From the NCBI RefSeq assembly GCF_014701195.1, contig NZ_AP018712.1, positions 824,501-888,500 on the forward strand: 64,000 nt of DNA. Direction: 5' to 3'. The notes beneath the pieces are model-generated. The model worked only from the letters and a program-made list of their open reading frames with translations, made no database searches and was not told where the DNA came from. Position numbers and translations under genes: made by a program. Source of the stretch: Tepiditoga spiralis (lineage in GTDB: Bacteria; Thermotogota; Thermotogae; Petrotogales; Petrotogaceae). Within the stretch, counting starts at the first letter, position 1. Every line of letters starts with the position of its first letter. Below, one piece after another: positions 1 through 64,000 of the stretch.

Positions 1-1
1 C

Positions 2-793
2 CATGAAAGTGTTTTAACTTCTTTTATAGATAACTTAGATAGTGTATTAATGGAAAGATTTAGAGGGTTAGTTGTAAAGGCTGATGACGTTGAAAAAACG
101 TCTGTTGAATCCATAGAAAATTTCACTAAAATATCTGAAGAACTTCAAAGTTTTATTGAAAATGGTGAAGTAAAATCAAAAATAATGGCTGAAACAAATA
201 CTAAAATAATAGAAAAAATAGAAAGTCTTGGTACGAGTGTTGATAAAATAGATTCAGATATAGAAGTAAATATAAACAATATATCTAACGTACTTGAAAG
301 ATTCAATAATGTTCAAGAAATGACTCAAAACATAAATAACATTGCAAAACAAACTAATATACTTTCCATAAATGCTTCAATAGAAGCAGCAAGAGCTGGA
401 GAAGCTGGAAAAGGTTTTGCTGTTGTTGCCGAAGAGGTTAAAAAATTATCATTTGAAACAAATTCATCCTCTAAAAAAATAGGAGAAAGCGTTAAATTGC
501 TATCAAAGGATGTTAAAAATGTTTTAGATAATATGAATCACTTATTTGATTTGTTTAAAGTTTTATCTGAATCTTCCAAAGAGTCCATGCAAGTTATGAA
601 AGAAAATGTTGAGTTCATAAACACATTAGTTTCTAGACTTAAAAATAATACTGAAGTAATAAACAACAGCACAGAAAGTTTAAACATATCTAAAGATGAA
701 ATAAATGAACTTGTAAATTCAATAAATTCAATATCTACTGTATTAAATACTGTTTTAAAAATGCAAAGTGCTATAAAAAATATTAAACTGTGA
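2..793 (+). CDS. Methyl-accepting chemotaxis protein, C-terminal part (5' truncated)
   Basis: The reading frame is open from base 2 and has no stop before the window edge, so the first ATG at 50 is probably internal and the gene starts upstream. The visible part is the cytoplasmic four-helix signalling domain of a chemoreceptor. The conserved hairpin tip that contacts CheA/CheW is seen as [20 protein letters not shown] followed by [15 protein letters not shown] around codons 115-150. The rest is heptad-rich, Ser/Asn/Glu-rich coiled coil. The ligand-binding and membrane segments lie outside the window, so the stimulus cannot be inferred. The stop codon overlaps the ribosome-binding site of the next gene (8-base gap), so the two may be co-transcribed. 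Identification as an MCP signalling domain is secure; receptor class is unknown. Confidence 0.93.
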
Positions 794-801
794 GGTAAAG
801 T

Positions 802-2016
802 ATGATAGTTGTAATTGGTGGTGGGGCTTCTGGTTTAATGGCAGCCATTTCTGCAGCAAAACTTGGAGCTAAAGTAACTATCTTAGAAAAAATGAATAAA
901 CCGGGAAAAAAAATACTTGCATCAGGAAATGGAAAGTGTAATTACACAAACATAAATACAAACATAAATAATTATCATGGAAAAGATAAAAAGTTTATTG
1001 AAAGTATAATAAATAATTTTAATGTAAACTCTACAATTGAATTTTTTAAACAAATAGGGGTATATCCTAAAATAGATAGTGAAGGAAGGGTATACCCTTT
1101 TTCATTGCAAGCATCTTCTGTAGTTGATAATCTTTTGTATGAGTGTAAAAAACACAATGTAAATATTGTTTGCAATGCAAAAGTTACCAATATAAAGAAA
1201 AAAAATAATTTATATGAAGTATATTATAATGATACTAAAATAAAAGCAAACTCATTAATAGTATCTGTTGGCGGAAAATCATCTTCAAAACTTGGTTCTG
1301 ATGGAAGTTTATTTAATACAATAAAGTCATTAAATCATAATTTTTCTCCAATGTATCCAGCAATAGTTCAATTAAAATTAAAAGGAAACTTTAAAGAAGT
1401 TAAAGGCGTTAGAGTTCGTGGTGAAGTTACCTTATATGATGAAAAAAAATTAATTGCTAAAGAAAAAGGAGAACAATTATTTACTGATTATGGAATATCT
1501 GGAATTTCTGTTATGAATTTATCTGGATATGTTCATAGTTTAAAAAAACCTATTTTAAAATTAGATTTTTTCCCAAACTTTTCTTTAAACGAATTAATTT
1601 CTTTATTATTATCTCGAAAAAAGAACATGCCTCATAAAACATTTAAAGAATCTTTCATTGGTTTATTAAATTCAAAATTAATACATTTAATATTTAAACT
1701 TTCAAATATTAAAGATAAAAAATACTCTAATGTATCTATTGATGAAATAAAAAAAATATCAAAAATATTAAAAGAAAGTACCTTTGATATTGTTGGAACT
1801 AAAGATTTTGAAAACTCTCAAGTTACGGCTGGTGGTTTATTAACTTCTGAAATAAACTCAAAAACTTTAGAATCAAAAATAAATAAAAATTTATACTTTT
1901 GTGGTGAAGTATTAGATGTTTATGGAGATTGCGGAGGATATAACCTTCAATGGGCATGGAGTAGTGGATACATAGCTGGAAAAAGTGCAGGAGGAAAATA
2001 TGCTAAGAATAAATAA
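802..2016 (+). CDS. HI0933/YhiN-family FAD-dependent oxidoreductase
   Basis: 404 residues. The N-terminus is a dinucleotide-binding Rossmann fold (VIGGGASGLMAAISAAKLGA). It is followed by the family signature KPGKKILASGNGKCNYTN at about residues 34-51, typical of the HI0933-like/YhiN 'aminoacetone oxidase' flavoproteins. The C-terminus has the second FAD contact, with a GGYNLQWAWSSGYIAGKSA-type segment. Family members bind FAD and their physiological substrate is not settled. The start ATG at 802 is preceded by GAGG within the end of the upstream gene. The 3' end overlaps the start of a second flavoprotein gene by 17 bases, which indicates translational coupling. Likely cytosolic; no signal peptide or membrane segment is seen. 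Confidence 0.88.
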   Translation: MIVVIGGGASGLMAAISAAKLGAKVTILEKMNKPGKKILASGNGKCNYTNINTNINNYHGKDKKFIESIINNFNVNSTIEFFKQIGVYPKIDSEGRVYPFSLQASSVVDNLLYECKKHNVNIVCNAKVTNIKKKNNLYEVYYNDTKIKANSLIVSVGGKSSSKLGSDGSLFNTIKSLNHNFSPMYPAIVQLKLKGNFKEVKGVRVRGEVTLYDEKKLIAKEKGEQLFTDYGISGISVMNLSGYVHSLKKPILKLDFFPNFSLNELISLLLSRKKNMPHKTFKESFIGLLNSKLIHLIFKLSNIKDKKYSNVSIDEIKKISKILKESTFDIVGTKDFENSQVTAGGLLTSEINSKTLESKINKNLYFCGEVLDVYGDCGGYNLQWAWSSGYIAGKSAGGKYAKNK

Positions 2017-3580
2017 TGTAAAATTACCAATAACTCACAATGATGAAGATATAAAAAGATACATTGCAGAAAAAATTAATATAAATAAAAGTTCTATAAA
2101 AAGTATAAAAATTGCTAAACAATCTATTGATGCTAGAAAAAAAAGAGAAATGATTTATTTTATTTATTCAATAGATTTTGAGGTTGAAAATGAAAATAAA
2201 ATAAAAACCTCTTTAGTTACAACGTCTCCAAACAAAAATTATGAAATGCCAACTGTAAAAAATAAACCAAAATTACCTCCCATAATAATTGGAAGTGGTC
2301 CAGCTGGATTGTTTACTGGATTAATACTTGCTGAATGTGGATTAAATCCTATAATCTTAGAAAGAGGAAAAAGTGTTGATGCTCGAAAAAAAGATATAAA
2401 TCTTTTTTGGAATAATGGAATTTTAAATACAGAAAGTAACGTGCAATTTGGTGAAGGTGGAGCAGGAACATTTTCAGATGGAAAATTAACAACTCTTATA
2501 AAAGACAAATTTGGAAGAATAAAAAAAGTTTTAGAAGAGTTTGTAGAAAGTGGTGCTCCAAAAGATATTTTATACAAAAATAAACCTCATATAGGCACTG
2601 ATATATTAGAAGTAGTTGTTAAAAATATTAGAAAAAAAATAACAAAATTAGGTGGAACTATAAAATTCCAACACAAAGTAACTGATCTAATAATAGAAAA
2701 TAATGAAGCAAAAGGAGTTATTATAAATAATAAAGAAAAGCTTTATTCAAATGATATAGTGTTGGCAATTGGACATAGTGCTCGTGATACCTTTAAAATG
2801 TTGTATGAAAATAATCTTTTAATATCTCAAAAACCATTTTCAATTGGTGTTAGAATAGAACATTTAAGAGAAATGATAGATAAAAGTCAATATGGAAAAT
2901 TTTTTAATCACCCAAAGCTTGGAGCTGCAGATTATAAACTTTCATATAGAACAAAAGCAAATAGAGCAGTTTATACCTTTTGTATGTGCCCTGGTGGTCA
3001 AGTAATTGCTTCTTCCTCAGAAGAAAATATGATAGTAACAAATGGCATGAGCAAACATGCAAGAAATTTAAAAAATTCAAATAGTGCAATTTTAGTAAAT
3101 GTAGAAACTAAAGACTTTAAAAGTTCTCATCCGCTTGCAGGAATTGAATTTCAAAGGTATTGGGAAAGTGAAGCTTTTAAATTATCTAATTCATATAAAG
3201 CTCCATCTCAATTATTTAATGATTTTTTAAATAATAGAAAAACTAAAAAATTTGGAGAGATAAAACCATCTTATATACCTGGTGTTGCCTTACAAGATTT
3301 AAATAAATGTTTACCTAATTTTGTTTCTTCTTCTTTAAAAGAAGGTATATTAATTATGAACAATAAAATCCATGGATTTTCTGATAATAATGCTATTTTA
3401 ACGGGAGTCGAAACAAGAAGTTCTTCACCAATACGCATAGATAGAAATGAATTTTGTGAAAGTACAAATACTAAAAACTTGTATCCATGTGGGGAAGGTG
3501 CTGGTTATGCTGGAGGCATAACCTCTTCTGCAGTCGATGGTATAAGAATAGCTGAAAATATAATAAAAAAATATAGGTAG
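2000..3580 (+). CDS. FAD-dependent dehydrogenase (COG2509-type)
   Basis: 526 residues from the ATG at 2000, which has AGGAGG a few bases upstream; an in-frame GTG at 1985 overlaps that ribosome-binding site and is less likely. After an N-terminal region of about 90 residues there is a GxGxxG FAD motif (IIIGSGPAGLFTGLILAECG). It is followed by FGEGGAGTFSDGKLTTL, characteristic of the large uncharacterised NAD(P)/FAD-dependent dehydrogenases of COG2509. The C-terminus (YPCGEGAGYAGGITSSAVDG) completes the FAD site. The gene overlaps the preceding flavoprotein, so the two are probably made together. No substrate can be assigned from sequence. The stop codon lies within the terminator hairpin shared with pepT. 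Confidence 0.86.
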   Translation: MLRINNVKLPITHNDEDIKRYIAEKININKSSIKSIKIAKQSIDARKKREMIYFIYSIDFEVENENKIKTSLVTTSPNKNYEMPTVKNKPKLPPIIIGSGPAGLFTGLILAECGLNPIILERGKSVDARKKDINLFWNNGILNTESNVQFGEGGAGTFSDGKLTTLIKDKFGRIKKVLEEFVESGAPKDILYKNKPHIGTDILEVVVKNIRKKITKLGGTIKFQHKVTDLIIENNEAKGVIINNKEKLYSNDIVLAIGHSARDTFKMLYENNLLISQKPFSIGVRIEHLREMIDKSQYGKFFNHPKLGAADYKLSYRTKANRAVYTFCMCPGGQVIASSSEENMIVTNGMSKHARNLKNSNSAILVNVETKDFKSSHPLAGIEFQRYWESEAFKLSNSYKAPSQLFNDFLNNRKTKKFGEIKPSYIPGVALQDLNKCLPNFVSSSLKEGILIMNNKIHGFSDNNAILTGVETRSSSPIRIDRNEFCESTNTKNLYPCGEGAGYAGGITSSAVDGIRIAENIIKKYR

Positions 3581-3600
3581 ATAATCTACCTATATTTTTT
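3566..3600. terminator. Bidirectional intrinsic terminator between the flavoprotein operon and pepT
   Basis: A 16-bp perfect inverted repeat (arms 3566-3581 and 3585-3600, 3-base loop) has a U-rich tail in either direction, since the outer arms are A-runs and T-runs. It includes the stop codons of both convergent genes. Confidence 0.85.
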
Positions 3601-4810
3601 ATATTTCTGAAACTATTTTAGAAAGTTCTACAATAACAGAAACTGCCTTTTTCATTGATTCTACTGGTATATATTCATACCTTCCATGATAATTATGCCC
3701 ACCTGTAAAAATATTTGGACAAGGAAGACCCATAAAAGATAATCTTGCACCATCAGTTCCACCTCTTATTGGTTTTATAATCGGTGTAACTCCAACATTT
3801 TCCATTGCTTTTTTTGCATATTCAACTATTTCTGGCTTTTTTTCTATTATTTCTTTCATATTGTAATATGAATCTTTTAATATTAATTTTATAGTTCCTT
3901 TTCCATACTTCTTGTTTAAAAGCTCTGAATTCTTTCTACATAACTCTTTTTTATCTTCAAATAATTTCTTATCATGATCTCTTACTATCATAATAACTTT
4001 TGCAGAATCACATGTACCTTGAATATGTACTATGTGAAAAAAGCCTTCATATTTTTCTGTATGTTGAGGTGTTTGCGTTTCTGGGAACATTGTTGATAAT
4101 TCGCCAGCGATTAAAGCAGCATTTATCATCTTATCTTTTGCTGTTCCTGGATGTATACTCTTTCCTCTTATTTCAAAGGTTGCTGTTGCTGCATTGAAGT
4201 TTTCACTTTCAAGTTCTCCAAGTTCACCACCATCAATTGTATAAGCAAAATCTGCTCCAAATAAATTTACATCAAACTTATCTGCACCTCTTCCTATTTC
4301 TTCGTCAGGAGTAAATCCTATTCTTATTTTTCCATGTTTTATTCTACTTTCTTTTATTTGTTCAATTGCAGTAAGAATTTCAGCTATACCAGCTTTATCA
4401 TCTGCTCCAAGCAGAGTAGTTCCATCTGTAACTATTAACTTTTGACCAACATATTTATTTAAACTCTCAAATTCTTCTGGAGACATACTAATTTCTTCAT
4501 TTAATTTTATTGTTCCACCATTATAATCTATAATTTTTGGTTTTACATTTTCACCTGTTAGATCTGGAGATGTATCCATATGAGCTATAAATCCAACAGT
4601 TGGCACTTTTTTTTCTATATTTGAAGGTAGTGTAGCCATTAAATAACCATCTTTTAATGAAATTTCTTCTAATCCCATAGTTTCAAGTTCTTTTTTTAAG
4701 TACTCTGCAAGTTCAATTTGTCCTTGAGTTGACGGACAATAATTAGAATTTTCATTTGAAGTAGTATGAAATTTTACATATTCTAAAAATCTATCTACAA
4801 CATCTTTCAC
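3599..4810 (-). CDS. pepT: Peptidase T (tripeptide aminopeptidase)
   Basis: About 403 residues from a GTG at 4810 (N-terminus VKDVVDRFLEYVKFHT). This start has AAAGGAG about 7 bases upstream. A longer frame reaching 4852 would place a TATAAT (4844-4849) inside the gene, so the GTG is preferred. It is an M20 metallopeptidase with di-zinc ligands in HMDTSPD, LLGADDKAGIAEI and PDEEIGRGAD, and the C-terminal FTGGHNYHGRYEYIP block typical of PepT. Its length (about 405 aa) matches the family. It removes the N-terminal residue from tripeptides in the cytosol. It is transcribed alone, in the same direction as the upstream PRTase/HAD operon, with its own candidate -10 box. Very confident. Confidence 0.95.
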   Translation of the reverse strand: MKDVVDRFLEYVKFHTTSNENSNYCPSTQGQIELAEYLKKELETMGLEEISLKDGYLMATLPSNIEKKVPTVGFIAHMDTSPDLTGENVKPKIIDYNGGTIKLNEEISMSPEEFESLNKYVGQKLIVTDGTTLLGADDKAGIAEILTAIEQIKESRIKHGKIRIGFTPDEEIGRGADKFDVNLFGADFAYTIDGGELGELESENFNAATATFEIRGKSIHPGTAKDKMINAALIAGELSTMFPETQTPQHTEKYEGFFHIVHIQGTCDSAKVIMIVRDHDKKLFEDKKELCRKNSELLNKKYGKGTIKLILKDSYYNMKEIIEKKPEIVEYAKKAMENVGVTPIIKPIRGGTDGARLSFMGLPCPNIFTGGHNYHGRYEYIPVESMKKAVSVIVELSKIVSEI

Positions 4811-4858
4811 AGTATCACTCCTTTTATTCGTTTTGTTAACTATATTATACACTGTTTT

Positions 4859-5617
4859 TTAATTTATTATACTTTTAAAAAGCTTTATATATTTTTCTAA
4901 TATCTCCTCTGAAGCTTTTATTCCACTTTTTTTAGTAAAATTTAAACCATTTACTCTATTTATTTCAGCATGTAAAGGTATTAAATTATATGTTGCTTGT
5001 AAAACCATATTCAAATCTAAATTAGAATCACCAGATGCAAAATACTTTTTTATACTTTCTTTATTAACAACATAAGAAACTGCTTTTTCTTTACTAATAA
5101 AGTTTGGTATGAAGTACATCTTTCTTCCTTGAATAGAATAATTCCAATTGTTTATTTTTAAAAACCTAAAAAAATTATTTATATTTTCAGGTATGTTATT
5201 TACATCAATTATGAAATAATAAAACTCATCATCTACATTTTTTTCTTTTAATATCCAATTTCCCTTATATTTTTCAAACTCTTTAAAAATCATATCTGAT
5301 TTTGTACTTTGATTTTTAAAACTATTAAAAATATGTGATTCCCATTCTTTATCTATCTTTCCATTTATGAGAATTTTAGCTCCATTTTCAATTATTGCAT
5401 ACTTTGTTTTAAATAAACTTATTCTTTCAAATTGTTCTTGAGTTCGTGTAGTAACTGGAACAAATAAATTTTTATTGCACAATTTTTTCAATAAAAAAAG
5501 AGTTTTTGATGAAATATAAGAAATTGCTTCTCCATTTTTTTCTTCAATTAAAACTTCATTGTTTATTTCAAACTTATTTGAATATATCAAAGTTCTATCT
5601 AAATCTGAAAAAAACAC
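4859..5617 (-). CDS. HAD-superfamily hydrolase of the Ter-associated metabolite module
   Basis: 252 residues, GTG start at 5617 that overlaps the upstream stop by one base (TAGTG). AGGTGAT lies about 6 bases before it. The HAD nucleophile motif is at the N-terminus (FFSDLDRTLIYS, with Asp5 and Asp7), and motif IV is ASGDSNLDLNM near residue 192. The cap and length resemble Cof/sucrose-phosphatase-like (C2-cap) HAD phosphatases. It is the last gene of a four-gene operon whose other members (C-C lyase, PRTase-TRSP, StiP/PELOTA) are known from tellurium-resistance loci, where a HAD phosphatase is a recurrent partner in making a nucleoside-like metabolite. The substrate is unknown; a phosphorylated intermediate made by the PRTases is an inference. 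Confidence 0.82.
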   Translation of the reverse strand: MFFSDLDRTLIYSNKFEINNEVLIEEKNGEAISYISSKTLFLLKKLCNKNLFVPVTTRTQEQFERISLFKTKYAIIENGAKILINGKIDKEWESHIFNSFKNQSTKSDMIFKEFEKYKGNWILKEKNVDDEFYYFIIDVNNIPENINNFFRFLKINNWNYSIQGRKMYFIPNFISKEKAVSYVVNKESIKKYFASGDSNLDLNMVLQATYNLIPLHAEINRVNGLNFTKKSGIKASEEILEKYIKLFKSIIN

Positions 5618-6696
5618 TAAGCATCACCTGTTTTTTTAATAATTCCACAACATTTATATCCTCTTAAAGGATATTCTATTACCTTTACTTTTTTTTCCTT
5701 AGCCAATATAAATATGTGTTCTAAATCTTCATCTTTATAATTATTTACAAGGATTATATCGGGAATTCTCCTTAATAAAACTCTTGTTGTTTCTCCTATA
5801 CCAGGTTTTATAAAGTTTCTATTAGTAACCTTAAACTCTTTTTCTATTCTATCGACCTCTTTTTTCCCATTCCAATTAACTTCATCTCTTGATAAATTCT
5901 TTTTTAAGTTTAAAACTTTAATAAATTCTTTTTCTATTTCATCAATGTAATAGTTTGAAAGATCAAATTCTTTTAAATTTTTATAAAATTTAGCTCCATG
6001 ATATTCATTTTCTTTTATAAAATCATTCAATACGGTTCTACTTACAAGTCCCGATACAACAGAATTTAAGCAACTACTTGGAATTAAAAAGTCTTCTTTT
6101 GTTCCGCTCATTTCAGCACATCCACATGGATCAGCCAAAACAGCTAATTCATCACTTATATCAGTTTTATACTTCAAATTAAAATCATTGCACGCATTTT
6201 TTAATACTGCTTTTATTGTTCCTTTTCCAGTCCATCCATCAATAAAAACTATTTTAGAATTTGTATGTTCTTTTATTATTTTGTTTAAAGCAACTTCATC
6301 TATTCCTCTATCTCTTATTATAGATATAGAATAATGAGGTATACTCAAATTAAATTTATTTTTTATATACCTTTTTACAAGTATACCTATTGGAGTACCC
6401 GCTCTTGCTAAAGAAACAAGAACTATATCTTTACCTTTTATTGAAACAATCTTTTCGGATAAAATTCCAGTAAATAGTGCAATTTTTTCTTTGTATTTTT
6501 TTAAAGAAGAAAAAAATAATTTTTTATAGCTTTCTCCTGGTTCATACTCTATTGGAAGCATTTCTGAATAATGTTTTTTACCACTTTGAATTAATCTTTC
6601 TCTTTCTTTTGTTGGTAACTCTTTCATTTCATCTGAAATATCCTTTAATAAAAAAATAACATCATCAGATTTATAACTGCTTTGAATTAATTTTAT
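5617..6696 (-). CDS. StiP-family PRTase-like protein with C-terminal PELOTA RNA-binding domain
   Basis: The protein has a PRTase-like N-terminal domain with a PRPP-loop-like segment (IVFIDGWTGKGTI), the family block RLIQSGKKHYSEML, and a C-terminal PELOTA-like domain (VIEYPLRGYKCCGIIKK). This matches the 'cysteine protease StiP' family (PF11202 plus PF15608 by recollection). The first ATG is at 6627. However, the open frame continues upstream and encodes SSYKSDDVIFLLKDI, which resembles the conserved family N-terminus. The frame opens only after a stop at 6699-6697. It contains no ATG, GTG or TTG, and a good GAGAGGTGAT sits at 6710-6701, so a start at ATA (6696) or ATT (6687) is implied. It lies 5 bases after the PRTase-TRSP gene and overlaps the HAD gene by one base. 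Its role in a nucleoside-like metabolite pathway is inferred from context. Confidence 0.78.
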   Translation of the reverse strand: MKLIQSSYKSDDVIFLLKDISDEMKELPTKERERLIQSGKKHYSEMLPIEYEPGESYKKLFFSSLKKYKEKIALFTGILSEKIVSIKGKDIVLVSLARAGTPIGILVKRYIKNKFNLSIPHYSISIIRDRGIDEVALNKIIKEHTNSKIVFIDGWTGKGTIKAVLKNACNDFNLKYKTDISDELAVLADPCGCAEMSGTKEDFLIPSSCLNSVVSGLVSRTVLNDFIKENEYHGAKFYKNLKEFDLSNYYIDEIEKEFIKVLNLKKNLSRDEVNWNGKKEVDRIEKEFKVTNRNFIKPGIGETTRVLLRRIPDIILVNNYKDEDLEHIFILAKEKKVKVIEYPLRGYKCCGIIKKTGDA

Positions 6697-6701
6697 TTAT
6701 A

Positions 6702-7922
6702 TCACCTCTCAAAAAAACACACGTTTATTTTTTTTATTCCTGTTGTTTTTAATTCATTTATTGTTTCATTTAAAAGTTTATTATTTCCCTTTTTTTCATA
6801 CATTATATAAAGACTATCATACTCATTTTCTAAAATATTATAGATATATTCATCAATACTTTCATCATATATATTTTTTAAATAAAATTTATTTTTTATG
6901 GCATACTCTTTTTTATTCATTGGAATTATTGGACTTCTTGTTGTTGAATGATACTTCACATTTCCAGAAAGATTACAAGCTACTTTCATTGGAATATACA
7001 TAAATTCACCGGTTCCCAATACCAACTTTCTTTTTGAAGTATCATCAATTTTCTTTGCTACTCTTAAAACTAAATCGTCTAATTCTTTTTGTAATATAGA
7101 ATTTGTTCCAAACTTTCCAGTTAAATGATCTATCTTTTCATCAAGTTCATAAAAATTAACTTCAACATCTTTAATCTCTTTTTTTATTCTTTTTTCTGTA
7201 TAAGTATCATCAAATTTCCCAAATACTTCAATGCTTCCCTTTATAAGTGAATGTACATTTATTTTTATATTAAATTTTTCTTCAAATTCTTCATATTTTT
7301 TTATATTTTCATCATTTCTCCAATCTAATATTGTTAAAACATGATACTCTTTTCTAGAATACTTTTTATTTATTTCTTTAATAAAATTAAGAATTGTTTT
7401 TCCAGTTGTTATTTCATCATCTATAAAAACAATTGCATATTCATTATCAAAAAAATGTTTTTCATTTGAATATAAAAAATGATTCGTTGCATGTGAATGT
7501 TCTTCTTGAAAATCAAATATTTTTTCTTTATTTAAATTTATTTCACGCGTTGTATGAATATAACTACAATTTTCAAAAATGCTAAAAGCGGAATGTCCAA
7601 GTGCCGTTGCAGTTTCTGCAAATCCAATAAATATATTATGTTTTGGAAGAAATATTTTTTCTTTTTTTGATAAATATGGGTATACATTTTTATAGTACAA
7701 CTCACCCAAAAGTTTACCATACTGTATAGACTTTTGTGGAGACACTGGTATATGTTTTCCTAATACCTTACTGACAAATAAAAAAGCTCTCTTTTTGTTT
7801 ATTCTTGCAGCCATTTCAAATAAATCATTAATATTCAACTGAAACGGATTTTCTCTTACCATTACCTTTACTTTTAAATTATCATTTATCTTGTAATAAG
7901 CTTGTGAAGTTTTCATCTTCAT
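6702..7922 (-). CDS. Phosphoribosyltransferase with TRSP domain (Ter-associated type)
   Basis: About 406 residues. The N-terminal half carries a PRTase PRPP-binding motif (IVFIDDEITTGKTILNFI). The C-terminal half has the HSTTRSPI segment that gives the TRSP domain its name. This combination is the Ter-operon PRTase described by comparative genomics of tellurium-resistance loci. I chose the ATG at 7922 because GGGGTG is 4 bases upstream; an ATG at 7934 is also in frame but lacks a clear ribosome-binding site. The 5' end overlaps the upstream lyase gene by about 41 bases, so translation is probably coupled. It is predicted to transfer phosphoribose to an unknown base or acceptor. Cytosolic. Confidence 0.83.
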   Translation of the reverse strand: MKMKTSQAYYKINDNLKVKVMVRENPFQLNINDLFEMAARINKKRAFLFVSKVLGKHIPVSPQKSIQYGKLLGELYYKNVYPYLSKKEKIFLPKHNIFIGFAETATALGHSAFSIFENCSYIHTTREINLNKEKIFDFQEEHSHATNHFLYSNEKHFFDNEYAIVFIDDEITTGKTILNFIKEINKKYSRKEYHVLTILDWRNDENIKKYEEFEEKFNIKINVHSLIKGSIEVFGKFDDTYTEKRIKKEIKDVEVNFYELDEKIDHLTGKFGTNSILQKELDDLVLRVAKKIDDTSKRKLVLGTGEFMYIPMKVACNLSGNVKYHSTTRSPIIPMNKKEYAIKNKFYLKNIYDESIDEYIYNILENEYDSLYIMYEKKGNNKLLNETINELKTTGIKKINVCFFER

Positions 7923-9033
7923 TAAACACCCCATATATCTCTGATTTTTTTACTATTTCTTCTGCCCATTTAAAATGAGGCTTTATTTCATTCATTTTAT
8001 TGTTAAAGTTACTCTTTAAAACACCTTCTCCATCATTTTTTAATATTTCAAGTGCATCAATGTATTCTTCATACATTACAGGCATCATAGAATTAACAAT
8101 TATTACATGAGTTGGATAAATAACTGTTTTACCTAAAAATCCATTTTCTTTATCCAACAGTACTTCTTTTATTAAAATATCATTATAATCATTCAATATA
8201 TTTTTTCTAATTCTTTTTCCTTTACTTCCATAATGTTCTATAAAAGGACTTTCTCTCAACTCTGGTTTTAAAATTCTATTTGTTTTACACTTTTCAAAGT
8301 ATTCCCAAACACCACCAGAAATTATAAAATTTTCTGCCTTAAAATAATTTATAACATCCCCAAAAAAATCTCTTAACAAAGAGATATCATAAACTGTCGT
8401 GTATTGATTTCTTCGTAAACTATACAGTCCACTTAAGTCAGTAGTTCCAACTCTTATATTCAATAAGTATTCTTTATATGACTTAAAAATTTTTAAAAGC
8501 TCATCAAATTCATTGTATCTAAACCTTTTATTTAAAACCCTATTTGTTTCTAAAATAGGCATTCCATAAAAATTATTGTTATTTTTAACATTCAACTTTT
8601 TTAATACTTCAAAGTACTCTATTGCGTTTGTTGTATCAAACTTTGGAAAAACAAAACCTATAATATTATCTAAATAATTATAGTATTCATCTACAAACTC
8701 TTGAAAATGTTTTGGATTTCTAACTCTAATAAACATCAAAGGTACGTTTTTTACATTTGATAATTCTTTTAAATTTTTTATTAAATTTTTTTCTGCACTC
8801 TTTACTTCATTTTCACCAACAGCATCTTCAAGGCACAAAACAATTGAAGATAAACCTGGAATTTTATTTTCCATAATTATATTAGCTATACTTTTCTTAT
8901 TACCAGGAATATAAAGTGTAGCCCCCAATGCTCTTTCAAGCATTTCTTTTTTTGAAAACTTATTAATTTCTTTTGGTTTTATATAAAAAATTTTTTCCAA
9001 CTCTTTATTAGTTAAATGCGAAAAATGTTTCAA
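7882..9033 (-). CDS. HpcH/HpaI/CitE-fold C-C bond lyase (Ter-associated type)
   Basis: 383 residues, TTG start at 9033 with GAGGTG about 5 bases upstream. It is a TIM-barrel aldolase/lyase of the CitE-HpcH superfamily, with the N-terminal barrel strand SSIVLCLEDAVGENEV that supplies the acidic metal ligand, and MFIRVRNPKHF carrying the substrate-binding arginine. Its length and its adjacency to a PRTase-TRSP gene fit the 'C-C bond lyase' family (PF15617 by recollection). It is the first gene of the minus-strand operon and has a well-formed promoter (9073-9102). The substrate is unknown; in Ter loci the family is proposed to cleave or form a C-C bond in a metabolite later joined to ribose phosphate. 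Confidence 0.83.
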   Translation of the reverse strand: MKHFSHLTNKELEKIFYIKPKEINKFSKKEMLERALGATLYIPGNKKSIANIIMENKIPGLSSIVLCLEDAVGENEVKSAEKNLIKNLKELSNVKNVPLMFIRVRNPKHFQEFVDEYYNYLDNIIGFVFPKFDTTNAIEYFEVLKKLNVKNNNNFYGMPILETNRVLNKRFRYNEFDELLKIFKSYKEYLLNIRVGTTDLSGLYSLRRNQYTTVYDISLLRDFFGDVINYFKAENFIISGGVWEYFEKCKTNRILKPELRESPFIEHYGSKGKRIRKNILNDYNDILIKEVLLDKENGFLGKTVIYPTHVIIVNSMMPVMYEEYIDALEILKNDGEGVLKSNFNNKMNEIKPHFKWAEEIVKKSEIYGVFNEDENFTSLLQDK

Positions 9034-9072
9034 AACACACCTCTTTAAAATTAAAATTTATTGATAATATAA

Positions 9073-9102
9073 ATTATAGCATTTATATCTTAAAATTCAC
9101 AA
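9073..9102 (-). promoter_or_regulatory. Sigma-A type promoter of the lyase-PRTase-StiP-HAD operon
   Basis: TTGTGA (9102-9097) and TATAAT (9078-9073) are separated by 18 bases, about 40 bases before the TTG start at 9033. Confidence 0.7.
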
Positions 9103-9124
9103 AAAAAGATTTTTATAATTAATA

Positions 9125-9133
9125 TGCTATAAT
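9125..9133 (+). promoter_or_regulatory. Extended -10 promoter of the Rpn-like gene
   Basis: TGCTATAAT has the TGn extension directly before a perfect -10 box (9128-9133), 34 bases upstream of the ATG at 9167. No convincing -35 box is seen, which is common for extended -10 promoters. It is divergent from the promoter at 9073-9102. Confidence 0.55.
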
Positions 9134-9166
9134 TTCAATATAGAAAAAAATTGGAGGTGAATAAAG

Positions 9167-10096
9167 ATGTGTAGAATAAACCCAAGAGTAGATTTTGCAT
9201 TCAAAAAGTTATTTGGAACTGAATCAAATAAACAATTATTAATAGATTTAATAAATTCAATAGTATCAGAAGAAGATAAAGTAAAAGACATAGAAATAAA
9301 AAATCCATACAATGAAAAAAACTTTAAAAATGATAAACTTTCAATATTAGATATAAAAGCAGTAGATCAAAAGGGACATTGGTACAATGTAGAAATGCAG
9401 ATAATAGATCAAGAATATTATGATAAAAGAGCACTGTATTACTGGTCAAGAGTCTATTCAGGACAACTTTTTGCAGGAATAAACTATGATAATTTGAAAA
9501 AAACTATTAGTATAAACATATTAAACTTTAAATGTTTAGAAGAAGAAAATTACCATAATGTATATAAAATAGTAAATATGGAAAGCAAAAAAGAATTCAT
9601 TGATCATTTAGAAATACATTTTATTGAGCTAGAAAAGTATGATGAAAAAATGAGTACCATGTTAGATAGATGGGTAAACTTTCTAAAAAAAGCGGATATA
9701 TATGAAAAAGATAAATTACCAAAAGAATTAGAAGAAGTAGAAAGTATAAAAAAAGCTGTAGAATTATTGGATGAAATGTCATTAAATTATGAAGAACGAG
9801 AAAGCTATGAAGCAAGATTAAAGTGGCTTCGTGATGAAGAAGCTGCAATAAAAACAGCTGAAAATAAAGGTTTTAAAAAAGGTTTATCTAAGGGAATCGA
9901 ACAAGGGATCGAACAAGGCATTGAACAAGGGATCGAACAAGGCATTGAACAAGGCATTGAACAAGGCATTGAACAGGGGATAAAACAAAAATCTATTGAA
10001 ACAGCAAAAAAAATGTTAACTAAAGGATTGGATAAAAAATTAATATCTGAACTTACTGATTTATCTATAGAAGAAATAAAGAAATTAGATAAATAA
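9167..10096 (+). CDS. Rpn family PD-(D/E)XK nuclease ('putative transposase')
   Basis: 309 residues, ATG with GGAGGTG upstream. The N-terminus (INPRVDFAFKKLFGTE) is the hallmark of the Rpn/PDDEXK_2 family. The nuclease core is seen as an Asp in SILDIKAVD and an E-x-Q in WYNVEMQIID. A helical region follows, then a run of seven GIEQ units and one GIKQ, and finally a short tail (ETAKKMLTKGLDKKLISELT) that recurs at the C-termini of such proteins. Family members in E. coli (RpnA) are DNA endonucleases that promote RecA-independent recombination; the name 'transposase' is historical. There are no terminal inverted repeats or target duplication around it, so I do not call an insertion sequence. 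It is monocistronic between a promoter and a terminator. Confidence 0.88.
   Translation: MCRINPRVDFAFKKLFGTESNKQLLIDLINSIVSEEDKVKDIEIKNPYNEKNFKNDKLSILDIKAVDQKGHWYNVEMQIIDQEYYDKRALYYWSRVYSGQLFAGINYDNLKKTISINILNFKCLEEENYHNVYKIVNMESKKEFIDHLEIHFIELEKYDEKMSTMLDRWVNFLKKADIYEKDKLPKELEEVESIKKAVELLDEMSLNYEERESYEARLKWLRDEEAAIKTAENKGFKKGLSKGIEQGIEQGIEQGIEQGIEQGIEQGIEQGIKQKSIETAKKMLTKGLDKKLISELTDLSIEEIKKLDK
9893..9988 (+). repeat. In-frame 12-bp tandem repeat encoding (GIEQ)7-GIKQ
   Basis: Eight consecutive 12-base units alternate mainly between GGCATTGAACAA and GGGATCGAACAA. Synonymous variation at Gly and Ile codons shows interspersed unit types. Unit number may vary between strains by slippage; each unit adds four residues without changing the frame. 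Confidence 0.9.
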
Positions 10097-10102
10097 AAGC
10101 AT

Positions 10103-10133
10103 AAAACAAACCAAGCAAAGCTTGGTTTGTTTT
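10103..10133. terminator. Bidirectional intrinsic terminator between the Rpn-like gene and pyrBI
   Basis: 14-bp perfect stem (10103-10116 with 10120-10133) and a 3-base loop, flanked by A and T runs. It overlaps the stop codon of pyrBI. Confidence 0.85.
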
Positions 10134-11700
10134 ATACATTCCATATTTCTTCAAAAGTATGTGGTGTTTCACAGTATTCACAAACTAACTCTCCATTTTT
10201 ATTTCTTATAAATGAACCTTTAATTCCTTCTCCATTGTTTGGATGAGAAATACAATTTTCATTTTTACATCTTAATTTGCTAAATCCATAAACCTTTGGT
10301 GGCAAATGAATTCTATATTTTTCTTCAACGTGTTGATTTTTAATTATATTTACAGTTACCTCTGGAGAAATTGCAGATAATTTTTTAATTTCTTTTTCTG
10401 TCAAGTATTTATTTGGCAAACTTATATATCCTTTATTTTTTCTATCAGAAGATACAAATATTCCATCTGCACTATCTGAATCATATATTTTTAAAACCTT
10501 TCTTATTTTTACCATAGTTTCATATATTTCTTCATTACTCTTACCTTTTGCTATATGATCTATAACAGTTCCATTATCAACAGGTTTTATGCCACTCTTT
10601 TTATTTGGAACAAAGTTATTGTGTACTTTAGCTGATTCTATAAAAGTATCTTTCTTTTCTTGTATTTTCTTTGATGTATCAAAATCTGTTTTTAATACTC
10701 CACCCATCATGGATAACAAGGTTGTTCGTGTCCAATATCCATTTATTGCTTGTTGTTCCCAACCGTTTAAGGGCAATTTATCTAAAAAGGTAGGTATTGT
10801 AGGATAAAGTTTATGCCTTGGCAAAGGATGATAAAATTTAACATTTTGAGGTAAAAAATCAAGGAATTGTTTTTGGAAAGTAACTGATTTTCTGAGGAAT
10901 TGTTCTTTTTCAAGTATGTCTTCTCCCATTCTTTCAAGTTGAAGACGAGTAAAATACCATGTATCTGCTATATTTTTTTGTTTTAAATACTCTTCAATAG
11001 AAGAAAAAATTCTAACATTAAATCCATTCATTTTCATTTTTTCAATGTAATGATGTGGCATTTGAAGTTCATTAGGAGCTATTAAATCAACAGTAACTTC
11101 TTTAAATATCTTTAAACCATTAACCTTTGAATGTACTGTTCTACCATGAAGCAAATCACCAACAAGTGCTATGTGTATATGGGAAGTATCCCATTTTTTT
11201 TGTTCTAAAAAGCTAAATTCATCGAGTATTTCTTGAGTAGGGTGTTCGTGTTTACCATCGCCACCATTAATGAAAGAAGGAATAGCAAGACCATTTCTTA
11301 AAGCAAATTCTGAAGTGGATTGTTCTAACCATTTACATGTACCTTCAAGTTTTGAACGAATAACGAAGATAGAATAGTCACTGTAACCAGTAAGCATGTT
11401 AAAAGTGTCTGCGTAACTTTCTTTTTTATTGAAAGAAGAATGAGAAGAATCAAAAATAGAAACTCTTGCGTTTCTGTGAAATCTTGCAGCATTAATGAAA
11501 GACTCTTTAGTTCTTGTACTCGATTCTATAAAAACAATATAAATACCAATATCTTTATTTTTAATTCTAAATTCATCGAGACTTTCTTTGTTTCTCCACT
11601 TTTCTTTTAATCTCTTTGTCTGCTGATAAAGAAACAACTGTTCTTCAACAGAAAAGTCATTAATTACTCCTAGCGATCTACCCAAGAAATCATTTTTCAT
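10132..11700 (-). CDS. pyrB: Aspartate carbamoyltransferase, fused catalytic-regulatory chains (PyrB-PyrI)
   Basis: 522 residues, ATG with AGGAGGTG upstream. The catalytic part (about 1-350) has the carbamoyl-phosphate loop ESSTRTKESF, the HPTQEILDEF block and HPLPRHKLYPTIP. The C-terminal part (about 370-522) is the PyrI regulatory chain, with a nucleotide-binding domain (GIKPVDNGTVIDHIAKG) and a four-cysteine zinc site (CKNENC and CEYC). It catalyses carbamoyl phosphate plus aspartate to carbamoyl-aspartate, the committed step of pyrimidine synthesis, and is expected to be allosterically controlled by nucleotides. A single-chain PyrB-PyrI fusion is characteristic of Thermotoga-type ATCases. 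It stands alone here, with no other pyr gene adjacent, divergent from the molybdenum hydroxylase operon. Confidence 0.95.
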   Translation of the reverse strand: MKNDFLGRSLGVINDFSVEEQLFLYQQTKRLKEKWRNKESLDEFRIKNKDIGIYIVFIESSTRTKESFINAARFHRNARVSIFDSSHSSFNKKESYADTFNMLTGYSDYSIFVIRSKLEGTCKWLEQSTSEFALRNGLAIPSFINGGDGKHEHPTQEILDEFSFLEQKKWDTSHIHIALVGDLLHGRTVHSKVNGLKIFKEVTVDLIAPNELQMPHHYIEKMKMNGFNVRIFSSIEEYLKQKNIADTWYFTRLQLERMGEDILEKEQFLRKSVTFQKQFLDFLPQNVKFYHPLPRHKLYPTIPTFLDKLPLNGWEQQAINGYWTRTTLLSMMGGVLKTDFDTSKKIQEKKDTFIESAKVHNNFVPNKKSGIKPVDNGTVIDHIAKGKSNEEIYETMVKIRKVLKIYDSDSADGIFVSSDRKNKGYISLPNKYLTEKEIKKLSAISPEVTVNIIKNQHVEEKYRIHLPPKVYGFSKLRCKNENCISHPNNGEGIKGSFIRNKNGELVCEYCETPHTFEEIWNV

Positions 11701-11900
11701 ATAGACACCTCCTAAAAATATTCTTTTAAAAATATTCTTTGTATATAATATACTATTTAATCTTTTTTAAAATTACGTAATTATAAATTTTTCATATATT
11801 TTATGTTAAAGTATTTGTTTCTTTTTAATATCAAAATTTTAAATTAAAGTGAAAATGTGTTATTATTGTATTAACTCAAACCTTGAGGGGGGGATCAGAT

Positions 11901-12683
11901 TTGTTAAATATTAAAGAGTATGTTGTACCAAAAACATTAAAAGAAGCTCATGATCTTTATATGATGAGAAAGGATTCTGAACTTATTGGAGGTGGAGTAT
12001 TTTTACGTTTATCTCCCCGGACAATAAACATGGGAATAGACTTATCAAATACAGAGCTTGATTTTATAAAAAATGAAGAAAACCATATAGAAATAGGAGG
12101 TTATACTTCGTTTCGAAAGATTGAAATGAGTAAATGTATAAATGAAAACTTTAAAAGCATAGTAACTGCTTTAAAAAATGTTGGAGGAGTTCAACTTAGA
12201 AATATGGTTACTATTGGCGGAAGTATATATCCAAAGTATGGATTCTCTGATTTAATAACTGTCTTACTTTCATTAAATACAAAAGTATATCTTTATGATA
12301 GAGAAGAAAATTTAGACACATTCTTAACTCAAAAAAGAGAAAGAAATATATTAAAAAAAATATCAATAAAAAAAGATGTTTTAAAAACCTCTTATCAAAC
12401 ATTAAGAAATTCTAAAAGCGACTTTGGAATATTAAATGTAGCTGTTTCTAAATTTGAAAAAGGATTTAAAATAACTGTTGGTGCAAGACCTGGAATTGCA
12501 AAATTAGCAATTGATGGTATGGAATTTATTTCTTCTAATATAAATGAAAAAAGTATTGAAAAATGTAGTGAAATAGTTGCAAATGAATTGAGTTTTGATA
12601 CTGACATAAGAGCAACAAAAGAATATAGAAAAGAAATGTGTAAGGTACTTGTAAAAAGAGGATTAAAGGAAGTGATTTTATGA
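11901..12683 (+). CDS. Molybdenum hydroxylase FAD-binding subunit (xanthine dehydrogenase type)
   Basis: About 260 residues. The start is taken as TTG at 11901, about 9 bases after a G-rich ribosome-binding site (GAGGGGGGAT); an in-frame TTG at 11883 lies inside that site. It matches the FAD-binding subunit of the CO dehydrogenase/xanthine dehydrogenase family, with the FAD pyrophosphate loop ELIGGGVFLRL, IEIGGYTSFRKIE and the second FAD motif LRNMVTIGGSIYPKYGFSDL. It passes electrons between the 2Fe-2S subunit and an external acceptor. It is the first of four genes joined by ATGA overlaps. The region upstream (11701-11900) is shared with the divergent pyrBI gene; I see no riboswitch there. 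Confidence 0.88.
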   Translation: MLNIKEYVVPKTLKEAHDLYMMRKDSELIGGGVFLRLSPRTINMGIDLSNTELDFIKNEENHIEIGGYTSFRKIEMSKCINENFKSIVTALKNVGGVQLRNMVTIGGSIYPKYGFSDLITVLLSLNTKVYLYDREENLDTFLTQKRERNILKKISIKKDVLKTSYQTLRNSKSDFGILNVAVSKFEKGFKITVGARPGIAKLAIDGMEFISSNINEKSIEKCSEIVANELSFDTDIRATKEYRKEMCKVLVKRGLKEVIL

Positions 12684-13135
12684 AAATAAATATAAAGATA
12701 AATAACCTAAATAAAACGTTTAATATTGATAATTATGGAATATCTCTTTTAGATCTTTTAAGACGCGAAGGCTATAAAAGTGTAAAAAAAGGTTGTGATA
12801 CTGGAACATGTGGTGTATGCACCGTTTTACTTGATGGAAAACCCATACTCTCTTGTTCTTTGCTGGCAATAAAAGCAAATGGTCATGAAGTTACAACCGT
12901 AGAAGGCGTTAGTGAAGAAGCTAAAATAATTGCAGAATACATAACAGCTGAAGGTGGAGATCAATGCGGTTTTTGTGGACCTGGACTTGTGATGGCTATA
13001 ATGGGATTAAAAAATGAAAATCTTGAAATAAACTCAGAAAGTGTAAAAGAATATCTTGCAGGAAATCTTTGTAGATGTTCTGGATACGAAGCACAACATA
13101 GAGGAATAATGAAGTATTTGGAGGTGGAGAAATGA
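12680..13135 (+). CDS. Molybdenum hydroxylase 2Fe-2S subunit
   Basis: 151 residues, the usual size for the small subunit of xanthine dehydrogenase-type enzymes. The N-terminal plant-type ferredoxin cluster has its cysteines in KKGCDTGTCGVCTVLLDG and a fourth in PILSCSLLA. The C-terminal cluster uses CGFCGPG and LCRCSGYEAQHRGI. It relays electrons from the molybdopterin site to FAD. Its ATG overlaps the upstream stop (ATGA), so the stoichiometric subunits are translationally coupled. Confidence 0.94.
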   Translation: MKINIKINNLNKTFNIDNYGISLLDLLRREGYKSVKKGCDTGTCGVCTVLLDGKPILSCSLLAIKANGHEVTTVEGVSEEAKIIAEYITAEGGDQCGFCGPGLVMAIMGLKNENLEINSESVKEYLAGNLCRCSGYEAQHRGIMKYLEVEK

Positions 13136-15426
13136 AAGAAGTAAAAAAATCCATACCCAAAGTTGATGGTGTAGGTTTATTAATGGGAAAACCTGCTTAT
13201 ACTAACGATCTTGCACCACAAGATGCTTTAATTGTAAAAATACTTAGAAGCCCTCATCCTTTTGCAAAAATTATTTCTATAAATACTGATGAAGCACTTT
13301 CAATAGAAGGTGTTGAATGTATTTTGACTCACAAAGACTTCCCTAAAAAAATATTTACAAGAGCTGGGCAAGGATATCCAGAACCATCTCCTTATGATAA
13401 ATTTGTTCTTGATGAATATGTTAGATACGTTGGGGATGAAGTTGCAGCAGTTGCCGCAATAAATGAAGAAGTTGCAGAAAAAGCTTTAAAAAAAATAAAG
13501 GTAGAGTATGAACTCTTTGAACCTGTTCTTGATTTTAAAAAAGCAAAAGATTCAAAAATAATTCACTTTGAGAAAGAAGCTCATTCAATGTTTGAAATAG
13601 GATTTAACCCCGAAAGAAATATTGCTGCTTCATACAATATGAATGTTGGCAATGTTGAAGAAGAATTAAAAAAATGTGATGTAGTTGTAGAAAGCAAATA
13701 CTACACTCAACCACAAGCACACGTAATGCTTGAACCAATGGTTGCAACATCTTTTATAGACTATATGGGAAGATTAAATGTAATAACTGCAACACAAGTA
13801 CCATTTCATATAAGAAGAATCTTATCAAATGTTTTAAACCTTTCAATAAACAAAATAAGAGTAATAAAACCAAGAATTGGTGGAGGTTTTGGTGGAAAAC
13901 AAGCAATACATGGTGAGCCATACGTTGCAATGGTTACATTAAAAACGGGAAAACCTGCAAAAATTATCTATACAAGAAAAGAAGTATTTGAAGCTACTTA
14001 TTCAAGACATGAAATGGAATTCAATATAAAAATCGGTGCAGATAAAGATGGACTCATAAAGGCTATTGATGTTGATGTTTTATCAAATACTGGAGCATAT
14101 GGCGAACATGCCTTGACAGTCTTTATGGTTGCAGGATCAAAAACATTACCTCTATACAATAAAGTAAATGCCGTGAGATTTGGTGGAGATGTTGTTTATA
14201 CAAACTTAACTCCAGCAGGAGCTTACAGAGGTTATGGTGCAATACAAGGAAACTTTGCACTTGAATCAGTAATAGATGAACTTGCAGAAAAACTAAAAAT
14301 ATCACCAGTTGAAATAAGAACAAAAAACATGATTAAAGAAGGTGAAACCTCTCCAATATTTAAAATAATGGGAGAAGGACGTGAAGGCGTTGAAATGAAT
14401 ATACAAAGTTGTAAGTTAGATTACTGTGTAAAAAGAGGAATGGAATTAATCAAATGGAATGAAAAGTATCCTAAAAAAGCATATGGAAACAAAATAAGAA
14501 GTGTTGGAATGGCAATAGCAATGCAAGGCTCTGGAATTGCCGATATAGATATGGGATCTGCAATTTTAAAGCTAAATGATGATGGTTCCTTTAATTTATT
14601 GGTTGGAGCTACCGATCTTGGAACCGGAAGCGATACAATCCTATCACAAATTGCAGCAGAAACACTTGGGGTTTCAACGGATAAAATAATACCTTATTCA
14701 TCTGATACAGACTTAACTCCTTTTGATACAGGAGCTTACGCCTCGAGTACAACTTATGTATCTGGAAATTCAGTTAGAATTGCAGCAGAAAATATGAAAA
14801 AAATGATTCTTGAAGAAGGCTCTAAAAACTTAGGAACAGATAAAGTTCATTTTAATGGTGAAGAAATAATAAGAGATGACAATAAAAATAAAATATCCTT
14901 AAAACAACTATCAGAACTACTATACTATTCAATGAATCAAAAACAATTAGTTGCTGATGGATCTTATGTTGGAAAAAAATCACCACCACCTTACATGGCA
15001 AGTTTTGTAGAAATAGAACTCGACACTGAAACTGGAAAGGTTGAAGTAATAAATTTTGTTTCTGTTGTAGACTGTGGAACTCCAATAAATCCAAATCTTG
15101 CAAAAGTTCAAGTTGAAGGTGCACTAGTACAAGGAATAGGTATGACATTGTATGAAGATATAAACTTTTCAAATGGAAAAATGAGAAATAATACCTTAAT
15201 GACTTACAGAATACCAGATAGACGCGATGTAAAAAAATTAACTGTTGAATTTGCAGAAAGCTATGAACCAAGTGGACCATATGGTGCTAAATCTGTTGGA
15301 GAAATAGGAATAGATACACCTCCAGCAGCAATAGCAAATGCAATCTTTAATGCAACTGGTGTAAGAATAAGAAGCTTACCAATAACTCCTGAAAAAGTCT
15401 TTAAAGCTATGGAGATGAAAAAATGA
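13132..15426 (+). CDS. Molybdenum hydroxylase catalytic (molybdopterin) subunit, xanthine dehydrogenase-like
   Basis: 764 residues with ATGA overlaps at both ends. It has the cofactor and active-site blocks of the family: RIGGGFGGKQAIHGEP, GAYRGYGAIQGNFALES, and near the C-terminus AKSVGEIGIDTPPAAIANAI. The last block contains the expected catalytic glutamate (VGE). It forms the hydroxylase with the two upstream subunits and would need the molybdopterin cofactor, whose synthesis genes are not in the window. The substrate could be a purine (xanthine or hypoxanthine), or another N-heterocycle or aldehyde. Sequence inspection alone does not settle it, so 'xanthine dehydrogenase' is the closest family name and not a demonstrated activity. 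Confidence 0.92.
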   Translation: MKEVKKSIPKVDGVGLLMGKPAYTNDLAPQDALIVKILRSPHPFAKIISINTDEALSIEGVECILTHKDFPKKIFTRAGQGYPEPSPYDKFVLDEYVRYVGDEVAAVAAINEEVAEKALKKIKVEYELFEPVLDFKKAKDSKIIHFEKEAHSMFEIGFNPERNIAASYNMNVGNVEEELKKCDVVVESKYYTQPQAHVMLEPMVATSFIDYMGRLNVITATQVPFHIRRILSNVLNLSINKIRVIKPRIGGGFGGKQAIHGEPYVAMVTLKTGKPAKIIYTRKEVFEATYSRHEMEFNIKIGADKDGLIKAIDVDVLSNTGAYGEHALTVFMVAGSKTLPLYNKVNAVRFGGDVVYTNLTPAGAYRGYGAIQGNFALESVIDELAEKLKISPVEIRTKNMIKEGETSPIFKIMGEGREGVEMNIQSCKLDYCVKRGMELIKWNEKYPKKAYGNKIRSVGMAIAMQGSGIADIDMGSAILKLNDDGSFNLLVGATDLGTGSDTILSQIAAETLGVSTDKIIPYSSDTDLTPFDTGAYASSTTYVSGNSVRIAAENMKKMILEEGSKNLGTDKVHFNGEEIIRDDNKNKISLKQLSELLYYSMNQKQLVADGSYVGKKSPPPYMASFVEIELDTETGKVEVINFVSVVDCGTPINPNLAKVQVEGALVQGIGMTLYEDINFSNGKMRNNTLMTYRIPDRRDVKKLTVEFAESYEPSGPYGAKSVGEIGIDTPPAAIANAIFNATGVRIRSLPITPEKVFKAMEMKK

Positions 15427-16610
15427 AGTATAAACTAAAGTGTATCAGTTGTGGACAAACATTTGAAAAAGATGAAGTTGAATACACGTGTCCAAAATGT
15501 GGAAATAGACTTGGAACGCTTGAAGTTATTTATGACTATGATTCTATAAACATCAAAAAGTCTGATTTTGAAAAAAATGCACCACTTTGGCAGTTTGAAA
15601 AGATACTACCAATTGAAAAAAATAGTTATAAAACTCATTTATACGTTGGTGGAACACCTTTATACAAGTTTAAAAACTTTGATGGAGTTGACTTATTAAT
15701 AAAATACGATGGTTCAAATCCAACGGGATCATATAAAGATAGAGCATCAGCAATTGCTGTAACAAAAGCAATTGAAAAAAATTATGATACTATTTACTGC
15801 GCTTCAACTGGGAATGCTGCAAGCTCTCTTGCAGGCATTTCTGCACCAACAAAATTAAAAACACATATATTTTTACCAGCATCGGCACCAATAGCAAAAA
15901 TATCTCAACTCTTTGTATATGGTGCAAATGTTATTGCAATAGATGGAAGCTATGATAAAGCCTTTGATATTTCTCTTGAAATAGGCAATGAAAAAGGATG
16001 GTACTGTAGAAACTCAGCAATAAATCCTTACTTACTCGAAGGGAAAAAAACTGGAGCATTGGAAATAATAGTTCAAAACGATTTCATTGTTCCTGAATAT
16101 ATTATGGTGAGTGTTGGTGATGGAACAGTAATAAGCTCTCTTTATAAAGGTTTTTATGATTTTTATATGACTGGAATAACAAATAAAATCCCTAAAATAA
16201 TAGGAGTTCAAGCAGAAAATGCTGCATCAATAAAAAAAGCATTTGAAGATGGAGAACCATTTAAACCACATGATTTAGAAGCAAAAACAATTGCAGATAG
16301 TATATCTGTTGGTAAACCAAGAGACGTCATAAAAGCTTGTAAATATGTAAAAAAATCAAAGGGAACATTTATTTCTGTTAGTGATAGTGAAATAATAGAA
16401 GCAATTGGTGAACTTGCTGTAAAAACAGGTATCTTTTCAGAACCAGCAGGCGCAGTGCCTTATGCTGGATTTAAAAAATTGAATAAAAATAAATTCTTTA
16501 ATGGTAGCGTTTGTATTGTAGTTACTGGAAATGGTTTAAAAGATATAAAAGCAGTTGACTCTTTTGTTGATTTGAAGGTTTATAAACATAAAGAAGATAT
16601 AAAAATATAA
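15423..16610 (+). CDS. Threonine synthase-like PLP enzyme with N-terminal zinc ribbon
   Basis: 395 residues. A zinc-ribbon (LKCISCGQTFEKDEVEYTCP) precedes a fold-type II PLP domain with the Schiff-base lysine in DGSNPTGSYKDRASA. The PLP phosphate-binding and C-terminal blocks are SVGDGTVISSLYKG and VVTGNGLKDIKAVDSF; the last is typical of threonine synthase. Most threonine synthases read FKDRG where this has YKDRA. It is joined to the molybdenum hydroxylase subunit by an ATGA overlap and ends at a terminator, so it belongs to that operon and not to a threonine operon. It could be a genuine ThrC or a relative acting on a product of heterocycle breakdown; E. coli's yge/xdh region also pairs hydroxylase genes with a fold-type II PLP enzyme (YgeX). 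Confidence 0.8.
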   Translation: MKYKLKCISCGQTFEKDEVEYTCPKCGNRLGTLEVIYDYDSINIKKSDFEKNAPLWQFEKILPIEKNSYKTHLYVGGTPLYKFKNFDGVDLLIKYDGSNPTGSYKDRASAIAVTKAIEKNYDTIYCASTGNAASSLAGISAPTKLKTHIFLPASAPIAKISQLFVYGANVIAIDGSYDKAFDISLEIGNEKGWYCRNSAINPYLLEGKKTGALEIIVQNDFIVPEYIMVSVGDGTVISSLYKGFYDFYMTGITNKIPKIIGVQAENAASIKKAFEDGEPFKPHDLEAKTIADSISVGKPRDVIKACKYVKKSKGTFISVSDSEIIEAIGELAVKTGIFSEPAGAVPYAGFKKLNKNKFFNGSVCIVVTGNGLKDIKAVDSFVDLKVYKHKEDIKI

Positions 16611-16636
16611 AACATCGAAAGATGTTTTATATTTTT
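16602..16636 (+). terminator. Intrinsic terminator of the molybdenum hydroxylase operon
   Basis: 15-bp stem (16602-16616 with 16621-16635) with a GAAA loop, followed by a T-rich stretch. The stem overlaps the end of the threonine synthase-like gene. Confidence 0.8.
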
Positions 16637-16639
16637 ATA

Positions 16640-16648
16640 TGTTATAAT
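16640..16648 (+). promoter_or_regulatory. Extended -10 promoter at the head of the sugar cluster
   Basis: TGTTATAAT has a TGn extension and a perfect -10 box at 16643-16648, directly after the terminator hairpin and about 50 bases before the start at 16700. It could drive the long same-strand cluster. No good -35 box is visible. Confidence 0.5.
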
Positions 16649-16699
16649 ATAAATAAAAGTTATATATTTATTAAGAAAAAAATTAAGGAGTTGATTTTT

Positions 16700-19318
16700 T
16701 TGTTCTATGATATTATTAAATTAATAGAAAACAAAAAATATAATAATGCTTTATTAGAAATAGAAAAAATAAACAATAATAAATGGGAAAAATATAATTT
16801 GAAAGGTTTAATTTATTTTTATCTAAATGAATTTGAAAAATCAAAAGAAGAATTTGAAAAAGGATTAAAAATAGATCCAATAAATCCAGATTTATTATAT
16901 AATTATTCACACGTATTAATTTCATTAGAAAAAGAATTAGAAGCATGGAAATATTTAATGAGAATAAAAGAAAAAGATTGGTCCATATATGATATTTTAG
17001 GAGATATTGAATTTAAAAACAGATCAAAAACATCTGCAATAAAATTTTATAATAAAGCATATGAATTAAATAAAAAAAATGAAATGGCAAAAAAATTATT
17101 AGAACAAAGAAAAAAAATTAAAAAAAATATAAAAGTATCTTTTTTTTGTTCACCAGGTTTAGAAACATTCGTAAAACCAATAGCCCGAGAAATGGCGTAT
17201 GAATACAATGTAAATTTAATAATTAGTAATAATCCAGAAGAGATTAAAAAGGAAATAAAACGATCTGATATTATATGGCTAGAATGGGGAAATGAAGTTG
17301 CAAATTTTGTAACTAATAATGTTGATTTAAAAGATAAAAAAGTTATTTGTAGAATACATGGTTATGAAGTATTCACTGATATCCCAAAACAGATTAAATG
17401 GGATGTTATTGATCATGTGTTTTTTGTTGCAGAGCATAAAAAAGATTTGTTTTTTAAAAGATTTGGAAATATTATTAATCCTAAAAAGATTAGTATATTA
17501 AGAAACGGTATAGATTTAAATAAATTTCCTTATTTCCCCAAAAAAACACCAGGAAAAAATCTTGTTATAATAGGAAATATTAATTATAGAAAGGGTTTTG
17601 AAATATTATTAATGGCATTTAAAGAATTAATAAAAAAAGATGACAGTTATAAACTATATGTACGGGGTAATTTTCAAGATTTACGATATAAAATGGCTAT
17701 TGAAACAATGATAAAGGAAATGAGTTTAGAAAAACATATTACTTTTGTTCCTCGTATTGAAGATCTTGGAGAATGGTTAAAAAATATGGATTTTATTTTA
17801 TCTACTTCTATAGAAGAATCTTTTCATTCTACCGTCGGTGAAGCAATGGCTATTGGCTTAAAACCCATTATACACGCATGGAAAGAAAGCAGAAAAATAT
17901 GGCCAGAAGAAAATATTTTCAATGATATTGATGGATTTTTAAATTTAATTTTAAATGCTGATTATAACTCCGAACAATATAGAAAATTTATAGAAGATAA
18001 TTATACTTTTGAAAAACAAATATCTCAAATAGAAAAAACATTTGAAAAATTAGAAAAAGATATAAAAAAAGATACTTATACTTTTGAAGAAAAAAAAATA
18101 TTGAGATTTACTTTTTCAAATTCTTCAGAAAAAAAATATATATGGTATGTCATGAATGAATTTGAAAAATTTCAATATGGTGGTGGAGAAAGAGTTATTG
18201 CTTCATTTTCGAGAGAAGCAAAGAAATATGGATATAAAATTATACTTATCTCAAATAATTATTCAAAAAAATCACTTGATATTATGAAAGATATAAATTT
18301 TAAAGGAGAAATATTAATTATAAATACACCTCTTTCGGAATATCCAGAAGACATTGAAAAAATTATGGATTTTGAAAAAGAATTAAAAAACATTAAAAAT
18401 ATATTCCCACCTGAACTCGTAATAGGACATCCTGTAACAACAAGTTTATGGCTTGAAAAAACAAAGAATAAATTAAATTTAAATATAAAGCATTATTTAA
18501 CAACAATAGTAAATTTCTTTATTGGTAATCCTAATAAAAATATTAAATTTTATAAAGAAAATACTAATAACATTTTATTTATTGATGCTTTAACAAAAGA
18601 ATATTTAGAATTAAAATTGGGAATAAAAAATTATAAACCTGATAGTCATTATCATTATGTTGGTGTTCCTTATTTTAGTATTAACAAATTAAAAAATATT
18701 TCTTTGAATAACAATTTTGACGATAAAATTAGAATTATAACCTACCCAAGACTTGTTTATACAAAATCATTTCTTTTAAATGCTGTAGAAGATATGGCTA
18801 AATTAATAAATAACGGATATGAATTTTATGTAAATATTGTTGGAAAAGGTGGGTTTAGTAATATTATGAGAGAAATAATAAAATTTCATAGAGTAGAGAA
18901 ATTCATAAAAATAATACCCATGGAAAAAATTGATTTTAGATTTGTTTCTATTCATGATTTAGCTATTAATACAGGAGTTTCTGCAATTGAAACATCATAT
19001 CTTGGAATTCCAACAATACACGCAGATACAACTTTATGGTTTAATTTTATAAATGGTTATACAGGATATGTAAATCCTAGGGGAATATTAGGAAAAGATT
19101 TCAAATTGAAAGACCCCACTTTTGACTTTTATAAGTATAATACATATTTTGACATTATTAAGAATATACTTGATAAAGAAAATCCAAAAAGATATCTTAG
19201 AAATGTTAGTAAAGATGTAAGAAAAAATACAATAAAAGATCTCGATTTTTATGATGAAAAACAGGTATTTAAAAATATATTAAAAAAATCAAATTTATTG
19301 AAAGGAGAATTGCTATGA
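16700..19318 (+). CDS. Large TPR protein with two glycosyltransferase modules
   Basis: About 872 residues from the TTG at 16700, which is 9 bases after AAGGAG; in-frame TTG at 16691 touches the ribosome-binding site and ATG at 16622 lies in the terminator/promoter. Residues of roughly 10-110 look like TPR helices (LKGLIYFYLNEFEKSKEEFE). Next is a GT4-like domain with NYRKGFEILLMAF and the conserved nucleotide-sugar block STSIEESFHSTVGEAMAIG. A second glycosyltransferase-like region begins at YGGGERVIASFSREA and ends with DLAINTGVSAIETSYLGIPT. It probably adds two sugars to a shared acceptor; TPRs may bind a protein or lipid carrier. It is the first gene of the 16.7-36.1 kb cluster and overlaps rfbF (ATGA). 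The acceptor is unknown. Confidence 0.75.
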   Translation: MFYDIIKLIENKKYNNALLEIEKINNNKWEKYNLKGLIYFYLNEFEKSKEEFEKGLKIDPINPDLLYNYSHVLISLEKELEAWKYLMRIKEKDWSIYDILGDIEFKNRSKTSAIKFYNKAYELNKKNEMAKKLLEQRKKIKKNIKVSFFCSPGLETFVKPIAREMAYEYNVNLIISNNPEEIKKEIKRSDIIWLEWGNEVANFVTNNVDLKDKKVICRIHGYEVFTDIPKQIKWDVIDHVFFVAEHKKDLFFKRFGNIINPKKISILRNGIDLNKFPYFPKKTPGKNLVIIGNINYRKGFEILLMAFKELIKKDDSYKLYVRGNFQDLRYKMAIETMIKEMSLEKHITFVPRIEDLGEWLKNMDFILSTSIEESFHSTVGEAMAIGLKPIIHAWKESRKIWPEENIFNDIDGFLNLILNADYNSEQYRKFIEDNYTFEKQISQIEKTFEKLEKDIKKDTYTFEEKKILRFTFSNSSEKKYIWYVMNEFEKFQYGGGERVIASFSREAKKYGYKIILISNNYSKKSLDIMKDINFKGEILIINTPLSEYPEDIEKIMDFEKELKNIKNIFPPELVIGHPVTTSLWLEKTKNKLNLNIKHYLTTIVNFFIGNPNKNIKFYKENTNNILFIDALTKEYLELKLGIKNYKPDSHYHYVGVPYFSINKLKNISLNNNFDDKIRIITYPRLVYTKSFLLNAVEDMAKLINNGYEFYVNIVGKGGFSNIMREIIKFHRVEKFIKIIPMEKIDFRFVSIHDLAINTGVSAIETSYLGIPTIHADTTLWFNFINGYTGYVNPRGILGKDFKLKDPTFDFYKYNTYFDIIKNILDKENPKRYLRNVSKDVRKNTIKDLDFYDEKQVFKNILKKSNLLKGELL

Positions 19319-20085
19319 AAGTAGTTATTCTTGCAGGAGGTTATGGTACTCGTTTGGAAGAAGAAACCACAAGAATTCCAAAACCAATGATTCAAATTGG
19401 AAGAAAACCTATATTATGGCATATTATGAAAATTTATTCTTATTATGGGTATAATGATTTTATAATCTGTCTTGGTTACAAAGGTTACATAATTAAAGAA
19501 TATTTTATAAACTATCATAAACATATGAGTGACATGACCATTGATCTTTCTTCTGGAAATATAGAAATACATAATTCCTATACTGAAAATTGGAAGGTTA
19601 CACTTGTAGACACAGGACTTAATACAATGACAGGAGGAAGAATTAAAAAAGTAAAAAAATATATTGGCAATGAAACATTCATGCTTACATATGGTGATGG
19701 AGTTGGTGATGTAAATATTAAAAAACTGGTAGAATTTCATCGCAGCCACGGAAGATTAGCTACAATAACAGTTACTCAACCTATAGGTAGATTTGGTGTT
19801 TTAGATATAGATAATAATAATGTAGTAAATTCATTTATAGAAAAACCCAAAAGTGATAAATCAAAGATAAATGCGGGCTTTTTTGTTCTTGAACCAGAAG
19901 TTATTGATTATATAGACGATAAACATACTGCATGGGAAAATGGTCCTCTCGAAAAATTAGCCAGAGAAAAGAATCTAAAGGCTTATCAACATAATGGTTT
20001 CTGGAAACCAATGGATACATTAAGAGATAAACATGAACTGGAAAATTTATGGAATTTAAAAAAAGCTCCATGGAAAATATGGTAA
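19315..20085 (+). CDS. rfbF: Glucose-1-phosphate cytidylyltransferase
   Basis: 256 residues, ATG overlapping the previous stop. The nucleotidyltransferase signature is MKVVILAGGYGTRLEEETTR, followed by PKPMIQIGRKPILWHIMKIY; the metal-binding YGDGVGDVNI and AGFFVLEPEVIDYIDD blocks match RfbF/DdhA. It makes CDP-glucose from CTP and glucose 1-phosphate, the first step of CDP-deoxysugar synthesis. The next enzymes of the route (rfbG, rfbH) are 13-15 kb downstream on the same strand. Length is normal for the family (about 257). Confidence 0.95.
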   Translation: MKVVILAGGYGTRLEEETTRIPKPMIQIGRKPILWHIMKIYSYYGYNDFIICLGYKGYIIKEYFINYHKHMSDMTIDLSSGNIEIHNSYTENWKVTLVDTGLNTMTGGRIKKVKKYIGNETFMLTYGDGVGDVNIKKLVEFHRSHGRLATITVTQPIGRFGVLDIDNNNVVNSFIEKPKSDKSKINAGFFVLEPEVIDYIDDKHTAWENGPLEKLAREKNLKAYQHNGFWKPMDTLRDKHELENLWNLKKAPWKIW

Positions 20086-20097
20086 GGAGGCTATAAT

Positions 20098-21615
20098 ATG
20101 CTTTTTGAAAAACCATTATTTGTTTTTGAAATGGCAAATAATCATCAAGGTAGTGTTGAACATGGTAAAAGAATAATTCATAAAATTAAGAAAGTAATTA
20201 AAGAGTTTGAAGATGTTTTTAATTTTGCATTTAAATTTCAATACAGAGATTTGGATACATTTATCCATCCAGATCACAAGGAGGATTTTTCTTATAAATA
20301 TATAAAAAGATTTGCTGAAACACGACTTTCAGAAGAAGATTTCCTTGAATTGAAAAAAACAGTTGAAGAAAATGGATTTATATCCATGTGCACACCTTTT
20401 GATGAAAAATCCGTTGAAAGAGTTATATCACATAATTATGATATTATAAAAATAGCCAGCGCTTCATTTACGGATTGGCCATTATTGGAAAAAATTACCC
20501 AATATGATAAACCGGTAATTGCATCTACCGCAGGATCCTCATTAAATGATATTAGAAACGTTGTTTACTTTTTTAAACATAGAAATAAAGAATTAAGTAT
20601 TATGCATTGTGTTGCTTCATATCCAACCCCTAAAGAAAAACTAGAATTAAACCAAATTGATTTATTAAAGAAAGAATTTTCTGATATAACAATAGGTTTT
20701 TCAACTCATGAAGATCCTAATAATTTTGATGCCATAAAGATGACTATTGCTAAAGGTGCTTGGATATTTGAAAAACATGTTGGTGTAGAAACAGAAAATA
20801 TAAAATTAAATGCGTATTCTGCTAAACCAGAACAGATTTATAAATGGCTGCTTTCAGCCAAAGATGCATTTATTATGAATGGAATAATAGGGAAAAGATA
20901 TGAATTCCCAAAAGCAGAACTTGAATCGTTGCATAATTTAAAAAGAGGAATTTATGCAATAAGGGACATTAAAAAAGGAGAAAATATCACCTTAAATGAT
21001 GTGTTTTTTTCAATCCCGCGTCAAGAACAACAATATTCAGCAAATGATATGTCAAAATACAAAAACTTTATTGCAATTGAAAACATAAAGAAAAATGATC
21101 CTATAGAAAAAAATAACGTAGAAATAAAGGACTTATATCCTGAGATAAAGAACTATGTAAAATCTATATTAGATATTGTAAAAAAGAGCAATGTTGTAAT
21201 ACCAGAAAATAGTTTATGTGAACTTTCACATCATTATGGATTAGATAAATTTAATGAATATGGTGCAACTATAATCGAAATAATAAACAGAGAATATTGT
21301 AAAAAAATAATAATATTATTGCCTGGTCAAAAACACCCAACACATTATCATAAACAAAAAGAAGAAACGTTCAATGTATTATATGGAGATTTCACAATTA
21401 AAATTGATGATAAAGAAAAAACTTATAAACCTGGTGATGTTATCGTTGTAAAAAGAAATAAAAAACATTCATTTTATAGCAAAAAAGGTGCAGTTATTGA
21501 AGAAATCTCAACTACTCATTATAAAGACGATTCTTATTATGATGACGAAAAAGTTCAAAGTAACAAGCATAGAAAAACAAAAATATATTTAACAGAAGAT
21601 ATATTATCATATTAA
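20098..21615 (+). CDS. NeuB-family sialic acid synthase-like protein with SAF and cupin domains
   Basis: 505 residues; AAGGAGG precedes the ATG. Residues of about 1-265 form a NeuB TIM barrel (FVFEMANNHQGSVEHGKRII; FKFQYRD; TIGFSTHEDP; IFEKHVGVE). Residues of about 280-345 form the antifreeze-like SAF domain (LKRGIYAIRDIKKGENITLND). The C-terminal part, about 395-480, is a cupin (LPGQKHPTHYHKQKEETF; YKPGDVIVV). NeuB enzymes condense phosphoenolpyruvate with an amino or neutral hexose to a nonulosonic acid. The cupin extension is unusual for classical NeuB and may isomerise or bind the sugar. No cytidylyltransferase of the NeuA type is visible in the window, so the final product is open. Confidence 0.85.
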   Translation: MLFEKPLFVFEMANNHQGSVEHGKRIIHKIKKVIKEFEDVFNFAFKFQYRDLDTFIHPDHKEDFSYKYIKRFAETRLSEEDFLELKKTVEENGFISMCTPFDEKSVERVISHNYDIIKIASASFTDWPLLEKITQYDKPVIASTAGSSLNDIRNVVYFFKHRNKELSIMHCVASYPTPKEKLELNQIDLLKKEFSDITIGFSTHEDPNNFDAIKMTIAKGAWIFEKHVGVETENIKLNAYSAKPEQIYKWLLSAKDAFIMNGIIGKRYEFPKAELESLHNLKRGIYAIRDIKKGENITLNDVFFSIPRQEQQYSANDMSKYKNFIAIENIKKNDPIEKNNVEIKDLYPEIKNYVKSILDIVKKSNVVIPENSLCELSHHYGLDKFNEYGATIIEIINREYCKKIIILLPGQKHPTHYHKQKEETFNVLYGDFTIKIDDKEKTYKPGDVIVVKRNKKHSFYSKKGAVIEEISTTHYKDDSYYDDEKVQSNKHRKTKIYLTEDILSY

Positions 21616-21625
21616 AGGTGATCTA

Positions 21626-25194
<3,569 letters not shown>

Positions 25195-25741
25195 AATGGA
25201 GGAAAATTATGTCAAAACAACATTCAAAAGTTCATGTAAATTATCATATATATACAGTTAAAGATGCAAAAGAAATGTTTAAGAATAGAGATATATACAT
25301 ATGGGGAGCTGGACAAAAAGGAAGAGGCTTTTTAAAAGCTTTACAAAGAAATGGTTTTAATGTTAAAGCTTTTCTCGATAGTTCTCCTTTACTTATTGGA
25401 ACAACCTATGAAAATATTCCAATACTAAATCCAATTGATGTTTTAGAAAATAAAAAATTATTGAATAATGCTTATATTCTTACTGCCAGTGTTGATAAAA
25501 AAAATAAAGAAATGTTTAAAATATGTGAAAGTTATGATTTAAAAAAAGGTCAAGATTTTATAAATATTCAAAAATTCACACCATATTATCCAGTAATAGA
25601 AATTTCTGGAGCATGTAATTTAAAATGTATTAGTTGCCCAAGAGGTGATTCAAGAAATAGGTTTAAAAAAAATGGATTTATGAGCATTGAAAATTATAAA
25701 AAAGTAATAAAAAAATTAATCAAAGAAATGCCATTTTTATA
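25195..25741 (+). repeat. 547-bp exact direct repeat, copy 1
   Basis: Identical by eye to 26613-27159. It begins a few bases before the ribosome-binding site and covers the first about 178 codons of each radical SAM gene. Weaker, mosaic similarity continues to and beyond the stop codons. Confidence 0.88.
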
Positions 25742-26501
25742 CCTTGTTGATTTATATATATGGGGAGATCCATTATTACACTCTGATTTAGATAAAATAA
25801 TAAAAATTAACAATGAATATGGTATTGCCAGTGGTATTTCAACAAATTTAAATTACGGGAAATACCTTGAAAAAGTAATAAAAGCCAAACCACCACAAAT
25901 CAGAATTTCTGTATCAGGTTATGGACCTGAGCACTATGAAATAACTCATACAGGTGGAAAATGGGATGTATTTTATAACAATCTTTTAAAATTGCATGAT
26001 TATATAGAAAAATATAAAACCAATACAATAGTAGAAGTATATTTTCACGTAAATAAAATAAATATTGGAGAATATATAAAAGTAAAAGAATTATGTGATA
26101 ATCTTAATTTTAGACTTAATTCAACCATTTCCATGGTATTTCACGATTATGCATTAGAATATGTTGAAACAGGTAAATTACCTGAAAATGCTAAAAAAGG
26201 TACAGAATTAATGCTTGTGTCCCTCGATGAAATGTTGGAAGATGCAAAACGAGAAAAAGAGAAAGATTGTCTTTTAAAAAGAATTGTTCCAGTAATAAAT
26301 TGGGATCTTTCTGTAATGCCGTGTTGTAATTATATATATAGAAAATTGGCGGATAACTATCTTGAAATTTCATTTGAAGAAATTATTAAATTAAGAGAAG
26401 AACATCCGCTATGTAAAACATGTCAAAAACATTCTTTACACAGATATTTTAATCCGTTATATTATATAGAATTAGTAGAAAAAAAATTAAAAAATATTTA
26501 A
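25209..26501 (+). CDS. Radical SAM protein with N-terminal Rossmann-like module, tandem copy 1
   Basis: 430 residues, ATG with TGGAGGA upstream. Residues of about 25-110 carry a Rossmann-like module (IYIWGAGQKGRGFLKALQ; VKAFLDSSPLLIGTTYENIP). The 4Fe-4S motif is CNLKCISC in EISGACNLKCISCPRGDS at about residue 137. The C-terminal cysteines (CLLKRIVPVINWDLSVMPCC and CKTCQKHSLHR) suggest an auxiliary cluster of SPASM/twitch type. It has the same 178 N-terminal residues as the gene at 26627, then differs by scattered substitutions (for example WGDPLLHSDL against [10 protein letters not shown]). The substrate is unknown; neighbours suggest a nucleotide sugar or a glycan carrier. Confidence 0.83.
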   Translation: MSKQHSKVHVNYHIYTVKDAKEMFKNRDIYIWGAGQKGRGFLKALQRNGFNVKAFLDSSPLLIGTTYENIPILNPIDVLENKKLLNNAYILTASVDKKNKEMFKICESYDLKKGQDFINIQKFTPYYPVIEISGACNLKCISCPRGDSRNRFKKNGFMSIENYKKVIKKLIKEMPFLYLVDLYIWGDPLLHSDLDKIIKINNEYGIASGISTNLNYGKYLEKVIKAKPPQIRISVSGYGPEHYEITHTGGKWDVFYNNLLKLHDYIEKYKTNTIVEVYFHVNKINIGEYIKVKELCDNLNFRLNSTISMVFHDYALEYVETGKLPENAKKGTELMLVSLDEMLEDAKREKEKDCLLKRIVPVINWDLSVMPCCNYIYRKLADNYLEISFEEIIKLREEHPLCKTCQKHSLHRYFNPLYYIELVEKKLKNI

Positions 26502-26522
26502 AAGTTTTAAAAAGTGAAAAGA

Positions 26523-26600
26523 ATGAATAAATGTCGTATATAGCATTTATAAGGATTTAAATTTTTTGAAGTAATGAAAATAAAGTCTTCATTATAAAAT
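26523..26600 (+). pseudogene. Vestige of the 5' end of a methyltransferase gene
   Basis: Between the two duplicated radical SAM genes, ATG AAT AAA TGT CGT ATA TAG reads M-N-K-C-R-I-stop. It aligns without gaps, including about 35 bases upstream, to the junction at 27900-27960 where the complete methyltransferase begins M-R-K-C-R-I-C. Further stops follow. This indicates that the tandem duplication included the start of the methyltransferase gene, whose upstream copy decayed. The 3' limit is uncertain. Confidence 0.55.
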
Positions 26601-26612
26601 TTATCTTACTAA

Positions 26613-27159
26613 AATGGAGGAAAATTATGTCAAAACAACATTCAAAAGTTCATGTAAATTATCATATATATACAGTTAAAGATGCAAAAGAAATGTTTAA
26701 GAATAGAGATATATACATATGGGGAGCTGGACAAAAAGGAAGAGGCTTTTTAAAAGCTTTACAAAGAAATGGTTTTAATGTTAAAGCTTTTCTCGATAGT
26801 TCTCCTTTACTTATTGGAACAACCTATGAAAATATTCCAATACTAAATCCAATTGATGTTTTAGAAAATAAAAAATTATTGAATAATGCTTATATTCTTA
26901 CTGCCAGTGTTGATAAAAAAAATAAAGAAATGTTTAAAATATGTGAAAGTTATGATTTAAAAAAAGGTCAAGATTTTATAAATATTCAAAAATTCACACC
27001 ATATTATCCAGTAATAGAAATTTCTGGAGCATGTAATTTAAAATGTATTAGTTGCCCAAGAGGTGATTCAAGAAATAGGTTTAAAAAAAATGGATTTATG
27101 AGCATTGAAAATTATAAAAAAGTAATAAAAAAATTAATCAAAGAAATGCCATTTTTATA
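26613..27159 (+). repeat. 547-bp exact direct repeat, copy 2
   Basis: Second copy of 25195-25741; the first mismatch is at 27160 (T against C at 25742). Confidence 0.88.
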
Positions 27160-27949
27160 TCTTGTTGATTTATATATATGGGGAGAGCCTTTATTAAATC
27201 CAGATTTAAGTAAAATAATAAAAATTAATAATGAATATGGGATTGCTAGTGGAATTTCAACAAACTTAAATTACGAAAAACATCTTGAGAAAGTAATAAA
27301 GTCTAAACCTCCACAAATTAGAGTTTCTGTATCAGGTTATGGACCTGAACATTATGAAATAACTCATACAGGTGGAAAATGGGATGTATTTTATAACAAT
27401 CTTTTAAAATTGCATGATTACATAGAAAAATACAAAACCAATACAATAGTAGAAGTATATTTTCACGTAAACAAAGTAAATATTGCTGAATATATAAAAG
27501 TAAAAGAATTATGTGATAATCTCGGTTTTAGAATTAATTTAACTATTTCAAGAGTTTTTCACGATTATGCATTAGAATATGTTGAAACAGGTAAATTACC
27601 TGAAAATGCTAAAAAGGGAGCAGAATTAATGCTTGTATCTCTTGACGAAATGTTAGAAGATGCTAAACGAGAAAAAGAAAAAGATTGTCTTTTGAAAAGA
27701 ATCGTTCCAGTAATAAATTGGGATCTTTCCGTAATGGCATGCTGTGATTATATATACAGAAAATTAGAAGATAATTATCTTGAAACTTCATTTGAAGAAA
27801 TTATCAAATTGAGAGAAGAACATACGTTGTGTAAAACATGTCAAAAATATGCTTTACACAGATATTCTAATCCATTATATTATACAAAGTTTGTAGAGAA
27901 AAAAATTAAAACGTATACAAAACTTTCAAAAGATGAAAATAATGCGTAA
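26627..27949 (+). CDS. Radical SAM protein with N-terminal Rossmann-like module, tandem copy 2
   Basis: 440 residues, with the same ribosome-binding site and first 178 codons as the gene at 25209. The WGAGQKGRGF module, CNLKCISC motif and C-terminal cysteines (WDLSVMACCDYIYRK; CKTCQKYALHR) are all intact, so both copies look functional. The C-terminus is 10 residues longer than copy 1 and runs into the methyltransferase gene (17-base overlap). Divergence confined to the second half suggests either gene conversion of the first half or selection for different substrate-binding regions. Confidence 0.83.
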   Translation: MSKQHSKVHVNYHIYTVKDAKEMFKNRDIYIWGAGQKGRGFLKALQRNGFNVKAFLDSSPLLIGTTYENIPILNPIDVLENKKLLNNAYILTASVDKKNKEMFKICESYDLKKGQDFINIQKFTPYYPVIEISGACNLKCISCPRGDSRNRFKKNGFMSIENYKKVIKKLIKEMPFLYLVDLYIWGEPLLNPDLSKIIKINNEYGIASGISTNLNYEKHLEKVIKSKPPQIRVSVSGYGPEHYEITHTGGKWDVFYNNLLKLHDYIEKYKTNTIVEVYFHVNKVNIAEYIKVKELCDNLGFRINLTISRVFHDYALEYVETGKLPENAKKGAELMLVSLDEMLEDAKREKEKDCLLKRIVPVINWDLSVMACCDYIYRKLEDNYLETSFEEIIKLREEHTLCKTCQKYALHRYSNPLYYTKFVEKKIKTYTKLSKDENNA

Positions 27950-29060
27950 ATGTCGTATTTGCGGAAATGAAACTATAAATTTGTTTAAAATAGAAAATAT
28001 GCCTTCACGATCTCAATTCTTCCCTACAGAAGAAATTATTAATATGGACAAACCAATAACCTTAAATATAGTTCAATGTAGTAAATGCGGGCTTGTTCAA
28101 CTTGATAATGAACCCGTTTCATATTATAAAGAAGTTATTAGAGCTACATCAGTTTCATCAAAAATGAAAAAATTTAGATTACATCAATTAAAAACATTTA
28201 TTGAAAAATACAAATTATACAAAAAAAAAGGTATAGAAATTGGTTGTGGAAATTGTGATTATTTAGATATATTAAATGAATTAGATATTGAAATATATGG
28301 AATAGAATTTTCAGAAAAAAATATAAAAATATGTAAAGAAAAGAATTTAAAAGTTTTTAAGGGTTTTATAGAAAATGAAATTTATAAAATTCCAAAAAAA
28401 CCTTATGACATTTTTTTTATTTTTAATTATCTTGAACACATACCAAATCCTATTATTTTTTTAAAAGGTATATGGAACAATCTTACAGAAAATGGAATAG
28501 GAATAATAGAAGTCCCTAATTTTAATATGATATTAAAAGAAAAAATGTTATCTGAATTTACCATAGATCATCTTTCATATTTTACAAAAAACACATTAGA
28601 GCTTACATTAAAATTAAGTGGATTTGAAATACTTGAAATAAATGAAATTTGGAATGATTATATATTATCTGCTATTGTAAGAAAAAGAAATTTAATTAAT
28701 GTAGAGGATTTTGATAATTTTAAAACTATTTTAAAAAAGAATATTGATGATTTCATAAAAGAAAATAATGATTTTGCAATATGGGGTGCAGGACATCAAG
28801 CATTGGCAATTATTGCTATGACTAATCTAAATAAAAAATGCAAATTTATTATAGATTCTGCATCATTTAAACAAAATAAGTATACACCAGCTACTCATAT
28901 AAAGATTGTTTCACCTGAATATTTAAGAAAACATAATGTTAAGTCGATATTAATTATGGCAGGTAGTTATTCGGATGAAATTGCTCAAATATTAAAAAAA
29001 GAATACCCGGATATTAAAAATTATATATTAAAGCAAAATAAAATTATAAGAAATAACTGA
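27933..29060 (+). CDS. Sugar C-methyltransferase-like SAM enzyme (zinc-binding N-terminus)
   Basis: 375 residues; ATG at 27933 or 27942 (the vestigial copy upstream supports either), neither with a strong ribosome-binding site, so it may rely on coupling to the overlapped radical SAM gene. The N-terminus has cysteine pairs (CRICGNE and CSKCGLVQLDNEP) as in the Methyltransf_13 domain. The SAM fold has GIEIGCGNCDYLDIL and FFIFNYLEHIPNPIIFL, and the C-terminus is a Rossmann-like domain (FAIWGAGHQALAIIAM) as in Methyltransf_14. This three-part layout is that of deoxysugar C-methyltransferases such as TylCIII/NovU, which act on 4-keto sugars. Here the likely donor acceptor pair is SAM and a CDP-4-keto-deoxyhexose, an inference. 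Confidence 0.82.
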   Translation: MKIMRKCRICGNETINLFKIENMPSRSQFFPTEEIINMDKPITLNIVQCSKCGLVQLDNEPVSYYKEVIRATSVSSKMKKFRLHQLKTFIEKYKLYKKKGIEIGCGNCDYLDILNELDIEIYGIEFSEKNIKICKEKNLKVFKGFIENEIYKIPKKPYDIFFIFNYLEHIPNPIIFLKGIWNNLTENGIGIIEVPNFNMILKEKMLSEFTIDHLSYFTKNTLELTLKLSGFEILEINEIWNDYILSAIVRKRNLINVEDFDNFKTILKKNIDDFIKENNDFAIWGAGHQALAIIAMTNLNKKCKFIIDSASFKQNKYTPATHIKIVSPEYLRKHNVKSILIMAGSYSDEIAQILKKEYPDIKNYILKQNKIIRNN

Positions 29061-29089
29061 TTTATTGTTATACACGCGGAGGTGTAAAT

Positions 29090-30220
29090 ATGGATAAAAA
29101 AATCAATTATAAAGTTCAGAAAAATGAAAGTATGAAGAGAAATCTTTTAAAAGAAACAAAACCATATGTATATGAAAAAATATTAAAATTTGAAGAAAAA
29201 GTAAAAAAAGGAGAAAGTATAGCAATAATACAATTTCAATATAATTATGCATGTAATTTTAATTGTGCTCATTGTGGTATTTCTCAATTAAGAAAACCTG
29301 AAGCACGCAGTTTCACCCCAAAAGATGTTGAAGAATTATCAAGGCAGGCAGACGAAATGGGACTTGCACATTTTGTAATTACAGGTGGAGAACCTCTTGT
29401 TTTTTCTGATTTAGATGATGTTATTAGAGCTATTGATCCTAAAAAATTTTATATATCTCTTGATACAAATGGATGGTTTTTTGATGAAGAAAAAGCATTT
29501 CATTTAAAAGAAATAGGTGTAGACAAAATACAATTAAGTTTAGATAGTCTTGATGAAAAAGAACATGATGAATTTAGAAGAAAACAAGGTTCACATGAAA
29601 GGGCTTTAAGAGCTATAGATGCTGCAAAAAAAGCTGGATTAAATATTATTATTCAAACTGTGGTTACAAAGCAAAGAGTACATTCCCAAGAATTTGAAAA
29701 TTTTCTTAAATTTCTAAATTCAAAAGACGTTGGTGTGTTTATTACATATGCTAAACCAGTTGGAAATTGGGAAGGTAATTATGATGTACTAGTTACACGT
29801 GAAGATATGGAATATGTAAGAAATTTAGAGAAAAAATATAATGTTTTTACACATTTAACTCCAGGATATGGTTTGGATCTAGGTTGTATTGCAGTAAAAA
29901 GAATGATTTCTGTTACTCAATATGGTGAGGTAATGCCATGTCCATATATACATGCATCATTAGGTAATGTTTTCGAAGAACCTTTAAAAGATATTATAGA
30001 AAGAGGATTGAATATAAAATGGTTTGGTAAATACGTTGATACATGTCTTATTGCAGAAGATAAACATTTTATTGAAGAATATGATTCAAAAAGAATTTAC
30101 GGAAATAAACCTTTACCAGTACCATGGTTCAAAGTGTTTGATGAAAATGATTTCATAAAAAATGAAAAGGAATTAAAAGCTGAAAAAACAAAAAACGGAT
30201 ATTTAAGGTGGAGGAAATAA
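29090..30220 (+). CDS. Radical SAM/SPASM protein
   Basis: 376 residues; GCGGAGGTG precedes the ATG. The 4Fe-4S motif is CNFNCAHC at about residue 56, the GGEP motif is VITGGEPLVFSDL, and a C-terminal block with cysteines (DLGCIAVKRMISV; GEVMPCPYIHASLGNVFEEP) matches SPASM auxiliary-cluster domains. Unlike the three radical SAM genes upstream it lacks the N-terminal Rossmann-like module. SPASM proteins modify peptides or, less often, sugars (for example BtrN-like dehydrogenation). Its setting next to an epimerase and a thiamine-diphosphate enzyme favours a sugar substrate, but the reaction is not determined. Confidence 0.84.
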   Translation: MDKKINYKVQKNESMKRNLLKETKPYVYEKILKFEEKVKKGESIAIIQFQYNYACNFNCAHCGISQLRKPEARSFTPKDVEELSRQADEMGLAHFVITGGEPLVFSDLDDVIRAIDPKKFYISLDTNGWFFDEEKAFHLKEIGVDKIQLSLDSLDEKEHDEFRRKQGSHERALRAIDAAKKAGLNIIIQTVVTKQRVHSQEFENFLKFLNSKDVGVFITYAKPVGNWEGNYDVLVTREDMEYVRNLEKKYNVFTHLTPGYGLDLGCIAVKRMISVTQYGEVMPCPYIHASLGNVFEEPLKDIIERGLNIKWFGKYVDTCLIAEDKHFIEEYDSKRIYGNKPLPVPWFKVFDENDFIKNEKELKAEKTKNGYLRWRK

Positions 30221-30223
30221 TAC

Positions 30224-31267
30224 ATGTATAAAAATCCTTTATCAGAAGATCTTGATTTTATAATAAAAAAATTAGAAAAGGATATATACAAATTAAAAAA
30301 TGAAAATATTTTTATCACAGGTGGTACTGGTTTTTTTGGTAAATGGTTTCTTGAAACATTGTTATATGCTAATGAAAAATTAGATCTTAATATACATATA
30401 GGTATATTATCTAGAAATCCCGAACGATTTAAAAAGTTATATCCACATTTAAATGATGAAAAATTTATTACTTTTTATAAAGGAGATATTAGAGATTTTA
30501 AATTTCCTGAAGAAAAATTCTCTTATATTATCCATGGTGCCAGCGCATCAGCAGAAGGGTGGTTTCGTGGAGATAGCCAAATATCTCGATTTAATATAAT
30601 AACTGATGGTACAAAAAGAATTTTAGATTTCGCTAAAAACTCAAAAATTAAAAAATTTTTATATATGAGTTCCGGTAAAGTTTATGGAACTCATCCTATT
30701 TTTTATGATAAAATCCCTGAAAATTATTGTGGAAATTTATGTTTGGATGATCCGAATGCTGCATTATCAATAGGTAAAAAAAGTGCAGAATTTTTGACAT
30801 TACAATATTCAAAAGAATATAATTTCAACGTTGCTATAGCAAGAGGCTTCGCATTTGTTGGACCTTATCTTCAATTAAATCTTCATTATGCAATAGGAAA
30901 TTTTATAAGAGATGCTATAAATAATAAATCCATTATTATAAAAGGCGATGGCACTCCTATAAGATCTTACTTATATGCTGCAGATGCTATTATATGGTTT
31001 TTAAAAATTTTATTAAATTCAAAAAATATGCGTATTTATAATGTTGGATCGGAAAAAGATTATACAATAAAAGAAATTGCTGAAATTGTTTCAAAATCTG
31101 TATCTCCTAAAGTGGATATAATAATTAAAAAGTCAAAAATCGATGATAATGTAGATAAATATATTCCTTCTGTTGAAAAAATAAAATCAGAACTCAATGT
31201 AGATGAATATACAGACATATATACCTTAATAATGAAAACCATAAGATTTTATAAAGAAAGAGGTTGA
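30224..31267 (+). CDS. NAD-dependent epimerase/dehydratase (extended SDR) with altered catalytic motif
   Basis: 347 residues, ATG with GGTGGAGG upstream. The nucleotide-binding motif is IFITGGTGFFGKWFLETLLY, the active-site Ser/Thr is in LYMSSGKVYGTHP, and ARGFAFVGPYLQLN plus RSYLYAADAIIWFL follow. The usual Y-x-x-x-K has no visible tyrosine: the segment reads AALSIGKKSAEFL, with the lysine kept and leucine or serine where tyrosine is expected. It may still be an epimerase/reductase using another residue, or a binding protein. It is 4 bases before the thiamine-diphosphate enzyme and could be the ketoreductase step of a branched sugar route (YerF-like), which is inference. Confidence 0.82.
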   Translation: MYKNPLSEDLDFIIKKLEKDIYKLKNENIFITGGTGFFGKWFLETLLYANEKLDLNIHIGILSRNPERFKKLYPHLNDEKFITFYKGDIRDFKFPEEKFSYIIHGASASAEGWFRGDSQISRFNIITDGTKRILDFAKNSKIKKFLYMSSGKVYGTHPIFYDKIPENYCGNLCLDDPNAALSIGKKSAEFLTLQYSKEYNFNVAIARGFAFVGPYLQLNLHYAIGNFIRDAINNKSIIIKGDGTPIRSYLYAADAIIWFLKILLNSKNMRIYNVGSEKDYTIKEIAEIVSKSVSPKVDIIIKKSKIDDNVDKYIPSVEKIKSELNVDEYTDIYTLIMKTIRFYKERG

Positions 31268-31271
31268 TAAA

Positions 31272-33047
31272 ATGATAAAATTATCTGATTATGTTTTTAA
31301 GCTTATTTCCAATCTTGGAGTAAAACACGTTTTTATGTTTCCAGGAGGAGGATGTATGCATCTTGTGGATTCACTTGGAAAAAATAAAAAATTAAAATAT
31401 ATAACAAATCTAAATGAACAAGCTGTTTCTATAAGTGTTGAATCCTATGCAGAAGCAACTAATAATATTGCTGTTGGACTAGTTACAACTGGACCCGGAG
31501 GAACAAACTCTATTACTGGCGTAGCAGCAGGATGGGTAGATTTCATTCCAATGTTGATGATATCAGGTCAAGTAAAAAGAGCAGATATGATTGGAAATTC
31601 TGGTGTAAGGCAAAAGGGATTTCAGGAAATAGATATTATTTCTCTTGTAAAACCTATTACAAAATATGCTGTTACTGTAATGAATCCAGAAGATATACGT
31701 TATCATCTTGAAAAAGCTGTATATCTTGCAAAAAGTGGAAGACCTGGCCCAGTTTGGATAGATATACCTCTTGATGTTCAAGCTGCTATTATAGATGAAA
31801 AAAATCTAAAAGGATTTATACCTTCTGAAGAAAAAAAGAATAATAATTTAGAAATAGCTATTGAAAAAGTTATTGAATTAATAAAGAAATCAAAACGCCC
31901 TGTTATTTTAGCGGGAAATGGCATAAGACTTGGAAATGCTGAAGAATTATTTCAAAGTGTAATCAGAAAATTAAATATTCCAGTATTATTAACTTGGAAA
32001 GTTATTGACTTTTTAGATGAAAATGACCCTCTAAATTTTGGAAGGCCAGGGGCTATTGCATCAAGATATGCAAATTTTATCCAACAAAAATCCGATTTAT
32101 TTATTTCCATAGGTGCAAGATTGGATACAGGTCAAACAGCATATAATCACAAAAATTTTGCACCAAATGCTAAAAAAGTAATTGTTGATATTGATATAAA
32201 TGAGATTAATAAACTGAATATGGATATAGAATTAAAAATAGAAGCAAACGCTTATGATTTCTTAGAAATATTAAACAAAAAAATCCAAAATATCACTTTT
32301 GAAAAAAAAGAAAAATGGATTAATTTCTGTTCAGAATTAAAAAACAAATATCCTATTATTTTAGAAGAATATTATAAGGAAAAAGATTTTGTTAATCCTT
32401 ATGTATTAATTGATATTTTATCTCAAAAATTAACAGAAAAAGATGCGGTTATTCCTGGAAGTTCAGGAATATGTAGCGAAATTACTATGCAATCTTTCAA
32501 AGTTAAAAAAGGACAAAGGGTATATAATAATGAAGGTTTTGGATCTATGGGATTTGGATTACCTGCTTCTATTGCGGGAACTATTGCTTTAAATAGAAGA
32601 ACTGTTTGTATAACAGGTGATGGTGGAATTCAAATGAATATTCAGGAATTAGAAACGCTGAGAAGATTAAACTTAAACCTTAAATGTTTTGTCCTTGATA
32701 ATAATGGATATGGATCAATTGTTAATACACAAAATAATTATTTCAAGGGTAATTATGTAGGAAGTAATGAAGAAAGTGGTTTAACTTTACCTTCTATGGA
32801 AAAACTTTCTAAAGCTTATAATTTGAAATTTTATGAAATAAAAAATAATGATTATTTGATTAAGTATATTGATGAAATATTAGAATATAATGGTCCCGTT
32901 ATATGTAATGTAAAAATACCAGAAACCTTTACAACAATGCCAAGAACAAAATCAAAAGTAGAGAATGAAAAAATTATTACATTACCAATGGAAGATCTAT
33001 GGACTTATCTTGATAGAGAAGAATTCAATAAAATAATGAGCTTTTAA
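31272..33047 (+). CDS. Thiamine-diphosphate enzyme of the acetolactate synthase/YerE type
   Basis: 591 residues. The N-terminal PYR domain has VKHVFMFPGGG and the catalytic glutamate in NLNEQAVSISVESYAEA. The C-terminal PP domain holds the thiamine-diphosphate/Mg motif CITGDGGIQMNIQELET ending in LDNNGYGSI. The central domain (ARLDTGQTAYN) is as in acetolactate synthases that bind FAD. No ilvN or other branched-chain gene is near. In CDP-sugar loci, YerE-type homologues transfer a two-carbon unit from pyruvate to CDP-3,6-dideoxy-4-ketohexose to give yersiniose-like branched sugars; rfbF, rfbG and rfbH here make that substrate. This role is a strong contextual inference, not proven. Confidence 0.84.
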   Translation: MIKLSDYVFKLISNLGVKHVFMFPGGGCMHLVDSLGKNKKLKYITNLNEQAVSISVESYAEATNNIAVGLVTTGPGGTNSITGVAAGWVDFIPMLMISGQVKRADMIGNSGVRQKGFQEIDIISLVKPITKYAVTVMNPEDIRYHLEKAVYLAKSGRPGPVWIDIPLDVQAAIIDEKNLKGFIPSEEKKNNNLEIAIEKVIELIKKSKRPVILAGNGIRLGNAEELFQSVIRKLNIPVLLTWKVIDFLDENDPLNFGRPGAIASRYANFIQQKSDLFISIGARLDTGQTAYNHKNFAPNAKKVIVDIDINEINKLNMDIELKIEANAYDFLEILNKKIQNITFEKKEKWINFCSELKNKYPIILEEYYKEKDFVNPYVLIDILSQKLTEKDAVIPGSSGICSEITMQSFKVKKGQRVYNNEGFGSMGFGLPASIAGTIALNRRTVCITGDGGIQMNIQELETLRRLNLNLKCFVLDNNGYGSIVNTQNNYFKGNYVGSNEESGLTLPSMEKLSKAYNLKFYEIKNNDYLIKYIDEILEYNGPVICNVKIPETFTTMPRTKSKVENEKIITLPMEDLWTYLDREEFNKIMSF

Positions 33048-33057
33048 GGAGGCAGTT

Positions 33058-33705
33058 ATGTCCTATAAATATTTGTTTTTTGATATGGATGGAACACTTT
33101 TTGATACATCTGAAGGCATAATATATTCAATGAAAAAAGCATATGAATTAAATAATTTAAAACCTCTTGAAGAAAATGAAATTATAAAATTAATAGGGCC
33201 AACATTAGATGAAATAATGAATATGCTATTTAAAGAAGATTCAAAATTAAAAATAAAAGTAAGAAATGATTTTCGACAAATTTATGCATCAAAGGGTGTT
33301 TTTAAATTACAACTTTTTCCAAAAGTAATTAAAACTTTAGAAATATTATTTAAAAGAAATAAAAAAATGTATATTATAACCTCAAAACCATCAATATTTG
33401 CAGAACAAATAATAGAAAAATTCAACATGTCAAAATATTTCCAAAAAATTTTTGGTGTACCACTTGAAGGAAAAATACCATCAAAATCTAAAAGATTAAA
33501 GTATTTAATAAGAGAGCTTAATATACCAGTAAAAGAAAGCATAATAATTGGAGATACAGAAAGTGATATAAATGCTGGAAAATATAATAATATGGATATT
33601 ATCTGTGTTAAATTTGGTTTTTGTAAAAATCATGAATATCTAAAAAACAGCTGTTCTTATATTATTAACTCTTTTGATGATATTTTTAATATTGTGGGTG
33701 AATAA
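33058..33705 (+). CDS. HAD-superfamily phosphatase (phosphoglycolate phosphatase-like)
   Basis: 215 residues, AAGGAGG before the ATG. HAD motif I is YLFFDMDGTLFDTSEG, motif II is MYIITSKPS, and motif IV is SIIIGDTESDINAGK. The small helical cap after motif I resembles Gph/PpaX. It overlaps no neighbour but ends 1 base before rfbG's start codon. In sugar clusters such enzymes dephosphorylate sugar-phosphate intermediates; the substrate is not deducible. Confidence 0.85.
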   Translation: MSYKYLFFDMDGTLFDTSEGIIYSMKKAYELNNLKPLEENEIIKLIGPTLDEIMNMLFKEDSKLKIKVRNDFRQIYASKGVFKLQLFPKVIKTLEILFKRNKKMYIITSKPSIFAEQIIEKFNMSKYFQKIFGVPLEGKIPSKSKRLKYLIRELNIPVKESIIIGDTESDINAGKYNNMDIICVKFGFCKNHEYLKNSCSYIINSFDDIFNIVGE

Positions 33706-33706
33706 T

Positions 33707-34795
33707 ATGAAAAACTTCTATAAAAATAAAAAAGTATTAATAACAGGACATACAGGTTTTAAAGGGTCATGGTTGACAATATGGTTATTAAAAATGGGAG
33801 CTAAAGTAATAGGTTATGCTTTAGATCCATATACCCAAAAAGATAATTTTGTATTATCAAAATTATCAGAAAAAATAATTGATATACGTGACGATGTTAG
33901 AAATTATGATAATTTAAAAAATACATTTGAAAAATATAAACCAGATATAATATTTCATATGGCAGCTCAACCATTAGTTAGATTATCATATAAAATGCCA
34001 CGTGACACTTTTGAAACTAATATTATGGGAACAGTAAATGTATTAGAAGCATTTAAAAATACTGAAGAATCAAAAGTTTTAATAAATATAACTTCGGATA
34101 AATGCTATGAAAATAAAGAATGGATATGGGGATATAGAGAAAATGATCCAATGGGAGGATATGATCCATACAGTGCCAGCAAAGGAGCAAGTGAAATTGT
34201 TTCAAATGCATATTTAAAATCATTCTTCAATCCTGAAAAGTTTAATAAACACAAAAAAGCAATAGCAACAGTTCGTGCAGGAAATGTAATAGGTGGTGGA
34301 GATTGGGCAAAAGATAGAATAATTCCAGATTGTATAAGAGCATTAGAAAAAGACATACCAATAGAAATAAGAAATCCAAATGCAATAAGACCTTGGCAAA
34401 ATGTATTGGAACCATTAAGTGGATATTTATTATTAGGTACAAAATTATTAAAAAATCCCAAAAAATATAGTGGATCATGGAATTTTGGACCTCATTTAAA
34501 TTCAATAATAACAGTAAGAGAAATAGTAGAAAAAGTAATAGAAAATTATGGAAATGGTTTCTGGAAAGACTTATCAAATAACACTCAACCACATGAAGCA
34601 AAATTATTAAATTTAGATATTAGTAAATCAAAATTTTATCTTAATTGGGAACCTACATTAAATATCTCTGAAACAATAAATCTAACAATTGATTGGTATA
34701 AAAATTATAAAAAAGAAAATGTATATGAATTATGTATGAAACAAATAAAATATTTTGAAAACAAAAAAACTGGTCGGAGGACTAACAATGGATAA
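33707..34795 (+). CDS. rfbG: CDP-glucose 4,6-dehydratase
   Basis: 362 residues from the ATG at 33707 (GGGTG upstream; the longer frame from 33674 starts inside the HAD gene). NAD-binding motif [18 protein letters not shown], active-site tyrosine and lysine in [12 protein letters not shown], and the RfbG-specific [20 protein letters not shown] and [15 protein letters not shown]. It converts CDP-glucose to CDP-4-keto-6-deoxyglucose. It sits directly before rfbH, with an 8-base overlap. Confidence 0.96.
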
Positions 34796-36083
34796 ACTAA
34801 GAAAAGAAATATTAGAACTTACAAAGAAATATGCTAAAAATAAAATAAAAAAAGAATTTATACCTGGAAAAACAACAATACCCTTTGCTAGAAGAGTATT
34901 TGATGAAGAAGAATATATGAATTTAGTAGAATCATCACTTGATGGATGGTTAACAACAGGGAGATTTTCAGAAAAATTCGAATATGAATTCGCAAAGTTC
35001 TTTGGAATAAAAAGTGTATCTTTAGTAAATTCTGGTTCTTCAGCAAACTTCTTAGCATTAACTGCATTAACCTCAAAAAAATTAGGAGAAAGAAAAATAA
35101 AACAAGGTGATGAAATAATTACAGTAGCTGCAGGATTTCCAACAACAGTAAATCCTATAATACAAAATAATGCAATTCCTGTATTTATTGATGTAGACAT
35201 ACCAACATACAATATAAAAGCTAGCGAAATAGAAAAAGCAATAACAAAAAAAACAAAAGCAATAATGATAGCTCATACTTTGGGGAACCCTTTTAACTTA
35301 GATGAAGTAATGAGAGTTGCTAAAAAATACAACTTATGGGTAGTAGAAGATGTATGTGATGCAGTAGGTTCAACATATAATGGAAAACTTGTAGGAACAT
35401 TTGGAGATATAGCAACAGTAAGCTTCTATCCAGCACATCATATAACTATGGGTGAAGGAGGAGCTGTATTAACAAATAATTTGCAATTAGAAAAAATAGT
35501 AAAATCATTTAGGGATTGGGGAAGAGATTGTTATTGCGAACCTGGATTTAGCAATACATGTGGAATGAGATTTAAACAACAACATGGTACTTTGCCATTT
35601 GGTTATGATCATAAATATGTATATTCACATATAGGTTATAATTTAAAACTAACAGACATGCAAGCTGCAGTTGGTGTTGCTCAACTAAAAAAATTACCTG
35701 AATTCATAGAAAAAAGGAAAAAGAACTTTAAATTACTAAAAGAAGGACTTAAACAATTTGAAGAATATTTAATACTTCCAGAAGCTACATCGAAAAGTGA
35801 CCCATCTTGGTTTGGATTTCCTATAACAGTAAAAGAAAATAAAAAATTTTCTCGTTGGGATATAGTAACATATTTAGAAGAAAATAAAATAATGACTAGA
35901 ATGTTATTTGGAGGAAATTTAACAAGGCAACCAGCATATGAAGATGTAAATTATAGGATTCATGGTGAATTAACAAATACAGACATAATTATGAATAATA
36001 CATTTTTCATAGGAGTATATCCTGGAATAAACGATGAAATGATTGAATATATTCAAAAAACTTTTAAAAATTTTATAAATTAA
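34788..36083 (+). CDS. rfbH: CDP-4-keto-6-deoxy-D-glucose-3-dehydrase (PMP, 2Fe-2S)
   Basis: 431 residues from the ATG at 34788, preceded by CGGAGG. It has the DegT/AHBA fold, but the usual Schiff-base lysine is replaced by histidine in [16 protein letters not shown], the mark of E1/RfbH/ColD enzymes that use PMP. The 2Fe-2S cysteines are in [16 protein letters not shown]. It removes the 3-hydroxyl of CDP-4-keto-6-deoxyglucose to give the 3,6-dideoxy-4-keto sugar, and normally needs an electron-donating reductase (AscD/DdhD/RfbI type). No such reductase gene is visible in this window. It is the last gene of the sugar cluster before the flagellin promoter. Confidence 0.96.
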
Positions 36084-36095
36084 AAGTTTTAAGAT

Positions 36096-36122
36096 TAAAG
36101 TTTTCATAAAAAAAAACGATAA
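36096..36122 (+). promoter_or_regulatory. Sigma-28 (FliA) promoter of the flagellin genes
   Basis: TAAAGTTT (36096-36103), 11 bases, then AACGATAA (36115-36122). This fits the sigma-28 consensus TAAAGTTT-N11-GCCGATAA with 14 of 16 positions and exact spacing, about 90 bases before the first flagellin start. Confidence 0.85.
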
Positions 36123-36134
36123 TAATTATGAAAA

Positions 36135-36150
36135 ATTCTTGGCCAAGAAT
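36135..36150 (+). promoter_or_regulatory. 16-bp perfect palindrome in the flagellin 5' leader
   Basis: ATTCTTGGCCAAGAAT, just downstream of the sigma-28 promoter and probably near the transcription start. It could be a dimeric repressor operator or part of an mRNA structure. It is not repeated before the second and third flagellin genes. Confidence 0.5.
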
Positions 36151-36167
36151 AATAGTTTTAAATTTAA

Positions 36168-36179
36168 CCCAAGGATGGG
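36168..36179 (+). promoter_or_regulatory. CsrA-like hairpin in flagellin leader, copy 1
   Basis: CCCAAGGATGGG places the ARGGATG core of the CsrA consensus in the loop of a CCC/GGG stem; a second GGA is in the ribosome-binding site (GGAGGTGG) 20 bases on. Two such sites control hag translation in Bacillus. Identical copies precede the other two flagellin genes. Confidence 0.5.
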
Positions 36180-36209
36180 AAAAAATAAAAATAACATGGA
36201 GGTGGAATT

Positions 36210-37025
36210 ATGAGAATTAATCATAATTTAAATGCTATTAACGCTTGGAGAAACTTAGGTCACACTAACACTATGATTGGTAAATCTTTGGAAAAACTTT
36301 CTTCTGGTTTGAGAATTAATAGAGCTGGTGACGATGCTGCTGGTTTAGCTATTTCTGAAAAAATGAGAGCTCAAATTAAAGGTTATGATATGGCTACTAA
36401 AAATGCTCAAGATGGTATTTCCTTGATTCAAACCGCTGAAGGTGCTTTGACTGAAGTTCACTCTATGCTTCAAAGAATGAGAGAAATTTCTGTTCAAGCT
36501 GCTAATGACACCAATAACACTGAAGATAGAAATGCTCTTAAAAAAGAAATAACTCAACTACAAACTGAAATAAATAGAATTGGTTCTACTACTAAATTTA
36601 ATGGAAAATCTTTATTTGCTGCTAGCCAATCATTTAGCTTGCAAATTGGTCCTGATAAAGATACTAATTTAGTTCTTAATGTTAAATCTCAAGCTGTTAC
36701 AACAGGAACACTTACAATAAGTGGTATTTCTATAACTTCAAATTCGGCTGCACAAGGCGCAATAGCAAGTATTGATAATGCAATAAAAGTTGTTTCAAGC
36801 TTAAGAGCACAATTTGGAGCTTATCAAAATAGACTTGAACATACTGTTAATAATTTAAGTGTTTCAAGTGAAAATTTAACTGCTGCTGAATCTAGAATTA
36901 GAGATGTTGATATGGCTAAAGAAATGATGAAATTTACTAAACAACAAATTTTATTACAATCTTCTAACGCTATGCTAGCTCAAGCTAATCAAGCTCCTCA
37001 ACAAGTTCTTTCTTTATTAAGATAA
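36210..37025 (+). CDS. fliC: Flagellin, tandem copy 1
   Basis: 271 residues, ATG with GGAGGTGG upstream. It has the complete terminal D0/D1 domains of flagellin: [17 protein letters not shown] and [20 protein letters not shown] at the N-terminus, and [20 protein letters not shown] with [11 protein letters not shown] at the C-terminus. The central variable segment is only about 75 residues, so D2/D3 domains are absent. Codon use is biased to GCT/ACT/GGT, unlike the A-rich neighbours, as expected for a very highly expressed protein. Controlled by a sigma-28 promoter and probably by CsrA. The protein is secreted by the flagellar export apparatus and forms the filament. Confidence 0.97.
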
Positions 37026-37030
37026 TTTAA

Positions 37031-37042
37031 CCCAAGGATGGG
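37031..37042 (+). promoter_or_regulatory. CsrA-like hairpin in flagellin leader, copy 2
   Basis: Same CCCAAGGATGGG element as at 36168, between flagellin copies 1 and 2. There is no separate sigma-28 promoter here. Confidence 0.5.
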
Positions 37043-37072
37043 AAAAAATAAAAATAACATGGAGGTGGAATT

Positions 37073-37888
37073 ATGAGAATTAATCATAATTTAAATGCTA
37101 TTAACGCTTGGAGAAACTTAGGTCACACTAACACTATGATTGGTAAATCTTTGGAAAAACTTTCTTCTGGTTTGAGAATTAATAGAGCTGGTGACGATGC
37201 TGCTGGTTTAGCTATTTCTGAAAAAATGAGAGCTCAAATTAAAGGTTATGATATGGCTACTAAAAATGCTCAAGATGGTATTTCCTTGATTCAAACCGCT
37301 GAAGGTGCTTTGACTGAAGTTCACTCTATGCTTCAAAGAATGAGAGAAATTTCTGTTCAAGCTGCTAATGACACCAATAACACTGAAGATAGAAATGCTC
37401 TTAAAAAAGAAATAACTCAACTACAAACTGAAATAGACAGAATTGGTTCTACTACTAAGTTTAATGGAAAATCTTTGTTTGCCGCTAGCCAATCGTTTAG
37501 CTTGCAAATTGGTCCTGATAAAGATACTAATCTAGTTCTTAATGTTAAATCTCAAGCTGTTACAACAACAAAGCTTGGAATTAATTCACTTGCTATAGAT
37601 TCAAATACAAATGCTCAATCTGCTATATCTAGTATTGATGTAGCAATTAAAAAAGTTTCAAGCTTAAGAGCACAATTTGGAGCTTATCAAAATAGACTTG
37701 AACATACTGTTAATAATTTAAGTGTTTCAAGTGAAAATTTAACTGCTGCTGAATCTAGAATTAGAGATGTTGATATGGCTAAAGAAATGATGAAATTTAC
37801 TAAACAACAAATTTTATTACAATCTTCTAACGCTATGCTAGCTCAAGCTAATCAAGCTCCTCAACAAGTTCTTTCTTTATTAAGATAA
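37073..37888 (+). CDS. fliC: Flagellin, tandem copy 2
   Basis: 271 residues. The leader and terminal domains are identical to copy 1. Differences are confined to the centre, for example TTTKLGINSLAIDSNTNAQS where copy 1 has [20 protein letters not shown], and one Asn to Asp change near residue 122. No promoter or terminator lies between copies, so it is probably on one mRNA with copies 1 and 3. Equal length of all three copies implies substitution or conversion, not insertion, as the source of variety. Confidence 0.97.
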   Translation: MRINHNLNAINAWRNLGHTNTMIGKSLEKLSSGLRINRAGDDAAGLAISEKMRAQIKGYDMATKNAQDGISLIQTAEGALTEVHSMLQRMREISVQAANDTNNTEDRNALKKEITQLQTEIDRIGSTTKFNGKSLFAASQSFSLQIGPDKDTNLVLNVKSQAVTTTKLGINSLAIDSNTNAQSAISSIDVAIKKVSSLRAQFGAYQNRLEHTVNNLSVSSENLTAAESRIRDVDMAKEMMKFTKQQILLQSSNAMLAQANQAPQQVLSLLR

Positions 37889-37893
37889 TTTAA

Positions 37894-37905
37894 CCCAAGG
37901 ATGGG
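37894..37905 (+). promoter_or_regulatory. CsrA-like hairpin in flagellin leader, copy 3
   Basis: Same CCCAAGGATGGG element as at 36168, between flagellin copies 2 and 3. Confidence 0.5.
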
Positions 37906-37935
37906 AAAAAATAAAAATAACATGGAGGTGGAATT

Positions 37936-38751
37936 ATGAGAATTAATCATAATTTAAATGCTATTAACGCTTGGAGAAACTTAGGTCACACTAACACTAT
38001 GATTGGTAAATCTTTGGAAAAACTTTCTTCTGGTTTGAGAATTAATAGAGCTGGTGACGATGCTGCTGGTTTAGCTATTTCTGAAAAAATGAGAGCTCAA
38101 ATTAAAGGTTATGATATGGCTACTAAAAATGCTCAAGATGGTATTTCCTTGATTCAAACCGCTGAAGGTGCTTTGACTGAAGTTCACTCTATGCTTCAAA
38201 GAATGAGAGAAATTTCTGTTCAAGCTGCTAATGACACCAATAACACTGAAGATAGAAATGCTCTTAAAAAAGAAATAACTCAACTACAAACTGAAATAAA
38301 TAGAATTGGTTCTACTACTAAGTTTAATGGAAAAACTTTGTTTACATCTACTGCTGCGTTTAGTTTACAAATTGGTCCTGATAAAGATACTAATCTAGTT
38401 CTTAAAGTTAGTTCTCAAAGTATCACAACAACAAAACTTGGAATTGGTTCAATTAACATAGCCTCAAATACAAGTTCTCAAATTGCTATATCTAACATTG
38501 ATGGAGCTATTAAACAAATTTCAAGCTTAAGAGCACAATTTGGTGCTTATCAAAATAGACTTGAACATACTGTTAATAATTTAAGTGTTTCAAGTGAAAA
38601 TTTAACTGCTGCTGAATCTAGAATTAGAGATGTTGATATGGCTAAAGAAATGATGAAATTTACTAAACAACAAATTTTATTACAATCTTCTAACGCTATG
38701 CTAGCTCAAGCTAATCAAGCTCCTCAACAAGTTCTTTCTTTATTAAGATAA
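37936..38751 (+). CDS. fliC: Flagellin, tandem copy 3
   Basis: 271 residues. It is the most different of the three in the centre (GKTLFTSTAAFSLQIG; TTTKLGIGSINIASNTSSQI) while keeping the same terminal domains. It is followed by a strong terminator, which ends the flagellin transcript. Together the three genes could build a filament with zones of different flagellins or provide surface variants. Confidence 0.97.
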   Translation: MRINHNLNAINAWRNLGHTNTMIGKSLEKLSSGLRINRAGDDAAGLAISEKMRAQIKGYDMATKNAQDGISLIQTAEGALTEVHSMLQRMREISVQAANDTNNTEDRNALKKEITQLQTEINRIGSTTKFNGKTLFTSTAAFSLQIGPDKDTNLVLKVSSQSITTTKLGIGSINIASNTSSQIAISNIDGAIKQISSLRAQFGAYQNRLEHTVNNLSVSSENLTAAESRIRDVDMAKEMMKFTKQQILLQSSNAMLAQANQAPQQVLSLLR

Positions 38752-38760
38752 TTTAAATAA

Positions 38761-38795
38761 AAATAAAAGGCAAGCAATGCTTGCCTTTTATTTTT
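38761..38795 (+). terminator. Intrinsic terminator of the flagellin operon
   Basis: Inverted repeat AAAAGGCAAGCA / TGCTTGCCTTTT (38765-38776 with 38778-38789) followed by a T-run. Confidence 0.88.
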
Positions 38796-38818
38796 AGAGT
38801 TAAAAGGAGGATAACAAA

Positions 38819-41329
38819 TTGAAAATATCAGCTTGCTTAATAGTTAAAAATGAAGAAGGAAATATTGAGAGATGTTTAAAATCATTAAAAAATGAAGTTG
38901 ACGAAATTATAATTATTGATACAGGATCTAAAGATAATACAGTATCATTATGTAAAAAATATACTAATAAAATTTATTTTAAAGAATGGAAAAATAATTT
39001 TTCTGAAGCAAGAAACTATTCCATAGAAAAAGCAACTGGAGATTGGATTCTTATAATTGATGCTGATGAAGAATTATATTTGAAAAATGTTAATTTAAAA
39101 GCTATTGTTTTAGAAGCTCATAAAAATAATTATAAAGTTATAACTCCATTAAATATAAACTATTTATCTTTTGATTATTCTTCTTATGATGAATTTAATT
39201 TACCTAGATTATTTTTAAAAAATAATATTAAGTATGTACGTTCAGTTCATAATCAACCTGTTTATAAAGGAAAAGAATTCTATACTTCAAAAATAATTAT
39301 AAAACATTATGGATATCTTTGGACTGAAAGTTTAAAAATAAAAAAATTAAAAAGATCATATCCTCTTATTTTAAATGAAATTGATAATTTTAAAAACAAA
39401 AATACAGAAACCTTTATCTATTATGTAGGTCAAAAACTAAAATTAGATTTAATTTCAGAAAATAATTATATTTTTTTAAAAGATTTTTATAAGTATAAAG
39501 ATATTATTTTTAAAAATGCAGATAAATCAGCAATGTCTATCGAAAATATAAAAGACTATATTTATATAATTCAAAAATATGGGAAAATTAATGAAGCTGA
39601 AAAAAATACAAAATTATTTTATTCTATAAATAATATTAATCCAGATATAGCATTAATAATGGCTAATTTTTATTATAAAATAAAAAATTATGAAAAAGTT
39701 ATTGAATATTTTGAAATTTTTTTAAATTCTCTCTATCTTTATTATAAAAATATTGATAAAATAACTTTTTCAACAATGTATAATTCAATACTCTTTAAAG
39801 CTTTTAAAATGCTTTTTTCTTCATTTACTAAAAGTAATAAAAAGATTTTTATTAATATAAAAAATGAAAAACTATTATTTATTTATAATAATAATAATTT
39901 TTCTTCTTTATCTGAATTATATTTTTATTTTTTATTAAAAGATTTAAATATTGAAAATTTAAATAAACCTAAATTATTAAAAAAAGATTATATAGAAAAT
40001 ATTATAGATATAAATTTTGACAAATATGCTAAAAAATTAAATGAAAAAACTAAAGAAACTTTATATTATATTCTTTTATCTTATTCTATTTACTATGGAA
40101 ATATTCAGATAATTGAAAATAATTTTTTTGAATATTTAGAAAATTCATTTAATTCGAGTGATTTAGCAATAAATTTAATTTTTTTAGAAGAAATTTTTAA
40201 TTTGATAAACAAAAATATTTTTTATAAAATAATATTAAAAAAAATTGGTAATGATTCTAAAATTTGGAAATTTTTTGAAGCTTTTTATTATTTTAGAGTA
40301 GGAGACAGATTAAAATCTTTGGCGTTTTTTAACATTAATAAAGATATACATAAAGGAAGTTTAAGAGATTCTATAAAATATAAAGTAATAAAAGATATTG
40401 AAATTACAAATTCTTTATTAATAAAACATCCATATACACTTTCTTCATTAGAACATAACAAAAATTTATACAAAAATGAAAAAACATTTCATAATTATTT
40501 ATATAAAAAAATTAAATCTAATACTTCTTTAGAATTTTCGACTTTTATAAACTTACTTAACTATAAATCAACAAAAATGTCCATTATAAATAATTATTTT
40601 GATTTATATGAAAAAAATAGAAGTTTAGATATTTTAAATAATGCCATGGAAATTTTTAACTCTTTGTTAAACAAAAAAAATATTGACATTGAAGAACTAA
40701 AAATATATTTAAAAAATATATCCACTAAATTTAACAATCCTTATGTAATAACTCCACACTGGGCTTTAATTTATTACAATGATTTTAATAAAAAAAATAA
40801 TTCTTGTTTTAATCCAAAAGATAAAATAAAAAAAATATCTATTCCAGCTTTTAATTATAATGAAGATATAGAAATATCTTTTTTTAATATTTGGAGAGAA
40901 AATAGCTTCATGTATTATAAAGAAAAAATACTATCAAAAAAAGATAATAATATATTAATTAATTACTTTAAAAAAGATTTAGAAAAATTAGTTGATTATT
41001 TTGATAATTTTATTGATTTTTCAAACAAAACACTTTTAATAAACACAAATAATAATTATGGTATAATAGGAAAAAACAAATACGATTTTAATATCTCTAA
41101 TTATAAAAATGCTATAATATTTTTACCAGAAATTTTAGATTTTGATATAAAAGAATTTATATTTAATTCATTGAATGTTTTAGATGAAATACTTGTTATT
41201 ACTTTAAAAGACATAGAAGAATGTTTTGATAATCCTTATACTAATTATTATATTAAAAATAAAATATTTTTTAAAAATAATTTTAAATTAGTATTTAATA
41301 ATGAAAAGTATAATTTTTTTAAAAAATAA
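38819..41329 (+). CDS. Family 2 glycosyltransferase with long helical/TPR-like region (FlgGT-like)
   Basis: 836 residues from a TTG at 38819 with AAAAGGAGG upstream. Residues 1-100 are a GT2 catalytic domain: ISACLIVKNEEGNIERCLKS, IIIDTGSKDNT and the DxD-like WILIIDADEELYL. The rest is Lys/Asn/Ile-rich helical sequence with TPR-like stretches (MANFYYKIKNYEKVIEYFEIF), and a C-terminal region (residues of about 690-830) of unclear fold. Large TPR-containing transferases next to flagellin genes (FlgGT) glycosylate flagellin in other bacteria. Its place between flagellins and fliD supports that role here, but the acceptor is an inference. Base composition is markedly A/T-rich compared with the flagellins. 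Confidence 0.78.
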   Translation: MKISACLIVKNEEGNIERCLKSLKNEVDEIIIIDTGSKDNTVSLCKKYTNKIYFKEWKNNFSEARNYSIEKATGDWILIIDADEELYLKNVNLKAIVLEAHKNNYKVITPLNINYLSFDYSSYDEFNLPRLFLKNNIKYVRSVHNQPVYKGKEFYTSKIIIKHYGYLWTESLKIKKLKRSYPLILNEIDNFKNKNTETFIYYVGQKLKLDLISENNYIFLKDFYKYKDIIFKNADKSAMSIENIKDYIYIIQKYGKINEAEKNTKLFYSINNINPDIALIMANFYYKIKNYEKVIEYFEIFLNSLYLYYKNIDKITFSTMYNSILFKAFKMLFSSFTKSNKKIFINIKNEKLLFIYNNNNFSSLSELYFYFLLKDLNIENLNKPKLLKKDYIENIIDINFDKYAKKLNEKTKETLYYILLSYSIYYGNIQIIENNFFEYLENSFNSSDLAINLIFLEEIFNLINKNIFYKIILKKIGNDSKIWKFFEAFYYFRVGDRLKSLAFFNINKDIHKGSLRDSIKYKVIKDIEITNSLLIKHPYTLSSLEHNKNLYKNEKTFHNYLYKKIKSNTSLEFSTFINLLNYKSTKMSIINNYFDLYEKNRSLDILNNAMEIFNSLLNKKNIDIEELKIYLKNISTKFNNPYVITPHWALIYYNDFNKKNNSCFNPKDKIKKISIPAFNYNEDIEISFFNIWRENSFMYYKEKILSKKDNNILINYFKKDLEKLVDYFDNFIDFSNKTLLINTNNNYGIIGKNKYDFNISNYKNAIIFLPEILDFDIKEFIFNSLNVLDEILVITLKDIEECFDNPYTNYYIKNKIFFKNNFKLVFNNEKYNFFKK

Positions 41330-41357
41330 ATTAGAGGTCAAACCTCTAATTTATTTT
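41323..41357. terminator. Bidirectional intrinsic terminator between the GT2 gene and fliD
   Basis: 15-bp perfect stem (41323-41337 with 41343-41357) with a TCAAA loop and A/T-run flanks, between convergent genes. Confidence 0.85.
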
Positions 41358-41367
41358 AAATTATATA

Positions 41368-42870
41368 CTATTTTGAAAATGCTTGAGATATATAGCTTCC
41401 TTGTGAATTCATATTATTTATAGCTTGTTCCATTGCTGAAAATTTCATATTATAATATGCTTCTTTTTTATGTACATTATCTAACATAGTTACCATTTCT
41501 TTTGCTAAGCTTCTCATTTGAACTCCAATTGTTCCAGTTGTTCCAGATATTTGATCTATATATCCTCCAAATTTTGTTGTATCCCATAAATAATTTTTTA
41601 ATTGTGTTCCTATTCCATATTCTTCATTATTTAAATCATTTAAAGCAAAAAGATTCCAAACATCGTGAGCATTATTATTTAATGCTTCTTTTAGTTTTTC
41701 TTCATCTACACTTAATAACCCTTTTTCAGTATTACTATAATTTCCTTCCAAGTCTCCCGAAGAAACTCCTATACTATATAAAGATGTATAATCATTTGTA
41801 TTATTCACCAAATTTAATTGTGAATATCCAATATTTTTTATTTTATAAAATAGATTTTCTAAGTTACTATCTCCTTTTAACAAACCCTTCATTTTATCCT
41901 CATCAGTCATATCTGATTCAGCTTTATCCGTAACTTTATTTTCATTTAATTTATCATAAAGAAAATTCATTACATCATTATATTTATCTACAAACTCTTT
42001 TATTTTTTCTACTGATTTATCTATATCTTGAGAAACTGAAATTTTTGTAAATGATGTATCTACAGATTTTATATTCAAAGTTACATTATTAAAATTAAAA
42101 TTATTAGATGACTCTGTTAAAGTCATATGTGTAGTACTTCCATCAAACGAAATTTCAACATTTGCATTTGAACCAGTTACTCCATTTGCTACATCTGTAA
42201 GGGTTGTTGCTGTACCTGTTGAAAATAACTTATCTAAAATATTTGCATTGGACGAATCTATTTGTAAGGATTTATCTCCCGTATTTTTATTTAAAACAAA
42301 TACTTGACCATCTTCAAATATCATATTTGAATCTGTTTTAGAATTTATAACATCAGTTAAAGTTTGAATTGTATCAGTTGTCTTTAAATCACCAGTTCCA
42401 TCATCTTTTATATTTAAAGTAACTGCATTTCCATCAACCGTAAAAGTTAATGTATCCCCATCTAAAGCCGATAAATCTGATAAAGTTGATGCTGTTGTTA
42501 TAGCTGAATCAGCAGTACCTTTTATGTAAGATGACGAAGCTAATTGTGTTGTTTTAACATAAAAATCAATGTTAGATGATGTTGAGAGTGCTGTTGCTTC
42601 TACCTTATCTGTATCTGCAGACTCTGCTTTTTTAGGTATAAGATTTTTTTGAAAACTAAATGTTGTCATATAATCCCAAAAACCTTGTAATTTATCATTT
42701 ATTTCTGTCCATGATTTTTGTTTATACTTTAATTCATCAAAATTTGTTTGAACTTTTTTTAATGGTTGTGTTTCAATTTCCATCAATTTTTCAACTATTG
42801 ACTTTGTATCTATTCCAGATGCTAATCCACCAATTTGAAACATTCCCATATAGCTGTTAGAATCAGACAT
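41368..42870 (-). CDS. fliD: Flagellar hook-associated protein 2 (filament cap)
   Basis: 500 residues, ATG with GGAGGTG upstream. The N-terminus has the FliD signature FQIGGLASGIDTKSIVEKLM followed by PLKKVQTNFDELKYKQKSW. The C-terminal domain has VEKIKEFVDKYNDVMNFLYD and a helical tail (LAKEMVTMLDNV) as in FliD_C. The middle is Thr/Ser/Asp-rich and low in cysteine, typical of an exported protein. It forms the pentameric cap that folds flagellin at the filament tip. The sigma-28-like promoter upstream and the flagellin neighbours fit late-class flagellar control. Confidence 0.94.
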   Translation of the reverse strand: MSDSNSYMGMFQIGGLASGIDTKSIVEKLMEIETQPLKKVQTNFDELKYKQKSWTEINDKLQGFWDYMTTFSFQKNLIPKKAESADTDKVEATALSTSSNIDFYVKTTQLASSSYIKGTADSAITTASTLSDLSALDGDTLTFTVDGNAVTLNIKDDGTGDLKTTDTIQTLTDVINSKTDSNMIFEDGQVFVLNKNTGDKSLQIDSSNANILDKLFSTGTATTLTDVANGVTGSNANVEISFDGSTTHMTLTESSNNFNFNNVTLNIKSVDTSFTKISVSQDIDKSVEKIKEFVDKYNDVMNFLYDKLNENKVTDKAESDMTDEDKMKGLLKGDSNLENLFYKIKNIGYSQLNLVNNTNDYTSLYSIGVSSGDLEGNYSNTEKGLLSVDEEKLKEALNNNAHDVWNLFALNDLNNEEYGIGTQLKNYLWDTTKFGGYIDQISGTTGTIGVQMRSLAKEMVTMLDNVHKKEAYYNMKFSAMEQAINNMNSQGSYISQAFSK

Positions 42871-42909
42871 TCATCTCACCTCCATGGTGATATATTATTA
42901 TTTAATATA

Positions 42910-42937
42910 ATATCGTCTTTAATGGTTATTTTCTTTA
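42910..42937 (-). promoter_or_regulatory. Sigma-28-like promoter of fliD
   Basis: On the minus strand TAAAG (42937-42933) and GACGATAT (42917-42910) resemble sigma-28 boxes. The spacing is one base longer than at the flagellin promoter, so strength is uncertain. Confidence 0.5.
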
Positions 42938-42946
42938 ATTAAACTA

Positions 42947-42955
42947 TGGTATAAT
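42947..42955 (+). promoter_or_regulatory. Extended -10 promoter of the nuclease-array operon
   Basis: TGGTATAAT, with a TGn extension and a -10 box at 42950-42955, lies about 45 bases before the ATG at 43000. It is divergent from the fliD promoter. Confidence 0.55.
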
Positions 42956-42999
42956 AAAAGTAATGGTGTTTTTGAATTGATTATAAAGAGGTGTTTTTT

Positions 43000-43575
43000 A
43001 TGGTTTTTAAAGGAATTCTTTTTACACCAAAAGATGAATTTTATTCGTTTAAAAATTTCTTTCATAAAAACGATGATACAATCATAATAAAAGATATTGA
43101 ACCAGAAAAATTAGAATTAACAACTTCTTCGGGTTTTGTGTCTTATTTTCTTGTTGAAGAGTTTGAAAGAGTTTATGGAATAAAAAGGTACTTAAAACCT
43201 GATTATAGAATGAAAAAATATTTAAAAACAATGTATGTTGATTATATTTCTGATGAAATACGTGAACTTTATGGTGATTATATTGAAGTAATTTCAAAGT
43301 ATATGGGACTTGGTGTTGTTATTGAATCTTTAAATGAATTAATTAAAACTCAAGATGTTATTTCAAATTATGAATTTTGGATTGACGATTTAGCAAAAAA
43401 TGTTGAAGGTAAATATAGAGAAGCCGTTTCACAAAAAATAACAAAGTTTGCAAATATCTATCTTATAAAGGTTTATGAAAAACTCTTTCAAAAAAATATA
43501 GAATTATTGAGTATTCATAGTTCTGAAATAACTTATAAGATACTTGAAACTTCTTTAATTCAAAAAACTTTTTAG
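43000..43575 (+). CDS. Unknown protein leading the ATPase/nuclease array
   Basis: 191 residues from the ATG at 43000, with AAAGAGGTG about 7 bases upstream (a GTG at 42991 sits in the ribosome-binding site). I do not recognise a family. It is a soluble, charged, mostly helical protein with no signal peptide or membrane segment. The beginning (FKGILFTPKDEFYSFKNFF) looks beta-rich, and the C-terminal half is amphipathic helix. It ends 15 bases before the first array gene and has the only visible promoter of the array, so it is probably co-transcribed with all five nuclease genes. Confidence 0.7.
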   Translation: MVFKGILFTPKDEFYSFKNFFHKNDDTIIIKDIEPEKLELTTSSGFVSYFLVEEFERVYGIKRYLKPDYRMKKYLKTMYVDYISDEIRELYGDYIEVISKYMGLGVVIESLNELIKTQDVISNYEFWIDDLAKNVEGKYREAVSQKITKFANIYLIKVYEKLFQKNIELLSIHSSEITYKILETSLIQKTF

Positions 43576-43590
43576 TATGAGGTGAAAGAA

Positions 43591-45138
43591 GTGAAACGAT
43601 TCAATACAACAGGAGTGTGTGTTCCTAAAAAACATTACATGGTTAATATTGAAAATAAATTAAATCAAATAATGAATTTAATAGAAAATGGTGAATACTT
43701 TACAATAAATAAACCAAGACAGTTTGGTAAAACTACTACTATGTTTTTACTTGAAAAAAAGTTGAAAAACAAGTATACAGTAATTTCTATAAGTTTTGAA
43801 GGTATAGGAGATGTTCCTTTTCAAAATGAAGAAGTATTTTCTGAAACTTTTTTAAATTTAATGAAAAAAAGTCTATCTTTTACAAACAAAGAAGTATCTG
43901 AAAAAATAAAAGATAATAAAATGAGTATGAGTCAATTATCAGAAGAAATAACAAGAATAAATAAATTAACCAATAAAAAGATAGTATTAATGATAGATGA
44001 AGTAGATAAAAGCTCTAATAATCAACTGTTTTTAAACTTTTTAGGTATGCTTAGGACTAAGTATTTAGAAGCAAATAAAGAAAAAGATTATACATTTTAT
44101 AGTGTAATCTTAGCAGGAGTACACGATGTTAAAAGCTTAAAAACTCATATAAGACCTAATGAAGAAATAAAGTATAATAGTCCTTGGAATATAGCTGTAG
44201 ACTTTGACATAGACTTAGCTTTTAATCCTGATGAAATTTCTACTATGATAGTTGATTATTATAAAGATAGAGGTTATGAACTAAATAATGTTAAGCATAT
44301 TTCTGAAAAATTATACTATTACACATCAGGTTATCCATTTTTAGTTAGTAAACTTTGTCAAATTATTGATGAAGAAATGAAGGTGGAAAAAGAATGGTCT
44401 GATGAAATTTTACAAGATGCTGTAAAGATTATTCTAAAAAAACAAAATACTAACTTTGAATCACTTATTAAAAATTTAGAAAATAACGAGGATATATATA
44501 ACTTAGTATATAAAATAATAATAGATGGAAAAGAAATTAAATATAACATAGATAATCCAACAATAAATTTATGTTTAATGTATGGAATTTTAAAAAACAA
44601 AAAAGGTACTTTAAAGGTTCAAAACAAAATTTATGAGCAAAGAATATACGATTATATGGCATCAAAGATAGAAACATCACAAAATGTAGATACTGAAAGA
44701 TACAACTTTAGAGATAACTTCATAATTGGAGACAAATTAAATATGGAACTCGTTTTAAAAAAGTTTCAGCTTTTTATGAAAGAACAATACTCAGAAAAAG
44801 ATGTAAATTTTGTAGAAAGAAATGGCACTTTAATATTTTTAGCTTTTATAAAACCAATAATAAATGGAAAAGGCTTTGACTTTAAAGAAGTTCAAATTTC
44901 TGAAGAAAAGAGACTTGATGTTGTTATTACATATAGTAAGTACAAATATATTATTGAAATGAAAAAGTGGTATGGAGAAGAGTATCATAAACGTGGTATT
45001 AAGCAACTTGAACAGTATCTTGATATTAACAATCAAAATAAAGGTTATTTAGTAATTTTTGACACCAGAAAAAAATCTAATAAAAAACAGGAAAATATAA
45101 AAATTAAAAATAAAGAAATTTTTGCCGTTTGGGTTTAA
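43591..45138 (+). CDS. AAA-ATPase-like/PD-(D/E)XK nuclease protein, array copy 1 (alleles A/X)
   Basis: 515 residues from a GTG at 43591 (GAGGTG upstream); other copies begin ATG at the same codon. Residues 1-72 are conserved and hold the P-loop (KPRQFGKTTTMFLLEKKL). Residues of about 73-128 form variable segment 1, allele A (GDVPFQNEEVFSETFLNL). Residues 129-299 are conserved, with Walker B IVLMIDEVDKSSNN and ILAGVHDVKSLK. Residues of about 300-369 are variable segment 2, allele X (EDIYNLVYKIIIDGKE). Residues 370-515 are invariant and hold a PD-(D/E)XK nuclease core (RLDVVITYSKYKYIIEMKKW, with Asp443, Glu456, Lys458). Such proteins are common in Thermotogota and anaerobes; no function is proven. 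DNA cleavage driven or gated by ATP is an inference. Confidence 0.85.
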   Translation: MKRFNTTGVCVPKKHYMVNIENKLNQIMNLIENGEYFTINKPRQFGKTTTMFLLEKKLKNKYTVISISFEGIGDVPFQNEEVFSETFLNLMKKSLSFTNKEVSEKIKDNKMSMSQLSEEITRINKLTNKKIVLMIDEVDKSSNNQLFLNFLGMLRTKYLEANKEKDYTFYSVILAGVHDVKSLKTHIRPNEEIKYNSPWNIAVDFDIDLAFNPDEISTMIVDYYKDRGYELNNVKHISEKLYYYTSGYPFLVSKLCQIIDEEMKVEKEWSDEILQDAVKIILKKQNTNFESLIKNLENNEDIYNLVYKIIIDGKEIKYNIDNPTINLCLMYGILKNKKGTLKVQNKIYEQRIYDYMASKIETSQNVDTERYNFRDNFIIGDKLNMELVLKKFQLFMKEQYSEKDVNFVERNGTLIFLAFIKPIINGKGFDFKEVQISEEKRLDVVITYSKYKYIIEMKKWYGEEYHKRGIKQLEQYLDINNQNKGYLVIFDTRKKSNKKQENIKIKNKEIFAVWV

Positions 45139-45157
45139 TAAATATGAGGTGAAAAAA

Positions 45158-46687
45158 ATGAAACGATTCAATACAACAGGAGTGTGTGTTCCTAAAAAGC
45201 ATTACATGGTTAATATTGAAAATAAATTAAAGCAAATAATGAAATTAATAGAAAATGGTGAATACTTTACAATAAATAAACCAAGACAGTTTGGTAAAAC
45301 TACTACTATGTTTTTACTTGAAAAAAAGTTAGAAAATGAGTATACAGTAATTTCCATAAGTTTTGAAGGTATTGGTTCCATAATAATGGAAGATGAAAAA
45401 GAGTTTGTTCAAAGTTTTTTAGAAGATATAACAGATTCATTAAATATAAAAATAGATAAAAAAATAATAAAAACTATGAAAGAACTATCAAAAACAATAA
45501 CAAAAATAGCTAAAGCAAGTGAAAAAAAGATAGTACTAATGATAGATGAAGTAGATAAAAGCTCTAATAATCAACTATTTTTAAACTTTTTAGGCATGCT
45601 CAGAACAAAGTATTTAGAAGCAAACAAAGGAAAAGACTATACATTTTACAGTATAATCTTAGCTGGAGTACACGATGTTAAAAGCTTAAAAACTCATATA
45701 AGGCCTAATGAAGAAATAAAGTATAACAGTCCGTGGAATATAGCTGTAGACTTTGACATAGACTTATCTTTTAATTCAGATGAAATTTCTACTATGATAG
45801 TTGATTATTATAATGATAGAGGTTATGAACTCAATAATGTTAAATACATTTCTGAAAAATTATACTATTATACATCAGGTTATCCTTTTTTAGTTAGTAA
45901 ACTTTGTCAAATTATTGATGAAGAAATGAAAGTAGAAAAAGAATGGACTGATGAAGTTCTTCAAGATGCCGTAAAGATTATTCTAAAAAAACAAAACACT
46001 AACTTTGAATCATTAATTAAAAATTTAGAGAATAATAAAAAACTTTATAATTTTATTTTTGATTTAATCATAAATGGTATGGAATATGAATACAATAAAT
46101 TTGAGCCTATAATACATTTTGCTGAAATATATGGCATAATAAAAGATGATAATGGAAAGGTCAAAATTCAAAATAAAATATATGAACAGATCATATATAA
46201 TTACATGATATCTAAATTGAGTATAGCTTCAAGGCAAGATTTTTCTCGTTACAACTTTAGAGATAACTTCATAATTGGAGACAAATTAAATATGGAACTC
46301 GTTTTAAAAAAGTTTCAGCTTTTTATGAAAGAACAATACTCAGAAAAAGATGTAAATTTTGTAGAAAGAAATGGTACTTTAATATTTTTAGCTTTTATAA
46401 AACCAATAATAAATGGAAAAGGCTTTGACTTTAAAGAAGTTCAAATTTCTGAAGAAAAGAGACTTGATGTTGTTATTACATATAGTAAGTACAAATATAT
46501 TATTGAAATGAAAAAGTGGTATGGAGAAGAGTATCATAAACGTGGTATTAAGCAACTTGAACAGTATCTTGATATTAACAATCAAAATAAAGGTTATTTA
46601 GTAATTTTTGACACCAGAAAAAAATCTAATAAAAAACAGGAAAATATAAAAATTAAAAATAAAGAAATTTTTGCCGTTTGGGTTTAA
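45158..46687 (+). CDS. AAA-ATPase-like/PD-(D/E)XK nuclease protein, array copy 2 (alleles B/Y)
   Basis: 509 residues from the ATG at 45158, 6 bases after GAGGTG; the 12-codon extension back to 45122 reads the previous gene's tail out of frame and is not real. P-loop and Walker B are identical to copy 1. Variable segment 1 is allele B (SIIMEDEKEFVQSFLED through TKIAKASE), 6 residues shorter than allele A. Variable segment 2 is allele Y (KKLYNFIFDLIINGMEYEYN through SIASRQDFS). The C-terminal nuclease block is the same as copy 1 at the protein level. Confidence 0.85.
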   Translation: MKRFNTTGVCVPKKHYMVNIENKLKQIMKLIENGEYFTINKPRQFGKTTTMFLLEKKLENEYTVISISFEGIGSIIMEDEKEFVQSFLEDITDSLNIKIDKKIIKTMKELSKTITKIAKASEKKIVLMIDEVDKSSNNQLFLNFLGMLRTKYLEANKGKDYTFYSIILAGVHDVKSLKTHIRPNEEIKYNSPWNIAVDFDIDLSFNSDEISTMIVDYYNDRGYELNNVKYISEKLYYYTSGYPFLVSKLCQIIDEEMKVEKEWTDEVLQDAVKIILKKQNTNFESLIKNLENNKKLYNFIFDLIINGMEYEYNKFEPIIHFAEIYGIIKDDNGKVKIQNKIYEQIIYNYMISKLSIASRQDFSRYNFRDNFIIGDKLNMELVLKKFQLFMKEQYSEKDVNFVERNGTLIFLAFIKPIINGKGFDFKEVQISEEKRLDVVITYSKYKYIIEMKKWYGEEYHKRGIKQLEQYLDINNQNKGYLVIFDTRKKSNKKQENIKIKNKEIFAVWV

Positions 46688-46706
46688 TAAATATGAGGTG
46701 AAAAAA

Positions 46707-48260
46707 ATGAAACGATTCAATACAACAGGAGTGTGTGTTCCTAAAAAGCATTACATGGTTAATATTGAAAATAAATTAAAACAAATAATGAAATTAATAG
46801 AAAATGGTGAATACTTTACAATAAATAAACCAAGACAGTTTGGTAAAACTACTACTATGTTTTTACTTATGAAAAAATTAAGAAAAACCAATAATTATCT
46901 CCCTATAAAAATTAGTTTTGAAGGTATAGGAGATATGCCATTTCAAAATGAAGAAGTATTTTCTAAAACATTTTTGAGTTTAATAAAAAGAAATTTGATT
47001 TTTACAGACGAAGAAATCTCTGAAAAAATAGAAATAAAAAAAATGAGTATGAATCAATTATCAGAAGAAATAACAAGAATAAATAAATTAACCAATAAAA
47101 AGATAGTATTAATGATAGATGAAGTAGATAAGAGCTCTAACAATCAACTATTTTTAAACTTTTTAGGTATGCTTAGAACAAAATACTTGAATCAAATAGA
47201 AGAAGAAGATAAAAGTTTTTACAGTATAATCTTAGCTGGAGTACACGATGTTAAAAGTTTAAAAACTCATATAAGGCCTAATGAAGAAATAAAGTATAAC
47301 AGTCCGTGGAATATAGCAGTAGACTTTGACATAGATTTATCTTTTAATTCAGGTGAAATTTCTACTATGATAGTTGATTATTATAATGATAGAGGTTATG
47401 AACTCAATAATGTTAAATACATTTCTGAAAAATTATACTATTATACATCAGGTTATCCTTTTTTAGTTAGTAAACTTTGTCAAATTATTGATGAAGAAAT
47501 GAAGATAAAAAAAGAATGGACAGATGAAGTTCTTCAAGATTCCGTAAAGATTATTCTAAAAAAGCAAAACACTAACTTTGAATCATTAATTAAAAATTTA
47601 GAGAATAATGAAGATATATATAACTTAGTATATAAAATAATAATAGATGGAAAAGAAGTCAAATATAATATGTATAATCCAATAATAAATCTATGTTTAA
47701 TGTATGGTATATTAAAAAACGAAAATGGTACTTTAAAGGTTCAAAACAAAATTTATGAACAATTAATATATGATTATATGGCATCAAAAATAGAAACATC
47801 ACAAAATGTGGATACTGAAAGATACAACTTTAGAGATAACTTCATAATTGGAGACAAATTAAATATGGAACTCGTTTTAAAAAAGTTTCAGCTTTTTATG
47901 AAAGAACAATACTCAGAAAAAGATGTAAATTTTGTAGAAAGAAATGGCACTTTAATATTTTTAGCTTTTATAAAACCAATAATAAATGGAAAAGGCTTTG
48001 ACTTTAAAGAAGTTCAAATTTCTGAAGAAAAGAGACTTGATGTTGTTATTACATATAGTAAGTACAAATATATTATTGAAATGAAAAAGTGGTATGGAGA
48101 AGAGTATCATAAACGTGGTATTAAGCAACTTGAACAGTATCTTGATATTAACAATCAAAATAAAGGTTATTTAGTAATTTTTGACACCAGAAAAAAATCT
48201 AATAAAAAACAGGAAAATATAAAAATTAAAAATAAAGAAATTTTTGCCGTTTGGGTTTAA
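46707..48260 (+). CDS. AAA-ATPase-like/PD-(D/E)XK nuclease protein, array copy 3 (alleles A'/X)
   Basis: 517 residues from the ATG at 46707. It is the most divergent copy. After the P-loop it has MKKLRKTNNYLPIKISFEG where the others have a shorter segment. Segment 1 is a drifted form of A (GDMPFQNEEVFSKTFLSLIK). It also differs after Walker B (LNQIEEEDKSFYS instead of LEANKGKDYTFYS). Segment 2 is X with several substitutions (NMYNPIINLCLMYG). The terminal nuclease block is nevertheless identical to its neighbours, which points to ongoing homogenisation of that block. Confidence 0.85.
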   Translation: MKRFNTTGVCVPKKHYMVNIENKLKQIMKLIENGEYFTINKPRQFGKTTTMFLLMKKLRKTNNYLPIKISFEGIGDMPFQNEEVFSKTFLSLIKRNLIFTDEEISEKIEIKKMSMNQLSEEITRINKLTNKKIVLMIDEVDKSSNNQLFLNFLGMLRTKYLNQIEEEDKSFYSIILAGVHDVKSLKTHIRPNEEIKYNSPWNIAVDFDIDLSFNSGEISTMIVDYYNDRGYELNNVKYISEKLYYYTSGYPFLVSKLCQIIDEEMKIKKEWTDEVLQDSVKIILKKQNTNFESLIKNLENNEDIYNLVYKIIIDGKEVKYNMYNPIINLCLMYGILKNENGTLKVQNKIYEQLIYDYMASKIETSQNVDTERYNFRDNFIIGDKLNMELVLKKFQLFMKEQYSEKDVNFVERNGTLIFLAFIKPIINGKGFDFKEVQISEEKRLDVVITYSKYKYIIEMKKWYGEEYHKRGIKQLEQYLDINNQNKGYLVIFDTRKKSNKKQENIKIKNKEIFAVWV

Positions 48261-48279
48261 TAAATATGAGGTGAAAAAA

Positions 48280-49827
48280 ATGAAACGATTCAATACAACA
48301 GGAGTGTGTGTTCCTAAAAAACATTACATGGTTAATATTGAAAATAAATTAAAGCAAATAATGAAATTAATAGAAAATGGTGAATACTTTACAATAAACA
48401 AACCAAGACAGTTTGGTAAAACTACTACTATGTTTTTACTTGAAAAAAAGTTAAAAAACAAGTATACAGTAATTTCTATAAGTTTTGAAGGTATAGGAGA
48501 TATGCCATTTCAAAATGAAGAAGTATTTTCTGAAACTTTTTTAAATTTAATGAAAAAAAGTCTATCTTTTACAAACAAAGAAGTATCTGAAAAAATAAAA
48601 GATAAAAAAATGAGTATGAGTCAATTATCAGAAGAAATAACAAGAATAAATAAATTAACCAATAAAAAGATAGTATTAATGATAGATGAAGTAGATAAGA
48701 GCTCTAACAATCAACTATTTTTAAACTTTTTAGGTATGCTTAGGACTAAGTATTTAGAATCAAACAAAGGAAAAGACTATACATTTTACAGTATAATCTT
48801 AGCTGGAGTACACGATGTTAAAAGTTTAAAAACTCATATAAGGCCTAATGAAGAAATAAAGTATAACAGTCCGTGGAATATAGCTGTAGACTTTGACATA
48901 GACTTATCTTTTAATTCAGATGAAATTTCTACTATGATAGTTGATTATTATAATGATAGAGGTTATGAACTCAATAATGTTAAATACATTTCTGAAAAAT
49001 TATACTATTATACATCAGGTTATCCTTTTTTAGTTAGTAAACTTTGTCAAATTATTGATGAAGAAATGAAAGTAAAAAAAGAATGGACAGATGAAGTTCT
49101 TCAAGATGCCGTAAAGATTATTCTAAAAAAACAAAACACTAACTTTGAATCATTAATTAAAAATTTAGAGAATAATAAAAAACTTTATAATTTTATTTTT
49201 GATTTAATCATAAATGGTATGGAATATGAATACAATAAATTTGAGCCTATAATACATTTTGCTGAAATATATGGCATAATAAAAGATGATAATGGAAAGG
49301 TCAAAATTCAAAATAAAATATATGAACAGATCATATATAATTACATGATATCTAAATTGAGTATAGCTTCAAGGCAAGATTTTTCTCGTTACAACTTTAG
49401 AGATAACTTCATAATTGGAGACAAATTAAATATGGAACTCGTTTTAAAAAAGTTTCAGCTTTTTATGAAAGAACAATACTCAGAAAAAGATGTAAATTTT
49501 GTAGAAAGAAATGGTACTTTAATATTTTTAGCTTTTATAAAACCAATAATAAATGGAAAAGGCTTTGACTTTAAAGAAGTTCAAATTTCTGAAGAAAAGA
49601 GACTTGATGTTGTTATTACATATAGTAAGTACAAATATATTATTGAAATGAAAAAGTGGTATGGAGAAGAGTATCATAAACGTGGTATTAAGCAACTTGA
49701 ACAGTATCTTGATATTAACAATCAAAATAAAGGTTATTTAGTAATTTTTGACACCAGAAAAAAATCTAATAAAAAACAGGAAAATATAAAAATTAAAAAT
49801 AAAGAAATTTTTGCCGTTTGGGTTTAA
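48280..49827 (+). CDS. AAA-ATPase-like/PD-(D/E)XK nuclease protein, array copy 4 (alleles A/Y)
   Basis: 515 residues from the ATG at 48280. Segment 1 is allele A, almost as in copy 1 (GDMPF for GDVPF). Segment 2 is allele Y with the same bases as copy 2. It therefore combines the first half of a copy 1-like gene with the second half of a copy 2-like gene. P-loop, Walker B and nuclease motifs are all intact. Confidence 0.85.
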   Translation: MKRFNTTGVCVPKKHYMVNIENKLKQIMKLIENGEYFTINKPRQFGKTTTMFLLEKKLKNKYTVISISFEGIGDMPFQNEEVFSETFLNLMKKSLSFTNKEVSEKIKDKKMSMSQLSEEITRINKLTNKKIVLMIDEVDKSSNNQLFLNFLGMLRTKYLESNKGKDYTFYSIILAGVHDVKSLKTHIRPNEEIKYNSPWNIAVDFDIDLSFNSDEISTMIVDYYNDRGYELNNVKYISEKLYYYTSGYPFLVSKLCQIIDEEMKVKKEWTDEVLQDAVKIILKKQNTNFESLIKNLENNKKLYNFIFDLIINGMEYEYNKFEPIIHFAEIYGIIKDDNGKVKIQNKIYEQIIYNYMISKLSIASRQDFSRYNFRDNFIIGDKLNMELVLKKFQLFMKEQYSEKDVNFVERNGTLIFLAFIKPIINGKGFDFKEVQISEEKRLDVVITYSKYKYIIEMKKWYGEEYHKRGIKQLEQYLDINNQNKGYLVIFDTRKKSNKKQENIKIKNKEIFAVWV

Positions 49828-49846
49828 TAAATATGAGGTGAAAAAA

Positions 49847-51376
49847 ATGAAACGATTCAATACAACAGGAGTGTGTGTTCCTAAAAAGCATTACATGGTT
49901 AATATTGAAAATAAATTAAAGCAAATAATGAAATTAATAGAAAATGGTGAATACTTTACAATAAATAAACCAAGACAGTTTGGTAAAACTACTACTATGT
50001 TTTTACTTGAAAAAAAGTTAGAAAATGAGTATACAGTAATTTCCATAAGTTTTGAAGGTATTGGTTCCATAATAATGGAAGATGAAAAAGAGTTTGTTCA
50101 AAGTTTTTTAGAAGATATAACAGATTCATTAAATATAAAAATAGATAAAAAAATAATAAAAACTATGAAAGAACTATCAAAAACAATAACAAAAATAGCT
50201 AAAGCAAGTGAAAAAAAGATAGTATTAATGATAGATGAAGTAGATAAAAGCTCTAATAATCAACTATTTTTAAACTTTTTAGGCATGCTCAGAACAAAGT
50301 ATTTAGAAGCAAACAAAGGAAAAGACTATACATTTTACAGTATAATCTTAGCTGGAGTACACGATGTTAAAAGCTTAAAAACTCATATAAGGCCTAATGA
50401 AGAAATAAAGTACAACAGTCCGTGGAATATAGCTGTAGACTTTGACATAGACTTATCTTTTAATTCAGATGAAATTTCTACTATGATAGTTGATTATTAT
50501 AATGATAGAGGTTATGAACTCAATAATGTTAAATACATTTCTGAAAAATTATACTATTATACATCAGGTTATCCATTTTTAGTTAGTAAACTTTGTCAAA
50601 TTATTGATGAAGAAATGAAAGTAAAAAAAGAATGGACAGATGAAGTTCTTCAAGATGCCGTAAAGATTATTCTAAAAAAACAAAACACTAACTTTGAATC
50701 ATTAATTAAAAATTTAGAAAATAATGAAGATATATATAACTTAGTATATAAAATAATAATAGATGGAAAAGAAGTTAAATATAATATAGATAATCCAACA
50801 ATAAATCTATGTTTAATGTATGGTATATTAAAAAACGAAAATGGCACTTTAAAGGTTCAAAACAAAATTTATGAACAAAGAATATACGATTATATGGCAT
50901 CAAAGATAGAAACATCACAAAATGTAGATACTGAAAGATACAACTTTAGAGATAACTTCATAATTGGAGACAAATTAAATATGGAACTCGTTTTAAAAAA
51001 GTTTCAGCTTTTTATGAAAGAACAATACTCAGAAAAAGATGTAAATTTTGTAGAAAGAAATGGTACTTTAATATTTTTAGCTTTTATAAAACCAATAATA
51101 AATGGAAAAGGCTTTGACTTTAAAGAAGTTCAAATTTCTGAAGAAAAGAGACTTGATGTTGTTATTACATATGGTAAGTACAAATATATTATTGAAATGA
51201 AAAAGTGGTATGGTGAAGAATATCATAAACGTGGTATTAAGCAACTTGAACAGTATCTTGATATTAACAATCAAAATAAAGGTTATTTAGTAATTTTTGA
51301 CACCAGAAAAAAATCTAATAAAAAACAGGAAAATATAAAAATTAAAAATAAAGAAATTTTTGCCGTTTGGGTTTAA
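49847..51376 (+). CDS. AAA-ATPase-like/PD-(D/E)XK nuclease protein, array copy 5 (alleles B/X)
   Basis: 509 residues from the ATG at 49847. Segment 1 is allele B with the same sequence as copy 2; segment 2 is allele X as in copies 1 and 3. It is the reciprocal combination to copy 4. One substitution (Ser to Gly in VVITYGKYKYIIE) next to the nuclease site distinguishes it. No terminator follows; truA starts 26 bases after the stop. Confidence 0.85.
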   Translation: MKRFNTTGVCVPKKHYMVNIENKLKQIMKLIENGEYFTINKPRQFGKTTTMFLLEKKLENEYTVISISFEGIGSIIMEDEKEFVQSFLEDITDSLNIKIDKKIIKTMKELSKTITKIAKASEKKIVLMIDEVDKSSNNQLFLNFLGMLRTKYLEANKGKDYTFYSIILAGVHDVKSLKTHIRPNEEIKYNSPWNIAVDFDIDLSFNSDEISTMIVDYYNDRGYELNNVKYISEKLYYYTSGYPFLVSKLCQIIDEEMKVKKEWTDEVLQDAVKIILKKQNTNFESLIKNLENNEDIYNLVYKIIIDGKEVKYNIDNPTINLCLMYGILKNENGTLKVQNKIYEQRIYDYMASKIETSQNVDTERYNFRDNFIIGDKLNMELVLKKFQLFMKEQYSEKDVNFVERNGTLIFLAFIKPIINGKGFDFKEVQISEEKRLDVVITYGKYKYIIEMKKWYGEEYHKRGIKQLEQYLDINNQNKGYLVIFDTRKKSNKKQENIKIKNKEIFAVWV

Positions 51377-51402
51377 TAAAAAAATGATATGTAGGAGGAA
51401 AT

Positions 51403-52149
51403 ATGAGTAAAAAAAGAATGGTTGCTGCAACAGTTGCATACGATGGAACAGAATTTTTTGGTTTTCAGGGACAACCAAAGTTTAGAACTGTACAAGGAGA
51501 GTTTGAATTAGCTCTTCAAAAAATATTTAAACAAAAAGTAATAAGTTTTGGAGCTGGTAGAACAGATACGGGTGTTCATGCTTGGGGACAAATAATGGCT
51601 TTTAAAGTTCCAAATGAAAAGATGAGCATAAAAAATATCAAAGATGCTATGAATTCTGTTTTACCAAAAGATATTTATATAAGAGAGGTAAAAGAAGTAC
51701 CAGAAAATTTTAGTCCAAGGTTTCATGCAAAAAAAAGAATTTATCATTACTTTATAATGCCAAAAAGAGATCCAAATATTTTTTTAAGAAATAGAGTTTG
51801 GTGGTTTCCTTATGATTTAGATATTCATAAAATGCGAGAAGGCGCTAAGTATTTTATAGGTGAACACGATTTTACAAGCTTTAAAACAGGTAATGACGAA
51901 AGAAATCCAGTAAGAACTATTGAAAAAATAAGAATTATAAAATTAAACAATGGTTTAATTTTAATAAGAGTAGAAGGCATTTCATTTTTAAGAAGAATGG
52001 TTAGAAATATGGTTGGAACTCTTGTAAAGGTGGGAACAGGCACATGGGAACCGGAAAAAATAAAAGAAATTTTAGAAGCAAAAGACAGATCGCAAGCTCC
52101 AGCTTCAGCTCCTGGAGAAGGACTTTATTTTTATTCTGTTTTATTTTAA
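51403..52149 (+). CDS. truA: tRNA pseudouridine synthase A
   Basis: 248 residues, ATG with TAGGAGGAA upstream. The catalytic aspartate is in [17 protein letters not shown]; the N-terminal [17 protein letters not shown] and the C-terminal [19 protein letters not shown] match TruA. It converts uridines 38-40 in the tRNA anticodon arm to pseudouridine. With no terminator upstream it may be read from the array promoter, though a promoter within array copy 5 cannot be excluded. Its 3' end overlaps the next frame by 106 bases. Confidence 0.96.
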
Positions 52150-53252
52150 TAAATTTATCAATATTTTCTGCTGACAGAATAGGTCTTGTTTATAATGGAC
52201 CTAAGTTTTATTTTAATGATGTGCTATATACATTATATGGTTATTATGATGTAAGTATTCCTCCAATTACAAATGAAGATAAAATTGAAGTTTCTTACAA
52301 AAATAATTTATTTTATATTAATTACAAAGGAAATGAAGTTTCTTGTAAATTAAATGAATTAAATGATACTTTTTCAAAACTTTTAAATAGATCACTAAAA
52401 AGTTTAATAATAATACCTGATAGAAGTTATATAACAAAAAATGATGCTACTTCAACTGTATCTTTTGAACTTTGGAATAAAAAAATGAAAATTCCTTTAT
52501 TGGTTAATAATATAAAATATGATTATTTTTTATATCCACCACTTGGTAAAAGACTTGTACACGTACCAGATAGATGGATAAACTTAAAAATTTTAGGTAT
52601 TAAAGATACTATAAAATTAAATGGAAAAAAATTAATTGCTCCATTGAATTTGAATATTCCACCATCAATAATAAATATCGAATATGGAATGGTAAACCAA
52701 AAAATTGATCTAACTGATTATTCTAGCAATACTTATGTTTTAAACCTACAAAAACAAAATTTATACAAATCAATAAATACAAAAATATTAAACGTTTTTA
52801 ATTTAAACAGTGGAATATTTTTATATGGAATTCCAAATTCTTTATGGATAAGTAATGGCGAAGTTAAACTCACTGAAGATAAATTTTATTGTAATTATGG
52901 TGAATTAAAAAATATATCTGGAAATGTAATTTTTGCTTATGAAAAAGATAATACCGTTTATATAATTAGTAGTTCAGGTAAATTTTTTACCCTTGGAACA
53001 AAAAATATATCAAAGGATTTTGGGCGTTCTCCATTATCAATAAAAGTTTATAAAAATTATATAGAAATAAAAACTTTTAAACTTGAAACATATAGAGTAA
53101 ACTTTGATGGAGGAATTTATAAAGAAGGTAATGTTTATAATTTATTTTTAGATATTCCTGATACTAAACCTAAAAAAAGTTATGAAACTAATAAGTATAT
53201 TGTAGAAATCAATGATAACAAAGTTTTTATTTATAAAAAAAATATAAATTAA
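52044..53252 (+). CDS. Predicted exported protein of unknown function
   Basis: Up to 402 residues in a different frame from truA. The only ATG giving the whole frame is at 52044, within truA. A hydrophobic segment ([17 protein letters not shown]) preceded by Arg-Arg looks like a signal peptide cut after SA, so the mature part begins near [15 protein letters not shown]. The true start may be a non-standard codon closer to that segment, since no ATG, GTG or TTG lies between. The mature part is beta-rich, with repeated short strands (for example [15 protein letters not shown]), suggesting a cell-envelope protein. I do not recognise a family. A terminator follows. Confidence 0.7.
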
Positions 53253-53259
53253 TAAATTA

Positions 53260-53308
53260 CTTCTAAAGTAGATAAATGTAAAAATAAAAACTACTTTGGA
53301 AGTTTTTT
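53260..53308 (+). terminator. Intrinsic terminator after the exported protein gene
   Basis: CTTCTAAAGTAG (53261-53272) pairs with CTACTTTGGAAG (53291-53302) with one G-U pair, followed by a run of T. Confidence 0.7.
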
Positions 53309-53341
53309 CATATAAATCTGGATTTTTAAATATATAGTTTA

Positions 53342-53350
53342 TGGTATAAT
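53342..53350 (+). promoter_or_regulatory. Extended -10 promoter of the second ATPase/nuclease gene type
   Basis: TGGTATAAT, the same TGn-TATAAT form as at 42947, ends 17 bases before the ATG at 53368. Confidence 0.5.
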
Positions 53351-53367
53351 GAAATGAGGTGATGAAA

Positions 53368-55155
53368 ATGAAAAAAAGACTTCCAATAGGACAAAGTGAT
53401 TTTAAAACTATAATTGAAGAAGATATGTACTTTGTAGATAAAAGTTTATTAATCAAAGAGGTTATTGAAAGTGGAAATGTTTTATTAATAACAAGGCCAA
53501 GAAGGTTTGGGAAAACTCTCAGTCAATCTATGATGAAGTACTTTTTTGATATTACTCAAAACAATGAACACCTCTTTAAAAACTTAAAAATATATAAAGA
53601 AAAGAACATAATAGAAAAACATTTAAATAAACATCCTGTTATATACATCACCTTTAAAGATTTAAAGTCTAATAACTTAAAGAAAATGCATGCTTTATTA
53701 GCTATGGAGCTTTCAAGATTGTATTTAAAACATAAGTATGTTTTAGATGTTTTAGATAATGAAGAAAAAATTATATATGATAAAATAATGGGTAGAGAAG
53801 CTTTAGATGCTGATTATGAAAATTGTATAAGAAGTTTATCTGAATATATGGAAAGATACTATGGTAAAAAGGTAATAATATTAATAGACGAATACGACAC
53901 TCCAATTCAACAAGCCTACTTACATGGTTACTATGATGAAATAATATCTTTAATTGGTAACTTATTTGGAATGGCTTTAAAAGATAATGTATACCTTGAA
54001 AAAGCAGTTCTTACTGGTATAACAAGAGTTTCTAAAGAAAGTATCTTTACTGGTGTGAATAACTTAAAGGTTTCTACTGTATTGAATGAACTATTCAATG
54101 ATAAGTATGGATTAACTAAAGAAGAAGTAGAAGAAACATTGAAGTATTATGAACTTGAATATGAAGAAAAAGAAGTTATAGATTGGTACAATGGTTATAA
54201 CTTTGGTGGTGTTGAAATATACAATCCTTTTTCTATTATAAACTTAGTAGACGAAAAAAAGATAAGACCATATTGGATGAATACGAGTGGAAATTATTTA
54301 ATAAGAAAGTTAATAAAAGAAGGAACTGTTAATATAAAAGATAGTGTAGAAAAATTAATAAACGGAGAAGAAGTAGAGTGCGAAATAATAGAAACAATGG
54401 TTTATGGTGATTTAAACTTAAACAGTGAAAGTGCAATTTGGACATTATTTTTATTTAGTGGTTACTTAAAGTGGACGAGTAAAAAAAGAAAAAATAATAT
54501 AACAATGTATAAAGTAAAGATACCAAATGAAGAAGTAAAAGATTTTTTTGTACAAACAGTTAGAAATATGTTGAGAGAATCAAATATAAGTATCGATAAT
54601 ATGCTTTTGAATTTAAAAGTAGGAAGAATAAAAACCTTTACAGACCAATTTAAAGATTTAACGATGAATACATTGAGTTACTTTGATATTAGTGGAAAAG
54701 AACCGGAAAGGTTTTATCATGGATTAATACTTGGAATGAGTGTTGGATTAAAAGAAGAGTACATAATAAAGAGTAATAGAGAAACAGGACTTGGAAGAGC
54801 TGATGTTATATTAATTCCAAAAGATAAAACAGATAAAGGAATAATAATAGAGTTTAAAAAGTACAATAAAGATGAAGATAAAAGTTTAAAAGACAGTGCA
54901 AAAAATGGATTAAAACAAATAAATGAAAAGAAGTATGAAGAAGAAATAAAAAGTTATGGAATAAACAATATAATAAAAGTAGCAATATCCTTTGATAAAA
55001 AAGAAATTGAAATTGTTAGTAATTTGGATAAAGATGTTGAATTAACAGATATTGAAAAAGTAGCAAAGAACATGATTGAAAAAGGATTAGATGTAAATAT
55101 GATTTCTGAATTAACAGGCATTTCAGTAGAAAAGATAAAAAATATGCTTAATTAA
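53368..55155 (+). CDS. AAA-ATPase-like protein with PDDEXK_9 (DUF1703) nuclease domain
   Basis: 595 residues from the ATG at 53368 (GAGGTG 6 bases upstream). The N-terminus (LPIGQSDFKTIIEEDMYFVD) and P-loop (LLITRPRRFGKTLSQSMMKY) are those of the AAA-ATPase_like family (PF09820). Walker B is KKVIILIDEYDTPIQQAY. The C-terminal nuclease is GLGRADVILIPK followed by KGIIIEFKKYNKDE, the D...E-x-K pattern of DUF1703. Related in design to the five-gene array at 43.6-51.4 kb but a separate subfamily with little sequence in common. The final 25 residues resemble the tail of the Rpn-like protein (MIEKGLDVNMISELTGIS). Function unknown; the family is often multi-copy in one genome. Confidence 0.88.
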   Translation: MKKRLPIGQSDFKTIIEEDMYFVDKSLLIKEVIESGNVLLITRPRRFGKTLSQSMMKYFFDITQNNEHLFKNLKIYKEKNIIEKHLNKHPVIYITFKDLKSNNLKKMHALLAMELSRLYLKHKYVLDVLDNEEKIIYDKIMGREALDADYENCIRSLSEYMERYYGKKVIILIDEYDTPIQQAYLHGYYDEIISLIGNLFGMALKDNVYLEKAVLTGITRVSKESIFTGVNNLKVSTVLNELFNDKYGLTKEEVEETLKYYELEYEEKEVIDWYNGYNFGGVEIYNPFSIINLVDEKKIRPYWMNTSGNYLIRKLIKEGTVNIKDSVEKLINGEEVECEIIETMVYGDLNLNSESAIWTLFLFSGYLKWTSKKRKNNITMYKVKIPNEEVKDFFVQTVRNMLRESNISIDNMLLNLKVGRIKTFTDQFKDLTMNTLSYFDISGKEPERFYHGLILGMSVGLKEEYIIKSNRETGLGRADVILIPKDKTDKGIIIEFKKYNKDEDKSLKDSAKNGLKQINEKKYEEEIKSYGINNIIKVAISFDKKEIEIVSNLDKDVELTDIEKVAKNMIEKGLDVNMISELTGISVEKIKNMLN

Positions 55156-55242
55156 TGGTACATGAATAGTATGCAATTTTTTAGGTAACATAAATTTTAT
55201 GATCTCTATTAACGTATTTTAATTATATTAAATAAATTCATT

Positions 55243-55285
55243 GATGTAAAAAAATAAAAGCCTAAGGCTTTCATTTTTTTACATC
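55243..55285. terminator. Bidirectional intrinsic terminator between convergent genes
   Basis: AAAGCC-TAA-GGCTTT core hairpin extended by A/T arms to GATGTAAAA...TTTTACATC. It ends the nuclease gene and the minus-strand methyltransferase, whose stop codon it covers. Confidence 0.8.
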
Positions 55286-56304
55286 AATGGTCTATTATTA
55301 TATTTTTTAAAGGTTTCACCATATTTTTCATACCATCTTTTTGGATAAACAAATATTGTAAATGTTCTTATTCCAAGTGGAGAAAAAAATTGATCTTCTT
55401 CATTTATTCTGTAATCAATATTTTTCATTGTTTTTAATAACTCAATTACCTTTTTAAACTTTGGAAGATAAAAAGTATTTGGTGTTTCTTTATAAAATTT
55501 CCAAGTTGCACCTGTATCTAATTCATAACAAAATGTCTTTTTATTGTACTTAAAGTACTCAACATTTTGTTTTGTTGTATAAAATCCTGCATAAAACCCT
55601 TTCTTAGACACTCTATTTAACTCTTTTAAAGCTCTTAGAGGGTCTTTTACATATGGTAAAGCACTTTCAGTAAAAGAAAGGTCAAACTGATCATTTTTAA
55701 ACTTTAAATTAGTCATATCGCCTATATAAAATTTTGCATTTTTATTCTGGTAGTAATCAATAGCTTTTATTACATTGAATCTACTAAAATCTATTCCTAT
55801 ATACTTTTTATCCTTAACGACATCTTTTAATTGATAGTAATTTGATCCTGTACCACATGCTGCATCTAAAATTGAAGTTGGTTTTTCCTTCAATATAATA
55901 TCTTTTATTGTTTCCATTTGTTTTTTATTGTACGCACTAAATTTATTTGAAAAGTTTTTATCATAATTAATATCATACTGTATTGAAATTGGTTGATTTT
56001 CAAAATCAATATCTTTTGGCGTTGGATTTATTAATTTAAATAATCTAAACATATCTCCATTTTTATAGTTTATTACTTCATTCAGCAAAACACTTTTATT
56101 ATAATATTTTTTTAATTCTTCAAACTTTAAATATCCCAATATTTTAACATTTTTAGCTTTTTTTATTTCATTAAAATTTATTTTTTTGCAACTAAAAATT
56201 ATTAAACTTACTTTATCGGATGGTCTAAACCAAATTTTAAAGTCTTCTATTATTTGATTTGCTTTTTCAATACCAGAAATTCCAGCATCAAGATAAAATG
56301 TCAT
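55279..56304 (-). CDS. Class I SAM-dependent methyltransferase
   Basis: 341 residues from the ATG at 56304, with TAGGAGGCG upstream; the longer frame to 56397 runs through a terminator and a tRNA and is not used. An N-terminal region of about 125 residues (TFYLDAGISGIEKANQIIED) has no recognised function. The SAM domain follows: TSILDAACGTGSNYYQL, YIGIDFSRFNVI and FTESALPYVKDPLRALKEL, as in the Methyltransf_11 group. The substrate is unknown. Its ribosome-binding site directly follows the T-run of the tRNA operon terminator, so expression may depend on read-through. Confidence 0.83.
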   Translation of the reverse strand: MTFYLDAGISGIEKANQIIEDFKIWFRPSDKVSLIIFSCKKINFNEIKKAKNVKILGYLKFEELKKYYNKSVLLNEVINYKNGDMFRLFKLINPTPKDIDFENQPISIQYDINYDKNFSNKFSAYNKKQMETIKDIILKEKPTSILDAACGTGSNYYQLKDVVKDKKYIGIDFSRFNVIKAIDYYQNKNAKFYIGDMTNLKFKNDQFDLSFTESALPYVKDPLRALKELNRVSKKGFYAGFYTTKQNVEYFKYNKKTFCYELDTGATWKFYKETPNTFYLPKFKKVIELLKTMKNIDYRINEEDQFFSPLGIRTFTIFVYPKRWYEKYGETFKKYNNRPLM

Positions 56305-56317
56305 TTTTCGCCTCCTA

Positions 56318-56348
56318 TAAAAAAAATCCCCGACTTTAATAGTCGGGG
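56318..56348 (-). terminator. Intrinsic terminator of the tRNA operon
   Basis: CCCCGACT/AGTCGGGG stem (56328-56335 with 56341-56348), 5-base loop and eight Ts on the minus strand. Confidence 0.88.
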
Positions 56349-56352
56349 AACA

Positions 56353-56427
56353 TGGAGCGAAAGACGGGGTTCGAACCCGCGACCCCTTGCTTGGCAAGCA
56401 AGTGCTCTACCGCTGAGCTACATTCGC
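56353..56427 (-). tRNA. tRNA-Gly (GCC)
   Basis: 75 bases including an encoded CCA. Cloverleaf by eye: D arm TAGCTCAGCGGTAGAGCA, anticodon stem CTTGC/GCAAG with loop TTGCCAA, and a TTCGAA-type T arm. Position 6-67 of the acceptor stem is U-U by my reading (GCGAATG against CTTTCGC). Last tRNA of a Lys-Leu-Gly operon. Confidence 0.93.
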
Positions 56428-56438
56428 ATCGTCATTTG

Positions 56439-56523
56439 TGGTGCGCGAAGTGGGACTTGAACCCACACGGTGTACACCACTGGATCCTAAGTCCAGCGCG
56501 TCTGCCAATTCCGCCACTCGCGC
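56439..56523 (-). tRNA. tRNA-Leu (TAG)
   Basis: 85 bases with a long variable arm and encoded CCA. Anticodon stem CTGGA/TCCAG and loop CTTAGGA give anticodon TAG, reading CUN leucine codons. Acceptor GCGCGAG pairs with TTCGCGC. Confidence 0.93.
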
Positions 56524-56544
56524 ACTTATAAATAACAAAAAAAA

Positions 56545-56620
56545 TGGTGACCCGTCCGGGATTCGAACCCGGGGCCCTTTGATTAAAAGTCAAATGCTCT
56601 ACCAGCTGAGCTAACAGGTC
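56545..56620 (-). tRNA. tRNA-Lys (TTT)
   Basis: 76 bases including encoded CCA. Anticodon stem TTTGA/TCAAA with loop CTTTTAA gives TTT, reading AAA/AAG, the most used codons in this A-rich genome. Acceptor GACCTGT pairs with ACGGGTC. First tRNA after the promoter. Confidence 0.95.
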
Positions 56621-56676
56621 ATCACCATTGTTTTTCTGTTTCCGTCTTTCACAACTTCCGCATCCAAACGTTTATT

Positions 56677-56705
56677 ATTATATATCATTATCCGAAATAA
56701 GTCAA
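56677..56705 (-). promoter_or_regulatory. Strong sigma-A promoter of the tRNA operon
   Basis: TTGACT (56705-56700) and TATAAT (56682-56677) with a 17-base spacer, the best consensus promoter in the window, about 57 bases before tRNA-Lys. Confidence 0.88.
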
Positions 56706-56738
56706 GTTAAGAAACGGTAAATTATTGTTAAAACCTTA

Positions 56739-57980
56739 TTACTTCTCATATCCAGGCAAACGACCATTTGAATTTGTCTTTACAACAAGCGGTTTTACTA
56801 TATCTCCATTCTTTTGATACCCCACCATTATAATACCACCATCTTTAGCTTCTTCAAAAGAATAAAATCTTTCTTCTTTATTTGATCCATATATTCCCAT
56901 ATAATAAAAATTACTATTTTTTTCTATAATTCTCAAAAAACCATCGTAATCTGGCCAAGTATCTAAACAAAAACCAGTTGCATATATTTTATCATTTATA
57001 TTTTTTATTTCAATTATTCTTGACATTTTTTTTACATTTCTAACTTCAAACCATTCTGCTTTTATACTTCCATCTTCTTCTATTCCCTTTACTGTCTTTA
57101 ATGTAAAAGTTTTCCATGTATTTTGATTTATTGGTATTACATAACCACCAACATAAAGCGAACCATTTGAAAATGCACTCAATCCATATTCATTTTGAGT
57201 TTCCTTACCATATGTATTGGAATATAGTCTTATTCCTTCTCTACTATACTTTAAAACTAAAATATCATATTGTTTTTTAGGATTAGAATTTGTGTCTCCA
57301 ATAGCTATTATATCATTTGGTTCTAATATAAAATCGTTTATCTCTTCATTATCTTCTCTTCCATATGTGTTTTCCCAAACTATTCCACCAGAAACATTTA
57401 TTTCTGATATATAAGCTTGTTTTTTCATTTCATTTGATATATAACCAGCTATTATAAAGTCATTTGAATTATTTTTGATAACATTGAATCTTCCTCCAGT
57501 GTTATAAACTTTTGACCATAATTTTTCTCCATTTTCTGATATATTTAAAATATAAGGACGCTCTTCCTTCTTCCCAACCATTATTAAGCTTCCATCAAAA
57601 TATGTAAAGTCATAAAAATCTATATTTTTTCCACTAACTAACAACTTTTGTTTTACTTCTCCATTTAAATTTATTGTATAAATATAATTTTTTCCATTTC
57701 CTTTTCCCAAAATACCATATAAACCTTTATCTAAATAATGAATTTTTGAAAAAACTATATTATTTTCATCAATTACTTTAAAATAATGAATTCCACCACT
57801 TTTTTTTACCTCTTTATTTGATGAAATATAATCTATAAAATCTTTAGCCTCATACTTTGAACTAGATTTTATATAAGTTGCATCAAAATTTCCATCTGTA
57901 ATTATTAAAAAAAATGCTATTAAAAACAAGCTAAATAAAAAATTCATTATAATTAAAATTATTTTTCTTGAAACTTTCAT
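56739..57980 (-). CDS. Membrane-anchored beta-propeller-like protein, function unknown
   Basis: 413 residues, ATG with GGGTGAT upstream. One N-terminal membrane segment (IILIIMNFLFSLFLIAFFLI) after a basic start anchors or exports the protein. The remainder has recurring units of the form G-x-(I/V)-(I/V)-x-G-Y/D (SLIMVGKKEE, DFIIAGYISN, DIIAIGDTNS, SLYVGGYVIP, GIIMVGYQKN), spaced about 45-55 residues apart, as in beta-propeller 'Kelch/PQQ-like' or delta-60 repeat proteins. It is 14 bases downstream of the RNase E/G gene and probably co-transcribed. No specific role can be given. Confidence 0.78.
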   Translation of the reverse strand: MKVSRKIILIIMNFLFSLFLIAFFLIITDGNFDATYIKSSSKYEAKDFIDYISSNKEVKKSGGIHYFKVIDENNIVFSKIHYLDKGLYGILGKGNGKNYIYTINLNGEVKQKLLVSGKNIDFYDFTYFDGSLIMVGKKEERPYILNISENGEKLWSKVYNTGGRFNVIKNNSNDFIIAGYISNEMKKQAYISEINVSGGIVWENTYGREDNEEINDFILEPNDIIAIGDTNSNPKKQYDILVLKYSREGIRLYSNTYGKETQNEYGLSAFSNGSLYVGGYVIPINQNTWKTFTLKTVKGIEEDGSIKAEWFEVRNVKKMSRIIEIKNINDKIYATGFCLDTWPDYDGFLRIIEKNSNFYYMGIYGSNKEERFYSFEEAKDGGIIMVGYQKNGDIVKPLVVKTNSNGRLPGYEK

Positions 57981-57994
57981 AAAATTATCACCCT

Positions 57995-59404
57995 TTATTT
58001 TTTGAACCTCATATTATAAGAATTTGGATCATTCCAATTAAATTCAAACTTTATTTTTACATTATTATTTTTTTCTAATTCCTTTTTTCTTTCAGGGGTT
58101 GCATAACCAGATAAATTATGATAAACATTTATCAATACTTCTTTTATATTATGTTCTTTCATATTTTTTAATGAGTCTTCCATATCTTTTATAATTCGAT
58201 TAAACACAATTGATGGAGCAGCAACTCTTCCTGTTCCATGACATATAGGGCATGGTGCAAAAACCATAGTATCAATAGATGGTGTTGTTCTTTTTCTTGT
58301 TACTTCTAATAAACCCAATCCAGTAAATCCAACTATGGTAACTCTAGCTCTATCTTTTTTAACTTCTTCGGAAAAAACTCTTATTATTTCTTCATGATGA
58401 TTTTTTGTATGCATATCTATAAAATCTATAATAATTATTCCAGCTATATTTCTTAATCTTAATTGTCTTGCAATTTCTATTGCTGCTTCTTTATTTGTTT
58501 TAAAAGAAGTTTCTTCAACATTCTTTCCTCTAACATTTGCTGCAGAATCTATGTCTATTACTGTCATTGCTTCTGTTTTGTCTATTGTTATAGTTCCGCC
58601 ATTTCTTAAGTTTATTTTTTTTGCAAAGATGTCATCCATTTGATTATAAACATTCATATAGGCAAAAGCATCTTTATCCACAAGTTCAATCAATGGAGTA
58701 TACTCAGTAGATTCAATAGCTTTTTTTATTTCATTATAAAGATTTTTACTATCTACTACAATTCTTTTAACATTAGTATCTAATCGTTCCCTCATTAAAA
58801 AACCTATAAAATCATCCTCAGAGTATAAAAGTAATGGTTTATTAGTATTCTTATACTTCAAAGCTACTTCATGCCATTTTTTTCTTAATAAATTTAATTC
58901 TTCTTCCAATGTTTCTCTATCAACACTTTGACTATTAGTTCTGAATATTATTCCTTCTGTTTCATAAATTAAATCCTCAGCTATTTCTCTTAATCTCTCT
59001 CTATCATTTTGAATAGATATTTTTCTTGAAATCCCTATACTTCCTTCTCCATATGGAATATAAACTATATACTTACCCGGGAAATTAAGATGCATAGATA
59101 AAAGTGGTCCTTTTCTTATATTTCCATCTTTTTTTGCTTGAACAATAAGCATATCTCCACGTTTATATTCATTTTTTAATCCTAATATATCTTTATACCT
59201 TAAAAAACCATTTTTTTTCATACCTATATTAACAAAAAATGCTTCCAAACTTGGAACATCATTTTCTATTCTTCCACAAAAAATTTTTCCAGAGCTTTTT
59301 TCACCTTCAAGATCTTCAAAAAAAATTTCTGTTAATTCATAATCTTCCAAAAGTGCTACTCTTATTTCATCACCAACAGAACTACAAACAATTATTTTTT
59401 CCAT
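57995..59404 (-). CDS. rng: Ribonuclease E/G family endoribonuclease
   Basis: 469 residues, ATG with GAGAGGTTGAG upstream. An S1 domain is at about 35-120 (GRIENDVPSLEAFFVNIGMKK). The catalytic magnesium aspartates are in TVIDIDSAANVRGKN and AGIIIIDFIDM, and the zinc link is CPICHGTGR. It lacks the long C-terminal scaffold of RNase E, so it is RNase G-like in size. It cleaves single-stranded A/U-rich RNA in 5S/16S rRNA processing and mRNA decay. Divergent from the diguanylate cyclase gene. Confidence 0.94.
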   Translation of the reverse strand: MEKIIVCSSVGDEIRVALLEDYELTEIFFEDLEGEKSSGKIFCGRIENDVPSLEAFFVNIGMKKNGFLRYKDILGLKNEYKRGDMLIVQAKKDGNIRKGPLLSMHLNFPGKYIVYIPYGEGSIGISRKISIQNDRERLREIAEDLIYETEGIIFRTNSQSVDRETLEEELNLLRKKWHEVALKYKNTNKPLLLYSEDDFIGFLMRERLDTNVKRIVVDSKNLYNEIKKAIESTEYTPLIELVDKDAFAYMNVYNQMDDIFAKKINLRNGGTITIDKTEAMTVIDIDSAANVRGKNVEETSFKTNKEAAIEIARQLRLRNIAGIIIIDFIDMHTKNHHEEIIRVFSEEVKKDRARVTIVGFTGLGLLEVTRKRTTPSIDTMVFAPCPICHGTGRVAAPSIVFNRIIKDMEDSLKNMKEHNIKEVLINVYHNLSGYATPERKKELEKNNNVKIKFEFNWNDPNSYNMRFKK

Positions 59405-59480
59405 TACTCAACCTCTCTTATTTTTATTTCTATTTAATTTTACCATAAAATGATGTATAATTAATATGGAGGTGAATCTT

Positions 59481-60380
59481 ATGGAATTTGAATTAAAATA
59501 TGCTAAAGAAATCTTAGAAAATATAGAAGATGGGGTTTACATATTAGATAATAAGAGAAAAATACTTTATTGGAATAAAGCTGCAGAAAAAATAACTGGA
59601 TTTAAATCAGAAGAAGTTCTTGGTTCCTCTTGTAAAGATAATATATTAATGCATATTGATGAAAATGGAGTTTCTTTGTGTATGGGAATGTGTCCAGTTG
59701 CTTTTACTCTTGCAGATGGAAGAACTAGAAAAACAAAGGTGTTTTTACATCACAAGAAAGGGCATAGAGTTCCTGTTTATATAAAAGTTTTTCCTATAAA
59801 AGATGAAAATGGCAATATAACAGGAGCAGTTGAATTATTCAATGATATTTCTGAAAAAGAAAAAATAGAGATTGAAGCAAAGGTTTATAAAAAAATGGCT
59901 TTAACTGATAAATTAACAGAGATACCAAATAGAGCCTTTATAGACATGAAACTTCAAGAATTTTATCAAGAATCTAATAAATATGGTTTAGACTTTGGAA
60001 TTTTGTTTATAGACATAGATAACTTTAAAAACATTAATGATACTTATGGTCACGATTTTGGAGATAAAATATTGAAAATGGTTTCTCAAAGCATATTTAA
60101 AAATACAAGAAGTTCTGATTTCATAGGTAGATGGGGTGGAGACGAATTTATTGCCATAATTCGTTTTGTAGATAAGACTTTACTTTATGAAATTGCAAAT
60201 AGATATTTAATGATGGTAAAAAATTCTTATTTGATGATAAATGAAAAAAAAATTTCTGTAAATATTTCAATTGGTGGAAGTCTATACGAAAACAATACTA
60301 TAGATGAAATAATAAAAAAAGCAGATGAAGCTTTATATTATGTAAAAGAAAATGGAAAAGCTAATATAAAAATTATTTAA
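59481..60380 (+). CDS. Diguanylate cyclase with PAS domain
   Basis: 299 residues from the ATG at 59481 (GGAGGTG upstream; an ATG at 59466 lies within that site). A PAS domain at about 12-120 begins DGVYILDNKRKILYWNKAAE. It contains three cysteines in a pattern common to a PAS subgroup of GGDEF proteins (SSCKDNILMHI then LCMGMCPVAF). The GGDEF domain has the intact active site GRWGGDEFIAI, and an RxxD inhibitory site (RSSD) five residues before it. It makes cyclic di-GMP and should be product-inhibited. No membrane segment, so it is a cytosolic sensor, possibly of redox or metal state. A candidate -10 TATAAT is at 59456. Confidence 0.93.
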   Translation: MEFELKYAKEILENIEDGVYILDNKRKILYWNKAAEKITGFKSEEVLGSSCKDNILMHIDENGVSLCMGMCPVAFTLADGRTRKTKVFLHHKKGHRVPVYIKVFPIKDENGNITGAVELFNDISEKEKIEIEAKVYKKMALTDKLTEIPNRAFIDMKLQEFYQESNKYGLDFGILFIDIDNFKNINDTYGHDFGDKILKMVSQSIFKNTRSSDFIGRWGGDEFIAIIRFVDKTLLYEIANRYLMMVKNSYLMINEKKISVNISIGGSLYENNTIDEIIKKADEALYYVKENGKANIKII

Positions 60381-60387
60381 ATTAATT

Positions 60388-60418
60388 GGAAACCATTTAA
60401 AATGGTTTCCATTTTTCT
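60388..60418. terminator. Bidirectional intrinsic terminator after the diguanylate cyclase gene
   Basis: GGAAACCATTT (60388-60398) pairs with AAATGGTTTCC (60400-60410), then a T-run. It also covers the stop codon of the convergent protease gene. Confidence 0.82.
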
Positions 60419-61680
60419 TCTATCCAAAGTTTAAAATCTTTATAAAAATCCAATTCTTTATAATCTAAAATTAAATCCATATCTGAAGTTTTGTATAAAA
60501 TCCCCAATCCTGTAGAATTTTTTTCCTTATAATAAGAATTTATTATATAGTTTTCTATACCATTTACTGCAAATTTAGAATCACAAAAATCAGCATTTGA
60601 AATTACACTATGAAAAATTACTACATCATTATCATTGGGTTTTATAGATACAAGATTTTTTGAAACAAAGTTCTTAAAATCATTTAATCTTATTGCTGTC
60701 ATAGTTAAATAATTTAAATTTGAATAACTATTATAATAATCATAATAAACAGCCACTAAATTAGAAAGCATAAATTCAATTGATAAATCATAATATCTTA
60801 AAAAATTATAATTCCATCCATATCCTGGCTCTTCATTTACAGAACCAACAAAATAATTAGCATATGGTGAAAGTTCATAAACTATTTCTAATTGTGCCAT
60901 ACTACAAGCATCAAACCCTATTACATCTATTTTTTTATGTGTTTCTTCAAATTTTTTTAATACATTTTTTATATCTGAAATTTTTAAAAACTCAGAACTG
61001 CTTTCAACTATTACTGCTTTTGTTTTCAAATATTGTTTTGATTCCCATTCCCATGCATTTCCATGATTCCATAAATCTAAAAAAAATGTATTTCCAATAT
61101 AAAATTTTTCCATATAAGTATATAAAATATCTGGATTTGAAGAATTTATTTCATCATTCATACCATATTCAGATGGATTTGTTTCAACTCTATAAAATTT
61201 GCCATTCATATTATATAAGTTTATTATTTTATCATTTTCAGTAAAATCAGCAATTATAGTAACAAGTATATTTCTTTTTACATTCATTAATGCATTTTTT
61301 ATTTCATTTATATCATCTTCAAGAAACTCTGATAAAGGACTATTTGTTGTATCTCCACAAGCATAAATAAACAACTGTAAATCTGGCTTTACAGCATTTA
61401 AAGTCTTTTTATAAATCTTACCATTATATTCATACTCTAAATAATTATTTTTTGTAAATAAAGTTCTTGATAAAGTATAGTTTTTACCATCAAAACTACT
61501 CAATACTGTACCATTTATTTTAACATTTTTTACTTTTTCTTTGAATTCAATTACTTTATCAAAATTTCCATCTATAATTTCATTTGTAATTAAAGGATCA
61601 AATAAACTTAAAGGTATACAAGAACTCATTAAAAATAAAAAAGATATTAAAATAAAAGTATACTTAAAAATTTTTTTCAT
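60397..61680 (-). CDS. Clostripain-like (C11) cysteine peptidase lipoprotein
   Basis: 427 residues. The N-terminus (KYTFILISFLFLMSSC) is a lipoprotein signal with the lipobox cysteine at about residue 21. The catalytic pair of C11 peptidases is seen as His in FLDLWNHGNAWEWESK and Cys in KIDVIGFDACSMAQLEIVYE, followed by the conserved YANYFVGSVNEEPGYGW. A DFTENDKI-containing region follows the family pattern as well. It is expected at the outside of the cytoplasmic membrane, cleaving after basic or other residues; specificity is not deducible. It is a single gene with a terminator at its 3' end. Confidence 0.87.
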   Translation of the reverse strand: MKKIFKYTFILISFLFLMSSCIPLSLFDPLITNEIIDGNFDKVIEFKEKVKNVKINGTVLSSFDGKNYTLSRTLFTKNNYLEYEYNGKIYKKTLNAVKPDLQLFIYACGDTTNSPLSEFLEDDINEIKNALMNVKRNILVTIIADFTENDKIINLYNMNGKFYRVETNPSEYGMNDEINSSNPDILYTYMEKFYIGNTFFLDLWNHGNAWEWESKQYLKTKAVIVESSSEFLKISDIKNVLKKFEETHKKIDVIGFDACSMAQLEIVYELSPYANYFVGSVNEEPGYGWNYNFLRYYDLSIEFMLSNLVAVYYDYYNSYSNLNYLTMTAIRLNDFKNFVSKNLVSIKPNDNDVVIFHSVISNADFCDSKFAVNGIENYIINSYYKEKNSTGLGILYKTSDMDLILDYKELDFYKDFKLWIEEKWKPF

Positions 61681-61713
61681 ATTTTTTCTCCAATCATAGT
61701 TAACACATCATAA

Positions 61714-62505
61714 TTAATACATAATAATAAAAATACCTACTAAAATAAAAGAAATTAAAAAAATCGTATCTCTGAACTTCCAATCGAATTTTTTAAATCT
61801 TGTTCTTCCTTCCCAACCATTGTATCCTCTTGCTTCCATTGCAACACTTAATTCTTCTGCTCTTCTTAAGGCTGATACTAAAAGAGGTATTAAAATAGAT
61901 ACTACACCTTTTATTTTCCCTGAAAGCTTTCTATCATCAAAACTTGCACCTCTACTCATTTGAGCTTTTATTATTCTATCTGCTTCTGAAGCCATTACTG
62001 GAATAAATCTTATTGCTATAGTCATAACCATAGATAATTCATGAGCAAAAGATTTTGGAACAAAAAACCACCTTAAAACATCTTCCATTGCATGAGCTAA
62101 AGAAGTTGGTGATGTAGTGAGAGTTAGTACACTTGAAATCATAATTGCAAATAATATTCTAAAAGTTATTATTGAAGCATAATACAAACCTTTATCAGTT
62201 ATTGAAATAAATAAGAACTTAAAAATAGTACTACCTTCAGAATTAAATAATTGCATAACAAATGCAAAGACAATAATAAACCACAATGACTTTAATGATT
62301 TTAAATAATACTTTAAACTCAATTTCGATAAAATCATTAAAGAAAGAGTATAAACTATCATTAAAGAAGAATCATATAAACTATTTATTGAAAAAGAAAA
62401 TATTGCAAGAACAAATAAACCAATCAACTTAACTCGTGGATCTAAAGAATGCATAAAAGATTTTTTTTCAACATACCTACCAAGGGCAACATTATCTAAA
62501 AACAA
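61714..62505 (-). CDS. ecfT: ECF transporter transmembrane component EcfT
   Basis: About 263 residues from a TTG at 62505, 9 bases after AAAGG; an ATG at 62514 abuts the ribosome-binding site and is less likely. Four or five hydrophobic segments, FMHSLDPRVKLIGLFVLAI at the N-terminus, and the two coupling-helix motifs with conserved Ala-Arg-Gly: KAQMSRGASF and SVAMEARGYNGWEGR. It joins the ATPase pair EcfA1/A2 to substrate-specific S components for vitamin or metal uptake. No ecfA or S-component gene is adjacent, so it serves as a shared, group II type module. Confidence 0.93.
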   Translation of the reverse strand: MFLDNVALGRYVEKKSFMHSLDPRVKLIGLFVLAIFSFSINSLYDSSLMIVYTLSLMILSKLSLKYYLKSLKSLWFIIVFAFVMQLFNSEGSTIFKFLFISITDKGLYYASIITFRILFAIMISSVLTLTTSPTSLAHAMEDVLRWFFVPKSFAHELSMVMTIAIRFIPVMASEADRIIKAQMSRGASFDDRKLSGKIKGVVSILIPLLVSALRRAEELSVAMEARGYNGWEGRTRFKKFDWKFRDTIFLISFILVGIFIIMY

Positions 62506-62584
62506 AACTATCATCCTTTCAATTTCTTTATATTATATTATACTATAAAAAACAATATCCTACTAACCATTATACATCATAATA

Positions 62585-62593
62585 TGGTATAAT
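62585..62593 (+). promoter_or_regulatory. Extended -10 promoter of frr-uppS-cdsA
   Basis: TGGTATAAT, with the -10 box at 62588-62593, 36 bases before the frr ATG. Same TGn-TATAAT form as several other promoters in the window. Confidence 0.5.
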
Positions 62594-62629
62594 AATATAG
62601 AATTTAATAAATTTTTTGGAGGTGGGAGT

Positions 62630-63193
62630 ATGTCATTAAATAGCCCTTATTTAAAAGAAGTAAAAAACAAAATGGAAAAAACAATATCTCATTATGAAGA
62701 TGAACTAAAGAAATTAAGAACTGGAAGACCTTCACCAGCAATATTTGAAGATATAAAAGTAGATTATTATGGAACACCAACACAAATAAACCAAACCTCA
62801 AATGTTGTTGTTGGAGAAGATAGAGTCATATCAATAACTCCTTGGGATAAAGGATTACTTGAAAAAATTGAAAAAGCAATAAATGCTTCCCCATTAGGAT
62901 TACATGCAATAAATGATGGAAATGCTGTAAGAGTTTCTTTTCCTGCTCCAACAGGAGAAGACAGAAAAAAATGGGTAAAAGTAGCTAAAGACATGATGGA
63001 AGAAACAAAAATTGCTTTAAGAAATATAAGAAGAGAAGATATGAAAAAAGTTAAAGAAGATCAAAAAAAAGGAGAAATTCCAGAAGATACCGCAAAAAAA
63101 ATTGAAGATGAAATACAAAAAATTTTAAAAGAACATGAAGATAAAGCAGAACACGTATTTCATAAAAAAGAAAAGGAGATATTGGAATCTTGA
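62630..63193 (+). CDS. frr: Ribosome recycling factor
   Basis: 187 residues, the family length, ATG with GGAGGTGGG upstream. Typical RRF helices: LKKLRTGRPSPAIFEDIKVD, VDYYGTPTQINQTSNV and the C-terminal MKKVKEDQKKGEIPEDTAKK. It splits the post-termination ribosome together with EF-G. First gene of the frr-uppS-cdsA operon, a common bacterial order; the next start codon overlaps its stop. Confidence 0.97.
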   Translation: MSLNSPYLKEVKNKMEKTISHYEDELKKLRTGRPSPAIFEDIKVDYYGTPTQINQTSNVVVGEDRVISITPWDKGLLEKIEKAINASPLGLHAINDGNAVRVSFPAPTGEDRKKWVKVAKDMMEETKIALRNIRREDMKKVKEDQKKGEIPEDTAKKIEDEIQKILKEHEDKAEHVFHKKEKEILES

Positions 63194-63903
63194 CCAATTT
63201 GAAAATACCTTCTCACATTGGTATAATTATGGATGGCAATGGACGCTGGGCTAAAATGCAAAATAAAAAAAGAATATTTGGTCATGAAAAAGGAGCAGAA
63301 GTTGCTGAAAAAATAATTCAATATTCAACTGATATAGGGGTGAGATATCTCACCCTGTATTCTTTTTCAACGGAAAACTGGAAACGTCCAAAAGATGAGG
63401 TAAATTTTTTATTTAAATTATTTATAAAATACTTAGAAACACGATTAAGAAAAATAATCTCTAAAGGAGTAAAAATGAGATTTTCTGGAAATTTATCAGA
63501 ACTTCCTCAAGATGTTCAAAAATCTTGTAAAAAAATTCAAGAAATAAGCAAAGATAATAAAAAATTAGATTTAATAATGGCTTTAAACTATGGTGGTCGT
63601 CAAGAAATAATTAATGCAGCAAATAATGCTATTAAAAATGGTAAATCAGAAATAACTGAAGATGACATATCTTTAAATTTGTATTTACCTGACGTTCCAG
63701 ATCCAGATTTAATAATAAGAACATCTGGTGAAATAAGATTGAGCAACTTTTTATTGTGGCAAAGTGCTTATTCGGAACTTTATTTTACAAAAAAACTTTG
63801 GCCAGATTTTACAGAAAATGATTACCTTGAAGCTATAAAAGAATATACCAAAAGAGATAGAAGATTTGGTGGAATTGGAAGTGATGAGAATGCCAATAGG
63901 TAA
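63190..63903 (+). CDS. uppS: Isoprenyl transferase (undecaprenyl diphosphate synthase)
   Basis: 237 residues from a TTG at 63190 that overlaps the frr stop (TTGA), AAGGAG 11 bases upstream. The signature HIGIIMDGNGRWAKMQ holds the catalytic aspartate; YLTLYSFSTENWKRP, LIMALNYGGRQEI and DPDLIIRTSGEIRLSNFLLW follow. It condenses isopentenyl diphosphates with cis geometry to make the undecaprenyl carrier used for peptidoglycan and surface glycans, hence relevant to the sugar cluster in this window. Confidence 0.97.
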   Translation: MTNLKIPSHIGIIMDGNGRWAKMQNKKRIFGHEKGAEVAEKIIQYSTDIGVRYLTLYSFSTENWKRPKDEVNFLFKLFIKYLETRLRKIISKGVKMRFSGNLSELPQDVQKSCKKIQEISKDNKKLDLIMALNYGGRQEIINAANNAIKNGKSEITEDDISLNLYLPDVPDPDLIIRTSGEIRLSNFLLWQSAYSELYFTKKLWPDFTENDYLEAIKEYTKRDRRFGGIGSDENANR

Positions 63904-64000
63904 AAAAAATCTTTTTATAAGAGCTTCATCTGGTTTTATAATAGGACCTGTAGTTGTATTTTCATATCTTTGGTATCCAACATTATTAGGATTAGTTACA
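63884..64000 (+). CDS. cdsA: Phosphatidate cytidylyltransferase, N-terminal part (cut by window end)
   Basis: 39 codons visible, starting ATG at 63884 or 63890, inside the end of uppS (GGAAGTG upstream). The N-terminus FIRASSGFIIGPVVVFSYLW is basic then hydrophobic, the expected first membrane helix of CdsA. The call rests mainly on the frr-uppS-cdsA gene order; the catalytic part is outside the window. Confidence 0.75.
   Translation, partial: MRMPIGKKNLFIRASSGFIIGPVVVFSYLWYPTLLGLVT

Follow-up and report, generated by a model that had tools for sequence, protein, structure and literature searches.

Two reassorted variable segments in a tandem array of ATPase–nuclease genes of the vent bacterium Tepiditoga spiralis

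The HsdS protein of type I restriction systems carries interchangeable target-recognition segments between conserved blocks, and these segments are moved by homologous recombination. Among ATPase–nucleases, proteins of the PF09820 type are scattered over bacteria, sometimes greatly expanded and without known function; in Cardinium cCpun, the DUF1703 family (PF09820, AAA-ATPase_like, plus PF08011, PDDEXK_9) has undergone expansion with intragenic recombination, and a horizontal origin was proposed (PMC6387759). The Rpn nucleases (PDDEXK_2) have a rapidly varying domain and a demonstrated role in phage defense (PMC10327210). In archaeal Orc1-2, specific DNA binding is given by the ISM, located between Walker A and Walker B, together with the winged helix (PMC9738581). 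Here we describe five tandem genes of Tepiditoga spiralis in which two variable segments are set between near-identical ATPase and nuclease blocks. The organism is a vent bacterium.

The window analyzed, the whole stretch of 64,000 nucleotides, corresponds to positions 824501–888500 of the circular, 2,502,404-bp chromosome of strain sy52T (PMC7734402). The array (43582–51376 of the window) consists of five intact, co-directional ORFs on the + strand, separated by 19-nt spacers: g1 (43582–45138, with a GTG start at 43582 or 43591), g2 (45158–46687), g3 (46707–48260), g4 (48280–49827) and g5 (49847–51376). Each encodes ~510 aa with an AAA-ATPase, a predicted winged helix and a PD-(D/E)XK nuclease, and an RBS-like GAGGTGAA lies ahead of the start in all five full-length copies. 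No terminator-like site was found between the array genes, which, lying in line, are probably co-expressed; given a conserved 194-aa ORF of unassigned function (42991–43575, +) close before g1, a single transcript is likely. In 19 family members having truA and the flanks, this ORF directly precedes truA (here at 51403–52149, +) and the array is missing between them, showing that the array sits in this junction. The neighbors are a FliD-like gene, the 194-aa ORF, truA and a 402-aa ORF (52044–53252), which shares ~100 bp with the 3′ end of truA, read in a different frame, and may have a later true start. Neither methyltransferase or restriction subunits nor a site-specific recombinase were found beside the array. 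Two other tandem sets occur in the window: three 271-aa flagellin genes (36210–38751) with near-identical ends and differing centers (~residues 130–200), a similar constant–variable–constant plan, and two near-identical radical-SAM-like genes (430 and 440 aa; 25209–27949) in a glycan/polysaccharide gene region.

Alignment of the five genes bore out the mosaic described in the earlier note, with two variable segments, V1 and V2, whose limits (residues 73–128 and 300–369) are right in the numbering of the first copy. V1 is of class A in g1 (43810–43974) and g4 (48499–48663), class A′ in g3 (46932–47096) and class B in g2 (45377–45523) and g5 (50066–50212). V2 is of class X in g1 (44488–44697), g3 (47610–47819) and g5 (50726–50935) and of class Y in g2 (46037–46246) and g4 (49177–49386), all on the + strand. 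The order A/X, B/Y, A′/X, A/Y, B/X was thus correct, and both parental and both recombinant combinations of A/B with X/Y are present; a sixth array-type copy elsewhere in the genome (C1:1767617–1769150) adds another B/X. The shared blocks had been called identical, but are better described as near-identical: DNA identity between array copies is mostly 90–100%, g3 has two more small divergent patches (~residues 56–71 and 160–171), and the middle block of g1 is also synonymously diverged. Between array copies, DNA identity is 54–69% for A vs. B and ~82–85% for A vs. A′ in V1, and 62–73% for X vs. Y in V2. In V1, g2 and g5 match at all synonymous and nonsynonymous sites, but their V2 segments differ (pS 0.61, pN 0.32); g2 and g4 show the reverse, with V2 alike and V1 differing. 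The pattern is a mosaic of blocks rather than point variation. Our own implementation of a PHI-type test, the kind of recombination test that had been called for, gave a strong signal (mean neighbor-site incompatibility 0.010 vs. 0.474 after shuffling, with 0 of 500 shuffles as low). An antigen repertoire, also considered previously, was not supported, because all copies are full-length and intact, lack an obvious signal peptide and are probably co-expressed; nor does the array, with five of five copies full-length, follow the plan of silent-cassette antigenic variation, in which a single expressed gene is accompanied by partial cassettes that are silent.

To place the segments in the protein, we used a predicted model of g2 (P0002; 509 aa, nine sequences) of middling confidence (pLDDT 74.5, pTM 0.61). 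By DSSP, V1 forms helices at residues 80–95 and 107–120, between β2 (63–68) and Walker B (125–130), while V2 (294–363) comprises helices 294–304 and 317–324, a β-hairpin (328–337) and a helix (340–353), which we read as a winged helix. The variation is therefore clustered in the model, in the β2–Walker B segment and the winged helix. The C-terminal end is predicted to be an α/β domain with the nuclease motif, and no C-terminal repeat sensor is seen. The best fold matches were the archaeal ATPases 2fna and 2qen (query TM-scores 0.42–0.45), followed by ORC/Cdc6 (~0.29–0.36), RuvB, NLRs and Avs3/Avs4. A fold search of BFVD gave mostly generic AAA matches, and sequence searches of the PDB gave nothing useful, one weak profile match being taken as chance.

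At the sequence level, P0001 (31.2 bits) and P0002 (30.8 bits) exceed the PF09820 cut-off of 26.1. PDDEXK_9 (PF08011) is missing from the array proteins, which have borderline matches to Mrr_cat/PDDEXK_3 instead; the nearby gene at 53359–55155 (+) matches PF08011 at 74 bits. PF14516 (AAA_35) is matched by P0002 (55.3 bits, cut-off 27) and by 5 of 9 S1-type proteins, S1 being the array family, and not, at E 0.1, by P0001, whose V1 is of class A. PF01637 is matched by one of the nine (E 0.0027), and neither P0001 nor P0002 matches PF12784 (Rpn/PDDEXK_2). A predicted catalytic motif, LDVVITY(S/G)KYKYIIEMKKW (D...E-x-K), is present in all six S1 copies. The fold matches, taken with the role of the ISM and winged helix in Orc1-2, make it plausible that V1 and V2 form a composite recognition site. 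Direct contact of V1 with DNA, an idea suggested by the position of the Orc1 ISM, is weakened by its net charge of −6 to +3; for so neutral or acidic a segment, sensing of a protein is as likely as DNA contact or more so.

The array proteins have many relatives in the same genome, which holds 61 PF09820 matches. We took four paralogue families: S1 (the array family, six copies), S2 (21 dispersed mosaic copies, including 53359–55155, which carries PF09820 and PDDEXK_9), S3 (20 copies) and S4 (12 copies). The predicted nuclease motif is kept in 21 of 21 S2 and 19 of 20 S3 copies, and Walker A is intact in nearly all copies of both. In all four families, V1 is at the same place, after the preceding strand and before Walker B, and is the least conserved segment or among the least conserved; a second variable region lies between the ATPase and the nuclease. 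All four also show a recombination signal, none of 300–500 shuffles per family being as low. The paralogue sets of five other genomes have a mean V1 identity of 28–45% vs. 51–92% elsewhere, V2 being less marked. Two side observations concern related genes: a cluster in a related genome (L046:2118–15252) has tandem AAA_35-type genes interleaved with PF09820/PDDEXK_9 genes, both of which look mosaic, and a PDDEXK_2 (Rpn-like) gene in the window (9167–10096) has an in-frame EQGI repeat run and a C-terminal tail resembling the S2 variable tail.

The distances in V1 and in the second segment are uncorrelated (r −0.08 in S2; r 0.08 for V1 vs. V3 in S3). With one outlier gene set apart, the S3 copies fall into two main classes of v0 (a short N-terminal patch), four of V1 and two of V2, and 15 of the 16 possible combinations are present among 19 genes, which we read as free reassortment. 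Random reassortment would be expected to give ~12 (P 0.011 without the outlier and 0.13 with it). We considered whether the excess evenness reflects selection against duplicates; since it hinges on dropping the one outlier and is absent in S2, we do not claim such selection, and the evenness is suggestive only.

The V1 classes of S3 are old. In a comparison with 24 S3 genes from a related genus, 77% of own–own pairs were less alike in V1 than the best cross-genus match, and the corresponding figure for the middle and nuclease blocks was 0%. The nuclease blocks of the own copies form one clade (support 98), and a single clade of own copies was rejected for V1 (AU p 6e-52, from a quick tree of 48 columns). 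This shows that V1 classes in S3 predate the split from the other genus, and that the nuclease blocks have been homogenized within the genome while V1 classes are common to two genera. Recent horizontal transfer of the shared classes is disfavored, as the best cross-genus V1 matches have a pS of ~0.37. For S1, V1 of class A is closer to that of a Clostridium homologue (z 13.6) than to the class B V1 of the next gene (z 7.7). Recombination between paralogues via shared blocks reassorts V1/V2 classes. S1, the three other families, the five other genomes and the cross-genus comparison all point to the reading of the earlier note, in which discrete segments are shuffled while the ATPase and the nuclease around them stay fixed.

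As for function, V1 and V2 may form a recognition part that senses a ligand, and binding would act through an ATP-dependent switch to activate the nuclease. If the ligands vary, as phages, plasmids and other invading DNA would, many simultaneous combinations should be favored. Taken whole, the best explanation is a genome-wide ATPase/winged-helix/PD-(D/E)XK repertoire, of which the array forms one locus and in which a fixed engine and nuclease are combined with reassorted modules for recognition, and we give this about an even chance of being right. Defense against mobile DNA is the preferred role, but it is the least certain step and could go either way. Against the explanation as a whole are the lack of a visible defense island around the array, PADLOC matches that are weak and partial (the best being PDC-M29B, 23 bits over 75 residues) and the charge of V1, which is unsuited to direct DNA contact. 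The array gene has no sequence match in phages, and neither it nor its neighbor matched viral contigs. A more far-reaching version, which we hold only tentatively, is an innate-immunity repertoire following the logic of MHC or NLR clusters, with dozens of ATPase–nucleases per genome, two modules drawn from ancient cross-genus pools and reassortment by gene conversion.

The main rival is selfish spread, in which the genes are small mobile units, the nuclease aids their copying, V1 and V2 pick the target or prevent self-cutting, and the diversity brings the host no benefit. We consider this rather unlikely, though some observations fit it. Among the S2 and S3 copies (L083–L119), those of S3 are self-contained promoter–ORF–terminator units, with a common promoter-like TATGGTATAAT box, RBS and intrinsic terminator and unrelated sequence beyond, several sharing a further downstream stretch. 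Copies are many and dispersed, and their occurrence is patchy: of 37 other Petrotogales genomes, 29 lack any PF09820 match, G021 has one, and the seven related genomes have 10–32 each. The array junction is empty in the 19 relatives, and S1 has no close relatives in the other Petrotogales genomes examined. Its distant cousins in the order (24–31% identity, full or long matches) are confined to seven genomes of one genus, which we take to be Marinitoga, as such a gene is found on a Marinitoga plasmid; plasmid matches are at most 40% identical. The closest S1 relatives found (50–57%) come from Clostridium guangxiense and from Acidobacteriota/Aminicenantes MAGs (G038, G039 and G040); these MAGs have 41–57 relatives each, with V1 types common to more than one genome. 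The simplest reading is that S1 was probably acquired horizontally and then duplicated locally. On the other hand, neither conserved ends nor a partner recombinase turned up in the flanks read, and tandem co-directional arrays occur. The ancient V1 classes in two genera and the strong purifying selection within classes, described below, point to a role at the level of the host, but a selfish element would need working proteins as well.

It is also conceivable, but improbable, that the segments are neutral islands, in which gene conversion homogenizes the rest of the gene and a diverged loop, no longer crossed, drifts without function. The long exact repeats make it plain that gene conversion or unequal crossing-over is at work, and the synonymous divergence between X and Y in S1 V2 is high (pS 0.61–0.73). 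Between copies, the variable segments have pN/pS ratios of 0.42–0.98 (S1: V1 0.83, V2 0.43; S2: V1 0.47, V2 0.75; S3: V1 0.80, V3 0.98, short V2 stretch 0.49), and the constant ATPase and nuclease blocks mostly 0.1–0.25. Within classes, that is, between S2 or S3 copies at 88–99.9% DNA identity in the segment concerned, the ratio is 0.10–0.30 for V1 and 0.04–0.18 for V2/V3; these are uncorrected Nei–Gojobori proportions, and conditioning on identity limits their range, but the contrast is large all the same. A freely drifting loop would hold pN/pS near 1, so the S2 and S3 classes are discrete, constrained alleles under purifying selection, and the neutral variation that the earlier note had allowed for did not appear. 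Drift is also hard to reconcile with S2 and S3 V1, where synonymous divergence is only slightly above that of the flanks and nonsynonymous divergence far higher, with the passage of V segments between copies, and with variable islands that recur at one structural position in four families and other lineages.

Finally, we considered the reliability of the assembly. The sy52T genome was assembled with Newbler from 454 and MiSeq data, and primer walking along PCR products served to close the gaps (PMC7734402). Exact repeats of 831 and 709 bp cross array gene junctions. Reads of these types are typically shorter than such repeats, and array gene order or copy number could therefore be wrong. That mis-joined repeats made the recombinant combinations is nevertheless extremely improbable, given the primer walking, the distinguishing middle-block sites that bridge the V1–V2 phase inside genes, including g2, g4 and g5, and the equally mosaic S2, S3 and S4 copies with unique flanks and independently assembled genomes.

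These results single out one small, constrained, ancient and shuffled segment, V1, as the place to look for specificity, and A/X, A/Y, B/X and B/Y are natural chimeras from which the effect of each module can be separated. Should the repertoire prove defensive, it would combine trans-genus polymorphism with concerted evolution in a family of immune-like genes, something rare in bacteria.

Several known systems resemble S1 in part. The archaeal ATPases (PF01637; SSO1545, 2fna, and PABY2304, 2qen) and Orc1/Cdc6 likewise carry a winged helix after their P-loop ATPase, but the TM-scores are low and PF01637 is matched by only one of the nine S1-type proteins; Orc1, unlike S1, has no nuclease. The STAND NTPases Avs3/Avs4 and the NLRs are similar in ATPase fold and in the logic of a nuclease effector, whereas S1 has no C-terminal sensor repeat domain, has its nuclease at the C-terminus and is only ~510 aa long. 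HsdS works in the same way, by segments swapped between constant blocks; in the array, however, no methyltransferase, HsdR or site-specific recombinase adjoins, and ATPase and nuclease are in one chain. The Rpn proteins are, like S1, PD-(D/E)XK proteins with a varying part (PMC10327210), but have no ATPase, a C-terminal variable part and no sequence match to S1. The Cardinium DUF1703 family also has many intact, recombining ATPase–nuclease paralogues in one genome (PMC6387759). S1 differs from it in having no PDDEXK_9, which S2 does carry. Expansion and recombination were already known from Cardinium (PMC6387759); what appears to be new is that the modules hold fixed positions, that their combinations are nearly complete and that alleles are shared between genera. 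Among the open-licence papers searched that name these domains, the Cardinium study is the only one whose listed title and abstract deal with growth of the family, and we found no reports there of fixed variable modules or trans-genus classes; with that scope the novelty is provisional. The DUF1703 proteins have an average identity of 39% and show no homogenization (PMC6387759), whereas the Tepiditoga genes have near-identical constant blocks, variation in fixed modules, near-complete reassortment and classes common across genera.
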